IMG/VR virus record: IMGVR_UViG_3300009154_005213
Location: 1 to 42,327 of that record
Direction: 5' to 3' (one strand)
DNA length: 42,327 bases
From: a virus
Position numbers and translations under genes: made by a program
Shown here: positions 1-42,327 of the stretch, piece after piece
How positions within the stretch are numbered: the first letter of the stretch is position 1
How the letters are laid out: each line of letters opens with the position of its first letter
Notes under the pieces: model-generated
Database searches by the model: none
The model's input: only the letters and a program-made list of their open reading frames with translations
What the model was told of the DNA's origin: nothing

Positions 1-783
1 AAACCAGTGGTAGTACAGGTTCCTTGCGTAGAAATGTACAACGATGGCAGCGTTTGCCCAATTCTGGCCGAAGTTCGTCCTTGGTTTAAGGATAAGAACC
101 TAGAAGACATGGGCAAGAAATATTGGAAAAAGCGTAGTTATTTGTTTCAAGGACTCGTTCGCGAAAACCCATGGAGCGATGACAAGACGCCAGAAAATCC
201 AATTCGTCGTTTTGTGATCAGTGCTCAGATTTTCAATCTGGTAAAGAACGCTCTACTAGATCCAGAAATGGAAAATCTTCCAACTGATTACCAGAGCGGG
301 TTAGACTTCATTATCAAGAAGACTAGCAAAGGTGGATACGCTGACTATGGCACTAGCAGCTGGGCTCGCAAGGAATCAGCGTTGACTGCTGCAGAAGCAG
401 CGGCACTTGAAACGTATGGTCTATATGACTTGGCTGACTTTCTACCCAAGAAGCCGGGAGATGTAGAACTCAAGGTGATCAAGGAAATGTTTGAAGCATC
501 AGTTGATGGTGAATCATATGATCCTGCACGCTGGGAACAGTACTACAAGCCGTACGGCCTAAAGACTGGTGCTAAGTCTGATGACGCTGAACTAGAAATG
601 GAGACTAAAGCAACTCCTAAACCTGTTACAGTATCAGTAGCTAAACCAGTGGTAGAAGAAACTCCACCGTGGGATGGCGATGAAGAAGTCGAAACCCCTA
701 CAGCACCTGTGCAAGCATCGAAACCTTCTAGTCAGAAGGCTGAAGATATTCTTGCAATGATTCGTAATCGTCAGAAGCAATAA
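1..783 (+). CDS. 32: gp32-like single-stranded DNA-binding protein (5' end outside window)
   Basis: The reading frame is open from base 1, so the N-terminus is missing and the GTG at base 7 is probably internal. The visible part resembles the core of T4-type gp32: an early Cys followed by EVRPWF, an aromatic and basic stretch (KKYWKKRSYLFQG), and a segment rich in Gly, Tyr and Lys (KKTSKGGYADY). A long acidic Pro/Thr/Glu-rich linker leads to a charged tail ending RNRQKQ. gp32 coats ssDNA during replication and recombination and contacts the UvsX/UvsY machinery through its acidic tail. uvsX follows directly, as expected. A strong hairpin terminator follows the stop. Confidence 0.85.
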   Translation, partial: KPVVVQVPCVEMYNDGSVCPILAEVRPWFKDKNLEDMGKKYWKKRSYLFQGLVRENPWSDDKTPENPIRRFVISAQIFNLVKNALLDPEMENLPTDYQSGLDFIIKKTSKGGYADYGTSSWARKESALTAAEAAALETYGLYDLADFLPKKPGDVELKVIKEMFEASVDGESYDPARWEQYYKPYGLKTGAKSDDAELEMETKATPKPVTVSVAKPVVEETPPWDGDEEVETPTAPVQASKPSSQKAEDILAMIRNRQKQ

Positions 784-788
784 CAGAG

Positions 789-815
789 AATGGCCCTTCG
801 GGGCCATTCCTTTTT
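789..815 (+). terminator. Rho-independent terminator after gp32
   Basis: A perfect 8-bp stem (aatggccc/gggccatt) closed by a UUCG tetraloop is followed by CC and five T residues. It lies 5 bases after the gp32 stop and separates gp32 transcription from uvsX. Confidence 0.92.
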
Positions 816-842
816 GACAGGCTAGATTTAAAAAAATAACAA
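814..842 (+). promoter_or_regulatory. Possible sigma70-type promoter for uvsX
   Basis: TTGACA at 814-819 overlaps the terminator T-tract, and a weak -10 (TAACAA) follows after 17 bases. The -10 box is poor, so this is tentative. Confidence 0.35.
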
Positions 843-861
843 ATTTAATTAGGAGAGCAAC

Positions 862-1935
862 GTGCCTAAACCTTTTGATGTATCAAAATTTCGCAAATCA
901 ATCACTAAATCGATTGATGGAATTTCAGTGGGGTTTAATGATCCCACAGATTGGATTTCTACAAACAATTATGCACTAAATTATTTGATCAGCGGTGATT
1001 TTAATCGCGGTATCCCACTGGGAAAAGTAACAGTATTCGCAGGTGAATCAGGCGCAGGTAAAAGTTTTATTTGCTCTGGTAACCTGGTACGCAATGCACA
1101 AAAACAAGGCATTTATGTGATTCTGATTGACACTGAAAATGCACTTGATGAATCATGGCTACGTGCGCTAGACGTAGACACCAGTGAAGACAAACTGCTG
1201 AAGCTGAACATGGCTATGATTGACGACGTTGCCAAGATGATCAGCGAATTTGTAAAAGAATACAAGACTCTACCTGAAGATCAACGACCTAAGGTGCTGT
1301 TTGTCCTAGACAGTTTAGGTATGTTACTTACACCAACTGATGTAAATCAATTTGAAGCAGGTGACTTAAAAGGTGATATGGGACGCAAGCCCAAGGCACT
1401 TACTGCACTTGTTCGTAATTGTGTAAACATGTTTGGTAGTTTAAACATTGGTTTGGTTGCAACTAACCACAGCTACCAATCGCAGGATATGTTTGATCCT
1501 GATGATAAAATTTCTGGAGGTCAAGGATTCATCTATGCCAGCTCTATCGTAGTAGCAATGCGTAAACTCAAGCTAAAAGAAGATGAAGATGGCAACAAGG
1601 TATCTGAAGTTCGCGGAATTCGTGCTGCCTGCAAGATCATGAAAACACGATATGCCAAACCATTTGAAGCAGTGCAGATCAAAATTCCTTACGAACAGGG
1701 TATGAATCCTTATTCTGGATTAGTGGACATGTTTGAAGGCAAAAGTTTATTGACAAAAGAAGGCAACAGGCTTAAATATGCACTAGCAGATGGTACTGAA
1801 ATAAAGCTATTCCGCAAAGGGTGGGAGCGCAACGAAGATGGATGTCTAGATGCAGTGATGGCTGATTATTCTGCTAACCCGCATCGAGTTACAGAAGTAT
1901 CAACTGCTACAACCAATGAGGAAACCCAAGAATGA
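862..1935 (+). CDS. uvsX: UvsX RecA-like recombinase
   Basis: This is a RecA/RAD51-family strand-exchange ATPase of 357 residues, close to T4 UvsX in length. Walker A GESGAGKS is at residues 61-68 and Walker B is in the segment VLFVLDSLGML around residues 145-155. The later GGQGF and KTRYAKPFE segments fit the family's DNA-binding loop and C-terminal core. An RBS (aggagag) sits 5 bases before a GTG start, so GTG is accepted. The stop overlaps the next gene by 4 bases (ATGA), consistent with a uvsX-small-uvsY operon. It carries out recombination-dependent replication and repair. Confidence 0.95.
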   Translation: MPKPFDVSKFRKSITKSIDGISVGFNDPTDWISTNNYALNYLISGDFNRGIPLGKVTVFAGESGAGKSFICSGNLVRNAQKQGIYVILIDTENALDESWLRALDVDTSEDKLLKLNMAMIDDVAKMISEFVKEYKTLPEDQRPKVLFVLDSLGMLLTPTDVNQFEAGDLKGDMGRKPKALTALVRNCVNMFGSLNIGLVATNHSYQSQDMFDPDDKISGGQGFIYASSIVVAMRKLKLKEDEDGNKVSEVRGIRAACKIMKTRYAKPFEAVQIKIPYEQGMNPYSGLVDMFEGKSLLTKEGNRLKYALADGTEIKLFRKGWERNEDGCLDAVMADYSANPHRVTEVSTATTNEETQE

Positions 1936-2156
1936 CAATAGACGTAGATACCTTAAGTGAATTGTATACAGTTATGAAGCAGTATATTCCCAAGAAGGAC
2001 CAGCAAGAAGCAGCCGATGCACTGATATCTACCATGGTAGATATGCTAGAAGATCATGAACTCAGTGTATTTGGCGCTACTGATGGCATGCTTAAACGAG
2101 CAATAAGAGAATATATTGGAGAAGATGAACAGGAAGACGAAGAAGAAGACTACTGA
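1932..2156 (+). CDS. Small acidic protein between uvsX and uvsY
   Basis: A 74-residue protein with a helical N-terminal part (LSELYTVMKQYIPKKDQQEAADALI) and a very acidic C-terminal tail (EDEQEDEEEDY). Small acidic proteins in this position are common in T4-like myoviruses of aquatic bacteria, but I cannot assign a function. It overlaps uvsX by 4 bases and the next gene by 1, so translational coupling is likely. The acidic tail could contact DNA-binding proteins of the recombination machinery; that is inference. Confidence 0.8.
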   Translation: MTIDVDTLSELYTVMKQYIPKKDQQEAADALISTMVDMLEDHELSVFGATDGMLKRAIREYIGEDEQEDEEEDY

Positions 2157-2608
2157 TGTGGTATAACAAGATAGTTGCAGACCTAGGAGAAATACCTGGG
2201 TTTATTAGCTACTACGAAGCAGAGTTACGGACAGCTAAATCTGAAATAGCAGTTCGTGGAAATTTAGAAAAAGCAGCAAGTAATCTTCCTGGCATCACCG
2301 AACACCGCTTTAATCAACTTCAGGAGATTGAAGCGGTGCTTGAATACCTTAACATTCAACTAAAAAAAATCAGACGCAAGCATTTTCAAAAATATCTTGA
2401 AGCGTATCAACGAGCATTAAGCAGTCGAGATGCAGAAAAGTATGTGGACGGAGAAGATGAAGTGATTGATTTTGAGACCATTATCAATGAGGTAGCCTTG
2501 CTGCGAAATAAGTGGCTTGGTGTGATGAAAGGGATTGAAAATAAACAATGGATGTTGGGACATATTGTTCGTCTGAGAACAGCTGGCATGGAAGATGTGA
2601 CACTATAA
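2156..2608 (+). CDS. uvsY: UvsY-like recombination mediator
   Basis: 150 residues, near the length of T4 UvsY (137). The pattern fits UvsY: a helical basic centre (KKIRRKHFQKYLEAYQRALSSRDAEKYV), an acidic connector, and a C-terminal helix (ALLRNKWLGVMKGIENKQWMLGHIVRLR) like the UvsY end that follows LDAIKSRGFAIKHI in T4. UvsY loads UvsX onto gp32-coated ssDNA. The location two genes after uvsX supports the call. Sequence similarity to T4 UvsY is weak by eye, so the assignment leans on context. Confidence 0.72.
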   Translation: MWYNKIVADLGEIPGFISYYEAELRTAKSEIAVRGNLEKAASNLPGITEHRFNQLQEIEAVLEYLNIQLKKIRRKHFQKYLEAYQRALSSRDAEKYVDGEDEVIDFETIINEVALLRNKWLGVMKGIENKQWMLGHIVRLRTAGMEDVTL

Positions 2609-2646
2609 TTTCAATTACCACAGGAATTTCAACGATAACAATATCC

Positions 2647-2654
2647 GATAAATA
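2647..2654 (+). promoter_or_regulatory. T4-type late promoter box (GATAAATA)
   Basis: GATAAATA ends 6 bases before the ATG at 2661 and differs from the T4 late consensus TATAAATA at the first base. The same box sits just upstream of several other genes with head-targeting-like N-termini in this window. Confidence 0.65.
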
Positions 2655-2660
2655 CCTATT

Positions 2661-4223
2661 ATGAGACAGTTTATAAACATTTTAGAAAATATTTTATTGG
2701 ATGAAAGCGTGGGATTAGCTCGTAGAAAATCAGGCGAAGTATTTAAAAATGCTGCAGGTAAAACTCTGACTTTTGGTAGTCTGACGTTTTATCCTAACTC
2801 AGGCAAGTTCACAGACCCACAAGAGATGGATGCAGCGTTGAAAAAAGCTCAAGCATCTTTGAATTTCCCGATTGATTGGACCAATCCACAAGCTAAAAAT
2901 TTAGCATTTGCTATTGCACGTTTCATTGACGACGACGGCAGAGATGTTTACCTAGGAAGATATTTTAAAGATATTCATGCCAATAGAAACGAAAATAATT
3001 GGCCAAATACTGCTATACCCGGTGAATATAAATTTTCTAGCAAGACAAGTGAAAAAGAAAACGCAGGTTACAAACCGTCTGAAATTCTAGAAAGATTTGA
3101 TAATTTAAGTCCGGGTAATATTCAAGATCAAGTCATGAAAAAGTTTGGCGAGCACAGCGATGAACTGCATGCAATGAGTGCGTTTTTAGCAGCCAAAGAT
3201 TTTCCAGTTGTTATTCCTCGTGGAAATATGAATGCAGAAGCATTCAAACAGTATTTCTGTGAACTTCTTCAGCCCATTGCTTTTATCAAAGGCATGACCA
3301 TCACTGGGTCAGCAGACAAAGGTATCGATGCTTATATTGGTAAAAATACCAGCTTAGCAAGTGCAACCATCAGCTTCAATCCGGGAGCTACTGGAGGATT
3401 GAGTGACAGTGTTTTAACAGCTGCCAACGGTAAAACAGTCAAGATCAGCACCAAAGAAGGGCTAGGTGCAATGGCCAGCGCCAAGAATTTGGTAGAATCT
3501 TTGCGAGAAATAGATGGTACGAAATACGGCAAGACTATACGTAAAAAATACACAGAAGAAGTCAGAATTTTAGAAATTCTAGATAAAGGCACACACTACA
3601 CTGGTCCTCTAGAATTAGCCAAATACTTTGATTTAATGGACAGCGACGAAACTCAGCAAATTATGAATGTAAAAGCCAAGAAATTAGGCTTAGGTGAAGA
3701 AATATTAGGTCAGAATCTGCTTAGTGCTAAACTTGAAGGTTGGTACCAGGATTTGTTAACCAAGAGAAAAAACACAGCAGTAGTTCCTGTTCACGCACTG
3801 ATGATGATCGTGGCTGACAAAGTGTGTGATTATGTGAATACCAAAACTAAATTTAGTGATGCTGCGTCGGATATTCTTAATCACAGTGCTGTATTACAGG
3901 TTTATACAGATGCTAGCTCGACACAAAGCACTATCACACTCAATGGATTTAGTGCAGATTATCCAGGCGATGCAGTCACTGGTGTGAAATTAACTTTTGA
4001 CAAAAGCTATTGGTCCAAGGGTGAAAATGGCAAAATAACCTTCAAAATACTCAAGAACAATGAAAAATTTATTAAACCCCAAGCTGTAGACCCAGAAGCA
4101 CCTAAATTAGATAGTGATAAACCTGTGCTGGTAATGCCTAAAAAGCGTGTGGATATTCGCCCACCAGGCGCAGTGTCTAAAAGAGGTAAAACAGAAAAAG
4201 GTTTAGGCAGAGAACGACGTTGA
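2661..4223 (+). CDS. Putative head-packaged protein of unknown function
   Basis: A 520-residue protein I do not recognise. The start MRQFINILENILLDES resembles T4 capsid-targeting sequences and offers two LxE/IxE-type prohead-protease sites (ILE|N and LDE|S). The middle contains GSADKGIDAYIG and a Lys/Gly segment (KTVKISTKEGLGAMASAKNL) of the kind seen in nuclease-like cores; this resemblance is only suggestive. The C-terminus is Pro-rich and strongly basic (KKRVDIRPPG...KRGKTEKGLGRERR), suitable for contact with packaged DNA. A late promoter box lies directly upstream and a two-tRNA unit with its own promoter follows. Probable virion internal protein, by inference. Confidence 0.7.
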   Translation: MRQFINILENILLDESVGLARRKSGEVFKNAAGKTLTFGSLTFYPNSGKFTDPQEMDAALKKAQASLNFPIDWTNPQAKNLAFAIARFIDDDGRDVYLGRYFKDIHANRNENNWPNTAIPGEYKFSSKTSEKENAGYKPSEILERFDNLSPGNIQDQVMKKFGEHSDELHAMSAFLAAKDFPVVIPRGNMNAEAFKQYFCELLQPIAFIKGMTITGSADKGIDAYIGKNTSLASATISFNPGATGGLSDSVLTAANGKTVKISTKEGLGAMASAKNLVESLREIDGTKYGKTIRKKYTEEVRILEILDKGTHYTGPLELAKYFDLMDSDETQQIMNVKAKKLGLGEEILGQNLLSAKLEGWYQDLLTKRKNTAVVPVHALMMIVADKVCDYVNTKTKFSDAASDILNHSAVLQVYTDASSTQSTITLNGFSADYPGDAVTGVKLTFDKSYWSKGENGKITFKILKNNEKFIKPQAVDPEAPKLDSDKPVLVMPKKRVDIRPPGAVSKRGKTEKGLGRERR

Positions 4224-4247
4224 CATTCTCGGGTGTTGCTGTATAAT
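4220..4247 (+). promoter_or_regulatory. Sigma70-like promoter for tRNA pair
   Basis: Perfect TTGACA (4220-4225), 16-base spacer and perfect TATAAT (4242-4247). It overlaps the end of the preceding gene and lies 22 bases before the tRNA-Ile gene. Confidence 0.8.
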
Positions 4248-4268
4248 GCACAACATCAGTTAAACAAC

Positions 4269-4341
4269 GCTCCGTTAGTTCAGTGGTCAGAACGTCGGAC
4301 TTATATTCCGGTTGTCGGTGGTTCAAATCCATCACGGAGCA
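4269..4341 (+). tRNA. tRNA-Ile (anticodon UAU)
   Basis: Acceptor gctccgt/acggagc pairs perfectly. The anticodon loop CTTATAT in a 5-bp stem gives UAU (reads AUA). The T-loop is TTCAAAT, the discriminator is A, and CCA is encoded at 4342-4344. Phage tRNAs for AUA are common where the host decodes this codon poorly. Confidence 0.93.
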
Positions 4342-4350
4342 CCAAATCTC

Positions 4351-4423
4351 GGGCCTTTAGCATAATGGTTAATGCAGCAGACTCATAATCTGTACGATCA
4401 GAGTTCAACTCTCTGGAGGCCCA
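4351..4423 (+). tRNA. tRNA with CAU anticodon (Met, or Ile if modified)
   Basis: Acceptor gggcctt/gaggccc has one G-U pair. The anticodon loop CTCATAA gives CAU, the discriminator is A, and CCA is encoded at 4424-4426. Elongator Met and lysidine-modified Ile cannot be told apart by eye. It is paired with the preceding tRNA-Ile. Confidence 0.9.
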
Positions 4424-4428
4424 CCAAA

Positions 4429-4860
4429 TCACCAAATAACAGTGCGCAGTTCAGGAAACGATTCTAACAATGTTAGTTTTCTGGCTGCTGCTCTGACGAT
4501 GCCTCGATGCATGTGACGACCAGTTTCCAAAAACTCATTTGGTGTCATCCATCGTGTGCTGCCAGTTTCATAATCGGGCTGGTCAAAGTCTTTCATACTG
4601 TAAACCTCACATGCATAGACCTTGGTATTTTTCACAATCCCCACAGGCCACACATGGTCTATGTTGGTAGATTTCAAGCCTAGTTCTTCGTGCCCTTCAC
4701 GAATTGCTGCTTGCAGTGGGGATTCATCTTTGTCTATGTGACCTTTGGCAATTTGATAATCAGGGCCGCCAAACTTAGGATCACTGGGTTTCATGAATAA
4801 CATGAATAGTTGTTTGTCTTTTTTGATGCAAGGGATTATTCCGGCTTTGATGATTGACAT
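4429..4860 (-). CDS. Nudix hydrolase
   Basis: 143 residues with a complete Nudix box at residues 40-62, starting GHIDKDE and ending REGHEELGL, which matches GX5EX7REX2EELG. These enzymes hydrolyse nucleoside diphosphates linked to another group, using Mg2+ held by the RExxEE glutamates. The size fits a single-domain enzyme; the substrate is not predictable. It is convergent with the tRNA pair upstream and follows the ART-like operon on the same strand. Given that operon, ADP-ribose or NAD(H) turnover is an attractive possibility (T4 NudE acts on such compounds), but this is inference. Confidence 0.9.
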   Translation of the reverse strand: MSIIKAGIIPCIKKDKQLFMLFMKPSDPKFGGPDYQIAKGHIDKDESPLQAAIREGHEELGLKSTNIDHVWPVGIVKNTKVYACEVYSMKDFDQPDYETGSTRWMTPNEFLETGRHMHRGIVRAAARKLTLLESFPELRTVIW

Positions 4861-4910
4861 ACTCAGCTACTTATTAGATTTCTTTTCAGACATTGGTTTT
4901 TTCTAAGATC

Positions 4911-6041
4911 CTATCGGAGGTATTTTAGTATGTCATAGTATAAATCATATTTGAACGCATAATACTCACCATTGATCATGACTTCGTTGTCTGATTTTAA
5001 TGCTGCTTCAAGATTTTGGTTAGTATATGCAAGATTGCGAAGTACTGCAGTGTCAGCTAATTCTGGAATTTTTAATTCTTTGCTTATTTTCTGTAATGTA
5101 TTCTGATAGTTCTTTATACTGTTTAGATAATCTTTAGCATCTTTATCTTTATAAAAAATAGATTTGATTTCAGGAGAAATTTCTATCCCCTGAATAATTT
5201 TTGTCAAACGTTTAATATAATTATTTGCTTGTTTAATCGCTACACTTGGATATGGTGAGATTTCGTAGTCTTCCTCTAGCAGTTCTTGAAGATTGTAAAT
5301 CTCATCCTCGATTTTTTCAGTTTGTTTCTGGTGTATAGGAAATTCAAATCTAATCCCTTGAAGAGCATAGATTATAGAATTAAGAGTGTCACTTAGAATC
5401 TCTAGATCTACATAAATCGAAGAAGTATCTTGGCTATAATGGCTTACAAATTCAGACCATGTGGGTATTTCATGTTCCTCTATCAACCCACGATAAAAAT
5501 CTGGTACTTTTGGACTCCATGTAAAACTAAAGCCGTTTTTTGGAAATATTATGTATGGTTCTCCGTAACGTGCAGCCTGTAGTTGTCTACTCGTAGTGAA
5601 TATACTGTTGCCTCTGAGAGCAGTAAAGCCCTGACTTGACAATAACTTGTCAAAACCTTTCTGGATAGATAACGGTGTATTATCTGGTGACCGGTTGCTA
5701 CGACTGCGAGCAACATACGCTGGCATGCTTGTATTGCCACCGCCACGATATAATACTTTGCCAGTTGCTATAACTGCTTGTATATATTCTGAACAGTCCT
5801 TTTGTATTAATTCAACATAGCGAACCATTGACGGAGCACCAATCTTTTTTTCAGCTTTTTGGGAAGCTGTTTTTGATTTTTTTTCTTCTGCTCGAAGACT
5901 GGCTATCTGAGCTTCAATTTCAGCTATTTTAGCCTTTATTGTTTTTGCCCTAGCTAATAATTCTGGATCCAAGTTCGATGTATCTACCACAAAGGGTGAT
6001 TTACTACCTGGTTTTAATACATTGGTTTTTTTTGGTGGCAT
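4911..6041 (-). CDS. ADP-ribosyltransferase-like protein, paralog A (no head-targeting start)
   Basis: 376 residues. A charged coiled-coil-like N-terminal third (about residues 25-65) precedes a domain with an R-S-E ART pattern: KVLYRG with Arg99, GNSIFTTS at about 144-151 as the STS strand, a YGEPYIIFPKNGFSFTWSP core, and a late Glu353 in DNEVMINGEYY. A long helical insert separates the last two parts. The start MPPKKTNVLKPG lacks the MRxxE head-targeting segment; an in-frame stop two codons upstream excludes a longer start. It is the third gene of a C-B-A operon with 19 bases to gene B. Likely modifies proteins using NAD+; target unknown. Confidence 0.78.
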   Translation of the reverse strand: MPPKKTNVLKPGSKSPFVVDTSNLDPELLARAKTIKAKIAEIEAQIASLRAEEKKSKTASQKAEKKIGAPSMVRYVELIQKDCSEYIQAVIATGKVLYRGGGNTSMPAYVARSRSNRSPDNTPLSIQKGFDKLLSSQGFTALRGNSIFTTSRQLQAARYGEPYIIFPKNGFSFTWSPKVPDFYRGLIEEHEIPTWSEFVSHYSQDTSSIYVDLEILSDTLNSIIYALQGIRFEFPIHQKQTEKIEDEIYNLQELLEEDYEISPYPSVAIKQANNYIKRLTKIIQGIEISPEIKSIFYKDKDAKDYLNSIKNYQNTLQKISKELKIPELADTAVLRNLAYTNQNLEAALKSDNEVMINGEYYAFKYDLYYDILKYLR

Positions 6042-6060
6042 TTGTTATTGTTCCAAGATT

Positions 6061-7182
6061 TTATTTAAAGTATTTTAGTATATCTTTGTATACAGCATAT
6101 TCCAATGCATAATATTCGCCATTGATCATGACTTCATGGCCTGATTTTAATGCTGCGTTAAGATTTTGGTTAGTGTATCCGAGTTTCTGAAATATAATGT
6201 CAGATCTGTTTAAATTTTTATTTTTCTGCCATTCAGCTGTAAACTTACCAATTTCACTCTTCATTTTTTTAAAATCTTTTGCTAATTTAGGTTTACTTTT
6301 TAGAATATCCTGGATTTCAGGTTCCGTTTCCAATGCTCGAATAATTTCCATCACCTGAGAAATATAACGATTTATATCTGCTCCGTTGATGTTAGGATAA
6401 TCATAATCGATTTCCTCGAGCATCTCGTCGATGTTTTCATTGAGATTTTTAATAGAAAGGTATAAACTCTTGAGTTTTGGATGCTTTTCAAGACTAACTT
6501 CAAATATTCCAAGATAATAGCCTATACGTGGAAACATATTTAAAATTGTATAGTCTAAAGTGCTAGCACCATGTATATTAACAAATTCTGACCAATCATA
6601 AATTTCTTCGTCTTGTACCATTTCTTGATAAAAATCGGTAAGCTTAGGACTCCACGTAAAACTAAAGCCGTTTTTTGGAAATATTATGTATGGTATTCCA
6701 TAGCCCGACGCTATTTCTAACCGACTTGAAGTGAATATACTGTTGTGTCTGAGAGCAGTAAATCCTTTGCTTGCTAATATTTTATCAACTCCTGTCTGTA
6801 TTGCTGACGATGTATCTTTGGTTTTTCTTTTCTTATGACTTCTACCCACATATGCTGACAAAGGATGATCACCTGGTTCTGTACCTCTGAATAAAACTTT
6901 TTTGGCAGCAGCAACTGCTTGTAAATACTCTGAACAGTCCTTTTGTATTATTTTAGCATAATTAGAAAATGACTTTTTATTGATTTCTTGCTGAGTTTTT
7001 TCAGATTGTATTACTTGTTTGTCTTTTTCTTTTTTAAGTCGATTCAATTCTTTGGATATTTCAGCCATTCTAGCTTTTAATTCAGCAGCTTTGCTTAATA
7101 AAGCAGGATCGATATTTGGCATATCAATATTAATTGGTGATCTATCACCTGGCTTCAATACATTGGTTTTTTTAGCTGGCAT
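6061..7182 (-). CDS. ADP-ribosyltransferase-like protein, paralog B (no head-targeting start)
   Basis: 373 residues, nearest to paralog A across its length, including an almost identical start (MPAKKTNVLKPG against MPPKKTNVLKPG). ART-like elements are KVLFRG near residue 98, GFTALRHNSIFTSS near 150, YGIPYIIFPKNGFSFTWSP, and GHEVMINGEYYAL near the C-terminus. The N-terminal 30-70 region is Lys/Glu-rich and probably coiled coil. There is a clear RBS (aggaaa) before the ATG. It lies 15 bases downstream of paralog C, so C, B and A form one transcription unit. A and B look like products of a tandem duplication. Confidence 0.78.
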   Translation of the reverse strand: MPAKKTNVLKPGDRSPINIDMPNIDPALLSKAAELKARMAEISKELNRLKKEKDKQVIQSEKTQQEINKKSFSNYAKIIQKDCSEYLQAVAAAKKVLFRGTEPGDHPLSAYVGRSHKKRKTKDTSSAIQTGVDKILASKGFTALRHNSIFTSSRLEIASGYGIPYIIFPKNGFSFTWSPKLTDFYQEMVQDEEIYDWSEFVNIHGASTLDYTILNMFPRIGYYLGIFEVSLEKHPKLKSLYLSIKNLNENIDEMLEEIDYDYPNINGADINRYISQVMEIIRALETEPEIQDILKSKPKLAKDFKKMKSEIGKFTAEWQKNKNLNRSDIIFQKLGYTNQNLNAALKSGHEVMINGEYYALEYAVYKDILKYFK

Positions 7183-7197
7183 ATGTCAATTTCCTGA

Positions 7198-8235
7198 TTA
7201 CCCTGGTTTTACTGAAAATAATTTATCATGCAAATCTTGATACGTATGATAGTCGAATGCGTAATACGAACCATTTATCAGTATCTCATTTTCAGATAAT
7301 ATCGCAGAATGTAAATCGATATTATTTTTCATTCCTAAATTTTGTATAATACGTTGTGCTTGTTCAGGGGTATTTATTTCAGAAGCCGGCGTATCAAATG
7401 ATACTTGATTTGACAATAAATTTAAAAGTTCTTGATAGTCTTTTCTTGGTGCAAAAATGTTTTTGATAGCTTCAAAATGATTTACACTATTTTGCAGTCT
7501 TTGACTTAATTGTTTGCCTTCATACACAATATGCTCTGGATTCTTTAAAGATTCTTGAATAACATTGAGTAATCGTGAAATAGATTCCAGCCATTGACTG
7601 TGAATTGCCCATCGTTTTCCAAATTCTTGATTCCAATTGACGCCAAGAACTGGTTCTGAATTTCGATTAACTGTTGCTGACCATATTGCATTAACATCTT
7701 TGATCAATGGTTTGACAATTTTGTCAATTTTGCGAATCGTTTCGTTGTGGTCAGGCGAAATAGACCATTTACTAACAAATCCTGCCCAACTTTTGTTATT
7801 CAAAGCTAATCCACCTGTGTAAAAATCTTTTATCTCAGGACTCCAAGTGAACGTAAAACCATTTTTAGGTATGATAAAATATGGTTCTCCGTAACCAATT
7901 GCCATCGGCAAACTGCCGGACACAAATATACTGTTGCCTCGAACAGCAGAAAAGCCCTGGGAAATCAACAGTTCATCGAATTTTTTTTGTATTTCTTGCG
8001 ACGTATCTCTGGCATTTCTGGTGCGTGATTGAGATTCATATGCCACAGGAAATCCTGCATAATCTGCAATACCACGAAAAACACCATCTGTGCCTTTGGC
8101 TTTAGACAAAAAATCACTGCAGTCTTGTTTTATTGTTCTGACGAGTAGGTGTTTGTTTAAGAACCCACCGACCTCAATTTTTTGTTTAGATGCTGCTCGT
8201 GACAATTCTCGGCTTATTATTTCATTGATTTGCAT
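7198..8235 (-). CDS. ADP-ribosyltransferase-like protein, paralog C
   Basis: 345 residues and the first gene of the C-B-A unit. The N-terminus MQINEIISRELSR is an atypical head-targeting-like start. ART-like elements are GVFRGIADY (R) near residue 55, GFSAVRGNSIFVSG near 103, YGEPYFIIPKNGFTFTWSPEIKDFY, and SENEILINGSYYAF near residue 325, where a true ExE pair is present. The long helical insert between the FTWSP core and the final strand is like those of A and B. A CATAAATA late-like box lies 35 bases upstream. Transferase function is inferred from the pattern. Confidence 0.76.
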   Translation of the reverse strand: MQINEIISRELSRAASKQKIEVGGFLNKHLLVRTIKQDCSDFLSKAKGTDGVFRGIADYAGFPVAYESQSRTRNARDTSQEIQKKFDELLISQGFSAVRGNSIFVSGSLPMAIGYGEPYFIIPKNGFTFTWSPEIKDFYTGGLALNNKSWAGFVSKWSISPDHNETIRKIDKIVKPLIKDVNAIWSATVNRNSEPVLGVNWNQEFGKRWAIHSQWLESISRLLNVIQESLKNPEHIVYEGKQLSQRLQNSVNHFEAIKNIFAPRKDYQELLNLLSNQVSFDTPASEINTPEQAQRIIQNLGMKNNIDLHSAILSENEILINGSYYAFDYHTYQDLHDKLFSVKPG

Positions 8236-8269
8236 GCTGGTTTCCGTAAAAAGTTATAATAATATCTGG

Positions 8270-8277
8270 TATTTATG
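8270..8277 (-). promoter_or_regulatory. Late promoter-like box (CATAAATA) for the C-B-A unit
   Basis: On the minus strand CATAAATA ends about 35 bases before the start of paralog C. It has one mismatch to TATAAATA. The longer leader than in sister genes makes this less certain. Confidence 0.45.
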
Positions 8278-8308
8278 TTAAATACCGTGCACAAATAGCA
8301 CTAAAATT

Positions 8309-9067
8309 ATGAAAATACTTCTCACAGGTTATAAAGGTTTTATCGGTAGTCACATGTTGACTGCTTTATCAGAACATGAAGTCAGCACTTATGAATGGGG
8401 AGAGAAGGTACCCAACATTCAAGGTCTGGATTGGATAATTCACATAGGTGCCATCAGTTCTACAACTGAGCATGATGTAAACAAAATCATGCGCCAAAAC
8501 TATGATTTCAGTTGTTGGATTTTAGATGAATGTATTGGACACAAAGTAAACCTACAATATTCAAGTTCAGCCAGTATATACGGTCTCGGTCAAGATTTTA
8601 ATGAAAATGCTGCGCCTGATCCACGAACACCGTATGCCTGGAGCAAATATATGTTTGAAAGATATGCTCAAAAAAAATGTTTTGAACATATTGTTGTTCA
8701 AGGGTTCCGTTATTTTAACGTATATGGCTCAAATGAAGAACACAAAGGAACTCAAGCCAGTCCGTTTACACAGTTTAGACTGCAGGCTGAGAGAGTAGGC
8801 GAAATAAGAGTGTTTGAGGGCAGTGAGAATTATCACCGAGATTTTGTGCCTGTCAGCACTGTGATAGATATACACAAAAAGTTTTTGAATATACCTGAAA
8901 GTGGTATTTGGAATATTGGCACAGGCAGTACAAAAAGTTTTCTTGAAGTAGCACAAGGTTTTCGTGTGCCTATTGTGAAAATACCAATGCCTGAAAAACT
9001 CAAAGCTAGTTATCAGGCTTATACCTGTGCAGACATGACCAAAACTAATGCAACATTAGCTAGATAA
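8309..9067 (+). CDS. hldD: ADP-glycero-manno-heptose 6-epimerase-like SDR
   Basis: 252 residues of an extended SDR. The N-terminal NAD(P)-binding motif is GYKGFIGSH; GAISSTTEHD, YSSSASIYG, YAWSK (catalytic Tyr/Lys), GFRYFNVYGSNEEHKG and FEGSENYHRDFVPV follow in the order and wording typical of HldD (RfaD), which epimerises ADP-D-glycero-D-manno-heptose for LPS inner core. It is shorter than bacterial HldD (about 310), mainly through compact loops and a short C-terminus. It is the only plus-strand gene among the minus-strand ART-like genes here. A heptose-kinase-like gene occurs at 17150, so ADP-heptose metabolism may be altered during infection. Confidence 0.85.
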   Translation: MKILLTGYKGFIGSHMLTALSEHEVSTYEWGEKVPNIQGLDWIIHIGAISSTTEHDVNKIMRQNYDFSCWILDECIGHKVNLQYSSSASIYGLGQDFNENAAPDPRTPYAWSKYMFERYAQKKCFEHIVVQGFRYFNVYGSNEEHKGTQASPFTQFRLQAERVGEIRVFEGSENYHRDFVPVSTVIDIHKKFLNIPESGIWNIGTGSTKSFLEVAQGFRVPIVKIPMPEKLKASYQAYTCADMTKTNATLAR

Positions 9068-9111
9068 CTGACAAAAGAAAATAAAACTTTGTATGGAGCC
9101 TTGAGTCAGAA

Positions 9112-9987
9112 TCAAGTAAAGTCTAGTTCTTGAGCTAGGTCTTTATAGTAATAAAGAGACAAGGCATAGTACCTGCCTTTTATGTATATTTCGTGACCTG
9201 ATTTTAATGCAGAAATAAAGTCAGTTTGCTTTAATTTTAGCTCATTTTTGATAAAATCTTCTTCACTATCAAAATATTTTATACTATCTTCCCAGGTGGT
9301 TCTGTTCATAAAATAGTCTGTGTACAAGTCTTTTATTCTTGTACTCCAAGTAAAAGAAAACCCATCCAGCGGAAATATCAAGTAAGGACTGCCATACTCT
9401 CTAGCCATTGCTAAATCACTGGTGCACATGATGCTGTTGCCTCGCGTAGCAGTATAACCCATGCCTAGCATGACACGATTAAGATTATCGTGAATTACTT
9501 TGTTTAAGTCTTTGGGTCGTCTGTCTGGTATTGAATCGCCGACAAAACTAGGTGTATTTAAACTCCGAGAACCATCTTTACCTCTAAACAACAAACGACT
9601 TGCATATTTTGCATCTCTGAGAAACTGTCCGCAATTTGCTTGTAGTTTTCGCATAACCTGTGACAGATTTACATTGTCTTGTACTAAAAATCTTAGCTCA
9701 TTATACAACTTTTCCATTTCTTTGATGAGCCCAACCATTTTTTGGCGAATTTCATCATCGTCAAGAATTGTTCGTAGTTTTTCGGCTTTTATTGGATCAG
9801 AAGGAGGATTTCCTAATTTTTCCAACGATGACTTAACTTCGCGTCTCTGTTGTGCAATCAGAATTTGCTGTTGTTTTATAGCTGACATTTGATCGATTAA
9901 AGCCTGCGCTTTCCTAAGCGCATCACCTGACAGGCCTAGTAGTTCTATCTTGGTAAAATTTTCTGTTACAAGTTCGTGGTAGCGCAT
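9112..9987 (-). CDS. ADP-ribosyltransferase-like protein, paralog D, head-targeted
   Basis: 291 residues, the shortest of the family. It starts MRYHELVTEN, closely resembling T4 capsid-targeting sequences. A coiled-coil-like region (residues 25-100) is followed by LLFRGKDGS (R) near 137, GYTATRGNSIMCTSD near 177-190, YGSPYLIFPLDGFSFTWS, and GHEIYIKGRYYAL near 270. A GATAAATA box lies 5 bases upstream of the start on the same strand, within a divergent arrangement with paralog E. Likely late-expressed and packaged, by comparison with T4 Alt. Confidence 0.8.
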   Translation of the reverse strand: MRYHELVTENFTKIELLGLSGDALRKAQALIDQMSAIKQQQILIAQQRREVKSSLEKLGNPPSDPIKAEKLRTILDDDEIRQKMVGLIKEMEKLYNELRFLVQDNVNLSQVMRKLQANCGQFLRDAKYASRLLFRGKDGSRSLNTPSFVGDSIPDRRPKDLNKVIHDNLNRVMLGMGYTATRGNSIMCTSDLAMAREYGSPYLIFPLDGFSFTWSTRIKDLYTDYFMNRTTWEDSIKYFDSEEDFIKNELKLKQTDFISALKSGHEIYIKGRYYALSLYYYKDLAQELDFT

Positions 9988-9991
9988 CTGT

Positions 9992-10008
9992 TATTTATCA
10001 GATAAATA
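9992..10008. promoter_or_regulatory. Divergent pair of late promoter boxes
   Basis: GATAAATA on the minus strand (9992-9999) and GATAAATA on the plus strand (10001-10008) lie back to back with one base between them. They serve paralogs D and E, whose starts are only 25 bases apart. Confidence 0.72.
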
Positions 10009-10012
10009 CTGC

Positions 10013-10915
10013 ATGCGTCTTCAAGAATTTTTATCTGAAAATCAACTAAAACCAGGTGCGAAAGTACCTTTTATTTTAGACATAGCTAGTGTACCACGTA
10101 GTGTCCAAAACCAAGCAAAACAAATTGAACAAGAATGTCAAACGATCACTCAAGACATATCGAAAGCACGAAGTACGTTAAATTATGTTACACAAAATGC
10201 CAGTCAAGTTGCAGATCCTGGTACAAAAATTCAAGAACTTAACTCACAAATTTTGGAAAAAGAAAATCGTTTAAGATATCTTCAACAAGATTTCCAAGAA
10301 CTAGCCAGTGCTTGCACAAATCGCATATACACCGAGTTGACTAAAACTTGCGGTGAATTTTTATCAGTTACTCGTAAATTTGGCGGTTGTTTATATCGTG
10401 GATCTTCAAATTTTTTAAACCCTCACAGAAGTTCTGCTTTTATCGGCACTGCACACGCACAGCGCCATCCAACAGATACAGTACCAGAAATACATAAATT
10501 TGTAAATCATGCACTGAAATCAAACGGCTTTTCTGCGACTCGAGGAAACAGTATCATGTGCACCAGTGATTTAGGTATGGCTTATTATTATGCCTCGGGT
10601 GTATCTAAAAACACATACATCATAGTGCCTTTTGACGGATTTAAATATACGTGGAGTCATAAGTACAAGGATTTATGGGCTAGTCTTTTATCTATGACGC
10701 CAGCCCAAACTGTTGCGTCGTTTAAAGAGCTTATTTCTAGGCTACAACCTGGAACTGAAAATATTGAAAAACGATTGATAGAATACGCAGAATTTGATGA
10801 TAAAAATCTTGAACAAGCATTGGAATCTGAGCATGAAATATACATCAAAGGAAAATATTACGCATTTTCTTATGAGTATTATCGGTTTTTAATTGATCTG
10901 ATCAGAGGACGGTAA
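10013..10915 (+). CDS. ADP-ribosyltransferase-like protein, paralog E, head-targeted
   Basis: 300 residues, the only plus-strand member. It starts MRLQEFLSEN, with a good LxE prohead-protease-like site (LSE|N). Next comes LKPGAKVPF, the same linker found at the very start of A and B. A coiled-coil-like helix (30-105) precedes CLYRGSSN near 129, GFSATRGNSIMCTSD near 174, YIIVPFDGFKYTWS, and SEHEIYIKGKYYAF near 275 with an intact ExE pair. It ends 4 bases before the convergent end of paralog F. A late promoter box lies 4 bases upstream of the start. Confidence 0.82.
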   Translation: MRLQEFLSENQLKPGAKVPFILDIASVPRSVQNQAKQIEQECQTITQDISKARSTLNYVTQNASQVADPGTKIQELNSQILEKENRLRYLQQDFQELASACTNRIYTELTKTCGEFLSVTRKFGGCLYRGSSNFLNPHRSSAFIGTAHAQRHPTDTVPEIHKFVNHALKSNGFSATRGNSIMCTSDLGMAYYYASGVSKNTYIIVPFDGFKYTWSHKYKDLWASLLSMTPAQTVASFKELISRLQPGTENIEKRLIEYAEFDDKNLEQALESEHEIYIKGKYYAFSYEYYRFLIDLIRGR

Positions 10916-10919
10916 ACAA

Positions 10920-11921
10920 TCAATATCCTACACCAAAGTTTGATTTGAGTAGCTGATTTAATTGCCAATAAGCACGTAAGTGTAACGCATAGTATTGACC
11001 GTGAATATATATCTCATGACCTGACAGCAATGCTGCATGAAAGTCAGTGCGATTTAATTTCAAGTCATTTTTGATAAAATTAGACTCAATGCTGCGCTTT
11101 TGTTGTTCATCGCCTTGGGTTCCTCCGTAGGTATCATCAAAATGATTCATTAATGCACTCCAGTGGCCACTGTATGCAGGGTAGTATGGAAGCTTATCAA
11201 ATAAATCAGTAAACATGTCAGCGTAGGTTCTACTCCAAGTAAAAGAGAATCCATTTATAGGAAATATCATATAAACTTCACCATATTCTTCAGCAGTTGG
11301 ATATGAAGATGTGCACATGATACTGTTTTCTCGTGTGGCAGTAAACCCATTTTCTCGCATTACTGCACTTAATTTTTCGTGTGTCTGACGGGGAGTATCT
11401 TTGGTAAGTCGCTCATCCCACGATCTACCAATAAAAGAAAAACCTCTGAATGAACTAGGATACTTCTGAAGGCCGCGATAAAGCAGTTTTTGTGCCTGAC
11501 TGGATTTATTCAAGAAATCGCTGCAATGTTCTTTAAGATGCTCGTAAGCTCTTAGTGCACCAGCATCAGGATCATCATTGCCTTTTATTAAAAAAGTGTA
11601 GTCTTTAGATAGTGAATCTATTTTCTCGGAAGTTGCTATATGCTTGGCTGAGATATCATCAATTTCTTTTTGAAAATTTTTTACAGTGTCTGATTCATAA
11701 CGATATTGATTATCACGTAACCATTTATCAGTCTTGTAATACATCTCATCCCTCAGTCTGGCTAGATTTTTTAGTTCTTGCTTGAGGTCTGTGATTTGAC
11801 TCATTAAATCCAGTGCTTTATTTTGGTCCTCAGGTCGAGCAGCTATTGGAGCAGGCCTAGTTTCGCCAGGGTTAAGAGTCAGAATATCCGAGGTTTCAGG
11901 TAAAATTTCATGATATCGCAT
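10920..11921 (-). CDS. ADP-ribosyltransferase-like protein, paralog F, head-targeted
   Basis: 333 residues. It starts MRYHEILPETSD with an LPE|T cleavage-like site, followed by LNPGETRPA, a version of the LKPG linker. Helical segment 30-120, then LLYRGLQKY near 150, GFTATRENSIMCTSS near 195, YGEVYMIFPINGFSFTWS, and GHEIYIHGQYYAL near 310. It is a very close relative of G: long stretches are almost identical at DNA level, while others (residues about 60-110) are diverged. It has its own late promoter box (11926-11933). Confidence 0.82.
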   Translation of the reverse strand: MRYHEILPETSDILTLNPGETRPAPIAARPEDQNKALDLMSQITDLKQELKNLARLRDEMYYKTDKWLRDNQYRYESDTVKNFQKEIDDISAKHIATSEKIDSLSKDYTFLIKGNDDPDAGALRAYEHLKEHCSDFLNKSSQAQKLLYRGLQKYPSSFRGFSFIGRSWDERLTKDTPRQTHEKLSAVMRENGFTATRENSIMCTSSYPTAEEYGEVYMIFPINGFSFTWSRTYADMFTDLFDKLPYYPAYSGHWSALMNHFDDTYGGTQGDEQQKRSIESNFIKNDLKLNRTDFHAALLSGHEIYIHGQYYALHLRAYWQLNQLLKSNFGVGY

Positions 11922-11925
11922 CAGA

Positions 11926-11933
11926 TATTTATC
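11926..11933 (-). promoter_or_regulatory. Late promoter box (GATAAATA) for paralog F
   Basis: GATAAATA on the minus strand, 4 bases upstream of the ATG; identical context to the box of paralog G. Confidence 0.68.
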
Positions 11934-11959
11934 TAGAGGACGGTATTAAACAATCAATC

Positions 11960-12931
11960 TCAGCTATAAATTCTGAGTAGATCATTCAAATCCTGAAATA
12001 TACTCATATTCAACGCATAGTATTGACCGTGAATATATATCTCATGCCCTGACAGCAATGCTGCATGAAAGTCAGTGCGATCTAATTCCAATTCATTTTT
12101 GATAAAATTAGACTCAATACTGCGTTTTTGTTGTTCATCAACCTCGTTATATGAATTATCAAAAGCATTTATTAAACTATTCCAGTTGCCACGGAGTGGA
12201 TACCTTTCAAATAAATCACTAAACATGTCAGCGTGGGTTCTACTCCAAGTAAAAGAGAATCCATTTATAGGAAATATCATATAAACTTCACCGTATTGTT
12301 TGGCAGCCCAATATGAAGATGTGCACATAATGCTGTTTTCTCGTGTGGCAGTAAACCCATTTTCTCGCATTGCTGCACTTACTTTTCTGTGTGTGTCCCA
12401 TGCAGTATCTTTGGTGAATCGCTCATCCCACGATCTACCGATAAAAGAAAAATCTCTGAATGAATAAGGATAAGTTTTCAGGCCGCGATAAAGCAGTTTT
12501 TGTGCCTGACTGGATTTATTCAAGAAATCGCTGCAGTGTTTTTTAAGATGCTCGTAAGCTCTTAGTGTAGCAGATCTTAGATCTGCACCTCCTTGTACTA
12601 ATTCAGTGTAGTTTTGGTTTAGTAAATCTATTTTTTCACCAGTTTTCTTATGAGCTACCAAAACGTAATCAATCTTTTTATTAAACTGTTTTACAGTATC
12701 TGAATTCGTTTTAAAATTATGATTGTCTAGCCATTCACGTTTTTCAGCATAAAATTTATCCTTCAGACTAGATAGATTTTTTAGTTCTTGATTGAGGTTT
12801 GTGATTTGACTCATTAAATCCAGTGCTTTATTTTGGTCCTCTGGTCGAACACTTAAAAAAGCAGGCCTAGTTTGGCCAGGGTTAAGAGTCGGAATATCCA
12901 GAGTCTCTGGTAAAATTTCATGATATCGCAT
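11960..12931 (-). CDS. ADP-ribosyltransferase-like protein, paralog G, head-targeted
   Basis: 323 residues from the ATG at 12931. A longer reading (ATG at 12973) is possible, but the chosen start matches paralog F exactly (MRYHEILPET) and has GATAAATA 4 bases upstream. ART-like elements match F: LLYRGLKTY, GFTATRENSIMCTSS, YGEVYMIFPINGFSFTWS, GHEIYIHGQYYAL. F and G are a recent tandem duplication with patchy divergence in the coiled-coil region and in the loop after FTWS. It is preceded by a strong divergent early promoter at 12967-12994. Confidence 0.82.
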   Translation of the reverse strand: MRYHEILPETLDIPTLNPGQTRPAFLSVRPEDQNKALDLMSQITNLNQELKNLSSLKDKFYAEKREWLDNHNFKTNSDTVKQFNKKIDYVLVAHKKTGEKIDLLNQNYTELVQGGADLRSATLRAYEHLKKHCSDFLNKSSQAQKLLYRGLKTYPYSFRDFSFIGRSWDERFTKDTAWDTHRKVSAAMRENGFTATRENSIMCTSSYWAAKQYGEVYMIFPINGFSFTWSRTHADMFSDLFERYPLRGNWNSLINAFDNSYNEVDEQQKRSIESNFIKNELELDRTDFHAALLSGHEIYIHGQYYALNMSIFQDLNDLLRIYS

Positions 12932-12935
12932 CAGA

Positions 12936-12943
12936 TATTTATC
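12936..12943 (-). promoter_or_regulatory. Late promoter box (GATAAATA) for paralog G
   Basis: GATAAATA on the minus strand, 4 bases upstream of the ATG at 12931; supports that start over the one at 12973. Confidence 0.68.
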
Positions 12944-12966
12944 TAGAAAATCGGCAAAACCAAAGA

Positions 12967-12994
12967 TTGACAAACCTAAAAAAACATGTATAAT
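12967..12994 (+). promoter_or_regulatory. Strong sigma70-like promoter
   Basis: Perfect TTGACA (12967-12972), 16-base spacer and perfect TATAAT (12989-12994). It is directed at the small gene at 13017 and the structured region beyond it. Confidence 0.85.
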
Positions 12995-13003
12995 TCATGC
13001 CAG

Positions 13004-13011
13004 GATAAATA
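13004..13011 (+). promoter_or_regulatory. Late promoter box (GATAAATA)
   Basis: Lies 5 bases before the ATG at 13017 and 9 bases after the -10 box of a consensus early promoter, so the short gene may be read both early and late. Confidence 0.55.
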
Positions 13012-13016
13012 AATTC

Positions 13017-13124
13017 ATGAAACAAATGAATGAACATATCGTTAAAAAAATTGAACTAGGATTAGCCTGGTTGAGTCAACCTGGTTCATTATATATTAGT
13101 GAACCTGGAGGCGGTTTCGATTAG
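13017..13124 (+). CDS. 35-residue small protein
   Basis: Starts MKQMNEHIVKKIELGLAW and ends with a Gly-rich EPGGGFD tail. It lies between a consensus promoter plus late box and a strong terminator, which argues for a real transcript. No family recognised. An alternative view is that the transcript acts as RNA. Confidence 0.5.
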   Translation: MKQMNEHIVKKIELGLAWLSQPGSLYISEPGGGFD

Positions 13125-13152
13125 AATATAATCAACAGATTATACCGAATCG

Positions 13153-13183
13153 AAACCCCAGGACTAGACACCCTGGGGTTTTT
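13153..13183 (+). terminator. Rho-independent terminator
   Basis: Perfect 10-bp stem (aaaccccagg/cctggggttt) with a 9-base loop, running into a T-tract. Ends the unit with the 35-residue gene. Confidence 0.9.
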
Positions 13184-13314
13184 AGTTTATAGTGTCTGAA
13201 AGTGCAAATAGGGAACGCGATCCTGCGAAGCACTATAAAAACTCGCAAATGTGGGCGGCCTGGGGGATGATAAGCCAGCAATGGTGGTAAAAACCCAGAA
13301 GAATTTTTCATAGC

Positions 13315-13358
13315 CTAGTATCTTGGACGACTCAGTATGAAATACACCAAGATACTAG
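13315..13358 (+). other. Long perfect hairpin, 12-bp stem
   Basis: CTAGTATCTTGG (13315-13326) pairs perfectly with CCAAGATACTAG (13347-13358) around a 20-base loop, followed by a T-rich stretch. It shares the core AGTATC/GATACT with the next hairpin. Part of a 410-base stretch (13125-13534) without recognisable genes apart from these structures. Could be a terminator or part of a small RNA. Confidence 0.6.
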
Positions 13359-13391
13359 TTTATGATTTTTAAATCTTGTAAAGTCTATAAA

Positions 13392-13426
13392 ACATAGTAT
13401 CTTATGACCAGGATACTATGTTTTAT
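13392..13426 (+). terminator. Hairpin with T-rich tail, possible terminator
   Basis: ACATAGTATC (13392-13401) pairs perfectly with GATACTATGT (13412-13421) around a 10-base loop, followed by ttttatt. Confidence 0.6.
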
Positions 13427-13431
13427 TGATT

Positions 13432-13530
13432 TGATCTCCTAGATGAATCTGACACGGATGATGTAGGAATACATCTATAGTTTCGTGGTGGCTTCCGATC
13501 AACCACGCACTAGGAGATCATCTATTTTTT
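13432..13530 (+). ncRNA. Putative structured non-coding RNA with multi-arm fold
   Basis: A perfect 11-bp closing stem (TGATCTCCTAG at 13432-13442 with CTAGGAGATCA at 13510-13520) encloses 67 bases. These contain GATGTA/TACATC and CGTGGT/ACCACG arms and a weak first arm. A T-tract (13525-13530) follows directly. The closed multi-branch shape and terminator-like end suggest a small stable RNA just ahead of a tRNA array. No known family recognised. Confidence 0.55.
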
Positions 13531-13534
13531 CAAT

Positions 13535-13605
13535 TGCTCTGTAGTTAAATGGTATAATAATCGGCTGATATCTGATAGTTACGAGTTCGATTCTCGTTGG
13601 AGCCA
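13535..13605 (+). tRNA. tRNA-Ile (anticodon GAU)
   Basis: Anticodon loop CTGATAT in stem atcgg/ctgat gives GAU. The T-arm acgag/ctcgt with loop TTCGATT is perfect. The acceptor tgctctg/tggagcc has a mismatch at the first pair and G-U pairs. CCA is encoded at 13606-13608. Confidence 0.8.
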
Positions 13606-13622
13606 CCAATACAAGGAAAATT

Positions 13623-14318
13623 ATGAAAAACGCAGCAGTAGTCTTATTAAGTGGTGGACTAGACTCAGCAACAATGCTGGCTTTGGCATCACAGGATTTT
13701 CGAGTATACGCACTGAGTTTTGATTACGGGCAACGACATGCTCATGAATTAAATTGTGCCCGAGCATTAGCTCAGCAAGCAAATGTTGAACAGCATGTGA
13801 TTCAAAAGATTGATTTAAGAGCATTCGGCAGATCTGCACTGACCAGTGACATTGAAGTACCCAAAGATGAACTGGCGCCTGATTTGGTCAGTGTGATTCC
13901 TGTGACATATGTGCCGGCTCGCAACACTGTGTTTCTGAGCTTTGCTGTGGCATGGGCAGAAACATTAAATGCAAATGATATTTTTATTGGTGTCAATGCT
14001 CCTGAAGGCATGACACGATACCCAGATTGTCGCCCAGAATATATTGCAGCATATGAAAACATGGCTAATCTGGCTACCAGAGCTGGATTTGAAGGTGAAA
14101 GATTAAAGATTCACACACCATTGATGAACATGACAAAAACAGATATTATTCGCACCGGGAACGCACTGGGCATGGATTACAGCAACACCAGCAGTTGTTA
14201 CGATCCTGCAGACTCAGGTCAGCCATGTGGTCATTGTGATCCATGCTTGCTCAGAATCAAGTGCTTTGCAGAACTAGGGTTAGAGGATCCGCTTTTGATA
14301 AAATGGAATATGTGTTGA
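13623..14318 (+). CDS. queC: 7-cyano-7-deazaguanine synthase QueC
   Basis: 231 residues, full length for QueC. The ATP-pyrophosphatase P-loop SGGLDS is at residues 10-15. FDYGQRH, a conserved segment on nucleotide-activated CDG substrates ([16 protein letters not shown]), and a C-terminal zinc-binding Cys cluster (CYDP...[11 protein letters not shown]) follow. QueC converts 7-carboxy-7-deazaguanine to preQ0 with ATP and ammonia. PreQ0 feeds queuosine in tRNA or 7-deazaguanine modification of phage DNA. No other pathway gene (folE, queD, queE) or DNA transglycosylase is visible here, so it relies on host or distant phage genes. It lies inside a tRNA array. Confidence 0.95.
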
Positions 14319-14343
14319 TATTTAAAAATCATTGATGCATAAT

Positions 14344-14417
14344 GCGAGTGTAATCCAATCGGTAGAGATAAGGGACTTAAAATCCCTAAAGTGTGGGTTC
14401 GAATCCCACCACTCGTA
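14344..14417 (+). tRNA. tRNA-Leu (anticodon UAA) lacking the long variable arm
   Basis: The D-loop (caatcggtaga) and anticodon arm (agggaCTTAAAAtccct) closely match bacterial tRNA-Leu(UAA). The acceptor gcgagtg/cactcgt and T-arm gtggg/cccac are sound, and CCA is encoded at 14418-14420. The variable region is only about 5 bases (aaagt) instead of the usual long arm, which is abnormal for Leu. Confidence 0.82.
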
Positions 14418-14428
14418 CCAGCTGTAAC

Positions 14429-14499
14429 GCGGATGTCGTATAATGGTAATACCTCAGCCTTCCAAGCTGAAGCCGTGGGTTCGATTCCCATCATCCGCT
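14429..14499 (+). tRNA. tRNA-Gly (anticodon UCC)
   Basis: Acceptor gcggatg/catccgc, anticodon arm tcagcCTTCCAAgctga (UCC), T-loop TTCGATT, discriminator T typical of Gly; CCA at 14500-14502. Confidence 0.94.
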
Positions 14500-14532
14500 C
14501 CATTTATATAGTTAACAAGCAAGGAATTTAGC

Positions 14533-14805
14533 ATGAACGATGAAACCACAAAAGAAATTCTTCTGATCACACAAGAAGAATGTGCTGAAATAATTCAAGC
14601 AATCTCCAAGTCTTTTCGATTTGGTATTGACACTGTTTACAAAGGTGTGAGTAACCGAGCGCATTTGGAAGAAGAAATTGGAGATTTTTTGTGCATGCTT
14701 GATTTGTTAATTGACAATGGCATAGTTAATGAAGATGCTGTGATCTCAGCAAAAAATCAAAAATTAAATAAACTACTCACGTGGTCAAATATTTTTAAGA
14801 AATAA
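14533..14805 (+). CDS. MazG-like nucleotide pyrophosphohydrolase
   Basis: 90 residues with the all-alpha NTP pyrophosphatase pattern: EECAEIIQAISK near residues 14-25, and EEEIGDFLCMLDLL near 47-60, giving the ExxE...ExxD metal site. MazG-type enzymes hydrolyse NTPs or alarmone-like nucleotides to monophosphates and are common in myoviruses. RBS aaggaattt precedes the ATG. It is embedded between tRNA-Gly and tRNA-Ala, 1 base from the start of the latter. Confidence 0.82.
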   Translation: MNDETTKEILLITQEECAEIIQAISKSFRFGIDTVYKGVSNRAHLEEEIGDFLCMLDLLIDNGIVNEDAVISAKNQKLNKLLTWSNIFKK

Positions 14806-14806
14806 T

Positions 14807-14878
14807 GGGCTTGTAGTGCTAATGGGAACACACCGCGCTTGCATCGCGGAATTGAGAGTTCGATTCTCTCCAGGTCCA
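14807..14878 (+). tRNA. tRNA-Ala (anticodon UGC)
   Basis: Anticodon arm ccgcgCTTGCATcgcgg gives UGC. T-arm gagag/ctctc, acceptor gggcttg/caggtcc with two G-U pairs; CCA at 14879-14881. Starts 2 bases after the MazG-like stop. Confidence 0.92.
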
Positions 14879-14885
14879 CCAAATT

Positions 14886-14972
14886 GGAATGGTCCCATAA
14901 TGGTATTGGAGCGGTTTGCTAAACCGTCGGACGAAGTGATTCGTCTTCTGGGTTCGAGTCCCAGTCATTCCG
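14886..14972 (+). tRNA. tRNA-Ser (anticodon GCU)
   Basis: Anticodon arm gcggtTTGCTAAaccgt gives GCU. It has a long variable arm (gacgaagtgattcgtc) as expected for Ser, T-arm ctggg/cccag, acceptor ggaatgg/tcattcc, discriminator G, CCA at 14973-14975. Confidence 0.93.
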
Positions 14973-14998
14973 CCAATTTTTTGAGAAAAATAGATATT

Positions 14999-15085
14999 GG
15001 ATCCTGTTCCCTACGGCGGTCTGTAAAACCGTTGCCATAAACATGTAGGGCGGCTGGCGATTAGGTTCAACTCCTTCAGGATCCA
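14999..15085 (+). tRNA. Non-canonical tRNA-Tyr (anticodon GUA), no D-arm visible
   Basis: The acceptor ggatcct/aggatcc is perfect, and CCA is encoded at 15086-15088. The anticodon loop CTGTAAA is that of tRNA-Tyr. Only 10 to 13 bases separate acceptor and anticodon stem, too few for a D-arm. Instead CCCTAC (15009-15014) pairs perfectly with GTAGGG (15045-15050) around the anticodon hairpin. The T-stem is weak (ttagg/ccttc). The same odd layout is seen in the tRNA-Arg at 16850. Confidence 0.65.
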
Positions 15086-15094
15086 CCAAACCAT

Positions 15095-15165
15095 GCCTCG
15101 TTAGTTTAATGATAGAACTCCACCTTTACACGGTGGTTGCGGCAGTTTGATTCTGTCACGAGGTA
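15095..15165 (+). tRNA. tRNA-Val (anticodon UAC)
   Basis: Anticodon arm ccaccTTTACACggtgg gives UAC. Acceptor gcctcgt/acgaggt, T-arm ggcag/ctgtc with loop TTTGATT; CCA at 15166-15168. Confidence 0.9.
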
Positions 15166-15176
15166 CCAAATAGCAA

Positions 15177-15248
15177 GAACCGTGGAGCGGCTGGCGTGGC
15201 TAACAGTCTTTCAAACTGTTTAGATGGGATCGAAACCCATACGGTTCG
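15177..15248 (+). tRNA. tRNA-Glu (anticodon UUC)
   Basis: Perfect acceptor gaaccgt/acggttc, anticodon arm acagtCTTTCAAactgt (UUC), T-arm atggg/cccat, discriminator G; CCA at 15249-15251. Confidence 0.94.
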
Positions 15249-15289
15249 CCATTTTGATTCTGTTTAGCTCAGTAAAAGCTAAATAATGC

Positions 15290-16015
15290 ATGAATTATAA
15301 AAAACATTATGATTTGTTGATTTCGCGTGCTAAAACACGAACGATAACAGGATATAAAGAAAGACATCATATAATACCGCGTTGTCTTGGTGGTTCTGAT
15401 GAGGCTACAAATTTAGTAGATCTTCTTCCAGAAGAGCATTATGTAGCACATCAATTATTGGTAAAAATATATCCAAACTGTTCTCCTTTAATAAAAGCCG
15501 CTGCAATGATGTGTATAAACTCATTGACTCAGCAGCGCAATAGTAATAAAATGTATGGGTGGTTGAGGAAAAGATTAGCTGATGTGATGAAACAATCACA
15601 GCAAGGATCAGGTAATTCCCAGTTCGGCACTGTTTGGATTGCGAATCTTTCTACAAAAGAATGTAAAAAAGTTAATAGAGATTTATTAGAACAATACCTA
15701 AATGAAGGATGGATTAAAAAAAGAATAATAAACTGGGAAACTACACCTAAAACTAAAACGTGTCCTAGTTGCCAAACTATTTTCTTTGGAAAAGGAAACA
15801 CCTGTTCGATAAGTTGCGGTAACAAACTTCACTATGAAAAAAATAAAGATTCTTTTCCTTTCTTGAAAGGTCATTTAGAAAGTATAATTGAAAATCATAA
15901 TAAAGGTATGAGTATATACAAATGTCTAATTGAAGCTGGATTGAGTGGTACAGGTAATAATCACACCAAATTAAAAAAACATTTTAAAAAATCTATAAAC
16001 AACAAGTGGAAGTAA
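15290..16015 (+). CDS. HNH homing endonuclease-like protein inside the tRNA array
   Basis: 241 residues. The N-terminal HNH core is clear: YKERHHIIPRCLGGSDEATNLVDLLPEEHYVAHQLL at residues 21-56, with the double His, Asn and second His of the ββα-metal nuclease. A middle zinc-ribbon-like segment follows (CPSCQTIFFGKGNTCSISCG, about 161-180). The C-terminus (SIYKCLIEAGLSGTGNNHTKLKKHF) looks like a helix-turn-helix DNA-binding repeat. Such free-standing genes spread by cutting intron-less or neighbouring alleles. Its last codons and stop form the 5' acceptor strand of the following tRNA-Gln. Composition is more AT-rich than its neighbours, consistent with mobility. Confidence 0.9.
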   Translation: MNYKKHYDLLISRAKTRTITGYKERHHIIPRCLGGSDEATNLVDLLPEEHYVAHQLLVKIYPNCSPLIKAAAMMCINSLTQQRNSNKMYGWLRKRLADVMKQSQQGSGNSQFGTVWIANLSTKECKKVNRDLLEQYLNEGWIKKRIINWETTPKTKTCPSCQTIFFGKGNTCSISCGNKLHYEKNKDSFPFLKGHLESIIENHNKGMSIYKCLIEAGLSGTGNNHTKLKKHFKKSINNKWK

Positions 16016-16078
16016 ATCGATTGGAGCAGATACTTGGCTTTGACCCAAGGTGAGCGGGTTCGATTCCCGCACTTCCTG
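16007..16078 (+). tRNA. tRNA-Gln (anticodon UUG)
   Basis: Anticodon arm cttggCTTTGACccaag gives UUG; T-arm gcggg/cccgc; acceptor tggaagt/acttcct with position 1-72 unpaired (U-U), compatible with the weak first pair typical of tRNA-Gln; discriminator G; CCA at 16079-16081. The first 9 bases overlap the end of the HNH gene. Confidence 0.9.
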
Positions 16079-16102
16079 CCACTTATTATAAGGAGATTAA
16101 TC

Positions 16103-16642
16103 ATGTTAGCATTTTTAGTGTGTGTTTATTGTGCCATTGCAGATCGAGTTCGTGGAGGATTCCCTAGTGATAGATTTTGGAAAATTAAACCGTGGTGGAA
16201 GCCACCGCTTCGTTCGTTTATTTGGTATGTTTCTGGTGGTGTTCTCGCCGCTTGTATTCTTAATCCACATGATATTAAAACTTTTTTAATTTGTGTGATT
16301 GCATCTATTCTTTTTGCATTGGGCGAACGACAGAACATGGGCGTGATTGGTTGGATTTATCCGACTCATTCAAAACAGTTGCTTGGCTGGCTGCATCAGT
16401 TTAGAATCGGTGCAGTATGGGCATTGATTGTCTCGCCGCTTTACTTTGTTGACGAACGACTTGTTGTTCTTATTCCGGCTTGTTTCTTTGGCCCGGTCTT
16501 AGGTGCGCTATTCGCACGATTCTTGTGGATAAAATTACCACCTATTTATTTGGAACTTGATGGGCAGTGGGCCTGGACTGAATTTTATCGTGGACTGTTT
16601 ATGGCTCTGATAGCCATCGTTTTTCACCATTATCTAACTTAG
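16103..16642 (+). CDS. Small integral membrane protein
   Basis: 179 residues from the ATG with an aggag RBS 8 bases upstream; a longer reading upstream crosses tRNA-Gln and is rejected. About four to five hydrophobic segments are visible: the N-terminus (LAFLVCVYCAIA), FIWYVSGGVLAACIL, FLICVIASILFAL, VWALIVSPLYFV with VVLIPACFFGPVLGALFA, and GLFMALIAIVFHHYL at the end. I do not recognise the family. A position in the host inner membrane is likely; a role in superinfection control or envelope effects is only a guess. The next small gene follows after 11 bases with its own RBS. Confidence 0.78.
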   Translation: MLAFLVCVYCAIADRVRGGFPSDRFWKIKPWWKPPLRSFIWYVSGGVLAACILNPHDIKTFLICVIASILFALGERQNMGVIGWIYPTHSKQLLGWLHQFRIGAVWALIVSPLYFVDERLVVLIPACFFGPVLGALFARFLWIKLPPIYLELDGQWAWTEFYRGLFMALIAIVFHHYLT

Positions 16643-16653
16643 GAGACTGAAAC

Positions 16654-16827
16654 ATGAACAAGTCAATTATATTTCGTAACAGACTCAACGGTGATAAAGT
16701 TGTCTGTGATGATGTAAAGAAAGACACCAAATATATTGATGGTGTTGAATATTATTTTGTGCATGAGCTTGATAATGCGCGACGATTTCTGATGCGCAAA
16801 GAGGCACTTGAAAAAGTAAGCAAGTAG
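16654..16827 (+). CDS. 57-residue conserved-looking small protein
   Basis: Starts MNKSIIFRNRLNGDKVVCDD and reads through DGVEYYFVHELDNARRFLMRKEALEKVSK. An aggag RBS lies 6 bases upstream and the gene follows the membrane protein closely. The KVVC-(x)n-IDGVEYYFVH-(x)n-RRFLMRKEALEKV layout is common in small hypothetical proteins of large myoviruses. Function unknown. Confidence 0.7.
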   Translation: MNKSIIFRNRLNGDKVVCDDVKKDTKYIDGVEYYFVHELDNARRFLMRKEALEKVSK

Positions 16828-16849
16828 CTGAAGTTAAATTTGATCAAAT

Positions 16850-16930
16850 CTCCCCGAGCCCGACATCGGTCTTCTAAACCGATCCTTAGAGTTGGGTGGA
16901 CGGCATGAGGTTCGATTCCTCACGGGGGGA
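16850..16930 (+). tRNA. Non-canonical tRNA-Arg (anticodon UCU), no D-arm visible
   Basis: Acceptor ctccccg/cgggggg, anticodon hairpin tcggtCTTCTAAaccga (UCU), perfect T-arm tgagg/cctca, and CCA at 16931-16933. Only 9 bases lie between acceptor and anticodon stem. CCCGAC (16859-16864) pairs with GTTGGG (16891-16896) around the anticodon hairpin, the same architecture as the tRNA-Tyr at 14999. Confidence 0.68.
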
Positions 16931-16948
16931 CCAATTCGCAGGTTGCAT

Positions 16949-17020
16949 CGGAGTATGATGAAATGGTTATCATAGCGGTCTTTTAAACCGCCCTTCAGGG
17001 TTCAAGTCCCTGTACTCCGA
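16949..17020 (+). tRNA. tRNA-Lys (anticodon UUU)
   Basis: Perfect acceptor cggagta/tactccg, anticodon arm gcggtCTTTTAAaccgc (UUU), T-arm caggg/ccctg; CCA at 17021-17023. Confidence 0.93.
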
Positions 17021-17030
17021 CCATAACGAC

Positions 17031-17101
17031 GGCTGGATGGCAGAGCGATTATGCAGCGGCCTGCAAAGCCGTGTAGACTGGTTTGACTCCAGTTCCAGCT
17101 T
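17031..17101 (+). tRNA. tRNA-Cys (anticodon GCA)
   Basis: Acceptor ggctgga/tccagct, anticodon arm gcggcCTGCAAAgccgt (GCA), T-arm actgg/ccagt, discriminator T as in Cys; CCA at 17102-17104. Confidence 0.93.
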
Positions 17102-17149
17102 CCAAATGCTTTTTTCAGTAATGCTGTCATACAGTGATATATAATTATC

Positions 17150-17884
17150 ATGAGTAAACCAAATATATTATTAATCGGAGACAACTGTGTTGACATCTAT
17201 CAATACGGTCTAGTAGACAGAATCAGTCCAGAAGCACCAGTGCCAGTTTTTCGTTATCTAGATGAAGAAAGCAGACCCGGCATGGCAGCCAATGTCAAAC
17301 TAAATTTAGAAGCATTGGGCATGTATGTAAAATTCATTAGTCGAGGAACAAGCAGAAAAACTCGGTTAATAGACAGACGCAGCGGCCAACATATTGTTAG
17401 AATTGACGAAGATGCTAATTCAGAGTCGTTGAAAATCCAAGACCTACCAACTCTTTATTTTGATGCAATCGTGATCAGCGACTACAACAAAGGTACGGTC
17501 AGTTATGAATTGATAGAGCATATACGACGAGAATATGCAGGACCGATATTTGTTGACACCAAGAAAACAGACCTAGCTAGATTAGAAGGTTGCATGGTTA
17601 AAATTAATGCCAGAGAATTTGCAGCAGCGAAAACATACGCGACGGACATGATTGTTACGCATGGCGATCAAGGTGCTAAATTCAGAGATATGATTTGGCA
17701 TGCGCCACAAATTCAAGTTGTGGATGTCACCGGCGCTGGTGATACATTCTTGTCAGCGTTAGTCTATGATTATTTGCTGAATCATGATCTGGAAAAAGCA
17801 ATACCGTTTGCTATTCACGCTTCTGCAGTAACGGTACAGCATATCGGAGTATACGCTCCGACACTAGCAGAGATCGGTGGCTGA
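17150..17884 (+). CDS. PfkB-family sugar kinase, HldE heptose-kinase-like
   Basis: 244 residues of a ribokinase/PfkB fold. ILLIGDNCVDIYQYGLVDRISPEAPVPVF at the start carries the DRISPEAPVPV signature of heptose-7-phosphate kinase (N-terminal half of HldE). RPGMAANVKLNLEALG follows, and the PfkB signature DVTGAGDTFLSAL with catalytic Asp is at about residues 193-206. It is shorter than the bacterial kinase domain (about 310), with a reduced lid region. Phosphorylation of D-glycero-D-manno-heptose-7-phosphate is the best guess. With the HldD-like gene it forms two steps of ADP-heptose synthesis. No adenylyltransferase half is present. Confidence 0.85.
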   Translation: MSKPNILLIGDNCVDIYQYGLVDRISPEAPVPVFRYLDEESRPGMAANVKLNLEALGMYVKFISRGTSRKTRLIDRRSGQHIVRIDEDANSESLKIQDLPTLYFDAIVISDYNKGTVSYELIEHIRREYAGPIFVDTKKTDLARLEGCMVKINAREFAAAKTYATDMIVTHGDQGAKFRDMIWHAPQIQVVDVTGAGDTFLSALVYDYLLNHDLEKAIPFAIHASAVTVQHIGVYAPTLAEIGG

Positions 17885-17885
17885 C

Positions 17886-18257
17886 ATGACTGATACAATT
17901 CTTCGTTATTGTGGACGCCACTTAATATTAGATATATGGACTGAAATTGGTTTAGAAGTTTTGGGAGATCTAGACAAGATCGAAGAACAATTTATTGCAG
18001 CAGCAGAATATGCTGCTGCAACAGTGTTAAATCATCAGTGGCATCATTTTGGGCCAGGGAATGGTATTACTGGTGTTGTCATGCTGGCAGAATCGCATAT
18101 GAGCATTCACACCTGGCCTGAACATGGTTTTGCAGCCATTGATGTGTTTATGTGCGGGGATTGTGACCCTAAAAAAACATTGAAGTTTATGCGAGAACTG
18201 TTTCAGCCACGTAGTTATAGTATCAATGAAATAACTCGAGGTTTGCTACTAGAATAG
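17886..18257 (+). CDS. speD: S-adenosylmethionine decarboxylase proenzyme
   Basis: 123 residues, the bacterial class-1B length. The self-processing site is clear: AESHMSIHTWPEHGFAAIDVF, where cleavage before the Ser of HMS-IH gives the pyruvoyl cofactor. The GDCDPKKT segment follows as in SpeD. It makes decarboxylated SAM for spermidine synthesis; polyamines help condense phage DNA. The ATG at 17886 is chosen; a GTG 9 bases upstream is possible. It directly follows the PfkB-like gene. Confidence 0.92.
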   Translation: MTDTILRYCGRHLILDIWTEIGLEVLGDLDKIEEQFIAAAEYAAATVLNHQWHHFGPGNGITGVVMLAESHMSIHTWPEHGFAAIDVFMCGDCDPKKTLKFMRELFQPRSYSINEITRGLLLE

Positions 18258-18271
18258 TAATCTTATTTAAT

Positions 18272-18299
18272 GCAGGTTCGAGTCTCGCTCAAGGCACCA
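18272..18299 (+). pseudogene. tRNA 3'-end remnant
   Basis: The segment has T-loop TTCGAGT, a partly pairing T-stem (gcagg/ctcgc), acceptor-like tcaaggc and ACCA, but no matching 5' half is visible. It looks like the tail of a lost tRNA left behind speD. Confidence 0.55.
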
Positions 18300-18311
18300 A
18301 CTAGATTTGTG

Positions 18312-18319
18312 TATAAATA
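18312..18319 (+). promoter_or_regulatory. T4 consensus late promoter box (TATAAATA)
   Basis: Exact TATAAATA ending 7 bases before the ATG at 18327; supports late expression and that start codon. Confidence 0.75.
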
Positions 18320-18326
18320 CACAATC

Positions 18327-18998
18327 ATGAGAATTTCAGAAATAACAGAAGCCAGTGATCTAACAGTCCGTTCGGGTATAGGAATTGATGCTTCAAGGAA
18401 ACAACAATTAGCCAAACCTGGCGCTGTAGAACTAGGTCATGGCGCTTTTGGTAGTGCGTTTATTGAACCTGGTGATGTTGAAAAAGTCAAAAAAATTAGT
18501 AAGTTAGGTGATAACAAATGGAACAGGGACGGCTATTTTGCGTATGTCGATGCAATACGTCGTCTTTCTAAACAAGCTAAAATGAATCCATATCTGCCAC
18601 AGATATACAATGTCAAAGCATTTGAAACAAAAAATAATAAACGATATTTAGAAGTTACAATGGAAAAATTGTATTCTTATAACAATCTCAATACTGAAGA
18701 AGTAATATCTGTACTGGAAAAAATAACTCAAACTCAGCTTGAACGTGAAAAATTCAAAAAAAAAGATTTGATTGATATAATTAAATATTGTATTGATCAT
18801 CCTGATGTAAAAAAACTGTACCCCAAGGAAAATGTAACGATAGAAATTGCAGATTCTAACTTTAAAAAAGCTGTTAAATTGATACACGGTCTAACACGCT
18901 ATTTTGAAAAAGATATTCATGATCAGAATATTATGTTTCGCCGCACTTCCGCTGGCGTTCAACTGGTACTCACTGATCCATTATCTTTTCGGGCGTAA
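18327..18998 (+). CDS. Head-targeted protein-kinase-like protein
   Basis: 223 residues from the ATG after the late box. It starts MRISEITEAS, with an ITE|A prohead-protease-like site. Kinase-fold features are: glycine loop GHGAFGSAF at 37-45, a Lys-rich strand KKISK at 55-59 (possible ATP-binding Lys), EVTMEKLYSY near 110 as the hinge, HDQNIMFR at 198-205 as a catalytic-loop variant, and TDP at 216-218 in place of DFG. The N-lobe is intact, but the catalytic loop lacks the usual HRDxxxxN spacing, so activity is uncertain. Probably packaged and injected; a pseudokinase or an atypical host-modifying kinase are both possible. Confidence 0.7.
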   Translation: MRISEITEASDLTVRSGIGIDASRKQQLAKPGAVELGHGAFGSAFIEPGDVEKVKKISKLGDNKWNRDGYFAYVDAIRRLSKQAKMNPYLPQIYNVKAFETKNNKRYLEVTMEKLYSYNNLNTEEVISVLEKITQTQLEREKFKKKDLIDIIKYCIDHPDVKKLYPKENVTIEIADSNFKKAVKLIHGLTRYFEKDIHDQNIMFRRTSAGVQLVLTDPLSFRA

Positions 18999-19038
18999 TA
19001 TGAGATATAAAGAATTTTATAAGATATATAGATAACGT

Positions 19039-19046
19039 TATAAATA
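19039..19046 (+). promoter_or_regulatory. T4 consensus late promoter box (TATAAATA)
   Basis: Exact TATAAATA 64 bases before the GSCFA gene; longer leader than the other late genes. Confidence 0.55.
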
Positions 19047-19110
19047 ATAGATATTAATCGATTTATGAACACTAATTCCACACAATCAAGCATTCAATTA
19101 GGAGTATTCA

Positions 19111-20151
19111 ATGAAGATATATGAAGGTACCCGAGCTGTTAAAAATTTTAAATCAGCTTTGAAAGCGAAAACTGGCAGAATACCTGAGAAACATGAAGAG
19201 GGATATGTTAAAGTATCAGAAACCATTGAAAATGGTGCAATATTTCCCAGGGTATTACCTAAATTTTTCTTTGAGCCAAATGAACAAGTATTCACGATTG
19301 GTTCATGTTTTGCCCGAGAAATAGAAACTGTGTTAAAAAACAACGGACTGAGTGTACCCGTCGCTGAAATGAGGTTTCCAGTCGGCGAAGTAGGTGGTCA
19401 CCATGACCATGAATACGATGCGCATTTGCTTAATGAATATAATGCTGGCACTATTCTTCAACGAATAGAAAATGCAGCTGGTATATTTTCGTATACAGAT
19501 GATATGGGAATACAAGCAGCTGCCCCGGGTACCTATTACATAGAAAGTGAAATGAAAGAAGCTTGTCTCGGCGAAGGTTGGTATTTTGATATGTTTTTGC
19601 GAGACCACGTACAAGCTTTGCCATTGCCTAGAATATTAGAACGACGCAAAGAAATAGAGAATTTATACAAGAAAATGCTGGAGTCTGACAAGATAATCAT
19701 TACATTGGGTCTAGTAGAAGCATGGTTTGATAATTATACAAATTGCTATGTAAATCATACGCCCAGTTTCTCAGTGATATCATCTGATCCGTTGCGCTGG
19801 AGTCTACATCGCATGGATGTAGATGATGTGTTATTTCGTATGGCAAAAGCTATAAAAATATTAAATTCGATATCAAAGAAAAATATATTGATCACCGTTA
19901 GTCCGGTGCCGTTGACTGCGACCTTTACGGGGAACAATATATCATTGGCGTCCTGTTATTCTAAATCTGTCTTGAGAATCGCCGCCGAAAAACTCACTGA
20001 ACAGTTTGATAATGTTGATTATTTTCCTAGCTATGAAATAGTTATGTCATTTGGAACAGCTGGTGGATTTACTGAAGATAACGTACACGTTAGGCCTGAG
20101 ATTGTTAAACATGTAACAGAATACATGCTAGCTAATTACAGAAAAAAATAA
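19111..20151 (+). CDS. GSCFA-domain protein (GDSL-like hydrolase superfamily)
   Basis: 346 residues. The family-naming motif FTIGSCFAREIE is at about residues 70-81, with Ser as the likely nucleophile. IITLGLVEAWFDN and ILITVSPVPLTATF are the following SGNH-like blocks; AGGFTEDNVHVRPE near the end supplies the late Asp/His region. GSCFA proteins are uncharacterised esterase-like enzymes often found in glycan and capsule gene sets. A deacylase or acyltransferase role on a surface sugar is a reasonable guess. RBS taggag lies 9 bases before the ATG. Not obviously head-targeted. Confidence 0.85.
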   Translation: MKIYEGTRAVKNFKSALKAKTGRIPEKHEEGYVKVSETIENGAIFPRVLPKFFFEPNEQVFTIGSCFAREIETVLKNNGLSVPVAEMRFPVGEVGGHHDHEYDAHLLNEYNAGTILQRIENAAGIFSYTDDMGIQAAAPGTYYIESEMKEACLGEGWYFDMFLRDHVQALPLPRILERRKEIENLYKKMLESDKIIITLGLVEAWFDNYTNCYVNHTPSFSVISSDPLRWSLHRMDVDDVLFRMAKAIKILNSISKKNILITVSPVPLTATFTGNNISLASCYSKSVLRIAAEKLTEQFDNVDYFPSYEIVMSFGTAGGFTEDNVHVRPEIVKHVTEYMLANYRKK

Positions 20152-20194
20152 TTATATCGATTGCAGACTGTTGAATTATTCAGGGAAGTATTAA

Positions 20195-20719
20195 ATGAAA
20201 TTTAAAGAATTTGCAGAGGACAATACTATACTTGAACAGATTCTAGCAATCCACGAAGCAGATTCGTGGAGCTTAATGGAAAATGCTGGATCAGTTAACG
20301 ATACAGTGTTTTTTAAAAGCCCGATGTACGATGAAACAATGGCACAATTTCCAGGATTGCATGACAAGATTAGACAGTTCATGGATCTGAAGCAGCAAAA
20401 ATATGATGCGCCTTTTGGCTCTAATGACAAAGCTTTTTTGGGCGGCCTGCATTACACCAAACAAATCCCTGATTTACGAAAAGCGCATTTGTCCGCTGAT
20501 GAATCATTGGTTTATCGTTTCGAGGGTAAAAATCCTAGAAAGTTTTATTTGTTTGGCGTCTTCAATCATCACACACTGGGAACAGGCGATACGCAGAATA
20601 GAAACAGACAAAAAAGCATGGCTAAGCAATTAGGTAATATTCAAGATCCTGCTAATTTTCAACAGATTCCATCCGGCTCAGGCAAAACTCGACCAGTTCA
20701 AGAGCAAAAGCGTCGCTAA
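20195..20719 (+). CDS. RelE/YafQ-like protein with head-targeting-like N-terminus
   Basis: 174 residues. The start MKFKEFAEDNTILEQ resembles a T4 capsid-targeting sequence (MKxxEF), though the cleavage motif is weak. The second half has a RelE/YafQ toxin-like core: GGLHYTKQIPDLRKAHLSADESLVYRFEGKNPRKFYLFGVFNHHTLGTG (about residues 85-135), comparable to the DxHLxxDwlLiYr...l.gtHsxl pattern of ribosome-dependent mRNA interferases. The tail is Gln/Arg-rich and basic. No antitoxin gene is adjacent. If real, this would be an mRNA-cutting enzyme delivered with the phage DNA; that is inference. Confidence 0.6.
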   Translation: MKFKEFAEDNTILEQILAIHEADSWSLMENAGSVNDTVFFKSPMYDETMAQFPGLHDKIRQFMDLKQQKYDAPFGSNDKAFLGGLHYTKQIPDLRKAHLSADESLVYRFEGKNPRKFYLFGVFNHHTLGTGDTQNRNRQKSMAKQLGNIQDPANFQQIPSGSGKTRPVQEQKRR

Positions 20720-20791
20720 GTGATTGAGTTCTAAGAACAAATTATTTTTCAAAAACGGTTGACAATATCTAACCATTTTGCTATACTTTCT
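20718..20791 (+). repeat. Duplicated promoter-region repeat, copy 1
   Basis: About 74 bases nearly identical to 20961-21035: both begin with the last bases of an upstream gene (aagtgattga) and run through a common A/T block into TTGACAATAT and TATACT. Copy 1 contains the palindrome GTTCTAAGAAC, which could be an operator. Confidence 0.8.
20759..20787 (+). promoter_or_regulatory. Sigma70-like promoter
   Basis: TTGACA (20759-20764), 17-base spacer, TATACT (20782-20787), 29 bases before a small gene. Confidence 0.82.
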
Positions 20792-20816
20792 CTATACTGA
20801 ATAGAGAAACACTGAT

Positions 20817-20966
20817 ATGAAGTACACCACAGTCAACGGAATCAAGACCTTGTATATCAAAAAGACTGCCATGCAGATGGCGCGACTGTTTAAGGACGGC
20901 GCTATGCTTGATTTTTTGCGTAAAACCCCGAGCTGTCGCTTTGTTCCTAAACAGAATCGTAAGTGA
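20817..20966 (+). CDS. 49-residue basic small protein
   Basis: Starts MKYTTVNGIKTLYIKKTAMQ and ends FLRKTPSCRFVPKQNRK, Lys/Arg-rich. It sits directly behind a strong promoter and before the duplicate of that promoter, as typical of small early host-takeover genes. No family recognised. Confidence 0.65.
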   Translation: MKYTTVNGIKTLYIKKTAMQMARLFKDGAMLDFLRKTPSCRFVPKQNRK

Positions 20967-21035
20967 TTGATTTCTAAGAACAAAATATTTTTTTAAAAAC
21001 GGTTGACAATATACAACCGTTTTGATATACTGTCT
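20961..21035 (+). repeat. Duplicated promoter-region repeat, copy 2
   Basis: Nearly identical to 20718-20791; the unit includes the end of the 49-residue gene, the A/T block and both promoter boxes. Confidence 0.8.
21003..21031 (+). promoter_or_regulatory. Sigma70-like promoter of the RNA ligase operon
   Basis: TTGACA (21003-21008), 17-base spacer, TATACT (21026-21031). Five or six closely spaced genes follow to 23329. Confidence 0.85.
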
Positions 21036-21059
21036 GCATAAATGAATAAAGGAATCGAC

Positions 21060-21254
21060 ATGACCAATCTGACACTCAACGAACAACGCAGTACGCTTAT
21101 TCGGATGTTCCCCGAGGTCGCTCGCATCACCTACGAGTACGGCAGCTGGGGGGTGACCAATGTTATCGGTGAAGATGAAGTAACCGAGCTGTACACTTAT
21201 ATTAGTGGCACCAAGAAGTTTCAGCGCGTCGGTGTCATCTCGGTCGAAATTTAA
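21060..21254 (+). CDS. Small early protein of unknown function
   Basis: 64 residues starting MTNLTLNEQRSTLIRMFPEV; an aagga RBS about 8 bases upstream favours this ATG over the one at 21042. It contains ITYEYGSWGVTNVIGEDEVTELYTYI. No family recognised. First gene of the operon behind the 21003 promoter; the phosphoesterase starts 9 bases after its stop. Confidence 0.7.
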   Translation: MTNLTLNEQRSTLIRMFPEVARITYEYGSWGVTNVIGEDEVTELYTYISGTKKFQRVGVISVEI

Positions 21255-21263
21255 GGATACACA

Positions 21264-21836
21264 ATGTCTAGCACATGGATTACATCGGATCTCCACCTAG
21301 GACATTCTAACATCATCAAGTATTGTCCCAAGACTCGTGGTCAATATCGCGACGGACAGCACATGAATGAAAGCATGATTGCTGAATGGAATAGTCATGT
21401 TGATGAAAATGACACAGTGTATATCCTAGGCGATGTGGGTTTTATGACCACTGAAAAGCTGATTGAAACAGTGAATCGCCTGCAAGGCAAGAAGATTCTG
21501 ATTGAAGGCAATCACGATAGAAAAGCATTGAAGAATGAAGCATATCGCGCTTGCTTTGCTGAGATACATCAGTATTTGACTATTGGATTTGAAGGCACCA
21601 AGGTAGTGATGTTTCACTATCCTATTCTCGATCACGAAGAGTGTGCGCGAGGTTCAGTACATTTTCACGGTCATCGTCACGGCGATCCTAGCGGACTTGA
21701 AAAATATCGTGTGCGTGATGTGGGTGTAGATGCCACTGGCAAAGTTGTCACGCTGATGCGTGATATGATTGTAGATGCTATGAAAGGTTCAATTAAATCT
21801 CATCATGAAGGAGAAAGCCTGCGTGACAAACAATGA
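21264..21836 (+). CDS. Metallophosphoesterase (calcineurin-like)
   Basis: 190 residues with all motifs of the family: SDLHLGH at residues 8-14, GDVGF near 53, GNHDR near 76, a central HYP near 115, and HFHGHRHG near 133. These bind two metals and hydrolyse phosphoesters. Phage members of this size act on nucleotides or RNA ends. It is in the same operon as an RNA ligase, which suggests 2',3'-cyclic phosphate or 3'-end healing before ligation; inference from context. Confidence 0.88.
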   Translation: MSSTWITSDLHLGHSNIIKYCPKTRGQYRDGQHMNESMIAEWNSHVDENDTVYILGDVGFMTTEKLIETVNRLQGKKILIEGNHDRKALKNEAYRACFAEIHQYLTIGFEGTKVVMFHYPILDHEECARGSVHFHGHRHGDPSGLEKYRVRDVGVDATGKVVTLMRDMIVDAMKGSIKSHHEGESLRDKQ

Positions 21837-22011
21837 AACTCCGATGGGTTATATTAATGCGTATTATGACGGACTTCGAGAAGGCGTGTGGCGATTTGCT
21901 TATATGAAAGATGGTGTCTACTACGTAGGCACCACGGGCAAGACACTAAAAGAAGCTCAGGCTGAAATCGAAGCAGATCGCAAACGGGATTTATCAGAAG
22001 CAGAACTCTGA
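21823..22011 (+). CDS. Small protein overlapping the phosphoesterase end
   Basis: 62 residues if it starts at the GTG (21823), which has an AAGGAG RBS 9 bases upstream. An ATG at 21805 in frame would lie before that RBS. Content: MGYINAYYDGLREGVWRFAYMKDGVYYVGTTGKTLKEAQAEIEADRKR, a small β-rich protein with a charged helical tail. No function assigned. Overlap by 14 bases with the phosphoesterase indicates coupling. Confidence 0.7.
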   Translation: MTNNETPMGYINAYYDGLREGVWRFAYMKDGVYYVGTTGKTLKEAQAEIEADRKRDLSEAEL

Positions 22012-22021
22012 GGAAATATAC

Positions 22022-22921
22022 ATGGATAAGCAGGCGTTAGCACAGTTTGTGCAGGACAACCCCAAATTAGTGTCCATGAAGACCGCAAAAGAGGATATTT
22101 TTGTACTCAAGTACAAGAAACGAGTGTTTTTTGATAACTTGTGGAACGATTTTCTTGAAGAGTGTCGAGGTACTATAGTAGACAAGAACTTTAATGTAAT
22201 ATCTCGTCCGTTCACCAAGATTTATAACTACGGAATCGAACTGCGTGCACCTAAGATTGATAGCAAGCAGATAGTAACTGCATATCGAAAAATCAATGGA
22301 TTTATGGTAGCCATGACCTGGTATCAGGATGATATCCTGGTATCTACCACTGGCTCAATTGATTCTGAATATGTTGATATGGCACGAGAAATCATGTTGA
22401 CTCATCAGTCGTGGTCTGGGTGGCAAGAGCATATTCGCGCAGCAGAAGGCTATACCCTGATGTTTGAATGTGTGCATCCGCGGGATCCCCATATCGTGCC
22501 TGAGAAGTCTGGCATGTACTTTCTTGGGCAACGAGAAAACTCATGGAATTCAGTGGTTGACGGATATGCAGAATTTATTCAATGGCAAGACTTGGCTGTA
22601 AAGTTGGGCTGCTATAAGCCGACAGCATTTCAAACAACCATGGGTGAAGTGCAAGTGATGGCTAGGGCGGCACAACATGAAGGATTTGTAATTTATACGC
22701 AAGATGGATTAGCAACCAAAATCAAAACTCCGTACTACTTGGTAAACAAGTTTGTGGCTCGTAACCCGCGAACTGACAAAATCATGAACGATAATATTTG
22801 GCAGCTGGTGGACGAAGAGTTTTATCCGTTGATTTACAAGATCCGTCAGAATATTGAAACGTATACTGCACTGTCTGAGCAAGAACGATTGGCATGGGTG
22901 CGTGATTATTTTGGATCATAA
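22022..22921 (+). CDS. T4 RnlA-like RNA ligase
   Basis: 299 residues, nucleotidyltransferase superfamily. ECRGTIVD (about 47-54) is the conserved upstream segment of T4 Rnl1-type ligases. Motif I is YRKINGF with the adenylated Lys90; motif IIIa is TLMFECVHPRD; motif IV is EGFVIY; motif V is ATKIKTPYY. It joins RNA 5'-phosphate and 3'-hydroxyl ends with ATP. T4 uses such a ligase to repair tRNAs cut by host anticodon nucleases, which suits a phage carrying this many tRNA genes. The adjacent metallophosphoesterase may help prepare ends; no Pnkp gene is visible here. Confidence 0.9.
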   Translation: MDKQALAQFVQDNPKLVSMKTAKEDIFVLKYKKRVFFDNLWNDFLEECRGTIVDKNFNVISRPFTKIYNYGIELRAPKIDSKQIVTAYRKINGFMVAMTWYQDDILVSTTGSIDSEYVDMAREIMLTHQSWSGWQEHIRAAEGYTLMFECVHPRDPHIVPEKSGMYFLGQRENSWNSVVDGYAEFIQWQDLAVKLGCYKPTAFQTTMGEVQVMARAAQHEGFVIYTQDGLATKIKTPYYLVNKFVARNPRTDKIMNDNIWQLVDEEFYPLIYKIRQNIETYTALSEQERLAWVRDYFGS

Positions 22922-22922
22922 T

Positions 22923-23204
22923 ATGAAAGTAATTACTTTAGATAAACGCTATTGGCTGAATCGTGTTTACGGTATTAAACACGCAATGTATTTTGCTAAT
23001 GGATATTCGCCTGATACCTGGCTTCTGAGAAAGTATCTGAGAAATAACCATGCCTCATATAGTGAAAATTACATAGAGTATGTGACGTACTATCCCAAAA
23101 GAATCAATGGCATGGTTCCTTGGATGGTAGGATTTTTAGATGAATCTAACTTGTCTAGAATTCTTTTGGCAAATTGGAATGTTGCCAGCACACACGACAT
23201 ATGA
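22923..23204 (+). CDS. 93-residue protein of unknown function
   Basis: Starts 2 bases after the RNA ligase gene (MKVITLDKRYWLNRVYGIKHAMYFANGYSPDTWLL), Tyr- and Trp-rich, with an ending LLANWNVASTHDI. A start within the ligase gene is possible but not needed. No family recognised; part of the early operon. Confidence 0.65.
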   Translation: MKVITLDKRYWLNRVYGIKHAMYFANGYSPDTWLLRKYLRNNHASYSENYIEYVTYYPKRINGMVPWMVGFLDESNLSRILLANWNVASTHDI

Positions 23205-23329
23205 GAGAATTTAAATTCAGAGATTGGGCACAGCACAGGGCAGGCATCTGTTACCGGTGGGAGCACGAATACAAACATCACATCTTCCGCCCTAAAGAAA
23301 ATAATATCGGATACTTCCGAGGCGGGTGA
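23201..23329 (+). CDS. 42-residue small protein
   Basis: Starts MREFKFRDWAQHRAGICYRW with an ATGA overlap onto the previous stop; ends NNIGYFRGG. Probably the last gene of the operon. The 190 bases after it (23330-23522) hold no gene that I can support. Confidence 0.5.
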   Translation: MREFKFRDWAQHRAGICYRWEHEYKHHIFRPKENNIGYFRGG

Positions 23330-23522
23330 GGGATTTTAAAGTTTGGAAAGGTTAGCTAGACTCCAGGAAAAATCTTGTATTGTTGTTGAAAGTTAAGATG
23401 TGCAACGATATAAACAATGCAAGATGCATCGTAGCGAAGACGTTCGTTACTGCTGATGGTCCACGGTTGAAAAACAGATTTAATGTGCCCAATCTTTGAT
23501 CTTATAGGTAAGTAAAGAACAT

Positions 23523-23594
23523 TCCTCTCAACGCACAAGGTGTGCGGCCGGACTGTTAATCCGTGTGAGTTCCGTTCGATTCGGAAGGGAGGAG
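23523..23594 (+). tRNA. tRNA-Asn (anticodon GUU)
   Basis: Acceptor tcctctc/gggagga, anticodon arm ccggaCTGTTAAtccgt (GUU), T-arm ttccg/cggaa, discriminator G; CCA at 23595-23597. The D-arm is unusual: a 4-5 bp stem (cgcac/gtgcg) with a loop of only 5 bases (aaggt). Confidence 0.85.
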
Positions 23595-23609
23595 CCAAAT
23601 TTATAAATG

Positions 23610-23683
23610 CGGGGTGTAGCTCAGTTTGGTAGAGCGTTTGCTTTGGGAGCAAAAAGTCGTCAGTTCGAATCTGGCTACCCCGA
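23610..23683 (+). tRNA. tRNA-Pro (anticodon UGG)
   Basis: Acceptor cggggtg/taccccg, anticodon arm tttgcTTTGGGAgcaaa (UGG), T-loop TTCGAAT; CCA at 23684-23686. Confidence 0.92.
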
Positions 23684-23694
23684 CCATTTAAAAA

Positions 23695-23766
23695 GCCCCT
23701 ATCGTATAATGGCTATTACAGTTGACTAGTAATCAACCAATCTCTGTTCAATTCAGAGTGGGGGCA
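23695..23766 (+). tRNA. tRNA-Thr, copy 1 (anticodon AGU)
   Basis: Acceptor gccccta/tgggggc (one G-U), perfect anticodon stem gttga/tcaac, loop CTAGTAA (AGU), T-arm ctctg/cagag; CCA at 23767-23769. A34 is rare in bacterial Thr tRNAs. Closely related to copy 2. Confidence 0.85.
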
Positions 23767-23828
23767 CCATCCAACTAACTTGTGTTTTTTTCTTTCTACA
23801 TAGTAGAATACACATAAGTAATCTTACA

Positions 23829-23900
23829 GCCCCTATCGTATAATGGATATTACAGTTGACTTGTAATCATCAAATCTCTGTTCAATTCAGAGTGGGGGCA
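23829..23900 (+). tRNA. tRNA-Thr, copy 2 (anticodon UGU)
   Basis: Duplicate of copy 1 with anticodon loop CTTGTAA (UGU) and one mismatch in the anticodon stem (gttga/tcatc); CCA at 23901-23903. Confidence 0.87.
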
Positions 23901-23950
23901 CCAAACTAAGCGAGTATATTCGATAGTATCACCCATTACAAATTAAACTT

Positions 23951-24763
23951 ATGAAACCTAAATTTCAACAATTATACATGAACGTAGCACAATATATTAA
24001 TTATACAAATCTTTCAAAAAGTCTGGAATCGTTCCCTAACGCATATCCATATGATCATTGTATAGTTGATGATTTTTTTGCAACTGAATTTGCTGAAACG
24101 CTAGCGAACGAGTTTATACCATATGATTCGCCTTCCTGGTGGAATTATAAAAATGTATTGGAAGAAAAAAAAGTATGTAGTAATTGGACGGAATTTCCCG
24201 CAGCAACTTATTCTACTTTTTCTTATTTAAATAGTTTAGAATTTTTGGACTTTCTATCCAAAAAAATAGACATAGAGTTAATATCTGATTCAGGGCTACA
24301 TGGCGGAGGTTGGCACTGCCACGGCCCCGGTGGAAAACTGAACCCACATCTGGATTATAACATACATCCTAAATTAGGATTACAGCGAGTTATTAACATT
24401 ATTATCTATCTCGGTAATGAATTACAGGAAGAACATGGAGGGCATTTAGGACTATGGGATGCAGACGAAAATGGGAAACCAAATCAACTGATAAAGGAAA
24501 TTCCGCCTAGGTTTAATCGCGCAGTTATATTTAATACTACTCAGTGTTCATGGCACGGCATCAGTCGAAAATTAACACAACCTGAGGGCATTTACCGTAA
24601 AAGTCTCGCTATATATTATTTGCAAACCCCACTACCAAATCCTGATCCACGAAACCGAGCATTATTTGCTCCAATTGGAGATCAGATAACCGATCCTGAG
24701 ATATTAGAAATAATCAGGCTACGCAGCGGCGTAAGCACATCCTCAAAAGTTTATATTAAATGA
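23951..24763 (+). CDS. 2-oxoglutarate/Fe(II) oxygenase fused to a dCMP deaminase start
   Basis: 270 residues. The double-stranded β-helix core has the facial triad: HLDYN (HxD, about residue 133), late His in CSWHGI (about 199), and RKSLAIYY with the 2OG-binding Arg (about 214). The enzyme hydroxylates a protein, nucleotide or sugar; substrate unknown. Oddly, the first 11 residues (MKPKFQQLYMN) equal the start of the dCMP deaminase at 26581, at DNA level too. The oxygenase domain therefore seems to have been joined in frame to a borrowed start region. Its stop overlaps a second partial copy of that region. Confidence 0.88.
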   Translation: MKPKFQQLYMNVAQYINYTNLSKSLESFPNAYPYDHCIVDDFFATEFAETLANEFIPYDSPSWWNYKNVLEEKKVCSNWTEFPAATYSTFSYLNSLEFLDFLSKKIDIELISDSGLHGGGWHCHGPGGKLNPHLDYNIHPKLGLQRVINIIIYLGNELQEEHGGHLGLWDADENGKPNQLIKEIPPRFNRAVIFNTTQCSWHGISRKLTQPEGIYRKSLAIYYLQTPLPNPDPRNRALFAPIGDQITDPEILEIIRLRSGVSTSSKVYIK

Positions 24764-24813
24764 AGCCTAAATTCCAACAATTAAACGCACAAGGTGTGCA
24801 ACTAGACTACTAG
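24760..24813 (+). pseudogene. dCMP deaminase 5' stub joined to a tRNA-Asn fragment
   Basis: ATG overlapping the oxygenase stop (ATGA) opens a copy of the deaminase start (MKPKFQQL). It changes after 8 codons directly into tRNA-Asn sequence beginning at tRNA position 8. The frame stops after 17 codons. A duplication scar, not a gene. Confidence 0.75.
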
Positions 24814-24850
24814 TCAGTGTGAGTTCCGTTCGATTCGAAAGGCAAGAGCA
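24784..24850 (+). pseudogene. Degenerate tRNA-Asn copy
   Basis: Repeats the 23530-23594 tRNA-Asn (acgcacaaggtgtgc and the T-arm gttccgttcgattcg are kept) but lacks the 5' acceptor strand. The anticodon arm and 3' end are damaged and no CCA is present. Confidence 0.75.
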
Positions 24851-24908
24851 AAAATTTTTGCGTAAAAAATATTTCAGAGCCGTAAACCTGAGTAAATATT
24901 TTCATAAT

Positions 24909-24980
24909 CTCCCTATAGTACAATGGCTATTACAGTTGACTTGTAATCATCAAATCTCTGTTCAATTCAGAGTAAGGGCA
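24909..24980 (+). pseudogene. Degenerate tRNA-Thr, copy 3 (anticodon UGU)
   Basis: Near-identical to tRNA-Thr copy 2 from the D-arm to the T-arm. The acceptor (ctcccta/taagggc) has mismatches at positions 1 and 5, and the anticodon-stem mismatch of copy 2 is kept. CCA follows. Function is doubtful. Confidence 0.7.
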
Positions 24981-25003
24981 CCAATCAATAAAATTAAACA
25001 ATA

Positions 25004-25711
25004 ATGAAAACAGCAATATTAATCAGTGGCGGCCAACGATATTTGCGTCGTGGTATATTTGAAACTATAAAAATTTTTTCTAATTGGGGAGAGGTTGATT
25101 TTTTTATCAGACTATGGAAAAGTCCAGGGCAACCTGAGACTCCAGAACAACTGATAAAATTTTGGCATGACAACGGCATTCCAAAACATTGGAATTTCAG
25201 AACAGTACAAATTTTAGAAGATAACCCACCTCATCACCCACCCTATCTTCCTTTAAATCTAGCAGAATGGGCGCCAAATCACTTAACTATGTTTTGGGGA
25301 GTAGTAAAAGCCAATGATCTTCGAGTAAAATATCAAGAAGCGACGGGTACAGAATATAATTTAGTTTTTCGTTTACGAACAGATGTATGGCCTTCAATTC
25401 ATAGCCGTACATCTGACATTTATAATGATATTATAGATTTAGCGGAATACGTGGAACCTGCTAAAACTTCCTTGTTTACTGGCACCAATTTCTCAGATAC
25501 ACTTCAATTTGGCAGTCCGCAAATGTTCGACAAGTATGTTAACTATTGGGACCACCTTAAGAAAATGAGTGTGAACTGGGATTTTGTTCACCCTGAGGAA
25601 TCATTGGAAAATTACTTTAAAGTGTCAGATATTCCGTATGGCTATATACCAGCGCATGTTTCAGCTTGGCGGTCTGGTCAAGAATATAAAGTTAGACCAG
25701 GAAATTGGTAA
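25004..25711 (+). CDS. Putative glycosyltransferase-like protein 1
   Basis: 235 residues. The layout MKTAILISGGQRYLRRGIFETIKIF, then a Trp-rich middle, then VFRLRTDVWPS (an RxRxD motif about residue 127) and a late HPEESLENYF resembles small phage and bacterial proteins of a nucleotide-sugar-transferase-like fold. It is distantly related to the next gene (ISGG/LSGW at the start, RLRTD/RTRPD in the middle, GNW/GRW at the end). It starts 24 bases after the degenerate tRNA-Thr. Activity is inferred from weak family resemblance. Confidence 0.6.
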   Translation: MKTAILISGGQRYLRRGIFETIKIFSNWGEVDFFIRLWKSPGQPETPEQLIKFWHDNGIPKHWNFRTVQILEDNPPHHPPYLPLNLAEWAPNHLTMFWGVVKANDLRVKYQEATGTEYNLVFRLRTDVWPSIHSRTSDIYNDIIDLAEYVEPAKTSLFTGTNFSDTLQFGSPQMFDKYVNYWDHLKKMSVNWDFVHPEESLENYFKVSDIPYGYIPAHVSAWRSGQEYKVRPGNW

Positions 25712-25765
25712 TTTTCATCGGTATTTTTTACTATAAGTAAATCAAGATTATATAAAGGAATAGAA

Positions 25766-26530
25766 ATGAGAACAGCGATAATGTTATCTGGATGGCCGAG
25801 ATTTCATGCAGAATTTGACGAACAACTAGAAAATTTATACGGTAGTGAAATCGATTGGATCGTTGTATTTTGGAAAACCACTGAAGATTTTTATTTTCCG
25901 GAGGCGCACACGCCTTCATGGACAGAATCAGTAAAAAATGAAGATGACGCTAAACATTGGTTGAAACAACGTATGCCTTCGCATCACAACTTAGCACATT
26001 TCAGTTTTATCGATTGTAATGAGTTCCCTGATGACTATGTAATCAGCGACTATCCTAATCAGGTCACAGTAATACCATTTAATACCTTTAGACAATATTA
26101 TATGGTAAAAAAAGTTTATGAGGCTAGTATGGCTTATGGCCCATATGATTTAATAATGCGCACTAGACCCGATATGAGTTTATCGATTCCTGTTCATCTA
26201 GATAAAATATATGAACGATTAAAACAGGATCCGATGCGAATTGTAATACCTAGTAATGATAGACAAGGAGATTTTAATGATTTGTTTGCGATAGGCTTAC
26301 CTGAGACAATGCAAATATATTCTACTGTGGTTGACTACTTTAATAAAATGTATTTTGATTATAACGTGACCTTTCATACAGAAAATTTAGTACTACACGC
26401 ACTGAAATACAAAGGCGTTCATTGGATGGATGATGGTTATATTGCGAATGTGCGCAAAAAAGGAAAATTTCTTACGCCCCTATGGACACAGGGAGTAAAA
26501 TATTATGAAGCTGACTTTGGTAGATGGTAA
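25766..26530 (+). CDS. Putative glycosyltransferase-like protein 2
   Basis: 254 residues, related to the preceding gene. It starts MRTAIMLSGWPRFHAEFDEQL; the central LIMRTRPDMSLSIP motif (about residue 130) and DFNDLFAIGLPETMQIYSTV following it fit a GT-A-like acceptor and metal region; HTENLVLHAL near 212 corresponds to HPEESLENYF in its neighbour. RBS aagga precedes the ATG. Both genes lie between copies of the deaminase start, so they appear to be cargo of the same duplicated region. Confidence 0.6.
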   Translation: MRTAIMLSGWPRFHAEFDEQLENLYGSEIDWIVVFWKTTEDFYFPEAHTPSWTESVKNEDDAKHWLKQRMPSHHNLAHFSFIDCNEFPDDYVISDYPNQVTVIPFNTFRQYYMVKKVYEASMAYGPYDLIMRTRPDMSLSIPVHLDKIYERLKQDPMRIVIPSNDRQGDFNDLFAIGLPETMQIYSTVVDYFNKMYFDYNVTFHTENLVLHALKYKGVHWMDDGYIANVRKKGKFLTPLWTQGVKYYEADFGRW

Positions 26531-26580
26531 TCTAAACACGGCATATATACTCATTAATTTAAATTTTTTAAAGATAAAAC

Positions 26581-27012
26581 ATGAAACCTAAGTTCCAGCA
26601 GCTATACATGAATATAGCCCGAGAAGTAGCAAGTATGAGTTATGCTCGGCGTTTAAAAGTCGGTGCTATTGTAGTCAAAGATGATAGAATCATCTCCATG
26701 GGCTATAATGGCATGCCCTCAGGATGGGATAACAATTGTGAAATTGAGACACGTTACGAAGATGGTGGCGTTAATCTTACTACTAGACCTGAAGTATTGC
26801 ATGCAGAAATGAATGCATTAATGAAGTTGGCTAAAAGTACCGAATCAGGTATTGATGCTTCGTTATTTGTTACGCATAGTCCTTGTATGGAATGTAGCAA
26901 AGGTATCTATCAAGCAGGTATAGCAAGAGTTTTCTACGCACACGACTATCGCGATGATTCTGGGCTCCGATTCTTAAAATACTCCAAAATTGATGTTATT
27001 AAGTTTGAATAA
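26581..27012 (+). CDS. Deoxycytidylate (dCMP) deaminase
   Basis: 143 residues. Zinc-dependent deaminase motifs: HAEMNAL at about 84-90 (His, catalytic Glu) and SPCMECSKG at about 105-113 (PCxxC). N-terminal SYARRLKVGAIVV and YNGMPSGWDNNCE are typical of phage dCMP deaminases. It turns dCMP to dUMP for thymidylate synthesis and phage DNA. It is probably the intact original from which the truncated starts at 23951 and 24760 were copied. Confidence 0.93.
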   Translation: MKPKFQQLYMNIAREVASMSYARRLKVGAIVVKDDRIISMGYNGMPSGWDNNCEIETRYEDGGVNLTTRPEVLHAEMNALMKLAKSTESGIDASLFVTHSPCMECSKGIYQAGIARVFYAHDYRDDSGLRFLKYSKIDVIKFE

Positions 27013-27024
27013 GTTATTTTTAAC

Positions 27025-27051
27025 TTGACATTCTTTTTCTTTTAGTATAAT
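27025..27051 (+). promoter_or_regulatory. Sigma70-like promoter
   Basis: Perfect TTGACA (27025-27030) and TATAAT (27046-27051) with a short 15-base spacer, 35 bases before a small gene. Confidence 0.68.
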
Positions 27052-27085
27052 CTAGACATTAAATCAACTGTTAGAGGAAATATTT

Positions 27086-27241
27086 ATGTTTGAGACTTTA
27101 GAAGTGCGGCGAGCTGCCAATGGATTTATTCTGATAGTAAACACAGAATCAGAAACCAAAGAATACGTTTATGACACGGAACGTAAATTGCTCCGTGTCA
27201 TTAAACAGTACCTAGGTCAAAAGCTTTCAGCTGAAGATTGA
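27086..27241 (+). CDS. 51-residue small protein
   Basis: Reads MFETLEVRRAANGFILIVNT and continues SETKEYVYDTERKLLRVIKQYLGQ. Own promoter and an agaggaaa RBS. Such β-rich small proteins with V.N.ESETKEYV are frequent in T4-like phages, but no function is known. It ends 3 bases before the convergent sugar operon. Confidence 0.72.
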   Translation: MFETLEVRRAANGFILIVNTESETKEYVYDTERKLLRVIKQYLGQKLSAED

Positions 27242-27244
27242 TTC

Positions 27245-28216
27245 TTAGTCAATATTATTGAAGTAAGTATCTAACACAAAGAAGAGTTCTTTACGTAACT
27301 CTTCTTTCCAATCAAATCTGCTGCTCACCCTTGATATTAGATTGCGATATTCATTACTGTTAAAACAATAATGACCAGCTACGCTAACCATCAAGTCGTG
27401 AGAGTTTCCGTCAGACCATTTCTTCCATTTGTTACTGCTTATAACAGACTCAGAAAAATTATTCCATTCTTGCTTTGCAATAGCTTGTGATAAGGATCTC
27501 AATAGTTTAGTCTGTACCACTCCAAGCTGAGGAGCAATATTTAATGCATGCACTCCACATTGTTTTCTGAGATTAATTGAAGAAGAATCTAGATAATCTG
27601 CGTTGTGCTCTTTCAATGAAACGCTGTTTTCGTTTGCGATTGACACCAATTCTTTAGTTATGTCTGCTCGAAAATCTCCTGCCTGACGATCTTCATAAAC
27701 CAAGCTACCAGTCTGGGCTACCACAAAATCCATGTTAGGGAATTGTTTTGCAAAAGAAACATCTTGTTTATATTTTTCTACACTAGCTGCAATGCCAATA
27801 TTCTCTTCAGTTCCAAATTCAAATCGTATAGTTGGTTTGAGATCTAAACAAAATCGAATTAGCTCTTCTGCAACAGTAAATGGGTTTTCGCATCGAGAAG
27901 TATCTATATGAATTAGATCGAATCCGTTTTCAATGTCATTATTAATTGTTTTCTTGGTAGCTTTTATCGCATCATTGATAGATAATGATTTTTCGCTATC
28001 GAGAAAATACGGTCCGCAATGATCTCTGCAGAGCTTAATATTACTTGTGTCTAGAGAAGATAGTTTATTAGCTAACTCTCTTGTGGTCATTACATAACCA
28101 CTGTCGGCATCTATTTGATTTCGACTAGCGATAATCATCAATGGTTTATTATATTCACACAGTAATTCAATGATTTCTGGACTCATTGGCCCAAATCCAA
28201 GTTTGTAATTATCCAT
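27245..28216 (-). CDS. GatZ/KbaZ-like TIM-barrel aldolase-family protein
   Basis: 323 residues, last gene of the sugar operon. CRDHCGPYF (about 61-69), GFDLIHIDTSRC (about 96-107) and LKEHNADYL with HALNIAPQLG (about 199-228) match the GGDHLGP, GFxxIHLDxS and TDYxxL...LKVGPALT blocks of D-tagatose-1,6-bisphosphate aldolase partner proteins. The exact reaction is unknown; C-C bond formation or cleavage on a sugar phosphate is plausible. It overlaps the HAD phosphatase gene by 8 bases, so it works with it and the AroE-like gene. Confidence 0.72.
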   Translation of the reverse strand: MDNYKLGFGPMSPEIIELLCEYNKPLMIIASRNQIDADSGYVMTTRELANKLSSLDTSNIKLCRDHCGPYFLDSEKSLSINDAIKATKKTINNDIENGFDLIHIDTSRCENPFTVAEELIRFCLDLKPTIRFEFGTEENIGIAASVEKYKQDVSFAKQFPNMDFVVAQTGSLVYEDRQAGDFRADITKELVSIANENSVSLKEHNADYLDSSSINLRKQCGVHALNIAPQLGVVQTKLLRSLSQAIAKQEWNNFSESVISSNKWKKWSDGNSHDLMVSVAGHYCFNSNEYRNLISRVSSRFDWKEELRKELFFVLDTYFNNID

Positions 28217-28670
28217 TTTTTATCCTGTTTATTAAGTAAAGACATGCATCTAATACTGCACCTTCGCTGCTTGCGTTAGGGGTAACATACGATGCAGCGT
28301 TGCGTGCTTCTATTCTAGCATTTTGCGGTGCGATAGAAATAGCCATATGGGGAAAGATAACCGCATCAAATATACCATCCCCCATATATGCAGTAGTAGC
28401 GAGATCAAAATTATCTCGTATCCATTGTAATCTATCATTTTCCCCTACAATGGAGAGTTTGTACCCCATGTGTTCAACAAGTCTAGCATGAGATATAGAC
28501 GCACCTGACTTGTCGGCAGTAACAAACTCAAAATTGCAATATTGTTTAATTAGCTTAAGTCCGTCATGGTCGTGTGCCCCAAATACTTTAAACATTTTTC
28601 CATTTTCTGAATAGTATATTTTGCCATCAGTCATAACACCATCTACATCCAAAATAAAATTATTGATCAT
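28209..28670 (-). CDS. KdsC-like HAD phosphatase
   Basis: 153 residues, the size of KdsC-type C0 HAD enzymes. Motif I is ILDVDGVMTDGKIYY (nucleophile Asp and +2 Asp at residues 8 and 10); motif II is VTADKSGAS in place of Thr/Ser-Gly-R; motif IV is YMGDGIFDAVIF; the usual VTPNASSEGAV tail is present. These tetrameric phosphatases act on 3-deoxy-octulosonate-8-phosphate, nonulosonate-9-phosphate or related sugar phosphates. Here it overlaps both neighbours (8 and 11 bases). Confidence 0.9.
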   Translation of the reverse strand: MINNFILDVDGVMTDGKIYYSENGKMFKVFGAHDHDGLKLIKQYCNFEFVTADKSGASISHARLVEHMGYKLSIVGENDRLQWIRDNFDLATTAYMGDGIFDAVIFPHMAISIAPQNARIEARNAASYVTPNASSEGAVLDACLYLINRIKNG

Positions 28671-29388
28671 ACATTTCCTTTATAGAAGATTGCATGATAC
28701 TTATATCTGCATCTTTGTCGAAATATAATTTATATTGGGCTGCAGCTTGACGAAGACTGATATCAATGCCATTGATTGAATTTTTACTTAGACGTACAAA
28801 TTTAGACATTTTTACTACGCTATCTATTGCTAAACTATGAGAATATGAATCCACAGGCGAAGAATCATCCAGCATACCAATAGGCGTTGCATTGATTATA
28901 GTATCAAATTTTTCTGATATTAAATTGTGCCAGTTAGATCGTGTGATCAAAACATATGGTACTGTAATCGCTGCTTGAAAAGCACGACTCATACCCCCGT
29001 TTCCCAATAGTGCTATTTTTCCATGTGCTTGGGTTAATGCCCAATGTGCTCCATTTAAATCAGTGTTGTAGCCGACAAGAACACGATCTCTATTAACTAT
29101 AGTATTCACAGCGCCAACTGCTAATGCTGATTCATCTATTTGATCTAGATATTGCATCACTTCAATTTTAAATGGCATTGATACGCTACAGCCAGTGATA
29201 TCATTAGTTCTAATGATAGATATTGATTCTTGTAAATTGTCAGTGCTGCAGGCTATATATTCAGCATCTAGATTATGATGAGCAATCATCGTGTTATGAA
29301 CACGGACTCCAAATTTTCCTGGGTATCTAGCTAATGATATTACTAACTTATTATAAGTCCTGGTGTTTAGTGCATCTTGTATTCTCAT
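28660..29388 (-). CDS. Shikimate-dehydrogenase-like (AroE family) protein
   Basis: 242 residues. The substrate-binding domain has SVSMPFKIEVMQYLD (Lys of the catalytic pair at about 74), AVGAVNTIV and GYNTDLNGA (Asp at about 109). The Rossmann part has IALLGNGGMSRAF and DTIINATPIGM. All match AroE blocks. A full shikimate function seems unlikely in this operon; a related keto-cyclitol or keto-sugar acid may be the substrate. It is somewhat shorter than AroE (about 270). Overlaps with both flanking genes indicate coupling. Confidence 0.85.
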   Translation of the reverse strand: MRIQDALNTRTYNKLVISLARYPGKFGVRVHNTMIAHHNLDAEYIACSTDNLQESISIIRTNDITGCSVSMPFKIEVMQYLDQIDESALAVGAVNTIVNRDRVLVGYNTDLNGAHWALTQAHGKIALLGNGGMSRAFQAAITVPYVLITRSNWHNLISEKFDTIINATPIGMLDDSSPVDSYSHSLAIDSVVKMSKFVRLSKNSINGIDISLRQAAAQYKLYFDKDADISIMQSSIKEMYDQ

Positions 29389-30938
29389 CGAAGTCTTTTC
29401 TTTTCAAACCATTGCGTAAAATAATACTGTGATAGCCCGTAAAGAATTTTATCAAACGGCGCAGAATGCAAAGGGCTCATATTAATGTAGATAATAGGAA
29501 CTAATAACGATATCTTATCCATATCATAGTTGTTCGATTCTACAAAATTTTCAAAGATTTCAAATATTGCATCATCTTGACTTAAATGGGAAATATTTAT
29601 TTCCAAGCTCTTATCAAATTGGGAACTATGCAAATATCCTTTTTTGATTAAGTTGTAGTTTAGTATCATCCCGCCGTACATCTTGGCTAAATCGTAATAT
29701 ATATCCCCAAAGTAACTGTTACTGAATTTTTGTCTCCAATCTAGTAACACAAATTCATGATTGTTGCATAGAATATTATCGAATTGTAAATCTCCGTGGG
29801 TGAAGGATGAAATCCCATCACACACAGAATCCCAATCTATCATTTTAATACATGTTTGCAACGGCAAAACTTTATAGTTATTCACTGTTTCAAAATCAGA
29901 AAAACTTGTATATTTTTCGTAAAATTTTTCTATCCTGCCAATCGTCTTTTTATAATAAAAATCATAACATTTTTTTTTGAAATCTGATTCTACCACTGGA
30001 AACCATACAGATGCTTGAAGCCAGTTCAAAAATGTGCCAAACATTTCAGGTGTTATATTTTCGTAAAGGGTGTTACCTTCAATGCGATTGTAATAATGAA
30101 AGTTTCCTCGATGACTAAAATCATGTGGAAAAACTTTTTTGTTGAACAACACTCTGATATATTTGTCATATGACACATTTGGATCACTATGGAATTTTAT
30201 TATTTTGCCATTGACATCATAAAAAAACTCATCTGTCTTACAAAAATCAAAATCTTCGACTTTAGAAATCTCAGCTTTATAAAGATCGTAAGTACCAAAA
30301 TCTTGCCAAGATAACGGATAAGCATATAAATTTAAATTATCTTGAAATCCCTGACTTATTTCAGTTTTATATTCGATAGTTTTGCTCATATTATCAAAAA
30401 ACATATCTGGATCTTTGATATGCATCAAGCCTATAAAACTTTGGAAAGAATCGTCACAATATTGTTTGTCTACTATTTCCAGCACTTTCTCATCAACGGC
30501 TTTTATGTTGCAATATTTATAACTCTGTTCTGACGGTCTCGTTGCTATCCCTATCCAATTTTTATCTTGATTTTTGTCAATGACAAAATCATTGAATAAT
30601 GTGTCGCATGATACAAAATAAAATCTATTGCTTAAATGTTCACGACATTTATATAAACTCTGTGCAGGTCCAGCAGAAGGAGAGTCATAGTTAGGGACAT
30701 CTACAAAAGTTACATTTATGCTTGGATGTGCGATTCTGATATAGTCAATCACTTGCTCTGAATTGCAGCCTACTGCAATGACAAATGTTTTATCTTCACC
30801 AAATTGTTCAATAATGTGACTAATTAATGCTTTGTTTTTATAAGGCAAGAGTGCTTTATTGATTATCGAAGAATACGGTCCCATACGAGAACCTAACCCT
30901 GCAGTCAAAATACATACTGAAAAATCAGAAGTGTTCAT
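29385..30938 (-). CDS. Sugar nucleotidyltransferase fused to an APH/choline-kinase-like kinase
   Basis: 517 residues, two domains. Residues about 1-230 form a nucleotidyltransferase: ILTAGLGSRMGPYSSIINKALLPY carries the GxGxRM and Lys of NTP binding, with FVSCDTLF as metal-binding Asp and QDNLNLYAYPLSWQDFGTY near 215-230. Residues about 250-517 are a phosphotransferase: SFTHGDLQFDNILC near 396 (catalytic Asp) and VLLDWRQKF near 416 (metal Asp). Kinase plus nucleotidyltransferase in one chain would turn a free sugar or amino-alcohol into its NDP-activated form, as AmgK/MurU or LicA/LicC do in two proteins. Substrate unknown. Confidence 0.85.
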   Translation of the reverse strand: MNTSDFSVCILTAGLGSRMGPYSSIINKALLPYKNKALISHIIEQFGEDKTFVIAVGCNSEQVIDYIRIAHPSINVTFVDVPNYDSPSAGPAQSLYKCREHLSNRFYFVSCDTLFNDFVIDKNQDKNWIGIATRPSEQSYKYCNIKAVDEKVLEIVDKQYCDDSFQSFIGLMHIKDPDMFFDNMSKTIEYKTEISQGFQDNLNLYAYPLSWQDFGTYDLYKAEISKVEDFDFCKTDEFFYDVNGKIIKFHSDPNVSYDKYIRVLFNKKVFPHDFSHRGNFHYYNRIEGNTLYENITPEMFGTFLNWLQASVWFPVVESDFKKKCYDFYYKKTIGRIEKFYEKYTSFSDFETVNNYKVLPLQTCIKMIDWDSVCDGISSFTHGDLQFDNILCNNHEFVLLDWRQKFSNSYFGDIYYDLAKMYGGMILNYNLIKKGYLHSSQFDKSLEINISHLSQDDAIFEIFENFVESNNYDMDKISLLVPIIYINMSPLHSAPFDKILYGLSQYYFTQWFEKKRLR

Positions 30939-31389
30939 CTCTTATCAATCCGTGTGTTCGGTTTGTATCGTCTTGCAATCTATATACATCATCTAGTTCT
31001 ACAGTGCTAGTTTCAATAAAGGTTAAATCTTCAATTGCCATTACTCTGTGAATACACCCTGCCCATACATGGCAAACTACGCCTGGAATTAAATCAAACA
31101 CCTGAAGTTCTGAAATAATTATATCTATGTCTCGTTTTGTATAGTTGCCGCTGTGAAATCTATCAAAATCAAATAAATCAGGATGATAAAGAAGATGTCC
31201 ATGTCCAGACAACACATAATTAGTTTCTGATTTATATTGATGTACTTGCAGGCTAGTTCTGTTGCCCGCTTTGAAAAAAATTTCTTTTAATGCATACTGA
31301 TGTTTTGGTGCCCCCGGCGATATCCAGAGTTCGTGGCCCCACGGTTTTGTAACTTTCTTACAATCTTCCATTTTAAAATATTCTATCAT
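30925..31389 (-). CDS. Cupin protein, mannose-6-phosphate-isomerase type II-like
   Basis: 154 residues of a single cupin. KPWGHELWI (residues about 15-23), LQVHQYKSETNYVLSGHGHLL (metal-binding His and Glu), and PGVVCHVWAGCIHRVMA match the type II phosphomannose isomerase or sugar-epimerase cupin. It overlaps the fusion gene by 14 bases and follows the 4,6-dehydratase by 8 bases, so it probably acts on a sugar phosphate in the same pathway. Confidence 0.85.
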   Translation of the reverse strand: MIEYFKMEDCKKVTKPWGHELWISPGAPKHQYALKEIFFKAGNRTSLQVHQYKSETNYVLSGHGHLLYHPDLFDFDRFHSGNYTKRDIDIIISELQVFDLIPGVVCHVWAGCIHRVMAIEDLTFIETSTVELDDVYRLQDDTNRTHGLIRDEHF

Positions 31390-31397
31390 ATATCACC

Positions 31398-32342
31398 TTA
31401 CCATACTAAATTATTGAGATAATAACTCACAATGTCAGAAAGTTCAACATCGAAGTTTGCCTTAGGCTGCCAACCTAATGAACGTATTTTTGTGTCATCG
31501 ATTGAGTATCGTACATCACCACCTATTCTAGTAGTATGATACAAATATGGTTCTATGTCTTCAACATTGCCTTCTACAAGATGTATTATTTTTGTTATAA
31601 CTTCTCGGATGCTCAACTCATAAATTCCAGATATATTGAATATCTCGTTTTTCACACCACTTTCAATGATTGTTGTGACTGCATCAGCAGTGTCAGATAC
31701 ATGAAGCCATGTACGAATAGGTTCTCCTCTATCATGCACATGAATTTGTTTTCCTATGCTCATGTATTTTATTGTTTTTGGAATTAATTTTTCAGTGTAT
31801 TGCCCTATGCCGTAATTATTTGTAGGTCTGACAATTATATAAGGAACATTGTGTGTTCTGGCCCACGCCAACACCAACATATCTGCTGCTGCTTTGGTGG
31901 CACTATAAGGATTACTTGGGCAAAGTAAATCTTTTTCAGTATGCGACCCTTCTACAATATCCCCGTACACTTCATCTGTACTAAAATGCAATAGTGTAGG
32001 CATTCTAAAAGATACTTTTTGTTTTATTAACTTTAGTAAATGATGTACGCCATTGACATTACTATGAAGAAATCTGTCGCTATCTTCGATGCTGTTATCA
32101 ACATGAGTTTCAGCTGCAGTGTTGATTATATAATCGCAGTCATACAAATGTTCTAAGTCATTTATGTCTGAATGTATAAATTTGAAGTTGGGGTTTTGCC
32201 GAAACTCTTCTAAGAAGTTGGTGTTACTAGCATAGGTCATATTATCTACACCAATAACATACCAACCTTTGTCTAAACATTTTTTAGTTATATGGACGCC
32301 TATAAATCCCAAGCAACCTGTCACATATACTATTTTCTTCAT
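31398..32342 (-). CDS. RmlB-like NDP-glucose 4,6-dehydratase (SDR)
   Basis: 314 residues from the ATG at 32342 (MKKIVYVTGCLGFIG); an upstream ATG would add 13 unlikely residues. NAD motif GCLGFIG, TAAETHVDNSI as in RmlB, FSTDEVYGD (catalytic Thr-Asp-Glu), YSATKAA (Tyr/Lys), RPTNNYG, RTWLHVSDTADAV, and a C-terminal GGDVRYSIDDTKIRSLGW all fit 4,6-dehydratases. It makes an NDP-4-keto-6-deoxy-hexose, the entry to 6-deoxy and 3,6-dideoxy sugars. The nucleotide (dTDP or CDP) cannot be told by eye. Confidence 0.9.
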   Translation of the reverse strand: MKKIVYVTGCLGFIGVHITKKCLDKGWYVIGVDNMTYASNTNFLEEFRQNPNFKFIHSDINDLEHLYDCDYIINTAAETHVDNSIEDSDRFLHSNVNGVHHLLKLIKQKVSFRMPTLLHFSTDEVYGDIVEGSHTEKDLLCPSNPYSATKAAADMLVLAWARTHNVPYIIVRPTNNYGIGQYTEKLIPKTIKYMSIGKQIHVHDRGEPIRTWLHVSDTADAVTTIIESGVKNEIFNISGIYELSIREVITKIIHLVEGNVEDIEPYLYHTTRIGGDVRYSIDDTKIRSLGWQPKANFDVELSDIVSYYLNNLVW

Positions 32343-32362
32343 TTTTTTATCCTTGAATATTA

Positions 32363-32823
32363 TCAACGTCGATCTATCCATGCAGGATTAGACACATACC
32401 AGTTTACGGTAGATTCTAACTGATTCCATAAATTATGATTATTAGTCCAGCCGTGCTCGAACAATTTAGATTCACTCATTGAAAGATATACTTCATGCCC
32501 TGGTCGATGATCTACCACAAAATTAAATTTAGGTTCAACATTTAACATGTCTGCAATTTTTGTCGCAAAGTCTAGATTGGTAATAAATTGTGATCCGGTG
32601 CTGTTCCACTTTTCGCAAGTAGTTTTTTGACAATCTAGAATAAATCTAGTATGTAAAGCCACATCAGGCGCGTAAAGCCACTTTCGACCTCCAATATTTC
32701 CGCTCGAATCTACGTGTATATTCAGTGGATATCCTGCGCGTAGATTTTATAATCTTTGATAAATTCTTCGACTAAAAAATGACCCAAGAATCCAGTGGCT
32801 CCTGTTATTAGCATGTGTTTCAT
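32363..32823 (-). pseudogene. Internally deleted sugar-nucleotide dehydratase/epimerase
   Basis: From the ATG at 32823 the frame starts as an SDR (MKHMLITGATGFLGHFLVEEF) but stops after 33 codons. In another frame the sequence resumes as SDR C-terminus: NIHVDSSGNIGGRKWLYAPDVALHTRF, then FITNLDFATKIADMLN and VDHRPGHEVYLSMSESKLFEHGW. About 150-200 residues including the catalytic Tyr-Lys are missing, and the junction (near 32733) shifts the frame. A clear remnant of a second 4,6-dehydratase beside an intact one. Confidence 0.87.
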
Positions 32824-32886
32824 AGTAAACCAGATAGTTTTTCAATCAAAGCTGTATACTGAATTATTATCATTAATTTTTTGTTT

Positions 32887-33867
32887 TTACACTGGTAATA
32901 TGTAGTTACTGAACTTTTCTTTGTTGTCAACTAGATATTTTGGATGTGTGCTTTCTGTTATATCAATTATAGATTCTGGTATTTTTAAATTAAATTCTTG
33001 TACAATTTGATCGATTGCTTCTTCCATTGTATTAAGATCTGCCCTACGTTTTCCTGGATTTCCTACATAAAGTAAATCGAAACAATGTGCCCAACTATGC
33101 ATTTTAGCTAATAGTTTTTTGCCATCTATTGTATCATCCATGTAAGACAAGTGCCATCCGGCTTTCTTGATGGGTGCATGTGTGCCTGCACTAAGAACTC
33201 TCATTGTGCATGGCATCATTTTACAAAAATTGCTATATTCAGTCATGACACCAATTTTATGCCTGTCGCCATGTCCCAGATCGGCTGGATCTTCGAATAA
33301 AATATTCATTTTATAAATGAACATATCTGGTTCAAACCAAACTATTGGTCTTACATTTTCTAGTATTGTGCTTCCACTTTCCAATTTATGACTAAAATGT
33401 TGTCGTCCACACAAATCTATAGCATTATATGTTTGGTCAGTGTCTTGAAAATACGTCAAAGCAGTTTCGACCGCAGTTCTATTGAGTATTTCATCTGCTG
33501 CACATACCAATACTATATCATCTGGTTGAAGATTTAGTTCTCTAAGAGCAGTTATTGCATAATTACATTGAAACTGATCTCGACGATACTGCATTTGATT
33601 ACCGCGTGCTGCATTGGCAATGGCACAGTCAATGTCTGGATGTTTTAACATTTCAAAGTCAAAATCGTGAATTTTTACATACACTATTTTTTCTTTATAT
33701 TTTTCAAATCGTTTTTCATCAAAGTTGAAAGGCTTAGGATTACCTGCGTGCGTGACATCAGCTTCAACTATAATAAACTTTTCGACCCAATCCCAATGTT
33801 CATTTATACGAATTTCAACAACATCATTTTCTTGCCAAAATAGAAAACAATCGTAAATTTTTTTCAT
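32887..33867 (-). CDS. GT17-like glycosyltransferase
   Basis: 326 residues. MKKIYDCFLFWQENDVVEIRI and VEKFIIVEADVTHAG at the start and a central VLVCAADEIL (DxE-type motif about residue 127) match glycosyltransferase family 17 (N-acetylglucosaminyltransferase III group), also common in bacterial and phage glycan loci. The late WHLSYMDDTI also fits. It likely transfers the sugar made by this operon. A second copy of the family lies at 40622. Confidence 0.85.
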   Translation of the reverse strand: MKKIYDCFLFWQENDVVEIRINEHWDWVEKFIIVEADVTHAGNPKPFNFDEKRFEKYKEKIVYVKIHDFDFEMLKHPDIDCAIANAARGNQMQYRRDQFQCNYAITALRELNLQPDDIVLVCAADEILNRTAVETALTYFQDTDQTYNAIDLCGRQHFSHKLESGSTILENVRPIVWFEPDMFIYKMNILFEDPADLGHGDRHKIGVMTEYSNFCKMMPCTMRVLSAGTHAPIKKAGWHLSYMDDTIDGKKLLAKMHSWAHCFDLLYVGNPGKRRADLNTMEEAIDQIVQEFNLKIPESIIDITESTHPKYLVDNKEKFSNYILPV

Positions 33868-33905
33868 TTAAGTATCCTTTTTTTAATATTTTAAAGTATC
33901 GTTAT

Positions 33906-34922
33906 TTAACTTTTGCGTTTGGTCTCTGATAAATTCTGCGCTATCTCTATTATCAAGCTTTCTTGCCCTGCAACTGCCTTTCTCTTTCCTAACTCGACGA
34001 ATATATCTCGGGCATCGATATTGTATTTTTCTGCTGCGGCTGCAACTTGCTTGCTAAACACAGACACTACACCAGACAGTCCACTGATAACAGATGTTGG
34101 CGAAATATAGGGTGCTACAGGATTAAAAGTTTTTTCTGCTAATGACGCAGCATCTAGTATTCTATACAAATCTATGCCTGTTTCGTAACCTAAACGATGC
34201 AACACTGCAACCAGTACTTCAAGTTGCGTGTTACCAGCACCTCCGCCAAAACCCCTAATAGAACCATCTACTATTGTAGCACCTGCTTCTACAGCAGCAA
34301 CAGCATTGGCTACACCAAATCCTAGATTGTTGTGCCCGTGAAATCCTACAGGAATACTTAGTTCATCAAGCAAGGCGCGAGTTTTTTCTGTAACGTCTTG
34401 CGGAAGCATGTTACCAGCTGAATCCATTATTACAAATGCTTGGGCACCATATGATTCCATTTTTTTAGCTTGTTCTACCAATACTGTGGTAGGGCACATA
34501 TGACTCATCATCAAGACTCCAAATGCTTCTTTATCTTGATTTCGCACATACTCGATGTGACGCTTGGTAACATCTGCTTCAGTACAATGTGCACCTACCC
34601 TAAAAATGTCCATTCCACATCCAATAGCTTTTGCAAAATGATTTTTCACAGTACAAATACCAGGAATAGCGTGTATTGCTAGCTTTGCTTTAATAACAGC
34701 TTGTCTTGCAGTGGAGATAATTTGTTCATCAGTATGTAAACACTCCCCTATAAGAAGAGATGATGCGCCTAATCCGTTTCCGTGGCCTACTTCGATTACT
34801 GGTACATTGGCTGCTTCAGCAGCCTTGCAATAATCAGAAAAATTTTGAAGGGTAAGTTGGTGCTTTACGGCGTGATTTCCGTCTCGTAGTGTAGGATCAC
34901 AAATCAATATTCTTTTATTCAT
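33906..34922 (-). CDS. 4-hydroxy-2-oxovalerate aldolase-like protein
   Basis: 338 residues from the ATG at 34922, which overlaps the previous stop (ATGA). HMG-CoA-lyase-type TIM barrel: CDPTLRDGNHAVKHQ (metal-binding Asp and Arg), VIEVGHGNGLGASSL, FRVGAHCTEADV, MDSAGNM, and VGFHGHNNLGFGVANAVAAVEAGA with GFGGGAGNTQLE all match DmpG/MhpE. It splits 4-hydroxy-2-oxo acids into pyruvate and an aldehyde, or runs in reverse. Paired with its usual channelling partner, the acetaldehyde dehydrogenase, immediately upstream. Confidence 0.93.
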   Translation of the reverse strand: MNKRILICDPTLRDGNHAVKHQLTLQNFSDYCKAAEAANVPVIEVGHGNGLGASSLLIGECLHTDEQIISTARQAVIKAKLAIHAIPGICTVKNHFAKAIGCGMDIFRVGAHCTEADVTKRHIEYVRNQDKEAFGVLMMSHMCPTTVLVEQAKKMESYGAQAFVIMDSAGNMLPQDVTEKTRALLDELSIPVGFHGHNNLGFGVANAVAAVEAGATIVDGSIRGFGGGAGNTQLEVLVAVLHRLGYETGIDLYRILDAASLAEKTFNPVAPYISPTSVISGLSGVVSVFSKQVAAAAEKYNIDARDIFVELGKRKAVAGQESLIIEIAQNLSETKRKS

Positions 34923-35809
34923 TGTTTTTCCTTTGCAGTGGACATGCATTCTATCAATCTGATTGCTGCACAGTTTATTATGTCTAGATTGCCTGCATAA
35001 GAAGGCAAATAATCACCTGCTCCCAGTACTTTCACTGTGGTGAGTATGTGATTACCTACTACTGTAGGTGGTACAATTAGAGAATAACCTGGTACGTATT
35101 CATTGAGTTGTTTTACCATTGATTCAACTGAATCACGGATCTCTGTGATGCGTGGGGTTTTTATCTTGGCATAGATCGTGGTCTGCATATCAATTTGTGG
35201 TACAGCAGGATTTAAAATTAATATAGCTTTGGTTTTTTTAATTCCTGTAAATTTTGATAGCGCATATTCAGTCGTTTCAATATATTCATCCAGATTGTCT
35301 CGGGTAGCCGGACCAGCACTTAGAGAAGCAATGTTTGACGATACTTCCAGATATTCAATATCATCATGAACTTGTGAAATAGCATAGGCGATAGGAACGC
35401 TTGTTTGCCCACCACAAGTTACCATGTTCATATTATTAATCTGATGGTTTGCAATGCACTGATCAGCATTTAGAACAGGTATACACAAGTCACCTATTTT
35501 AGCTGGAGTCATATCTATCACTGGTTTGCCTAGTTTTTTCAACAAGGGCCAATGTTCTATGTGACTTTGTGCTGAAGTGCAGTCGATGATAATATCACAG
35601 ATTTCTGGATTATCTATTACTGCTTGATATCCCAGGTTCGTGGTATGAATACCTAGGTTTTTTGCTAGTTGCATTCCCCGAGATTCAAGATTTCTACCTG
35701 CGAAAACTGCACATTCGAGTCTATCTGATTTATGCACTTTGACCATTAGATCAGCCCCTATATTGCCTGTGCCTATAATCGCAACCTTGAGTTTATTTGA
35801 ATTATTCAT
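34919..35809 (-). CDS. Acylating acetaldehyde dehydrogenase-like protein
   Basis: 296 residues, as DmpF/MhpF. VAIIGTGNIGADLM binds NAD; DMTPAKIGDLCIPVLN and the catalytic Cys in MVTCGGQTSVPIAYAI (about residue 132) are diagnostic; NIASLSAGPATRDNLDEYIETTEYAL is the usual next block. It converts acetaldehyde and CoA to acetyl-CoA. In a sugar operon with a ThDP enzyme it may supply or remove a two-carbon unit. Confidence 0.93.
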   Translation of the reverse strand: MNNSNKLKVAIIGTGNIGADLMVKVHKSDRLECAVFAGRNLESRGMQLAKNLGIHTTNLGYQAVIDNPEICDIIIDCTSAQSHIEHWPLLKKLGKPVIDMTPAKIGDLCIPVLNADQCIANHQINNMNMVTCGGQTSVPIAYAISQVHDDIEYLEVSSNIASLSAGPATRDNLDEYIETTEYALSKFTGIKKTKAILILNPAVPQIDMQTTIYAKIKTPRITEIRDSVESMVKQLNEYVPGYSLIVPPTVVGNHILTTVKVLGAGDYLPSYAGNLDIINCAAIRLIECMSTAKEKQ

Positions 35810-35821
35810 GCGTTTTTACTT

Positions 35822-36553
35822 TCAAATCTTCACTATCATTTCTCTGTCTAGCTCTTCGTCAGTTAAAAACGGTGCTAGATCATGCAAACCACATTGTTTG
35901 CCATTTTTAATTGCCTGAGATGGCTTTATTTCTTGCGTTTCTTTACATAAGCAGTTTATTATCATCGAGCGTTCAGTGGCAAGCAATGAGGATAAATTTT
36001 CTAGATCACGAACACACGATAGTTCTGCGTAATCCAGCTGAAAGCTATGTGCGATGTCTTTAAAATTTGGGAACCACAACCCACTGGTACCACTGCTACC
36101 GTACACTCTGTTTTCAAAATATTTTTTCTGCGTGTTTTTGATACTGAGATAACCGTTGTTATTCAATATCACAAATTTAATTTTTAGCTGATGCTGTGTA
36201 ACAACTGCCAATTCTTGTATGTTGCTCATGAAACTGCCGTCCCCTATTATTGATATAACAGGACGTTCACAAGATAAAGCAACTCCTATCGCACCAGGCA
36301 AAGCCCAACCCATATCACCCTGGCCTGTACTGTAGATGATACGTTGAGAATCATGAACTTCTAGCATGGTAGGACCAAGATAATATGCACTGCCGGCATC
36401 ACCCATAAAAATAGCATCTGATGGACTATGACGATTGATACCATCCATTACTGCATATAAATCTAATCTACCATCAGAATCATCAAGATATTCATCTTGC
36501 ATCACAGGCCACTGTGATTTCCATCGAGCACAAGTATCATTCCAGCTTGTCAT
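35822..36553 (-). CDS. ThDP-dependent enzyme, C-terminal (PP) subunit
   Basis: 243 residues holding the pyrophosphate-binding domain of acetolactate-synthase-like enzymes. IFMGDAGSAYYL, YSTGQGDMGWALPGAIGVAL, and the metal/ThDP motif GDGSFMSNIQELA...LNNNGYLSIK (GDG...NN, about residues 117-150). It has no PYR domain; that is in the preceding gene, which it overlaps by 4 bases. Together 582 residues, the length of a normal single-chain enzyme. See the partner entry for the proposed role. Confidence 0.9.
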   Translation of the reverse strand: MTSWNDTCARWKSQWPVMQDEYLDDSDGRLDLYAVMDGINRHSPSDAIFMGDAGSAYYLGPTMLEVHDSQRIIYSTGQGDMGWALPGAIGVALSCERPVISIIGDGSFMSNIQELAVVTQHQLKIKFVILNNNGYLSIKNTQKKYFENRVYGSSGTSGLWFPNFKDIAHSFQLDYAELSCVRDLENLSSLLATERSMIINCLCKETQEIKPSQAIKNGKQCGLHDLAPFLTDEELDREMIVKI

Positions 36554-37569
36554 AGCATTTCCTTGAAAAAATCTTTTAGGTCTAAATGGTATTTCTTGTC
36601 GATAGTGATAGTTGGTTTATTTAGTTCTGAAATATCACAGTCTACAAGTATTTTAAAGCTATGAGGACTAAATTGCAGAGGATCATAGCCTATAACGCTG
36701 CTTCCCAAGCTGCTGCCTAGAATAAGTAAAAGATCTGCATTTTGCATAGCGAAATTGCCAGCCCTGCTGCCTTTGATACCTACAGCACCAATGTTAAGGG
36801 GATTAGAAAATTCCATGTAATCTCTGGCGCCATATGTGCTCACATAAGGTATCTGATACTGGTCGATAAACGAAACAAACTGATCAACAGCATTAGCCTG
36901 CTTGATACCAAATCCAGCTAAAACCAATGGTCTTTGATAAGTTTTCAAACACGTTTTTACAGAGTCTAACTCTACATGCTGTTGTTTTGTTTTTGGTAAT
37001 TCAGACGGATCAAATATTCTGAAATTTTCAGGCATCAACGCAGTTTGAATGTTGTTAGGAATGTCAATCCAGACTGGCCCTGGGCGACCGTCCAATGCTG
37101 TGTACACTGCTTTTTGTATCATGTACGGGACATCGGCTGGGTCTACAATAAATTCAGCCATCTTGGTCATAGACTTAACACTGGAAATAATATCGTGCTC
37201 TTGAATGCCGTATTTTCTCAGTCTTAGATTATATTTTTGGTTTATATAGGACGAACAGTTGTGTGAAGCAACGTTGCCTGATACAAACAAAATTGGCGTA
37301 GAATCTTGCCAAGCGTCTAGAACACTGGTTGCACAATTTGTGCCTCCGCAGCCAGTGGTAGGATTTACCACTGCAATCTGGCCTGTGAATTTTGATTCTC
37401 CGATGGCACTGTGACCAGCACCTTGCTCATGGTGATAACAGATGTACTTTATCAGACCGTGTTTGATAAAGCCGTCGTTCAGTCCGCTGGCGCCACCACC
37501 CATTACACCGTGAACTCTTCTTACTCCAATATTGTACAAATACTGTGCTATCCAATCACATATTCTCAT
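36550..37569 (-). CDS. ThDP-dependent enzyme, N-terminal (PYR plus middle) subunit
   Basis: 339 residues. The PYR domain has the activating Glu in YHHEQGAGHSAIG (about 43-55) and TTGCGGTNCATSVLDAWQDSTP. The middle domain follows (KTYQRPLVLAGFGIKQANAVDQF, YGARDYMEF, DLLLILGSSLGSSVIGY). The chain stops where an intact enzyme would continue into the PP domain, supplied by the overlapping next gene. Acetolactate-synthase-like ThDP enzymes such as YerE add a two-carbon unit from pyruvate onto a CDP-4-keto-3,6-dideoxy sugar; the RfbH gene upstream makes that substrate type. The split form and sugar role are inferred. Confidence 0.9.
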   Translation of the reverse strand: MRICDWIAQYLYNIGVRRVHGVMGGGASGLNDGFIKHGLIKYICYHHEQGAGHSAIGESKFTGQIAVVNPTTGCGGTNCATSVLDAWQDSTPILFVSGNVASHNCSSYINQKYNLRLRKYGIQEHDIISSVKSMTKMAEFIVDPADVPYMIQKAVYTALDGRPGPVWIDIPNNIQTALMPENFRIFDPSELPKTKQQHVELDSVKTCLKTYQRPLVLAGFGIKQANAVDQFVSFIDQYQIPYVSTYGARDYMEFSNPLNIGAVGIKGSRAGNFAMQNADLLLILGSSLGSSVIGYDPLQFSPHSFKILVDCDISELNKPTITIDKKYHLDLKDFFKEML

Positions 37570-37570
37570 T

Positions 37571-38389
37571 TTATGAAACCTTTGTTTCCTTAAGACATTT
37601 TATATAAGATTTAAATCCCTCGTCTAAACCAGTCAATGATAGGTTAAGACAAGAAAGAAAATATCCATTTCCGGTATAGTTTAGCTGAGATCTTGAACTA
37701 ATGAAAAAAGTTTTTGGTAAGTTGTTAACCTCACAAAATCTATCTAGTGCTTCACTGATTCGTATTTTTTCTTGATACACTGCGTTCACATCTTTTATGC
37801 ACCAAGAGTTTTCTGCGCAATCCCTTATTACAACACACAAATCCTGAATACTGATGTAATCAAAATATCTATCATTGGTTATTTCAATTAGCCCGTCTGA
37901 ATTTAAATAACGTGCAAACAATCGTGTAGAAGCTTCTCCTGCACCAAAACAGTTGAATATGCGTATGGTATAAAATTTGTCCGTGAAAAAACAGATTCTA
38001 CTCTTGACATTTAGTCCAAATCCATAACTGTCGCTAGGCATGGCGTCAAATATCTCAGATTCAGTTGCTTGATCTATATTTCGATTTCGATCAAACTCTG
38101 CGCCCGAACCTAAATTTATAAACTTTCCAAATAATCCTCGACATGCGTGAATATTCATAAACAATCCCAGATTGTTTCGACTGTCATCTAGTAAATGTTC
38201 AGAAGTATATGATACTGCAGCATTAATCACCACATCATATTTTTCACGCATAAAATGACTGCGCACTGCTGACGAATCCAACAGATTTAATACGTCTCGT
38301 GTTATTTCATGAACTTCATGATCTCTTGACATATCTAGACTAATGTTACGGCCTACAAATCCATTAGCCCCCAATATAGCTATTTTCAT
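37571..38389 (-). CDS. NAD(P)-dependent sugar epimerase/reductase (SDR)
   Basis: 272 residues from the ATG at 38389, giving MKIAILGANGFVGRNISLDM; the longer upstream reading is junk over the previous gene. NAD motif GANGFVGR, DVVINAAV, NLGSGAEFDRN, YGFGLNVKSR (YxxxK near 137-145, Tyr and Lys spaced unusually), and RIFNCFGAGE near 165. It resembles the GDP-fucose/RmlD-type reductases. In this context it may reduce a keto group of the branched sugar (YerF-type role). It ends one base before the next start. Confidence 0.8.
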   Translation of the reverse strand: MKIAILGANGFVGRNISLDMSRDHEVHEITRDVLNLLDSSAVRSHFMREKYDVVINAAVSYTSEHLLDDSRNNLGLFMNIHACRGLFGKFINLGSGAEFDRNRNIDQATESEIFDAMPSDSYGFGLNVKSRICFFTDKFYTIRIFNCFGAGEASTRLFARYLNSDGLIEITNDRYFDYISIQDLCVVIRDCAENSWCIKDVNAVYQEKIRISEALDRFCEVNNLPKTFFISSRSQLNYTGNGYFLSCLNLSLTGLDEGFKSYIKCLKETKVS

Positions 38390-38475
38390 AGTAAATAGTC
38401 CTTGAACTTTATTCAAAAAGAACACCAATCGTATACAGTCATTTAATACTCTTTTAACACTGTCATTTGTCTTTC

Positions 38476-39135
38476 TTAAAAAATAATCTTTTTCATGATT
38501 TCTGAGGCTAATCGGATTTTTTCTTGATATCTTATTGCTGGATAATGACAAACGAAATCGCCTAGTTGCCAATTTCCGTTATTGCCAAAAAGATCCCAAT
38601 CATGTGTGTTACCGTGATCTTGATAGTAATAATCATAGTCAAAACTATTGAAATCTCTCTGAGGATGAATTTTAATGATGCTTTGAAACTGTTCAATGGT
38701 GTCGATCATCGCTTGTTGTTCTGCCCATTTCTTGTCTAAATATTCTTGTTCCAAACTCAGCAAATACTTGAAATAGTTTTTGCTTTCCAATGTATTGCGT
38801 AAAAAATATGAACCAGCATTGAGGTTATAACGATCAACTGTGATAATACATTGATAGTCTGGATCGCACCATTGTTCAAGCGTAGTTTGAAAATTTGTTA
38901 TCATGGCATCACAATCCAGCCACCATGTCCATTCAATTTCTGGATTGTTCTCAAGCACCTCCAGATGATATCTAAATTTATCAAACATTATTTCAGGTAT
39001 TGTTGGACTAAAATTGTTTGTTTTCACAAATAACTTATATCCATGTCGTTCACAGTAAGGCACTTTGTTTTGAGTGCAGGTTATTTCTGCTAGTTCAGCA
39101 TATGCTTGATCGTGCATGGTCACAATGGCGTACAT
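38476..39135 (-). CDS. GT34-like galactosyl/mannosyltransferase
   Basis: 219 residues. MYAIVTMHDQAYAELAEITCTQNKVPYCERHGY at the start, FDKFRYHLEVLE, and WTWWLDCDAMITN (DxD at about 73-75) followed by NLNAGSYFLRN and WAEQQAMID match the GMA12/MNN10 family (GT34). It transfers a hexose from an NDP-sugar to a glycan. It sits second in the operon, between RfbH and the SDR. An 86-base gap before the SDR start holds no gene. Confidence 0.85.
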   Translation of the reverse strand: MYAIVTMHDQAYAELAEITCTQNKVPYCERHGYKLFVKTNNFSPTIPEIMFDKFRYHLEVLENNPEIEWTWWLDCDAMITNFQTTLEQWCDPDYQCIITVDRYNLNAGSYFLRNTLESKNYFKYLLSLEQEYLDKKWAEQQAMIDTIEQFQSIIKIHPQRDFNSFDYDYYYQDHGNTHDWDLFGNNGNWQLGDFVCHYPAIRYQEKIRLASEIMKKIIF

Positions 39136-39173
39136 AAAAACCTCGATGTTAGACGTCAGATATTTATAGAGTT

Positions 39174-40490
39174 TCAGATTACTGAATTCATAAATTTATT
39201 CACTACAGAACCAATATATTCTATCTGTTCTGGAGTAATCACAGGGCTGGTACCGTGAAAGAATGTATGCGTCATTGCATGTGTGGCATTTGGAAACTCT
39301 GACATTGCTTTGTTTGGATCCATCAGATGACTATATGCTGGCTGTAGCATGATGTTGCCTGCAAAATATGGTCTAGTCTGAATTAGGTTTTCTTCTAGAA
39401 AATCAACCAACTGACTTCGTGTGAAAGGAGCAGTGGATCTAACTGTTAGAGGAAAAGCGAACCAACTTGGATTGCTGCCTGCAGTGGCGCGTGGCAAATA
39501 AAAGAATTCTTCATAGTTGCGATAGATATCAAACAATAAATCATAGTTGCGACGACGTAACATGTGAATCTCATCAAGTTTATCTAGCTGAACTAGTCCC
39601 ATACTGGCCTGCAATTCAATAGGTTTGAGGTTATATCCTATTTCATCATAAACATATTTGTGGTCAAAAATTTCATTTGGTAATGTCGGAATCCAATTCT
39701 TGAATCGTTCTTTACATGTACCGCATTTGAGCTTGTTGGCTTCAGGTCCAGCGCAGTAGCATCCACGACCCCATTCTCGTAGATTCCTCAAAATCATGTC
39801 TTGCATGCTGTCACTGGTAGCTACGAACCCGCCTTCTCCCATAGTCATGTGATGGGCAGGATAAAAACTGCAGCTAGACATCAATCCAAAACTACCCAAT
39901 GTCTGGTCATTATACGTGCTACCCAGTGCATCACAACAATCTTCCAGTAACACCAGGTTGTATCGATTCACTAGATCCATTACCTGATCCATGTTGGGCG
40001 GATTGCCTAGAACGTGTGCAAAGGTGATCACTCGAATATCATGCTGCTTGATCAGTTCTTCTGCTTTAGTCAAATCAAGATTTAGCGTATCTAGTTCGAT
40101 GTCTACAAACACTGGTTCAAACCCAACTTGCAGCGTAGGATTCAACGTGGTCGGGAATCCTGCAATTGGTGTGAGAACTTTAGTTCCCTTGGGCAAAGCC
40201 AATCCTCTCTTGCTGGTCAGACTAGCCATCATAAGCAGATTACTGCTGCTGCCACTATTGGTCAAAATACCATTTTTATGGCCAAGAATCTTGGAAAACT
40301 TTCGCTCAAACTTGAGACCATCTGTGCCCAGTACTAGCCAGCCGTTTAAAAGGCTTTCTACCGCCGCAACGTATTCTTCAGAGTTAAAATACGGACCAGC
40401 GTAATTTACGAAATCTTTGCCGGCTACCCATGTCTTTTTAGACTGTTGTTCTTCTATGTAATGTTTGACCTGATCTAGAATATCTTTCAT
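39174..40490 (-). CDS. rfbH: RfbH-like CDP-4-keto-6-deoxyglucose 3-dehydratase
   Basis: 438 residues, the expected length. PLP fold of the DegT/DnrJ/EryC1 family, but the Schiff-base Lys is replaced by His (SFYPAHHMTMGEGG, His213-214), the hallmark of the E1 dehydratase. A Cys-rich segment (GCYCAGPEANKLKCGTC, about 242-258) fits its [2Fe-2S] site. YDEIGYNLKPIELQASMGLVQLDKL follows. It uses PMP to remove the 3-hydroxyl of a CDP-4-keto-6-deoxy sugar, giving a 3,6-dideoxy sugar. First gene of the minus-strand operon, hence the best guide to the pathway. No separate E3 reductase gene is visible. Confidence 0.93.
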   Translation of the reverse strand: MKDILDQVKHYIEEQQSKKTWVAGKDFVNYAGPYFNSEEYVAAVESLLNGWLVLGTDGLKFERKFSKILGHKNGILTNSGSSSNLLMMASLTSKRGLALPKGTKVLTPIAGFPTTLNPTLQVGFEPVFVDIELDTLNLDLTKAEELIKQHDIRVITFAHVLGNPPNMDQVMDLVNRYNLVLLEDCCDALGSTYNDQTLGSFGLMSSCSFYPAHHMTMGEGGFVATSDSMQDMILRNLREWGRGCYCAGPEANKLKCGTCKERFKNWIPTLPNEIFDHKYVYDEIGYNLKPIELQASMGLVQLDKLDEIHMLRRRNYDLLFDIYRNYEEFFYLPRATAGSNPSWFAFPLTVRSTAPFTRSQLVDFLEENLIQTRPYFAGNIMLQPAYSHLMDPNKAMSEFPNATHAMTHTFFHGTSPVITPEQIEYIGSVVNKFMNSVI

Positions 40491-40621
40491 TTGAAAACCT
40501 TTTTTTAATTTTTGGATATAAATTGTGGTGTGAATGGATATAATATATACTTAGTTGTTTATAATGTCAAGGAGTGAAATTTTTTTTCATCGATTGATAG
40601 TCTGTGTGCATAAGTATGCAT

Positions 40622-41488
40622 ATGAAAATATACGATTGCTTTACCTTTTTTAACGAATTTGATTTACTAGAAATAAGATTAAAAGAACTTTATGAGGTTG
40701 TAGACAAGTTTGTCATTGTAGAAGGAAACACTACATTTACAAACATTTCTAAACCTTTCCTGTTCGAAGAAAATAAAGAACGATATAAAGACTATGCAGA
40801 TAAAATTATACATGTCAAAGTACAGATGCCAATGGATCTAGATCCTTGGATAAATGAAAAATTTCAAAGAGATGCAATTTCTATCGGTGTGCAAAATGCT
40901 GATGATAATGATGTCATATTGATAACAGATCTAGACGAAATTCCTAGAGCCGATGCTATTGCTTCTATTAGAAAAAACCATGATACCTCGATCTGGGCAT
41001 TGCGTATGCCGTTGTTTTATTTTAAGTTTAACTATTTGATGTCGTACAACCGCACCCATGGACACTATTCTACCTGGGGGGTCGGCGTTAGAGCCAAACA
41101 CTTGAATTCTGCAGATGAACTCAGACGCAACAGGTTTTTTCTAGATTGTTTTCCGTATAATCACTGCGGTGATGGAGTAAGGCTAATTGAACATGCTGGC
41201 TGGCAATTCAGTTATTTAGGAGGCTCAGATTTTGCTAAGTTGAAAATACAGAGTTTTTCTCATACTGAAACGAATAGACCAGAAATAATTGACAATATAG
41301 ACATTGATTGTAGTATAGAAAAGGGCGACGGATTGATTCACGACGACGGTGTAAAATTTACTGCGGTCAGTATGGACGAATATTTCCCCAAAGAAGTGGT
41401 TAACAACAAAGAAAAATATAAAGATTATATAATCAGTAAAGCGGAAGAATCAGTGATATCTTTCTTGCCGCCTTCTGTTGTATACTAA
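40622..41488 (+). CDS. GT17-like glycosyltransferase 2
   Basis: 288 residues from the ATG at 40622 (MKIYDCFTFFNEFDLLEIRL); an ATG 18 bases upstream is less likely. VDKFVIVEGNTTFTN, VILITDLDEIPRA (DLDE about residue 107) and AGWQFSYLGG match family GT17 and the gene at 32887. It is divergent from the sugar operon, with about 130 AT-rich bases between (40491-40621) containing TATAAT-like sites. Confidence 0.85.
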   Translation: MKIYDCFTFFNEFDLLEIRLKELYEVVDKFVIVEGNTTFTNISKPFLFEENKERYKDYADKIIHVKVQMPMDLDPWINEKFQRDAISIGVQNADDNDVILITDLDEIPRADAIASIRKNHDTSIWALRMPLFYFKFNYLMSYNRTHGHYSTWGVGVRAKHLNSADELRRNRFFLDCFPYNHCGDGVRLIEHAGWQFSYLGGSDFAKLKIQSFSHTETNRPEIIDNIDIDCSIEKGDGLIHDDGVKFTAVSMDEYFPKEVVNNKEKYKDYIISKAEESVISFLPPSVVY

Positions 41489-41515
41489 CATTTATTATTA
41501 TTTTAGGGTTAAACG

Positions 41516-42327
41516 ATGCCAAAAACAGTTTTAATTACCGGCGGTGCCGGATTCATTGCTCACCATGTTATTGATAAAATTTTGCGCGATACAGATTGGA
41601 ATATCATCAGTTTGGACAGACTGGATATTTCTGGTAATCTGAATCGACTGCATGACATGCTGCAAGAATATGATCGATCAGAAATTGCTCGTCGTATGCG
41701 AATCATCTTTCATGATCTGAAAGCAGAAATAAACAATCAAATTGTGCAAGATATCGGTCATGTTGATATCATTCTGCACCTGGCAGCAGGAAGCCATGTA
41801 GATCGCAGCATCACTTATCCAATGGAATTTGTTCAGGACAATGTGGTGGGCACTGTGAATGTGCTAGACTATTCCCGCAAGAATCTTCCCAATCTAGAAA
41901 AATTTGTGTACTTCAGCACAGACGAAATCTTTGGTGTAGCGCCGCCTGGTGTGAGTTATAAGGAATATGATCGCTATAACAGCACGAATCCTTACAGCGC
42001 AAGCAAAGCAGCAGCAGAAGAATTCTGTGTGGCATATGAAAATACTTACAAGATGCCCATGATCATCACACACACCATGAATGTGTTTGGTGAACGGCAG
42101 CATCCAGAAAAGTTTATTCCTGCTACTATTCAAAAGGTTCGAGATGGACAGAAGGTTATTGTTCATGCTGATCCTACCAAAACTCGCGCAGGTACTCGCA
42201 TGTACATTCATGCCAAAGATGTTGCGGATGGGTTGATGTTTATTCTGAATATGTCAGATTATCATCATGTCGATGATTTTGGCGGCGCACATTGTCCAAA
42301 GTTTAACCTGGTAGGCACAGAAGAAAT
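41516..42327 (+). CDS. NDP-sugar 4,6-dehydratase-like SDR (3' end outside window)
   Basis: The frame opens at the ATG (41516) and is still open at the window end, giving 270 residues. TGGAGFIAHH (NAD motif with Ala instead of Gly at one site), LAAGSHVDRSITYPMEF, FSTDEIFGV, YSASKAAAEE and MNVFGERQHPEKFIP match the RmlB-type dehydratases, and TRMYIHAKDVADGLMFIL is the usual later block. It may supply the 4-keto-6-deoxy sugar for the RfbH step. Follows the GT17-like gene by 27 bases. Confidence 0.9.
   Translation, partial: MPKTVLITGGAGFIAHHVIDKILRDTDWNIISLDRLDISGNLNRLHDMLQEYDRSEIARRMRIIFHDLKAEINNQIVQDIGHVDIILHLAAGSHVDRSITYPMEFVQDNVVGTVNVLDYSRKNLPNLEKFVYFSTDEIFGVAPPGVSYKEYDRYNSTNPYSASKAAAEEFCVAYENTYKMPMIITHTMNVFGERQHPEKFIPATIQKVRDGQKVIVHADPTKTRAGTRMYIHAKDVADGLMFILNMSDYHHVDDFGGAHCPKFNLVGTEE

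Follow-up and report, generated by a model that had tools for sequence, protein, structure and literature searches.

A huge bacterial virus probably encodes a nearly complete enzyme line for attaching a four-carbon side chain to a rare sugar

Organization of the gene block

The window analyzed here (the whole 42,327-nt stretch, IMG/VR virus record IMGVR_UViG_3300009154_005213) contains, on the minus strand between positions 33906 and 40490, all the pathway genes that the initial annotation had placed there, as judged from open reading frames and profile searches. From the highest coordinates downwards, these encode an RfbH/E1-type NDP-4-keto-6-deoxyhexose 3-dehydratase (39174–40490), an extended, RmlD/epimerase-like SDR (37571–38389), the N- and C-terminal subunits of a ThDP enzyme (36550–37569 and 35822–36553), an acylating acetaldehyde dehydrogenase of the DmpF/BphJ type (34919–35809) and a 4-hydroxy-2-oxopentanoate (pyruvate) aldolase of the DmpG type (33906–34949). 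They had been described as contiguous, which is not strictly so, because a gene for a GT34-type glycosyltransferase (38476–39135; Pfam Glyco_transf_34, E 2.4e-20) lies between rfbH and the SDR gene.

Very likely, the block extends further, on the same strand, down to position 27245, through genes for a GT17-type glycosyltransferase (32887–33867; Pfam Glyco_transf_17) and a 4,6-dehydratase of the dTDP-glucose type (31398–32342), the proposed supplier of the RfbH substrate, and a run of overlapping reading frames (27245–31389) assigned by family to a cupin, an NTP-transferase/kinase fusion, an AroE-like protein, a KdsC-like phosphatase and a GatZ-like protein. This extension is suggested by a 326-kb phage contig (L205) in which most of the set adjoins the same pathway genes, with homologs of the cupin, NTP-transferase/kinase, KdsC-like and GatZ-like genes coming after them. 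Promoter and terminator scans gave signals no higher than chance. The block is repeated, at 99.5–99.8% DNA identity, on a second IMG/VR contig from another metagenome (3300032271_001718). The window differs from the near-identical contig L002 by an RmlB-like remnant (32363–32662) and a deletion near position 38400; the pathway genes have uninterrupted reading frames in the window as well as in L002.

Sugar, carboligase and donor enzymes

The RfbH homolog exceeds the equivalog cut-off of NCBIfam PRK15407 (453.8 versus 423 bits), has 3bcx/3bb8 as its best PDB matches and, when aligned to E1, retains His220, which replaces the aminotransferase lysine, and the [2Fe-2S] cysteines Cys193/251/253/261; a five-residue insertion precedes the last of these. 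The 4,6-dehydratase scores 298.5 bits with the dTDP-type profile TIGR01181 versus 67.8 bits with the CDP type, the former value falling short of the curated threshold of 365 bits for the dTDP type. Its best ten PDB matches are all dTDP-glucose dehydratases, and a homolog is present in 60 related phage loci. Among 20 phage records, mostly fragments, an E3 search run without a positive control returned no homolog, and neither a CDP-glucose pyrophosphorylase nor RmlA was found convincingly. Judged from the genes, the sugar nucleotide of the phage pathway is probably dTDP. The SDR, a candidate branch-ketone reductase, matches Pfam Epimerase and, as its sole PDB match, the RmlD ortholog 1vl0; the YxxxK lysine is replaced by Leu, i.e., the usual catalytic lysine is absent.

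The ThDP enzyme, previously taken for the product of one gene, is encoded by two, which overlap by an ATGA stop/start (36550–36553). The N-terminal subunit comprises the PYR and middle domains (Pfam TPP_enzyme_N and TPP_enzyme_M) with the catalytic Glu48, invariant across 19 sequences, and the C-terminal subunit comprises the PP domain (Pfam TPP_enzyme_C) with the cofactor motif GDG...NNNGYLSIKNTQ (GDG plus NNNGYLSIK). A frameshift or sequencing error behind the split can be ruled out, because 56 of 58 phage loci share it together with the 4-nt overlap (ATGA in 54, TTGA in 2), and the split enzymes form one clade. Both the tree and the PDB ranking (the YerE-like JanthE, 8rph, 260 bits; 5ahk, presumably PpYerE, 221 bits; AHAS I, 187 bits) group the window enzyme with YerE-like enzymes. 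An affiliation with housekeeping acetolactate synthases, which the initial annotation had named as the outcome contrary to its proposal, was rejected: IlvB, IlvG and IlvI form a clade of their own (SH-aLRT 99), and the acetolactate synthase equivalogs, with cut-offs of roughly 500–1000 bits set for full-length enzymes, give the two halves no more than about 182 and 94 bits. Thus, the RfbH signature residues and the YerE-like affinity of the ThDP enzyme support the carbon-branched 3,6-dideoxy-sugar pathway postulated at the outset.

Within the YerE-like family, the window enzyme falls outside the JanthE/DmpFG clade (AU p 2.6e-61, for a grouping picked after the tree was seen) and among the split enzymes, the neighbors of which mostly encode an aminotransferase or nothing, so that its donor preference is not readable from them. 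The window DmpFG is thus paired with an unusual ThDP clade. Among the ThDP enzymes of DmpFG-encoding phages, 27 of 30 fall into one clade with JanthE, and the rare CDG motif of JanthE, in place of which the window enzyme has GDG, occurs in 39 of 43. To explain the pairing of DmpFG with ThDP genes, five or more changes are needed on the ThDP tree.

DmpFG pairs are best known from aromatic degradation. The window aldolase scores well over the TIGR03217 cut-off (373.6 versus 286 bits), contains the DmpG_comm domain, matches 1nvm with 268 bits and keeps the catalytic and metal-binding residues Arg17, Asp18, His21, His200 and His202. Its partner likewise exceeds its cut-off (TIGR03215, 363.9 bits versus 282; PDB 7z3s, 262 bits), with the catalytic Cys aligned in TCGGQ. 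In the tree, however, the aldolase lies outside the catabolic clade and inside a biosynthetic one; in 398 genomes of one bacterial phylum, the five best aldolase matches (55–65%) all adjoin sugar genes, whereas catabolic ones reach at most 46%. Catabolic aldolases have Leu88/Tyr291 in 23 of 24 cases and Ile/Tyr in the remaining one; this Leu/Tyr pair is absent from all 45 viral relatives, in which the catalytic residues are kept, and the window enzyme has His88/Val291. The tree and these two residues led us to reject a role of the pair in aromatic catabolism. In BphI, a double exchange at the same two positions (L87N/Y290F) yields the 4R instead of the 4S product (PMC3962088). The residue pattern leads us to expect that a DmpG-family pyruvate aldolase selective for 4R exists in nature, a selectivity that BphI acquired through double mutation.

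Spread and exchange of the modules

Versions of the pathway are found on more than 100 uncultivated viral contigs, two viral scans having retrieved 74 contigs with the ThDP gene and about 50 with the aldolase, up to 337 kb in size. The apparent rarity of the viral aldolase was an artifact: a single-sequence scan matched the twin contig only, whereas a profile built from six bacterial relatives found 52 viral loci, one of them (L254) unrelated. About 44 of 50 viral contigs with this aldolase type also carry the ThDP gene, an association that exceeds chance; usually, the dehydrogenase gene separates the two, and neighboring genes lie a few tens of bases apart. The usual viral neighbors are genes for RfbH, the 4,6-dehydratase and glycosyltransferases. 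By contrast, in 50,697 records of named phages, neither the pair nor a YerE-like ThDP enzyme was found; the ThDP matches there are of low identity (mostly 33% or less) and resemble housekeeping enzymes or bacterial contigs, and the aldolase and dehydrogenase matches come from a Salmonella contig filed as a phage. The earlier remark that no such phage-encoded pathway was known thus holds for named phages but not for uncultivated viruses.

The same genes cluster in at least five bacterial loci in which a DmpFG-type pair accompanies RfbH-type genes and a ThDP gene, including Thiomicrorhabdus arctica, where the order is E3-rfbF-rfbG-rfbH-dehydrogenase-aldolase-SDR-ThDP-SDR. The genomes G226, G064, G002 (Elusimicrobia) and G756 each have a cluster that combines the pair with an RfbH-type gene and a ThDP gene; G261 has the pair and the ThDP gene on a short contig, and in G049 a contig with rfbF/G/H and the pair breaks off ahead of any ThDP gene. 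The window and the bacterial clusters thus each bring together a 3-dehydratase, a ThDP lyase and a supply of 4-hydroxy-2-oxo acid.

The slot beside the ThDP gene is occupied by different donor-making modules in different phages, so that donor supply looks exchangeable: related viruses swap the side-chain-making part of the pathway, which suggests that viruses diversify unusual sugars through exchange of gene cassettes. Tentatively, and with somewhat more doubt than conviction, huge phages could be viewed as a combinatorial branched-sugar factory, in which a constant core (4,6-dehydratase, RfbH and YerE-like ThDP enzyme) would act on dTDP rather than CDP sugars and swappable cassettes would set the branch, namely DmpFG in its reversed, 4R form, an aminotransferase, an HpcH aldolase with a dehydroquinate-synthase-like protein, or a ketopantoate hydroxymethyltransferase. 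If so, the glycans of virion, DNA or host surface would contain a sugar peculiar to each phage, perhaps for escape from defense or exclusion of rivals.

Proposed pathway and its relation to known systems

The analysis establishes directly what the genes are, the clades to which they belong, their conserved residues, their repeated clustering and the exchange of modules. Building on these, we propose a scheme in which each reaction, the direction of the dehydrogenase/aldolase step, the stereochemistry, the nucleotide and the target are predicted, and the likely product is a 3,6-dideoxyhexose bearing a four-carbon side chain at C4, that is, an erwiniose-like skeleton of ten carbons in total. The phage 4,6-dehydratase would act on host NDP-glucose, probably dTDP-glucose, and RfbH would then remove the hydroxyl group at C3, drawing electrons from ferredoxin or flavodoxin reductases of the host. 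The dehydrogenase would convert acetyl-CoA into acetaldehyde and hand it to the aldolase, which would add pyruvate to yield 4-hydroxy-2-oxopentanoate, probably 4R. The two-subunit ThDP enzyme would decarboxylate this acid and transfer the 3-hydroxybutanoyl unit to the 4-keto sugar; the branch ketone would be reduced by the window SDR or a host enzyme, and the sugar transferred by the GT34 or GT17 enzyme.

The pair had been thought to represent a variant two-carbon supply or to specify a different branch. The latter option fares better: the most likely product of the pair is a 2-oxo acid with five carbons, 4-hydroxy-2-oxopentanoate, so that the branch would gain four carbons. A yersiniose-type two-carbon branch, for which the ThDP enzyme would use pyruvate or acetaldehyde and the pair would merely supply or salvage acetaldehyde and pyruvate, appears rather unlikely. 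Pyruvate is the donor of YerE itself and is also accepted by JanthE, and a donor module is absent from many of the phages whose ThDP genes are closest; nevertheless, because pyruvate is already abundant, a two-enzyme module would be superfluous, and both the recurrent pairing of DmpFG with the YerE-like family and the clade-specific changes at the two aldolase residues that set the C4 stereochemistry of the five-carbon acid argue against this reading. A longer or modified branch, leading to a caryophyllose-like sugar through use of another aldehyde by the aldolase or alteration of the donor by the GatZ-, KdsC- or AroE-like proteins, would accord with the ErwE-like donor preference of the caryophyllose enzyme MMAR_2332, with a bacterial cluster (L194) that has an HpcH/HpaI aldolase alongside DmpFG, and with conservation of the probably linked GatZ/KdsC-like and other genes in L205. 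We regard it as quite unlikely, given that the dehydrogenase, scoring well over the cut-off, belongs to the acetaldehyde (acetylating) family, and that BphI Leu89, which limits aldehyde length, aligns with an Ile of similar size in the phage aldolase.

It is very unlikely that ongoing decay or fresh recombination has left the window with a mosaic that yields no working product: the SDR lacking its catalytic lysine, the remnant and deletion that distinguish the window from L002, and the joining of DmpFG to an unusual ThDP clade could be read this way, but neither contig has an interrupted pathway reading frame, and RfbH, the aldolase, the dehydrogenase and the ThDP enzyme have all kept their catalytic residues. 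Service of the ThDP enzyme and DmpFG in central metabolism during infection (branched-chain amino acids, acetaldehyde or aromatic catabolism), which the family names of the individual enzymes and the best-known role of DmpFG would evoke, was already disfavored and is extremely unlikely; the two enzymes fall outside the housekeeping acetolactate synthase and catabolic aldolase clades, respectively, and the neighbors are typically RfbH, 4,6-dehydratase and glycosyltransferases, with ilvC, ilvD and ring-cleavage genes not seen among them. Against the four-carbon branch, which we prefer, we count the position of the window ThDP enzyme outside the JanthE/DmpFG clade, the missing SDR lysine, the dehydratase score under the dTDP cut-off, and the failure to find E3 and CDP-glucose pyrophosphorylase in the 20 phage records, which are mostly fragments and were searched for E3 without a positive control. 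Overall, a huge bacterial virus represented by environmental DNA only probably has a nearly complete enzyme line for attaching a four-carbon side chain to a rare sugar, which suggests that large phages make exotic sugars of their own and trade the module on which the side chain depends.

Several characterized systems resemble parts of this line. The yersiniose pathway of Yersinia (YerE, RfbH/E1 and E3) likewise combines RfbH, a ThDP carboligase and a reductase, but builds a two-carbon branch from pyruvate on CDP sugars with a dedicated E3, and we know of no DmpFG pair in it. The DmpFG/BphIJ systems consist of a homologous aldolase and acylating dehydrogenase with conserved catalytic residues, whereas the phage pair belongs to another clade, has His88 and Val or Phe291, and lies in a biosynthetic gene context. 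SpnQ acts on TDP sugars, in an antibiotic pathway and on a substrate already deoxygenated at C2. In this spinosyn enzyme, an RfbH-type [2Fe-2S] 3-dehydratase, general ferredoxin or flavodoxin reductases replace E3 (PMC8987622). Two further parallels are ErwE of Pectobacterium atrosepticum, a YerE-like ThDP enzyme that adds a functionalized 2-oxo acid, such as 4-hydroxy-2-oxopentanoate, to a 4-keto-3,6-dideoxy sugar (PMC12247030), and JanthE, which takes 4-hydroxy-2-oxovalerate as donor with benzaldehyde as acceptor (PMC12188165), both sets of donor facts stemming from one research group. With erwiniose biosynthesis, the phage line would share the YerE-like ThDP enzyme, the 3-dehydratase and the 4-hydroxy-2-oxo acid supply; erwiniose is, however, part of a bacterial O-antigen made from a CDP sugar, whereas the phage window has no CDP-glucose genes and a split ThDP enzyme. 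Of the enzymes with a solved structure, JanthE of Janthinobacterium sp. HH01 (PDB 8rph) is the one most closely related to the window ThDP enzyme, from which it differs in being a single chain, in its motif and in its clade; in the tree, it is surrounded by most ThDP enzymes of DmpFG phages, which also have its CDG motif. Its closest relatives, 27 phage and two bacterial ThDP enzymes, cluster with the pair that would make 4-hydroxy-2-oxopentanoate, which makes that acid a candidate for the physiological donor of JanthE.

Sugar operon in a probable huge-phage fragment

The observation behind the initial annotation, a phage operon proposed to make a carbon-branched 3,6-dideoxy sugar, is confirmed with corrections: genes for RfbH, a GT34-type glycosyltransferase, an SDR, a two-gene ThDP enzyme, an acylating acetaldehyde dehydrogenase and a DmpG-type aldolase run from 40490 to 33906 on the minus strand of the window, and the sequence recurs in a near-identical contig of another metagenome, L002 (99.5-99.8%). 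An RmlB-like C-terminal remnant at 32363-32662, inserted before the 4,6-dehydratase gene, is absent from L002. Very likely, the block extends to 27245 via GT17, the 4,6-dehydratase and five more genes. Downstream of the pathway (27245-31389) lie cupin, NTP-transferase/kinase, AroE-like, KdsC-like and GatZ-like genes; all except the AroE-like gene recur in L205, a 326-kb contig, following RfbH-ThDP-dehydrogenase-aldolase-SDR-dehydratase.

The window, a complete viral record of 42,327 bases, also encodes 16 tRNAs, a single-strand binding protein, an RNA ligase, QueC (13623-14318) and UvsX. The latter is closest to UvsX of huge phages (Agrobacterium phage Atu_ph07, Sinorhizobium phage Phosso, CBB and GAP32; 64-69%), so that the window probably represents part of a huge-phage genome. 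Several related phages (L012-L047 group) carry genes resembling, by eye, QueE, QueD and FolE near the sugar cluster, and 7-deazaguanine DNA modification is possible. Between 4911 and 12973, six tandem paralogous ORFs (~290-376 aa, both strands) share FRG, TSS/TCTS and HE-I-GxYYA motifs and by eye resemble ADP-ribosyltransferases; Pfam gave no convincing match for the two tested (6061-7182 and 10013-10915).

A split ThDP enzyme with apparently exchangeable neighbors

Invariant Glu48 lies in the product of the N-terminal ThDP gene (36550-37569), which comprises the PYR and middle domains, and GDG and NN are motifs of the PP domain, encoded by the C-terminal gene (35822-36553); the two genes are joined by an ATGA overlap. 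Across 58 phage loci with split ThDP genes, the overlap is ATGA in 54 and TTGA in 2, and the split enzymes form one clade, which rules out sequencing error and indicates that the split is an inherited trait. Joined, the halves score 260 bits against 8rph, 221 against 5ahk, presumably PpYerE, and 187 against AHAS I. The first of these structures is JanthE (PMC12188165), whose CDG motif is present in 39 of 43 ThDP enzymes of phages with the aldolase-dehydrogenase (DmpFG) pair and which forms one clade with 27 of 30 of them. In a 93-sequence tree, IlvB, IlvG, IlvI and AHAS I form a separate clade (99), with the window enzyme placed in a phage clade within the YerE-like family; grouping with housekeeping acetolactate synthases, the outcome that would have spoken against the initial annotation, is thus not what the tree recovers.

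Operons of this kind make up a widespread, modular family among large phages that have not been cultivated, and the window operon belongs to it. A ThDP scan of viral contigs yielded 74 loci, with an RfbH/DegT-type gene nearby in 70 and a 4,6-dehydratase type in 60. An aldolase profile scan yielded 52, of which 51 were new; these include ThDP (44), dehydrogenase (43) and RfbH (33) genes, usually ordered ThDP-dehydrogenase-aldolase. Contigs with pathway genes reach 337 kb; among 50,697 named phage records, none carried such genes except distant homologues and bacterial contigs.

In 32 loci, a class I aminotransferase occupies the slot near the phage ThDP gene. Its other occupants are ketopantoate hydroxymethyltransferase, an E1-dehydrogenase-like pair or an HpcH/HpaI-type aldolase accompanied by DHQ-synthase-like and FabG-like genes, and in some loci the slot is empty. 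Because aldolases and the hydroxymethyltransferase yield substituted 2-oxo acids, and aminotransferases 2-oxo acids generally, we read these modules as putative donor suppliers. A short gene pair, the first matching E1 dehydrogenase in Pfam, lies near the slot in five phage loci (L028, 5220-6380; L030, L211, L246 and L253). ThDP genes of the HpcH-type phages (L059-L063, L068 and L075) have a GEG rather than GDG binding motif in the five read. Between the window and one of these, L060, RfbH, GT34, SDR and both dehydratases retain 72-80% DNA identity, whereas no alignment was obtained for the ThDP and donor genes. The ThDP genes are common to the window and L037 (66%), where the slot holds an aminotransferase. 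The window aldolase groups with those of L205-L208, and its ThDP enzyme is apart from theirs (AU p 2.6e-61, for a grouping picked after the tree was seen). Accounting for the DmpFG/ThDP pairing takes no fewer than five changes across the ThDP tree.

Nucleotide, electrons and reduction

By sequence, the phage 4,6-dehydratase appears to be dTDP-type: it scores 298 bits for this type, below the curated cut-off of 365, versus 68 for the CDP model, and its ten best PDB matches are dTDP-glucose dehydratases. Neither CDP-glucose pyrophosphorylase nor E3, the reductase partner of RfbH, was found in 20 related records, mostly fragments, the E3 search having no positive control; a more distant phage contig, L217, has rfbF and rfbG homologues. 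RfbH keeps His220 and four [2Fe-2S] cysteines. A lack of E3 would be no obstacle, because general ferredoxin or flavodoxin reductases can serve SpnQ, a related 3-dehydratase (PMC8987622). The window SDR (37571-38389) has YGFGL for YxxxK, with Leu in place of the lysine found in 32 of 45 aligned sequences, so that reduction of the branch ketone is the least certain step of the pathway. The SDRs of L060 and L068 have Gln at this position. The glycosyltransferases suggest a glycan on the virion, DNA or host surface as the target.

A probable biosynthetic aldolase and the likely length of the branch

Similar clusters exist in bacteria. Thiomicrorhabdus arctica (L088) has, in one run, an E3-like reductase, rfbF (TIGR02623, 477 bits), rfbG (TIGR02622, 509 bits), rfbH, dehydrogenase, aldolase, SDR, ThDP and SDR genes. 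An RfbH-type gene, the DmpFG pair and ThDP cluster in four bacterial genomes, G226, G064, G002 (Elusimicrobia) and G756, the ThDP enzyme of the last being 52% identical to JanthE. A short contig of G261 carries the pair, an SDR and ThDP, and a contig of G049 carries rfbF/G/H and the pair, ending ahead of any ThDP gene. The bacterial ThDP scan retained the best 80 loci only, and frequencies there are not unbiased.

Among 398 genomes of the Thiomicrorhabdus phylum, the five best aldolase matches (55-65%) all lie beside sugar genes; the sixth reaches 52%, and catabolic homologues at most 46%. Trees set a clade comprising the aldolases of the window, all 6 bacterial sugar clusters and all sampled viruses, as well as two bacterial ones beside aminotransferase-like genes, apart from 24 catabolic aldolases including DmpG (99-100). 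By this placement, the window aldolase would be biosynthetic. The DmpFG pairs next to aminotransferase-like genes (bacterial loci L198 and L199) have no sugar genes adjoining and perhaps make 4-hydroxynorvaline. Positions 88/291 are Leu/Tyr in 23 of the 24 catabolic enzymes (Ile/Tyr in one) and His/Val in the window; 45 viral relatives, with catalytic residues intact, have His/Phe (39), His/Met (4) or Phe/Phe (2). The equivalent positions set stereochemistry in BphI, where L87N/Y290F and L87W/Y290F make the enzyme yield the 4R instead of the 4S acid (PMC3962088). From these residues, we infer that the window aldolase may be 4R-selective or relaxed.

Every reaction of the phage pathway is likewise one that we infer. 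Aldolases of this type join pyruvate and acetaldehyde into 4-hydroxy-2-oxopentanoate. JanthE, the physiological substrates of which were not identified, takes 4-hydroxy-2-oxovalerate, with benzaldehyde as acceptor (PMC12188165). Upon decarboxylation, 4-hydroxy-2-oxopentanoate would provide a four-carbon acyl unit, converting a six-carbon keto sugar into a ten-carbon one. Erwiniose is likewise a ten-carbon sugar, which fits 6 + 4. Thus, the interpretation in the initial annotation is supported in part: the operon is of the YerE branched-sugar type, but given the aldolase product and the donor range of JanthE, the branch is most likely a four-carbon, erwiniose-like one.
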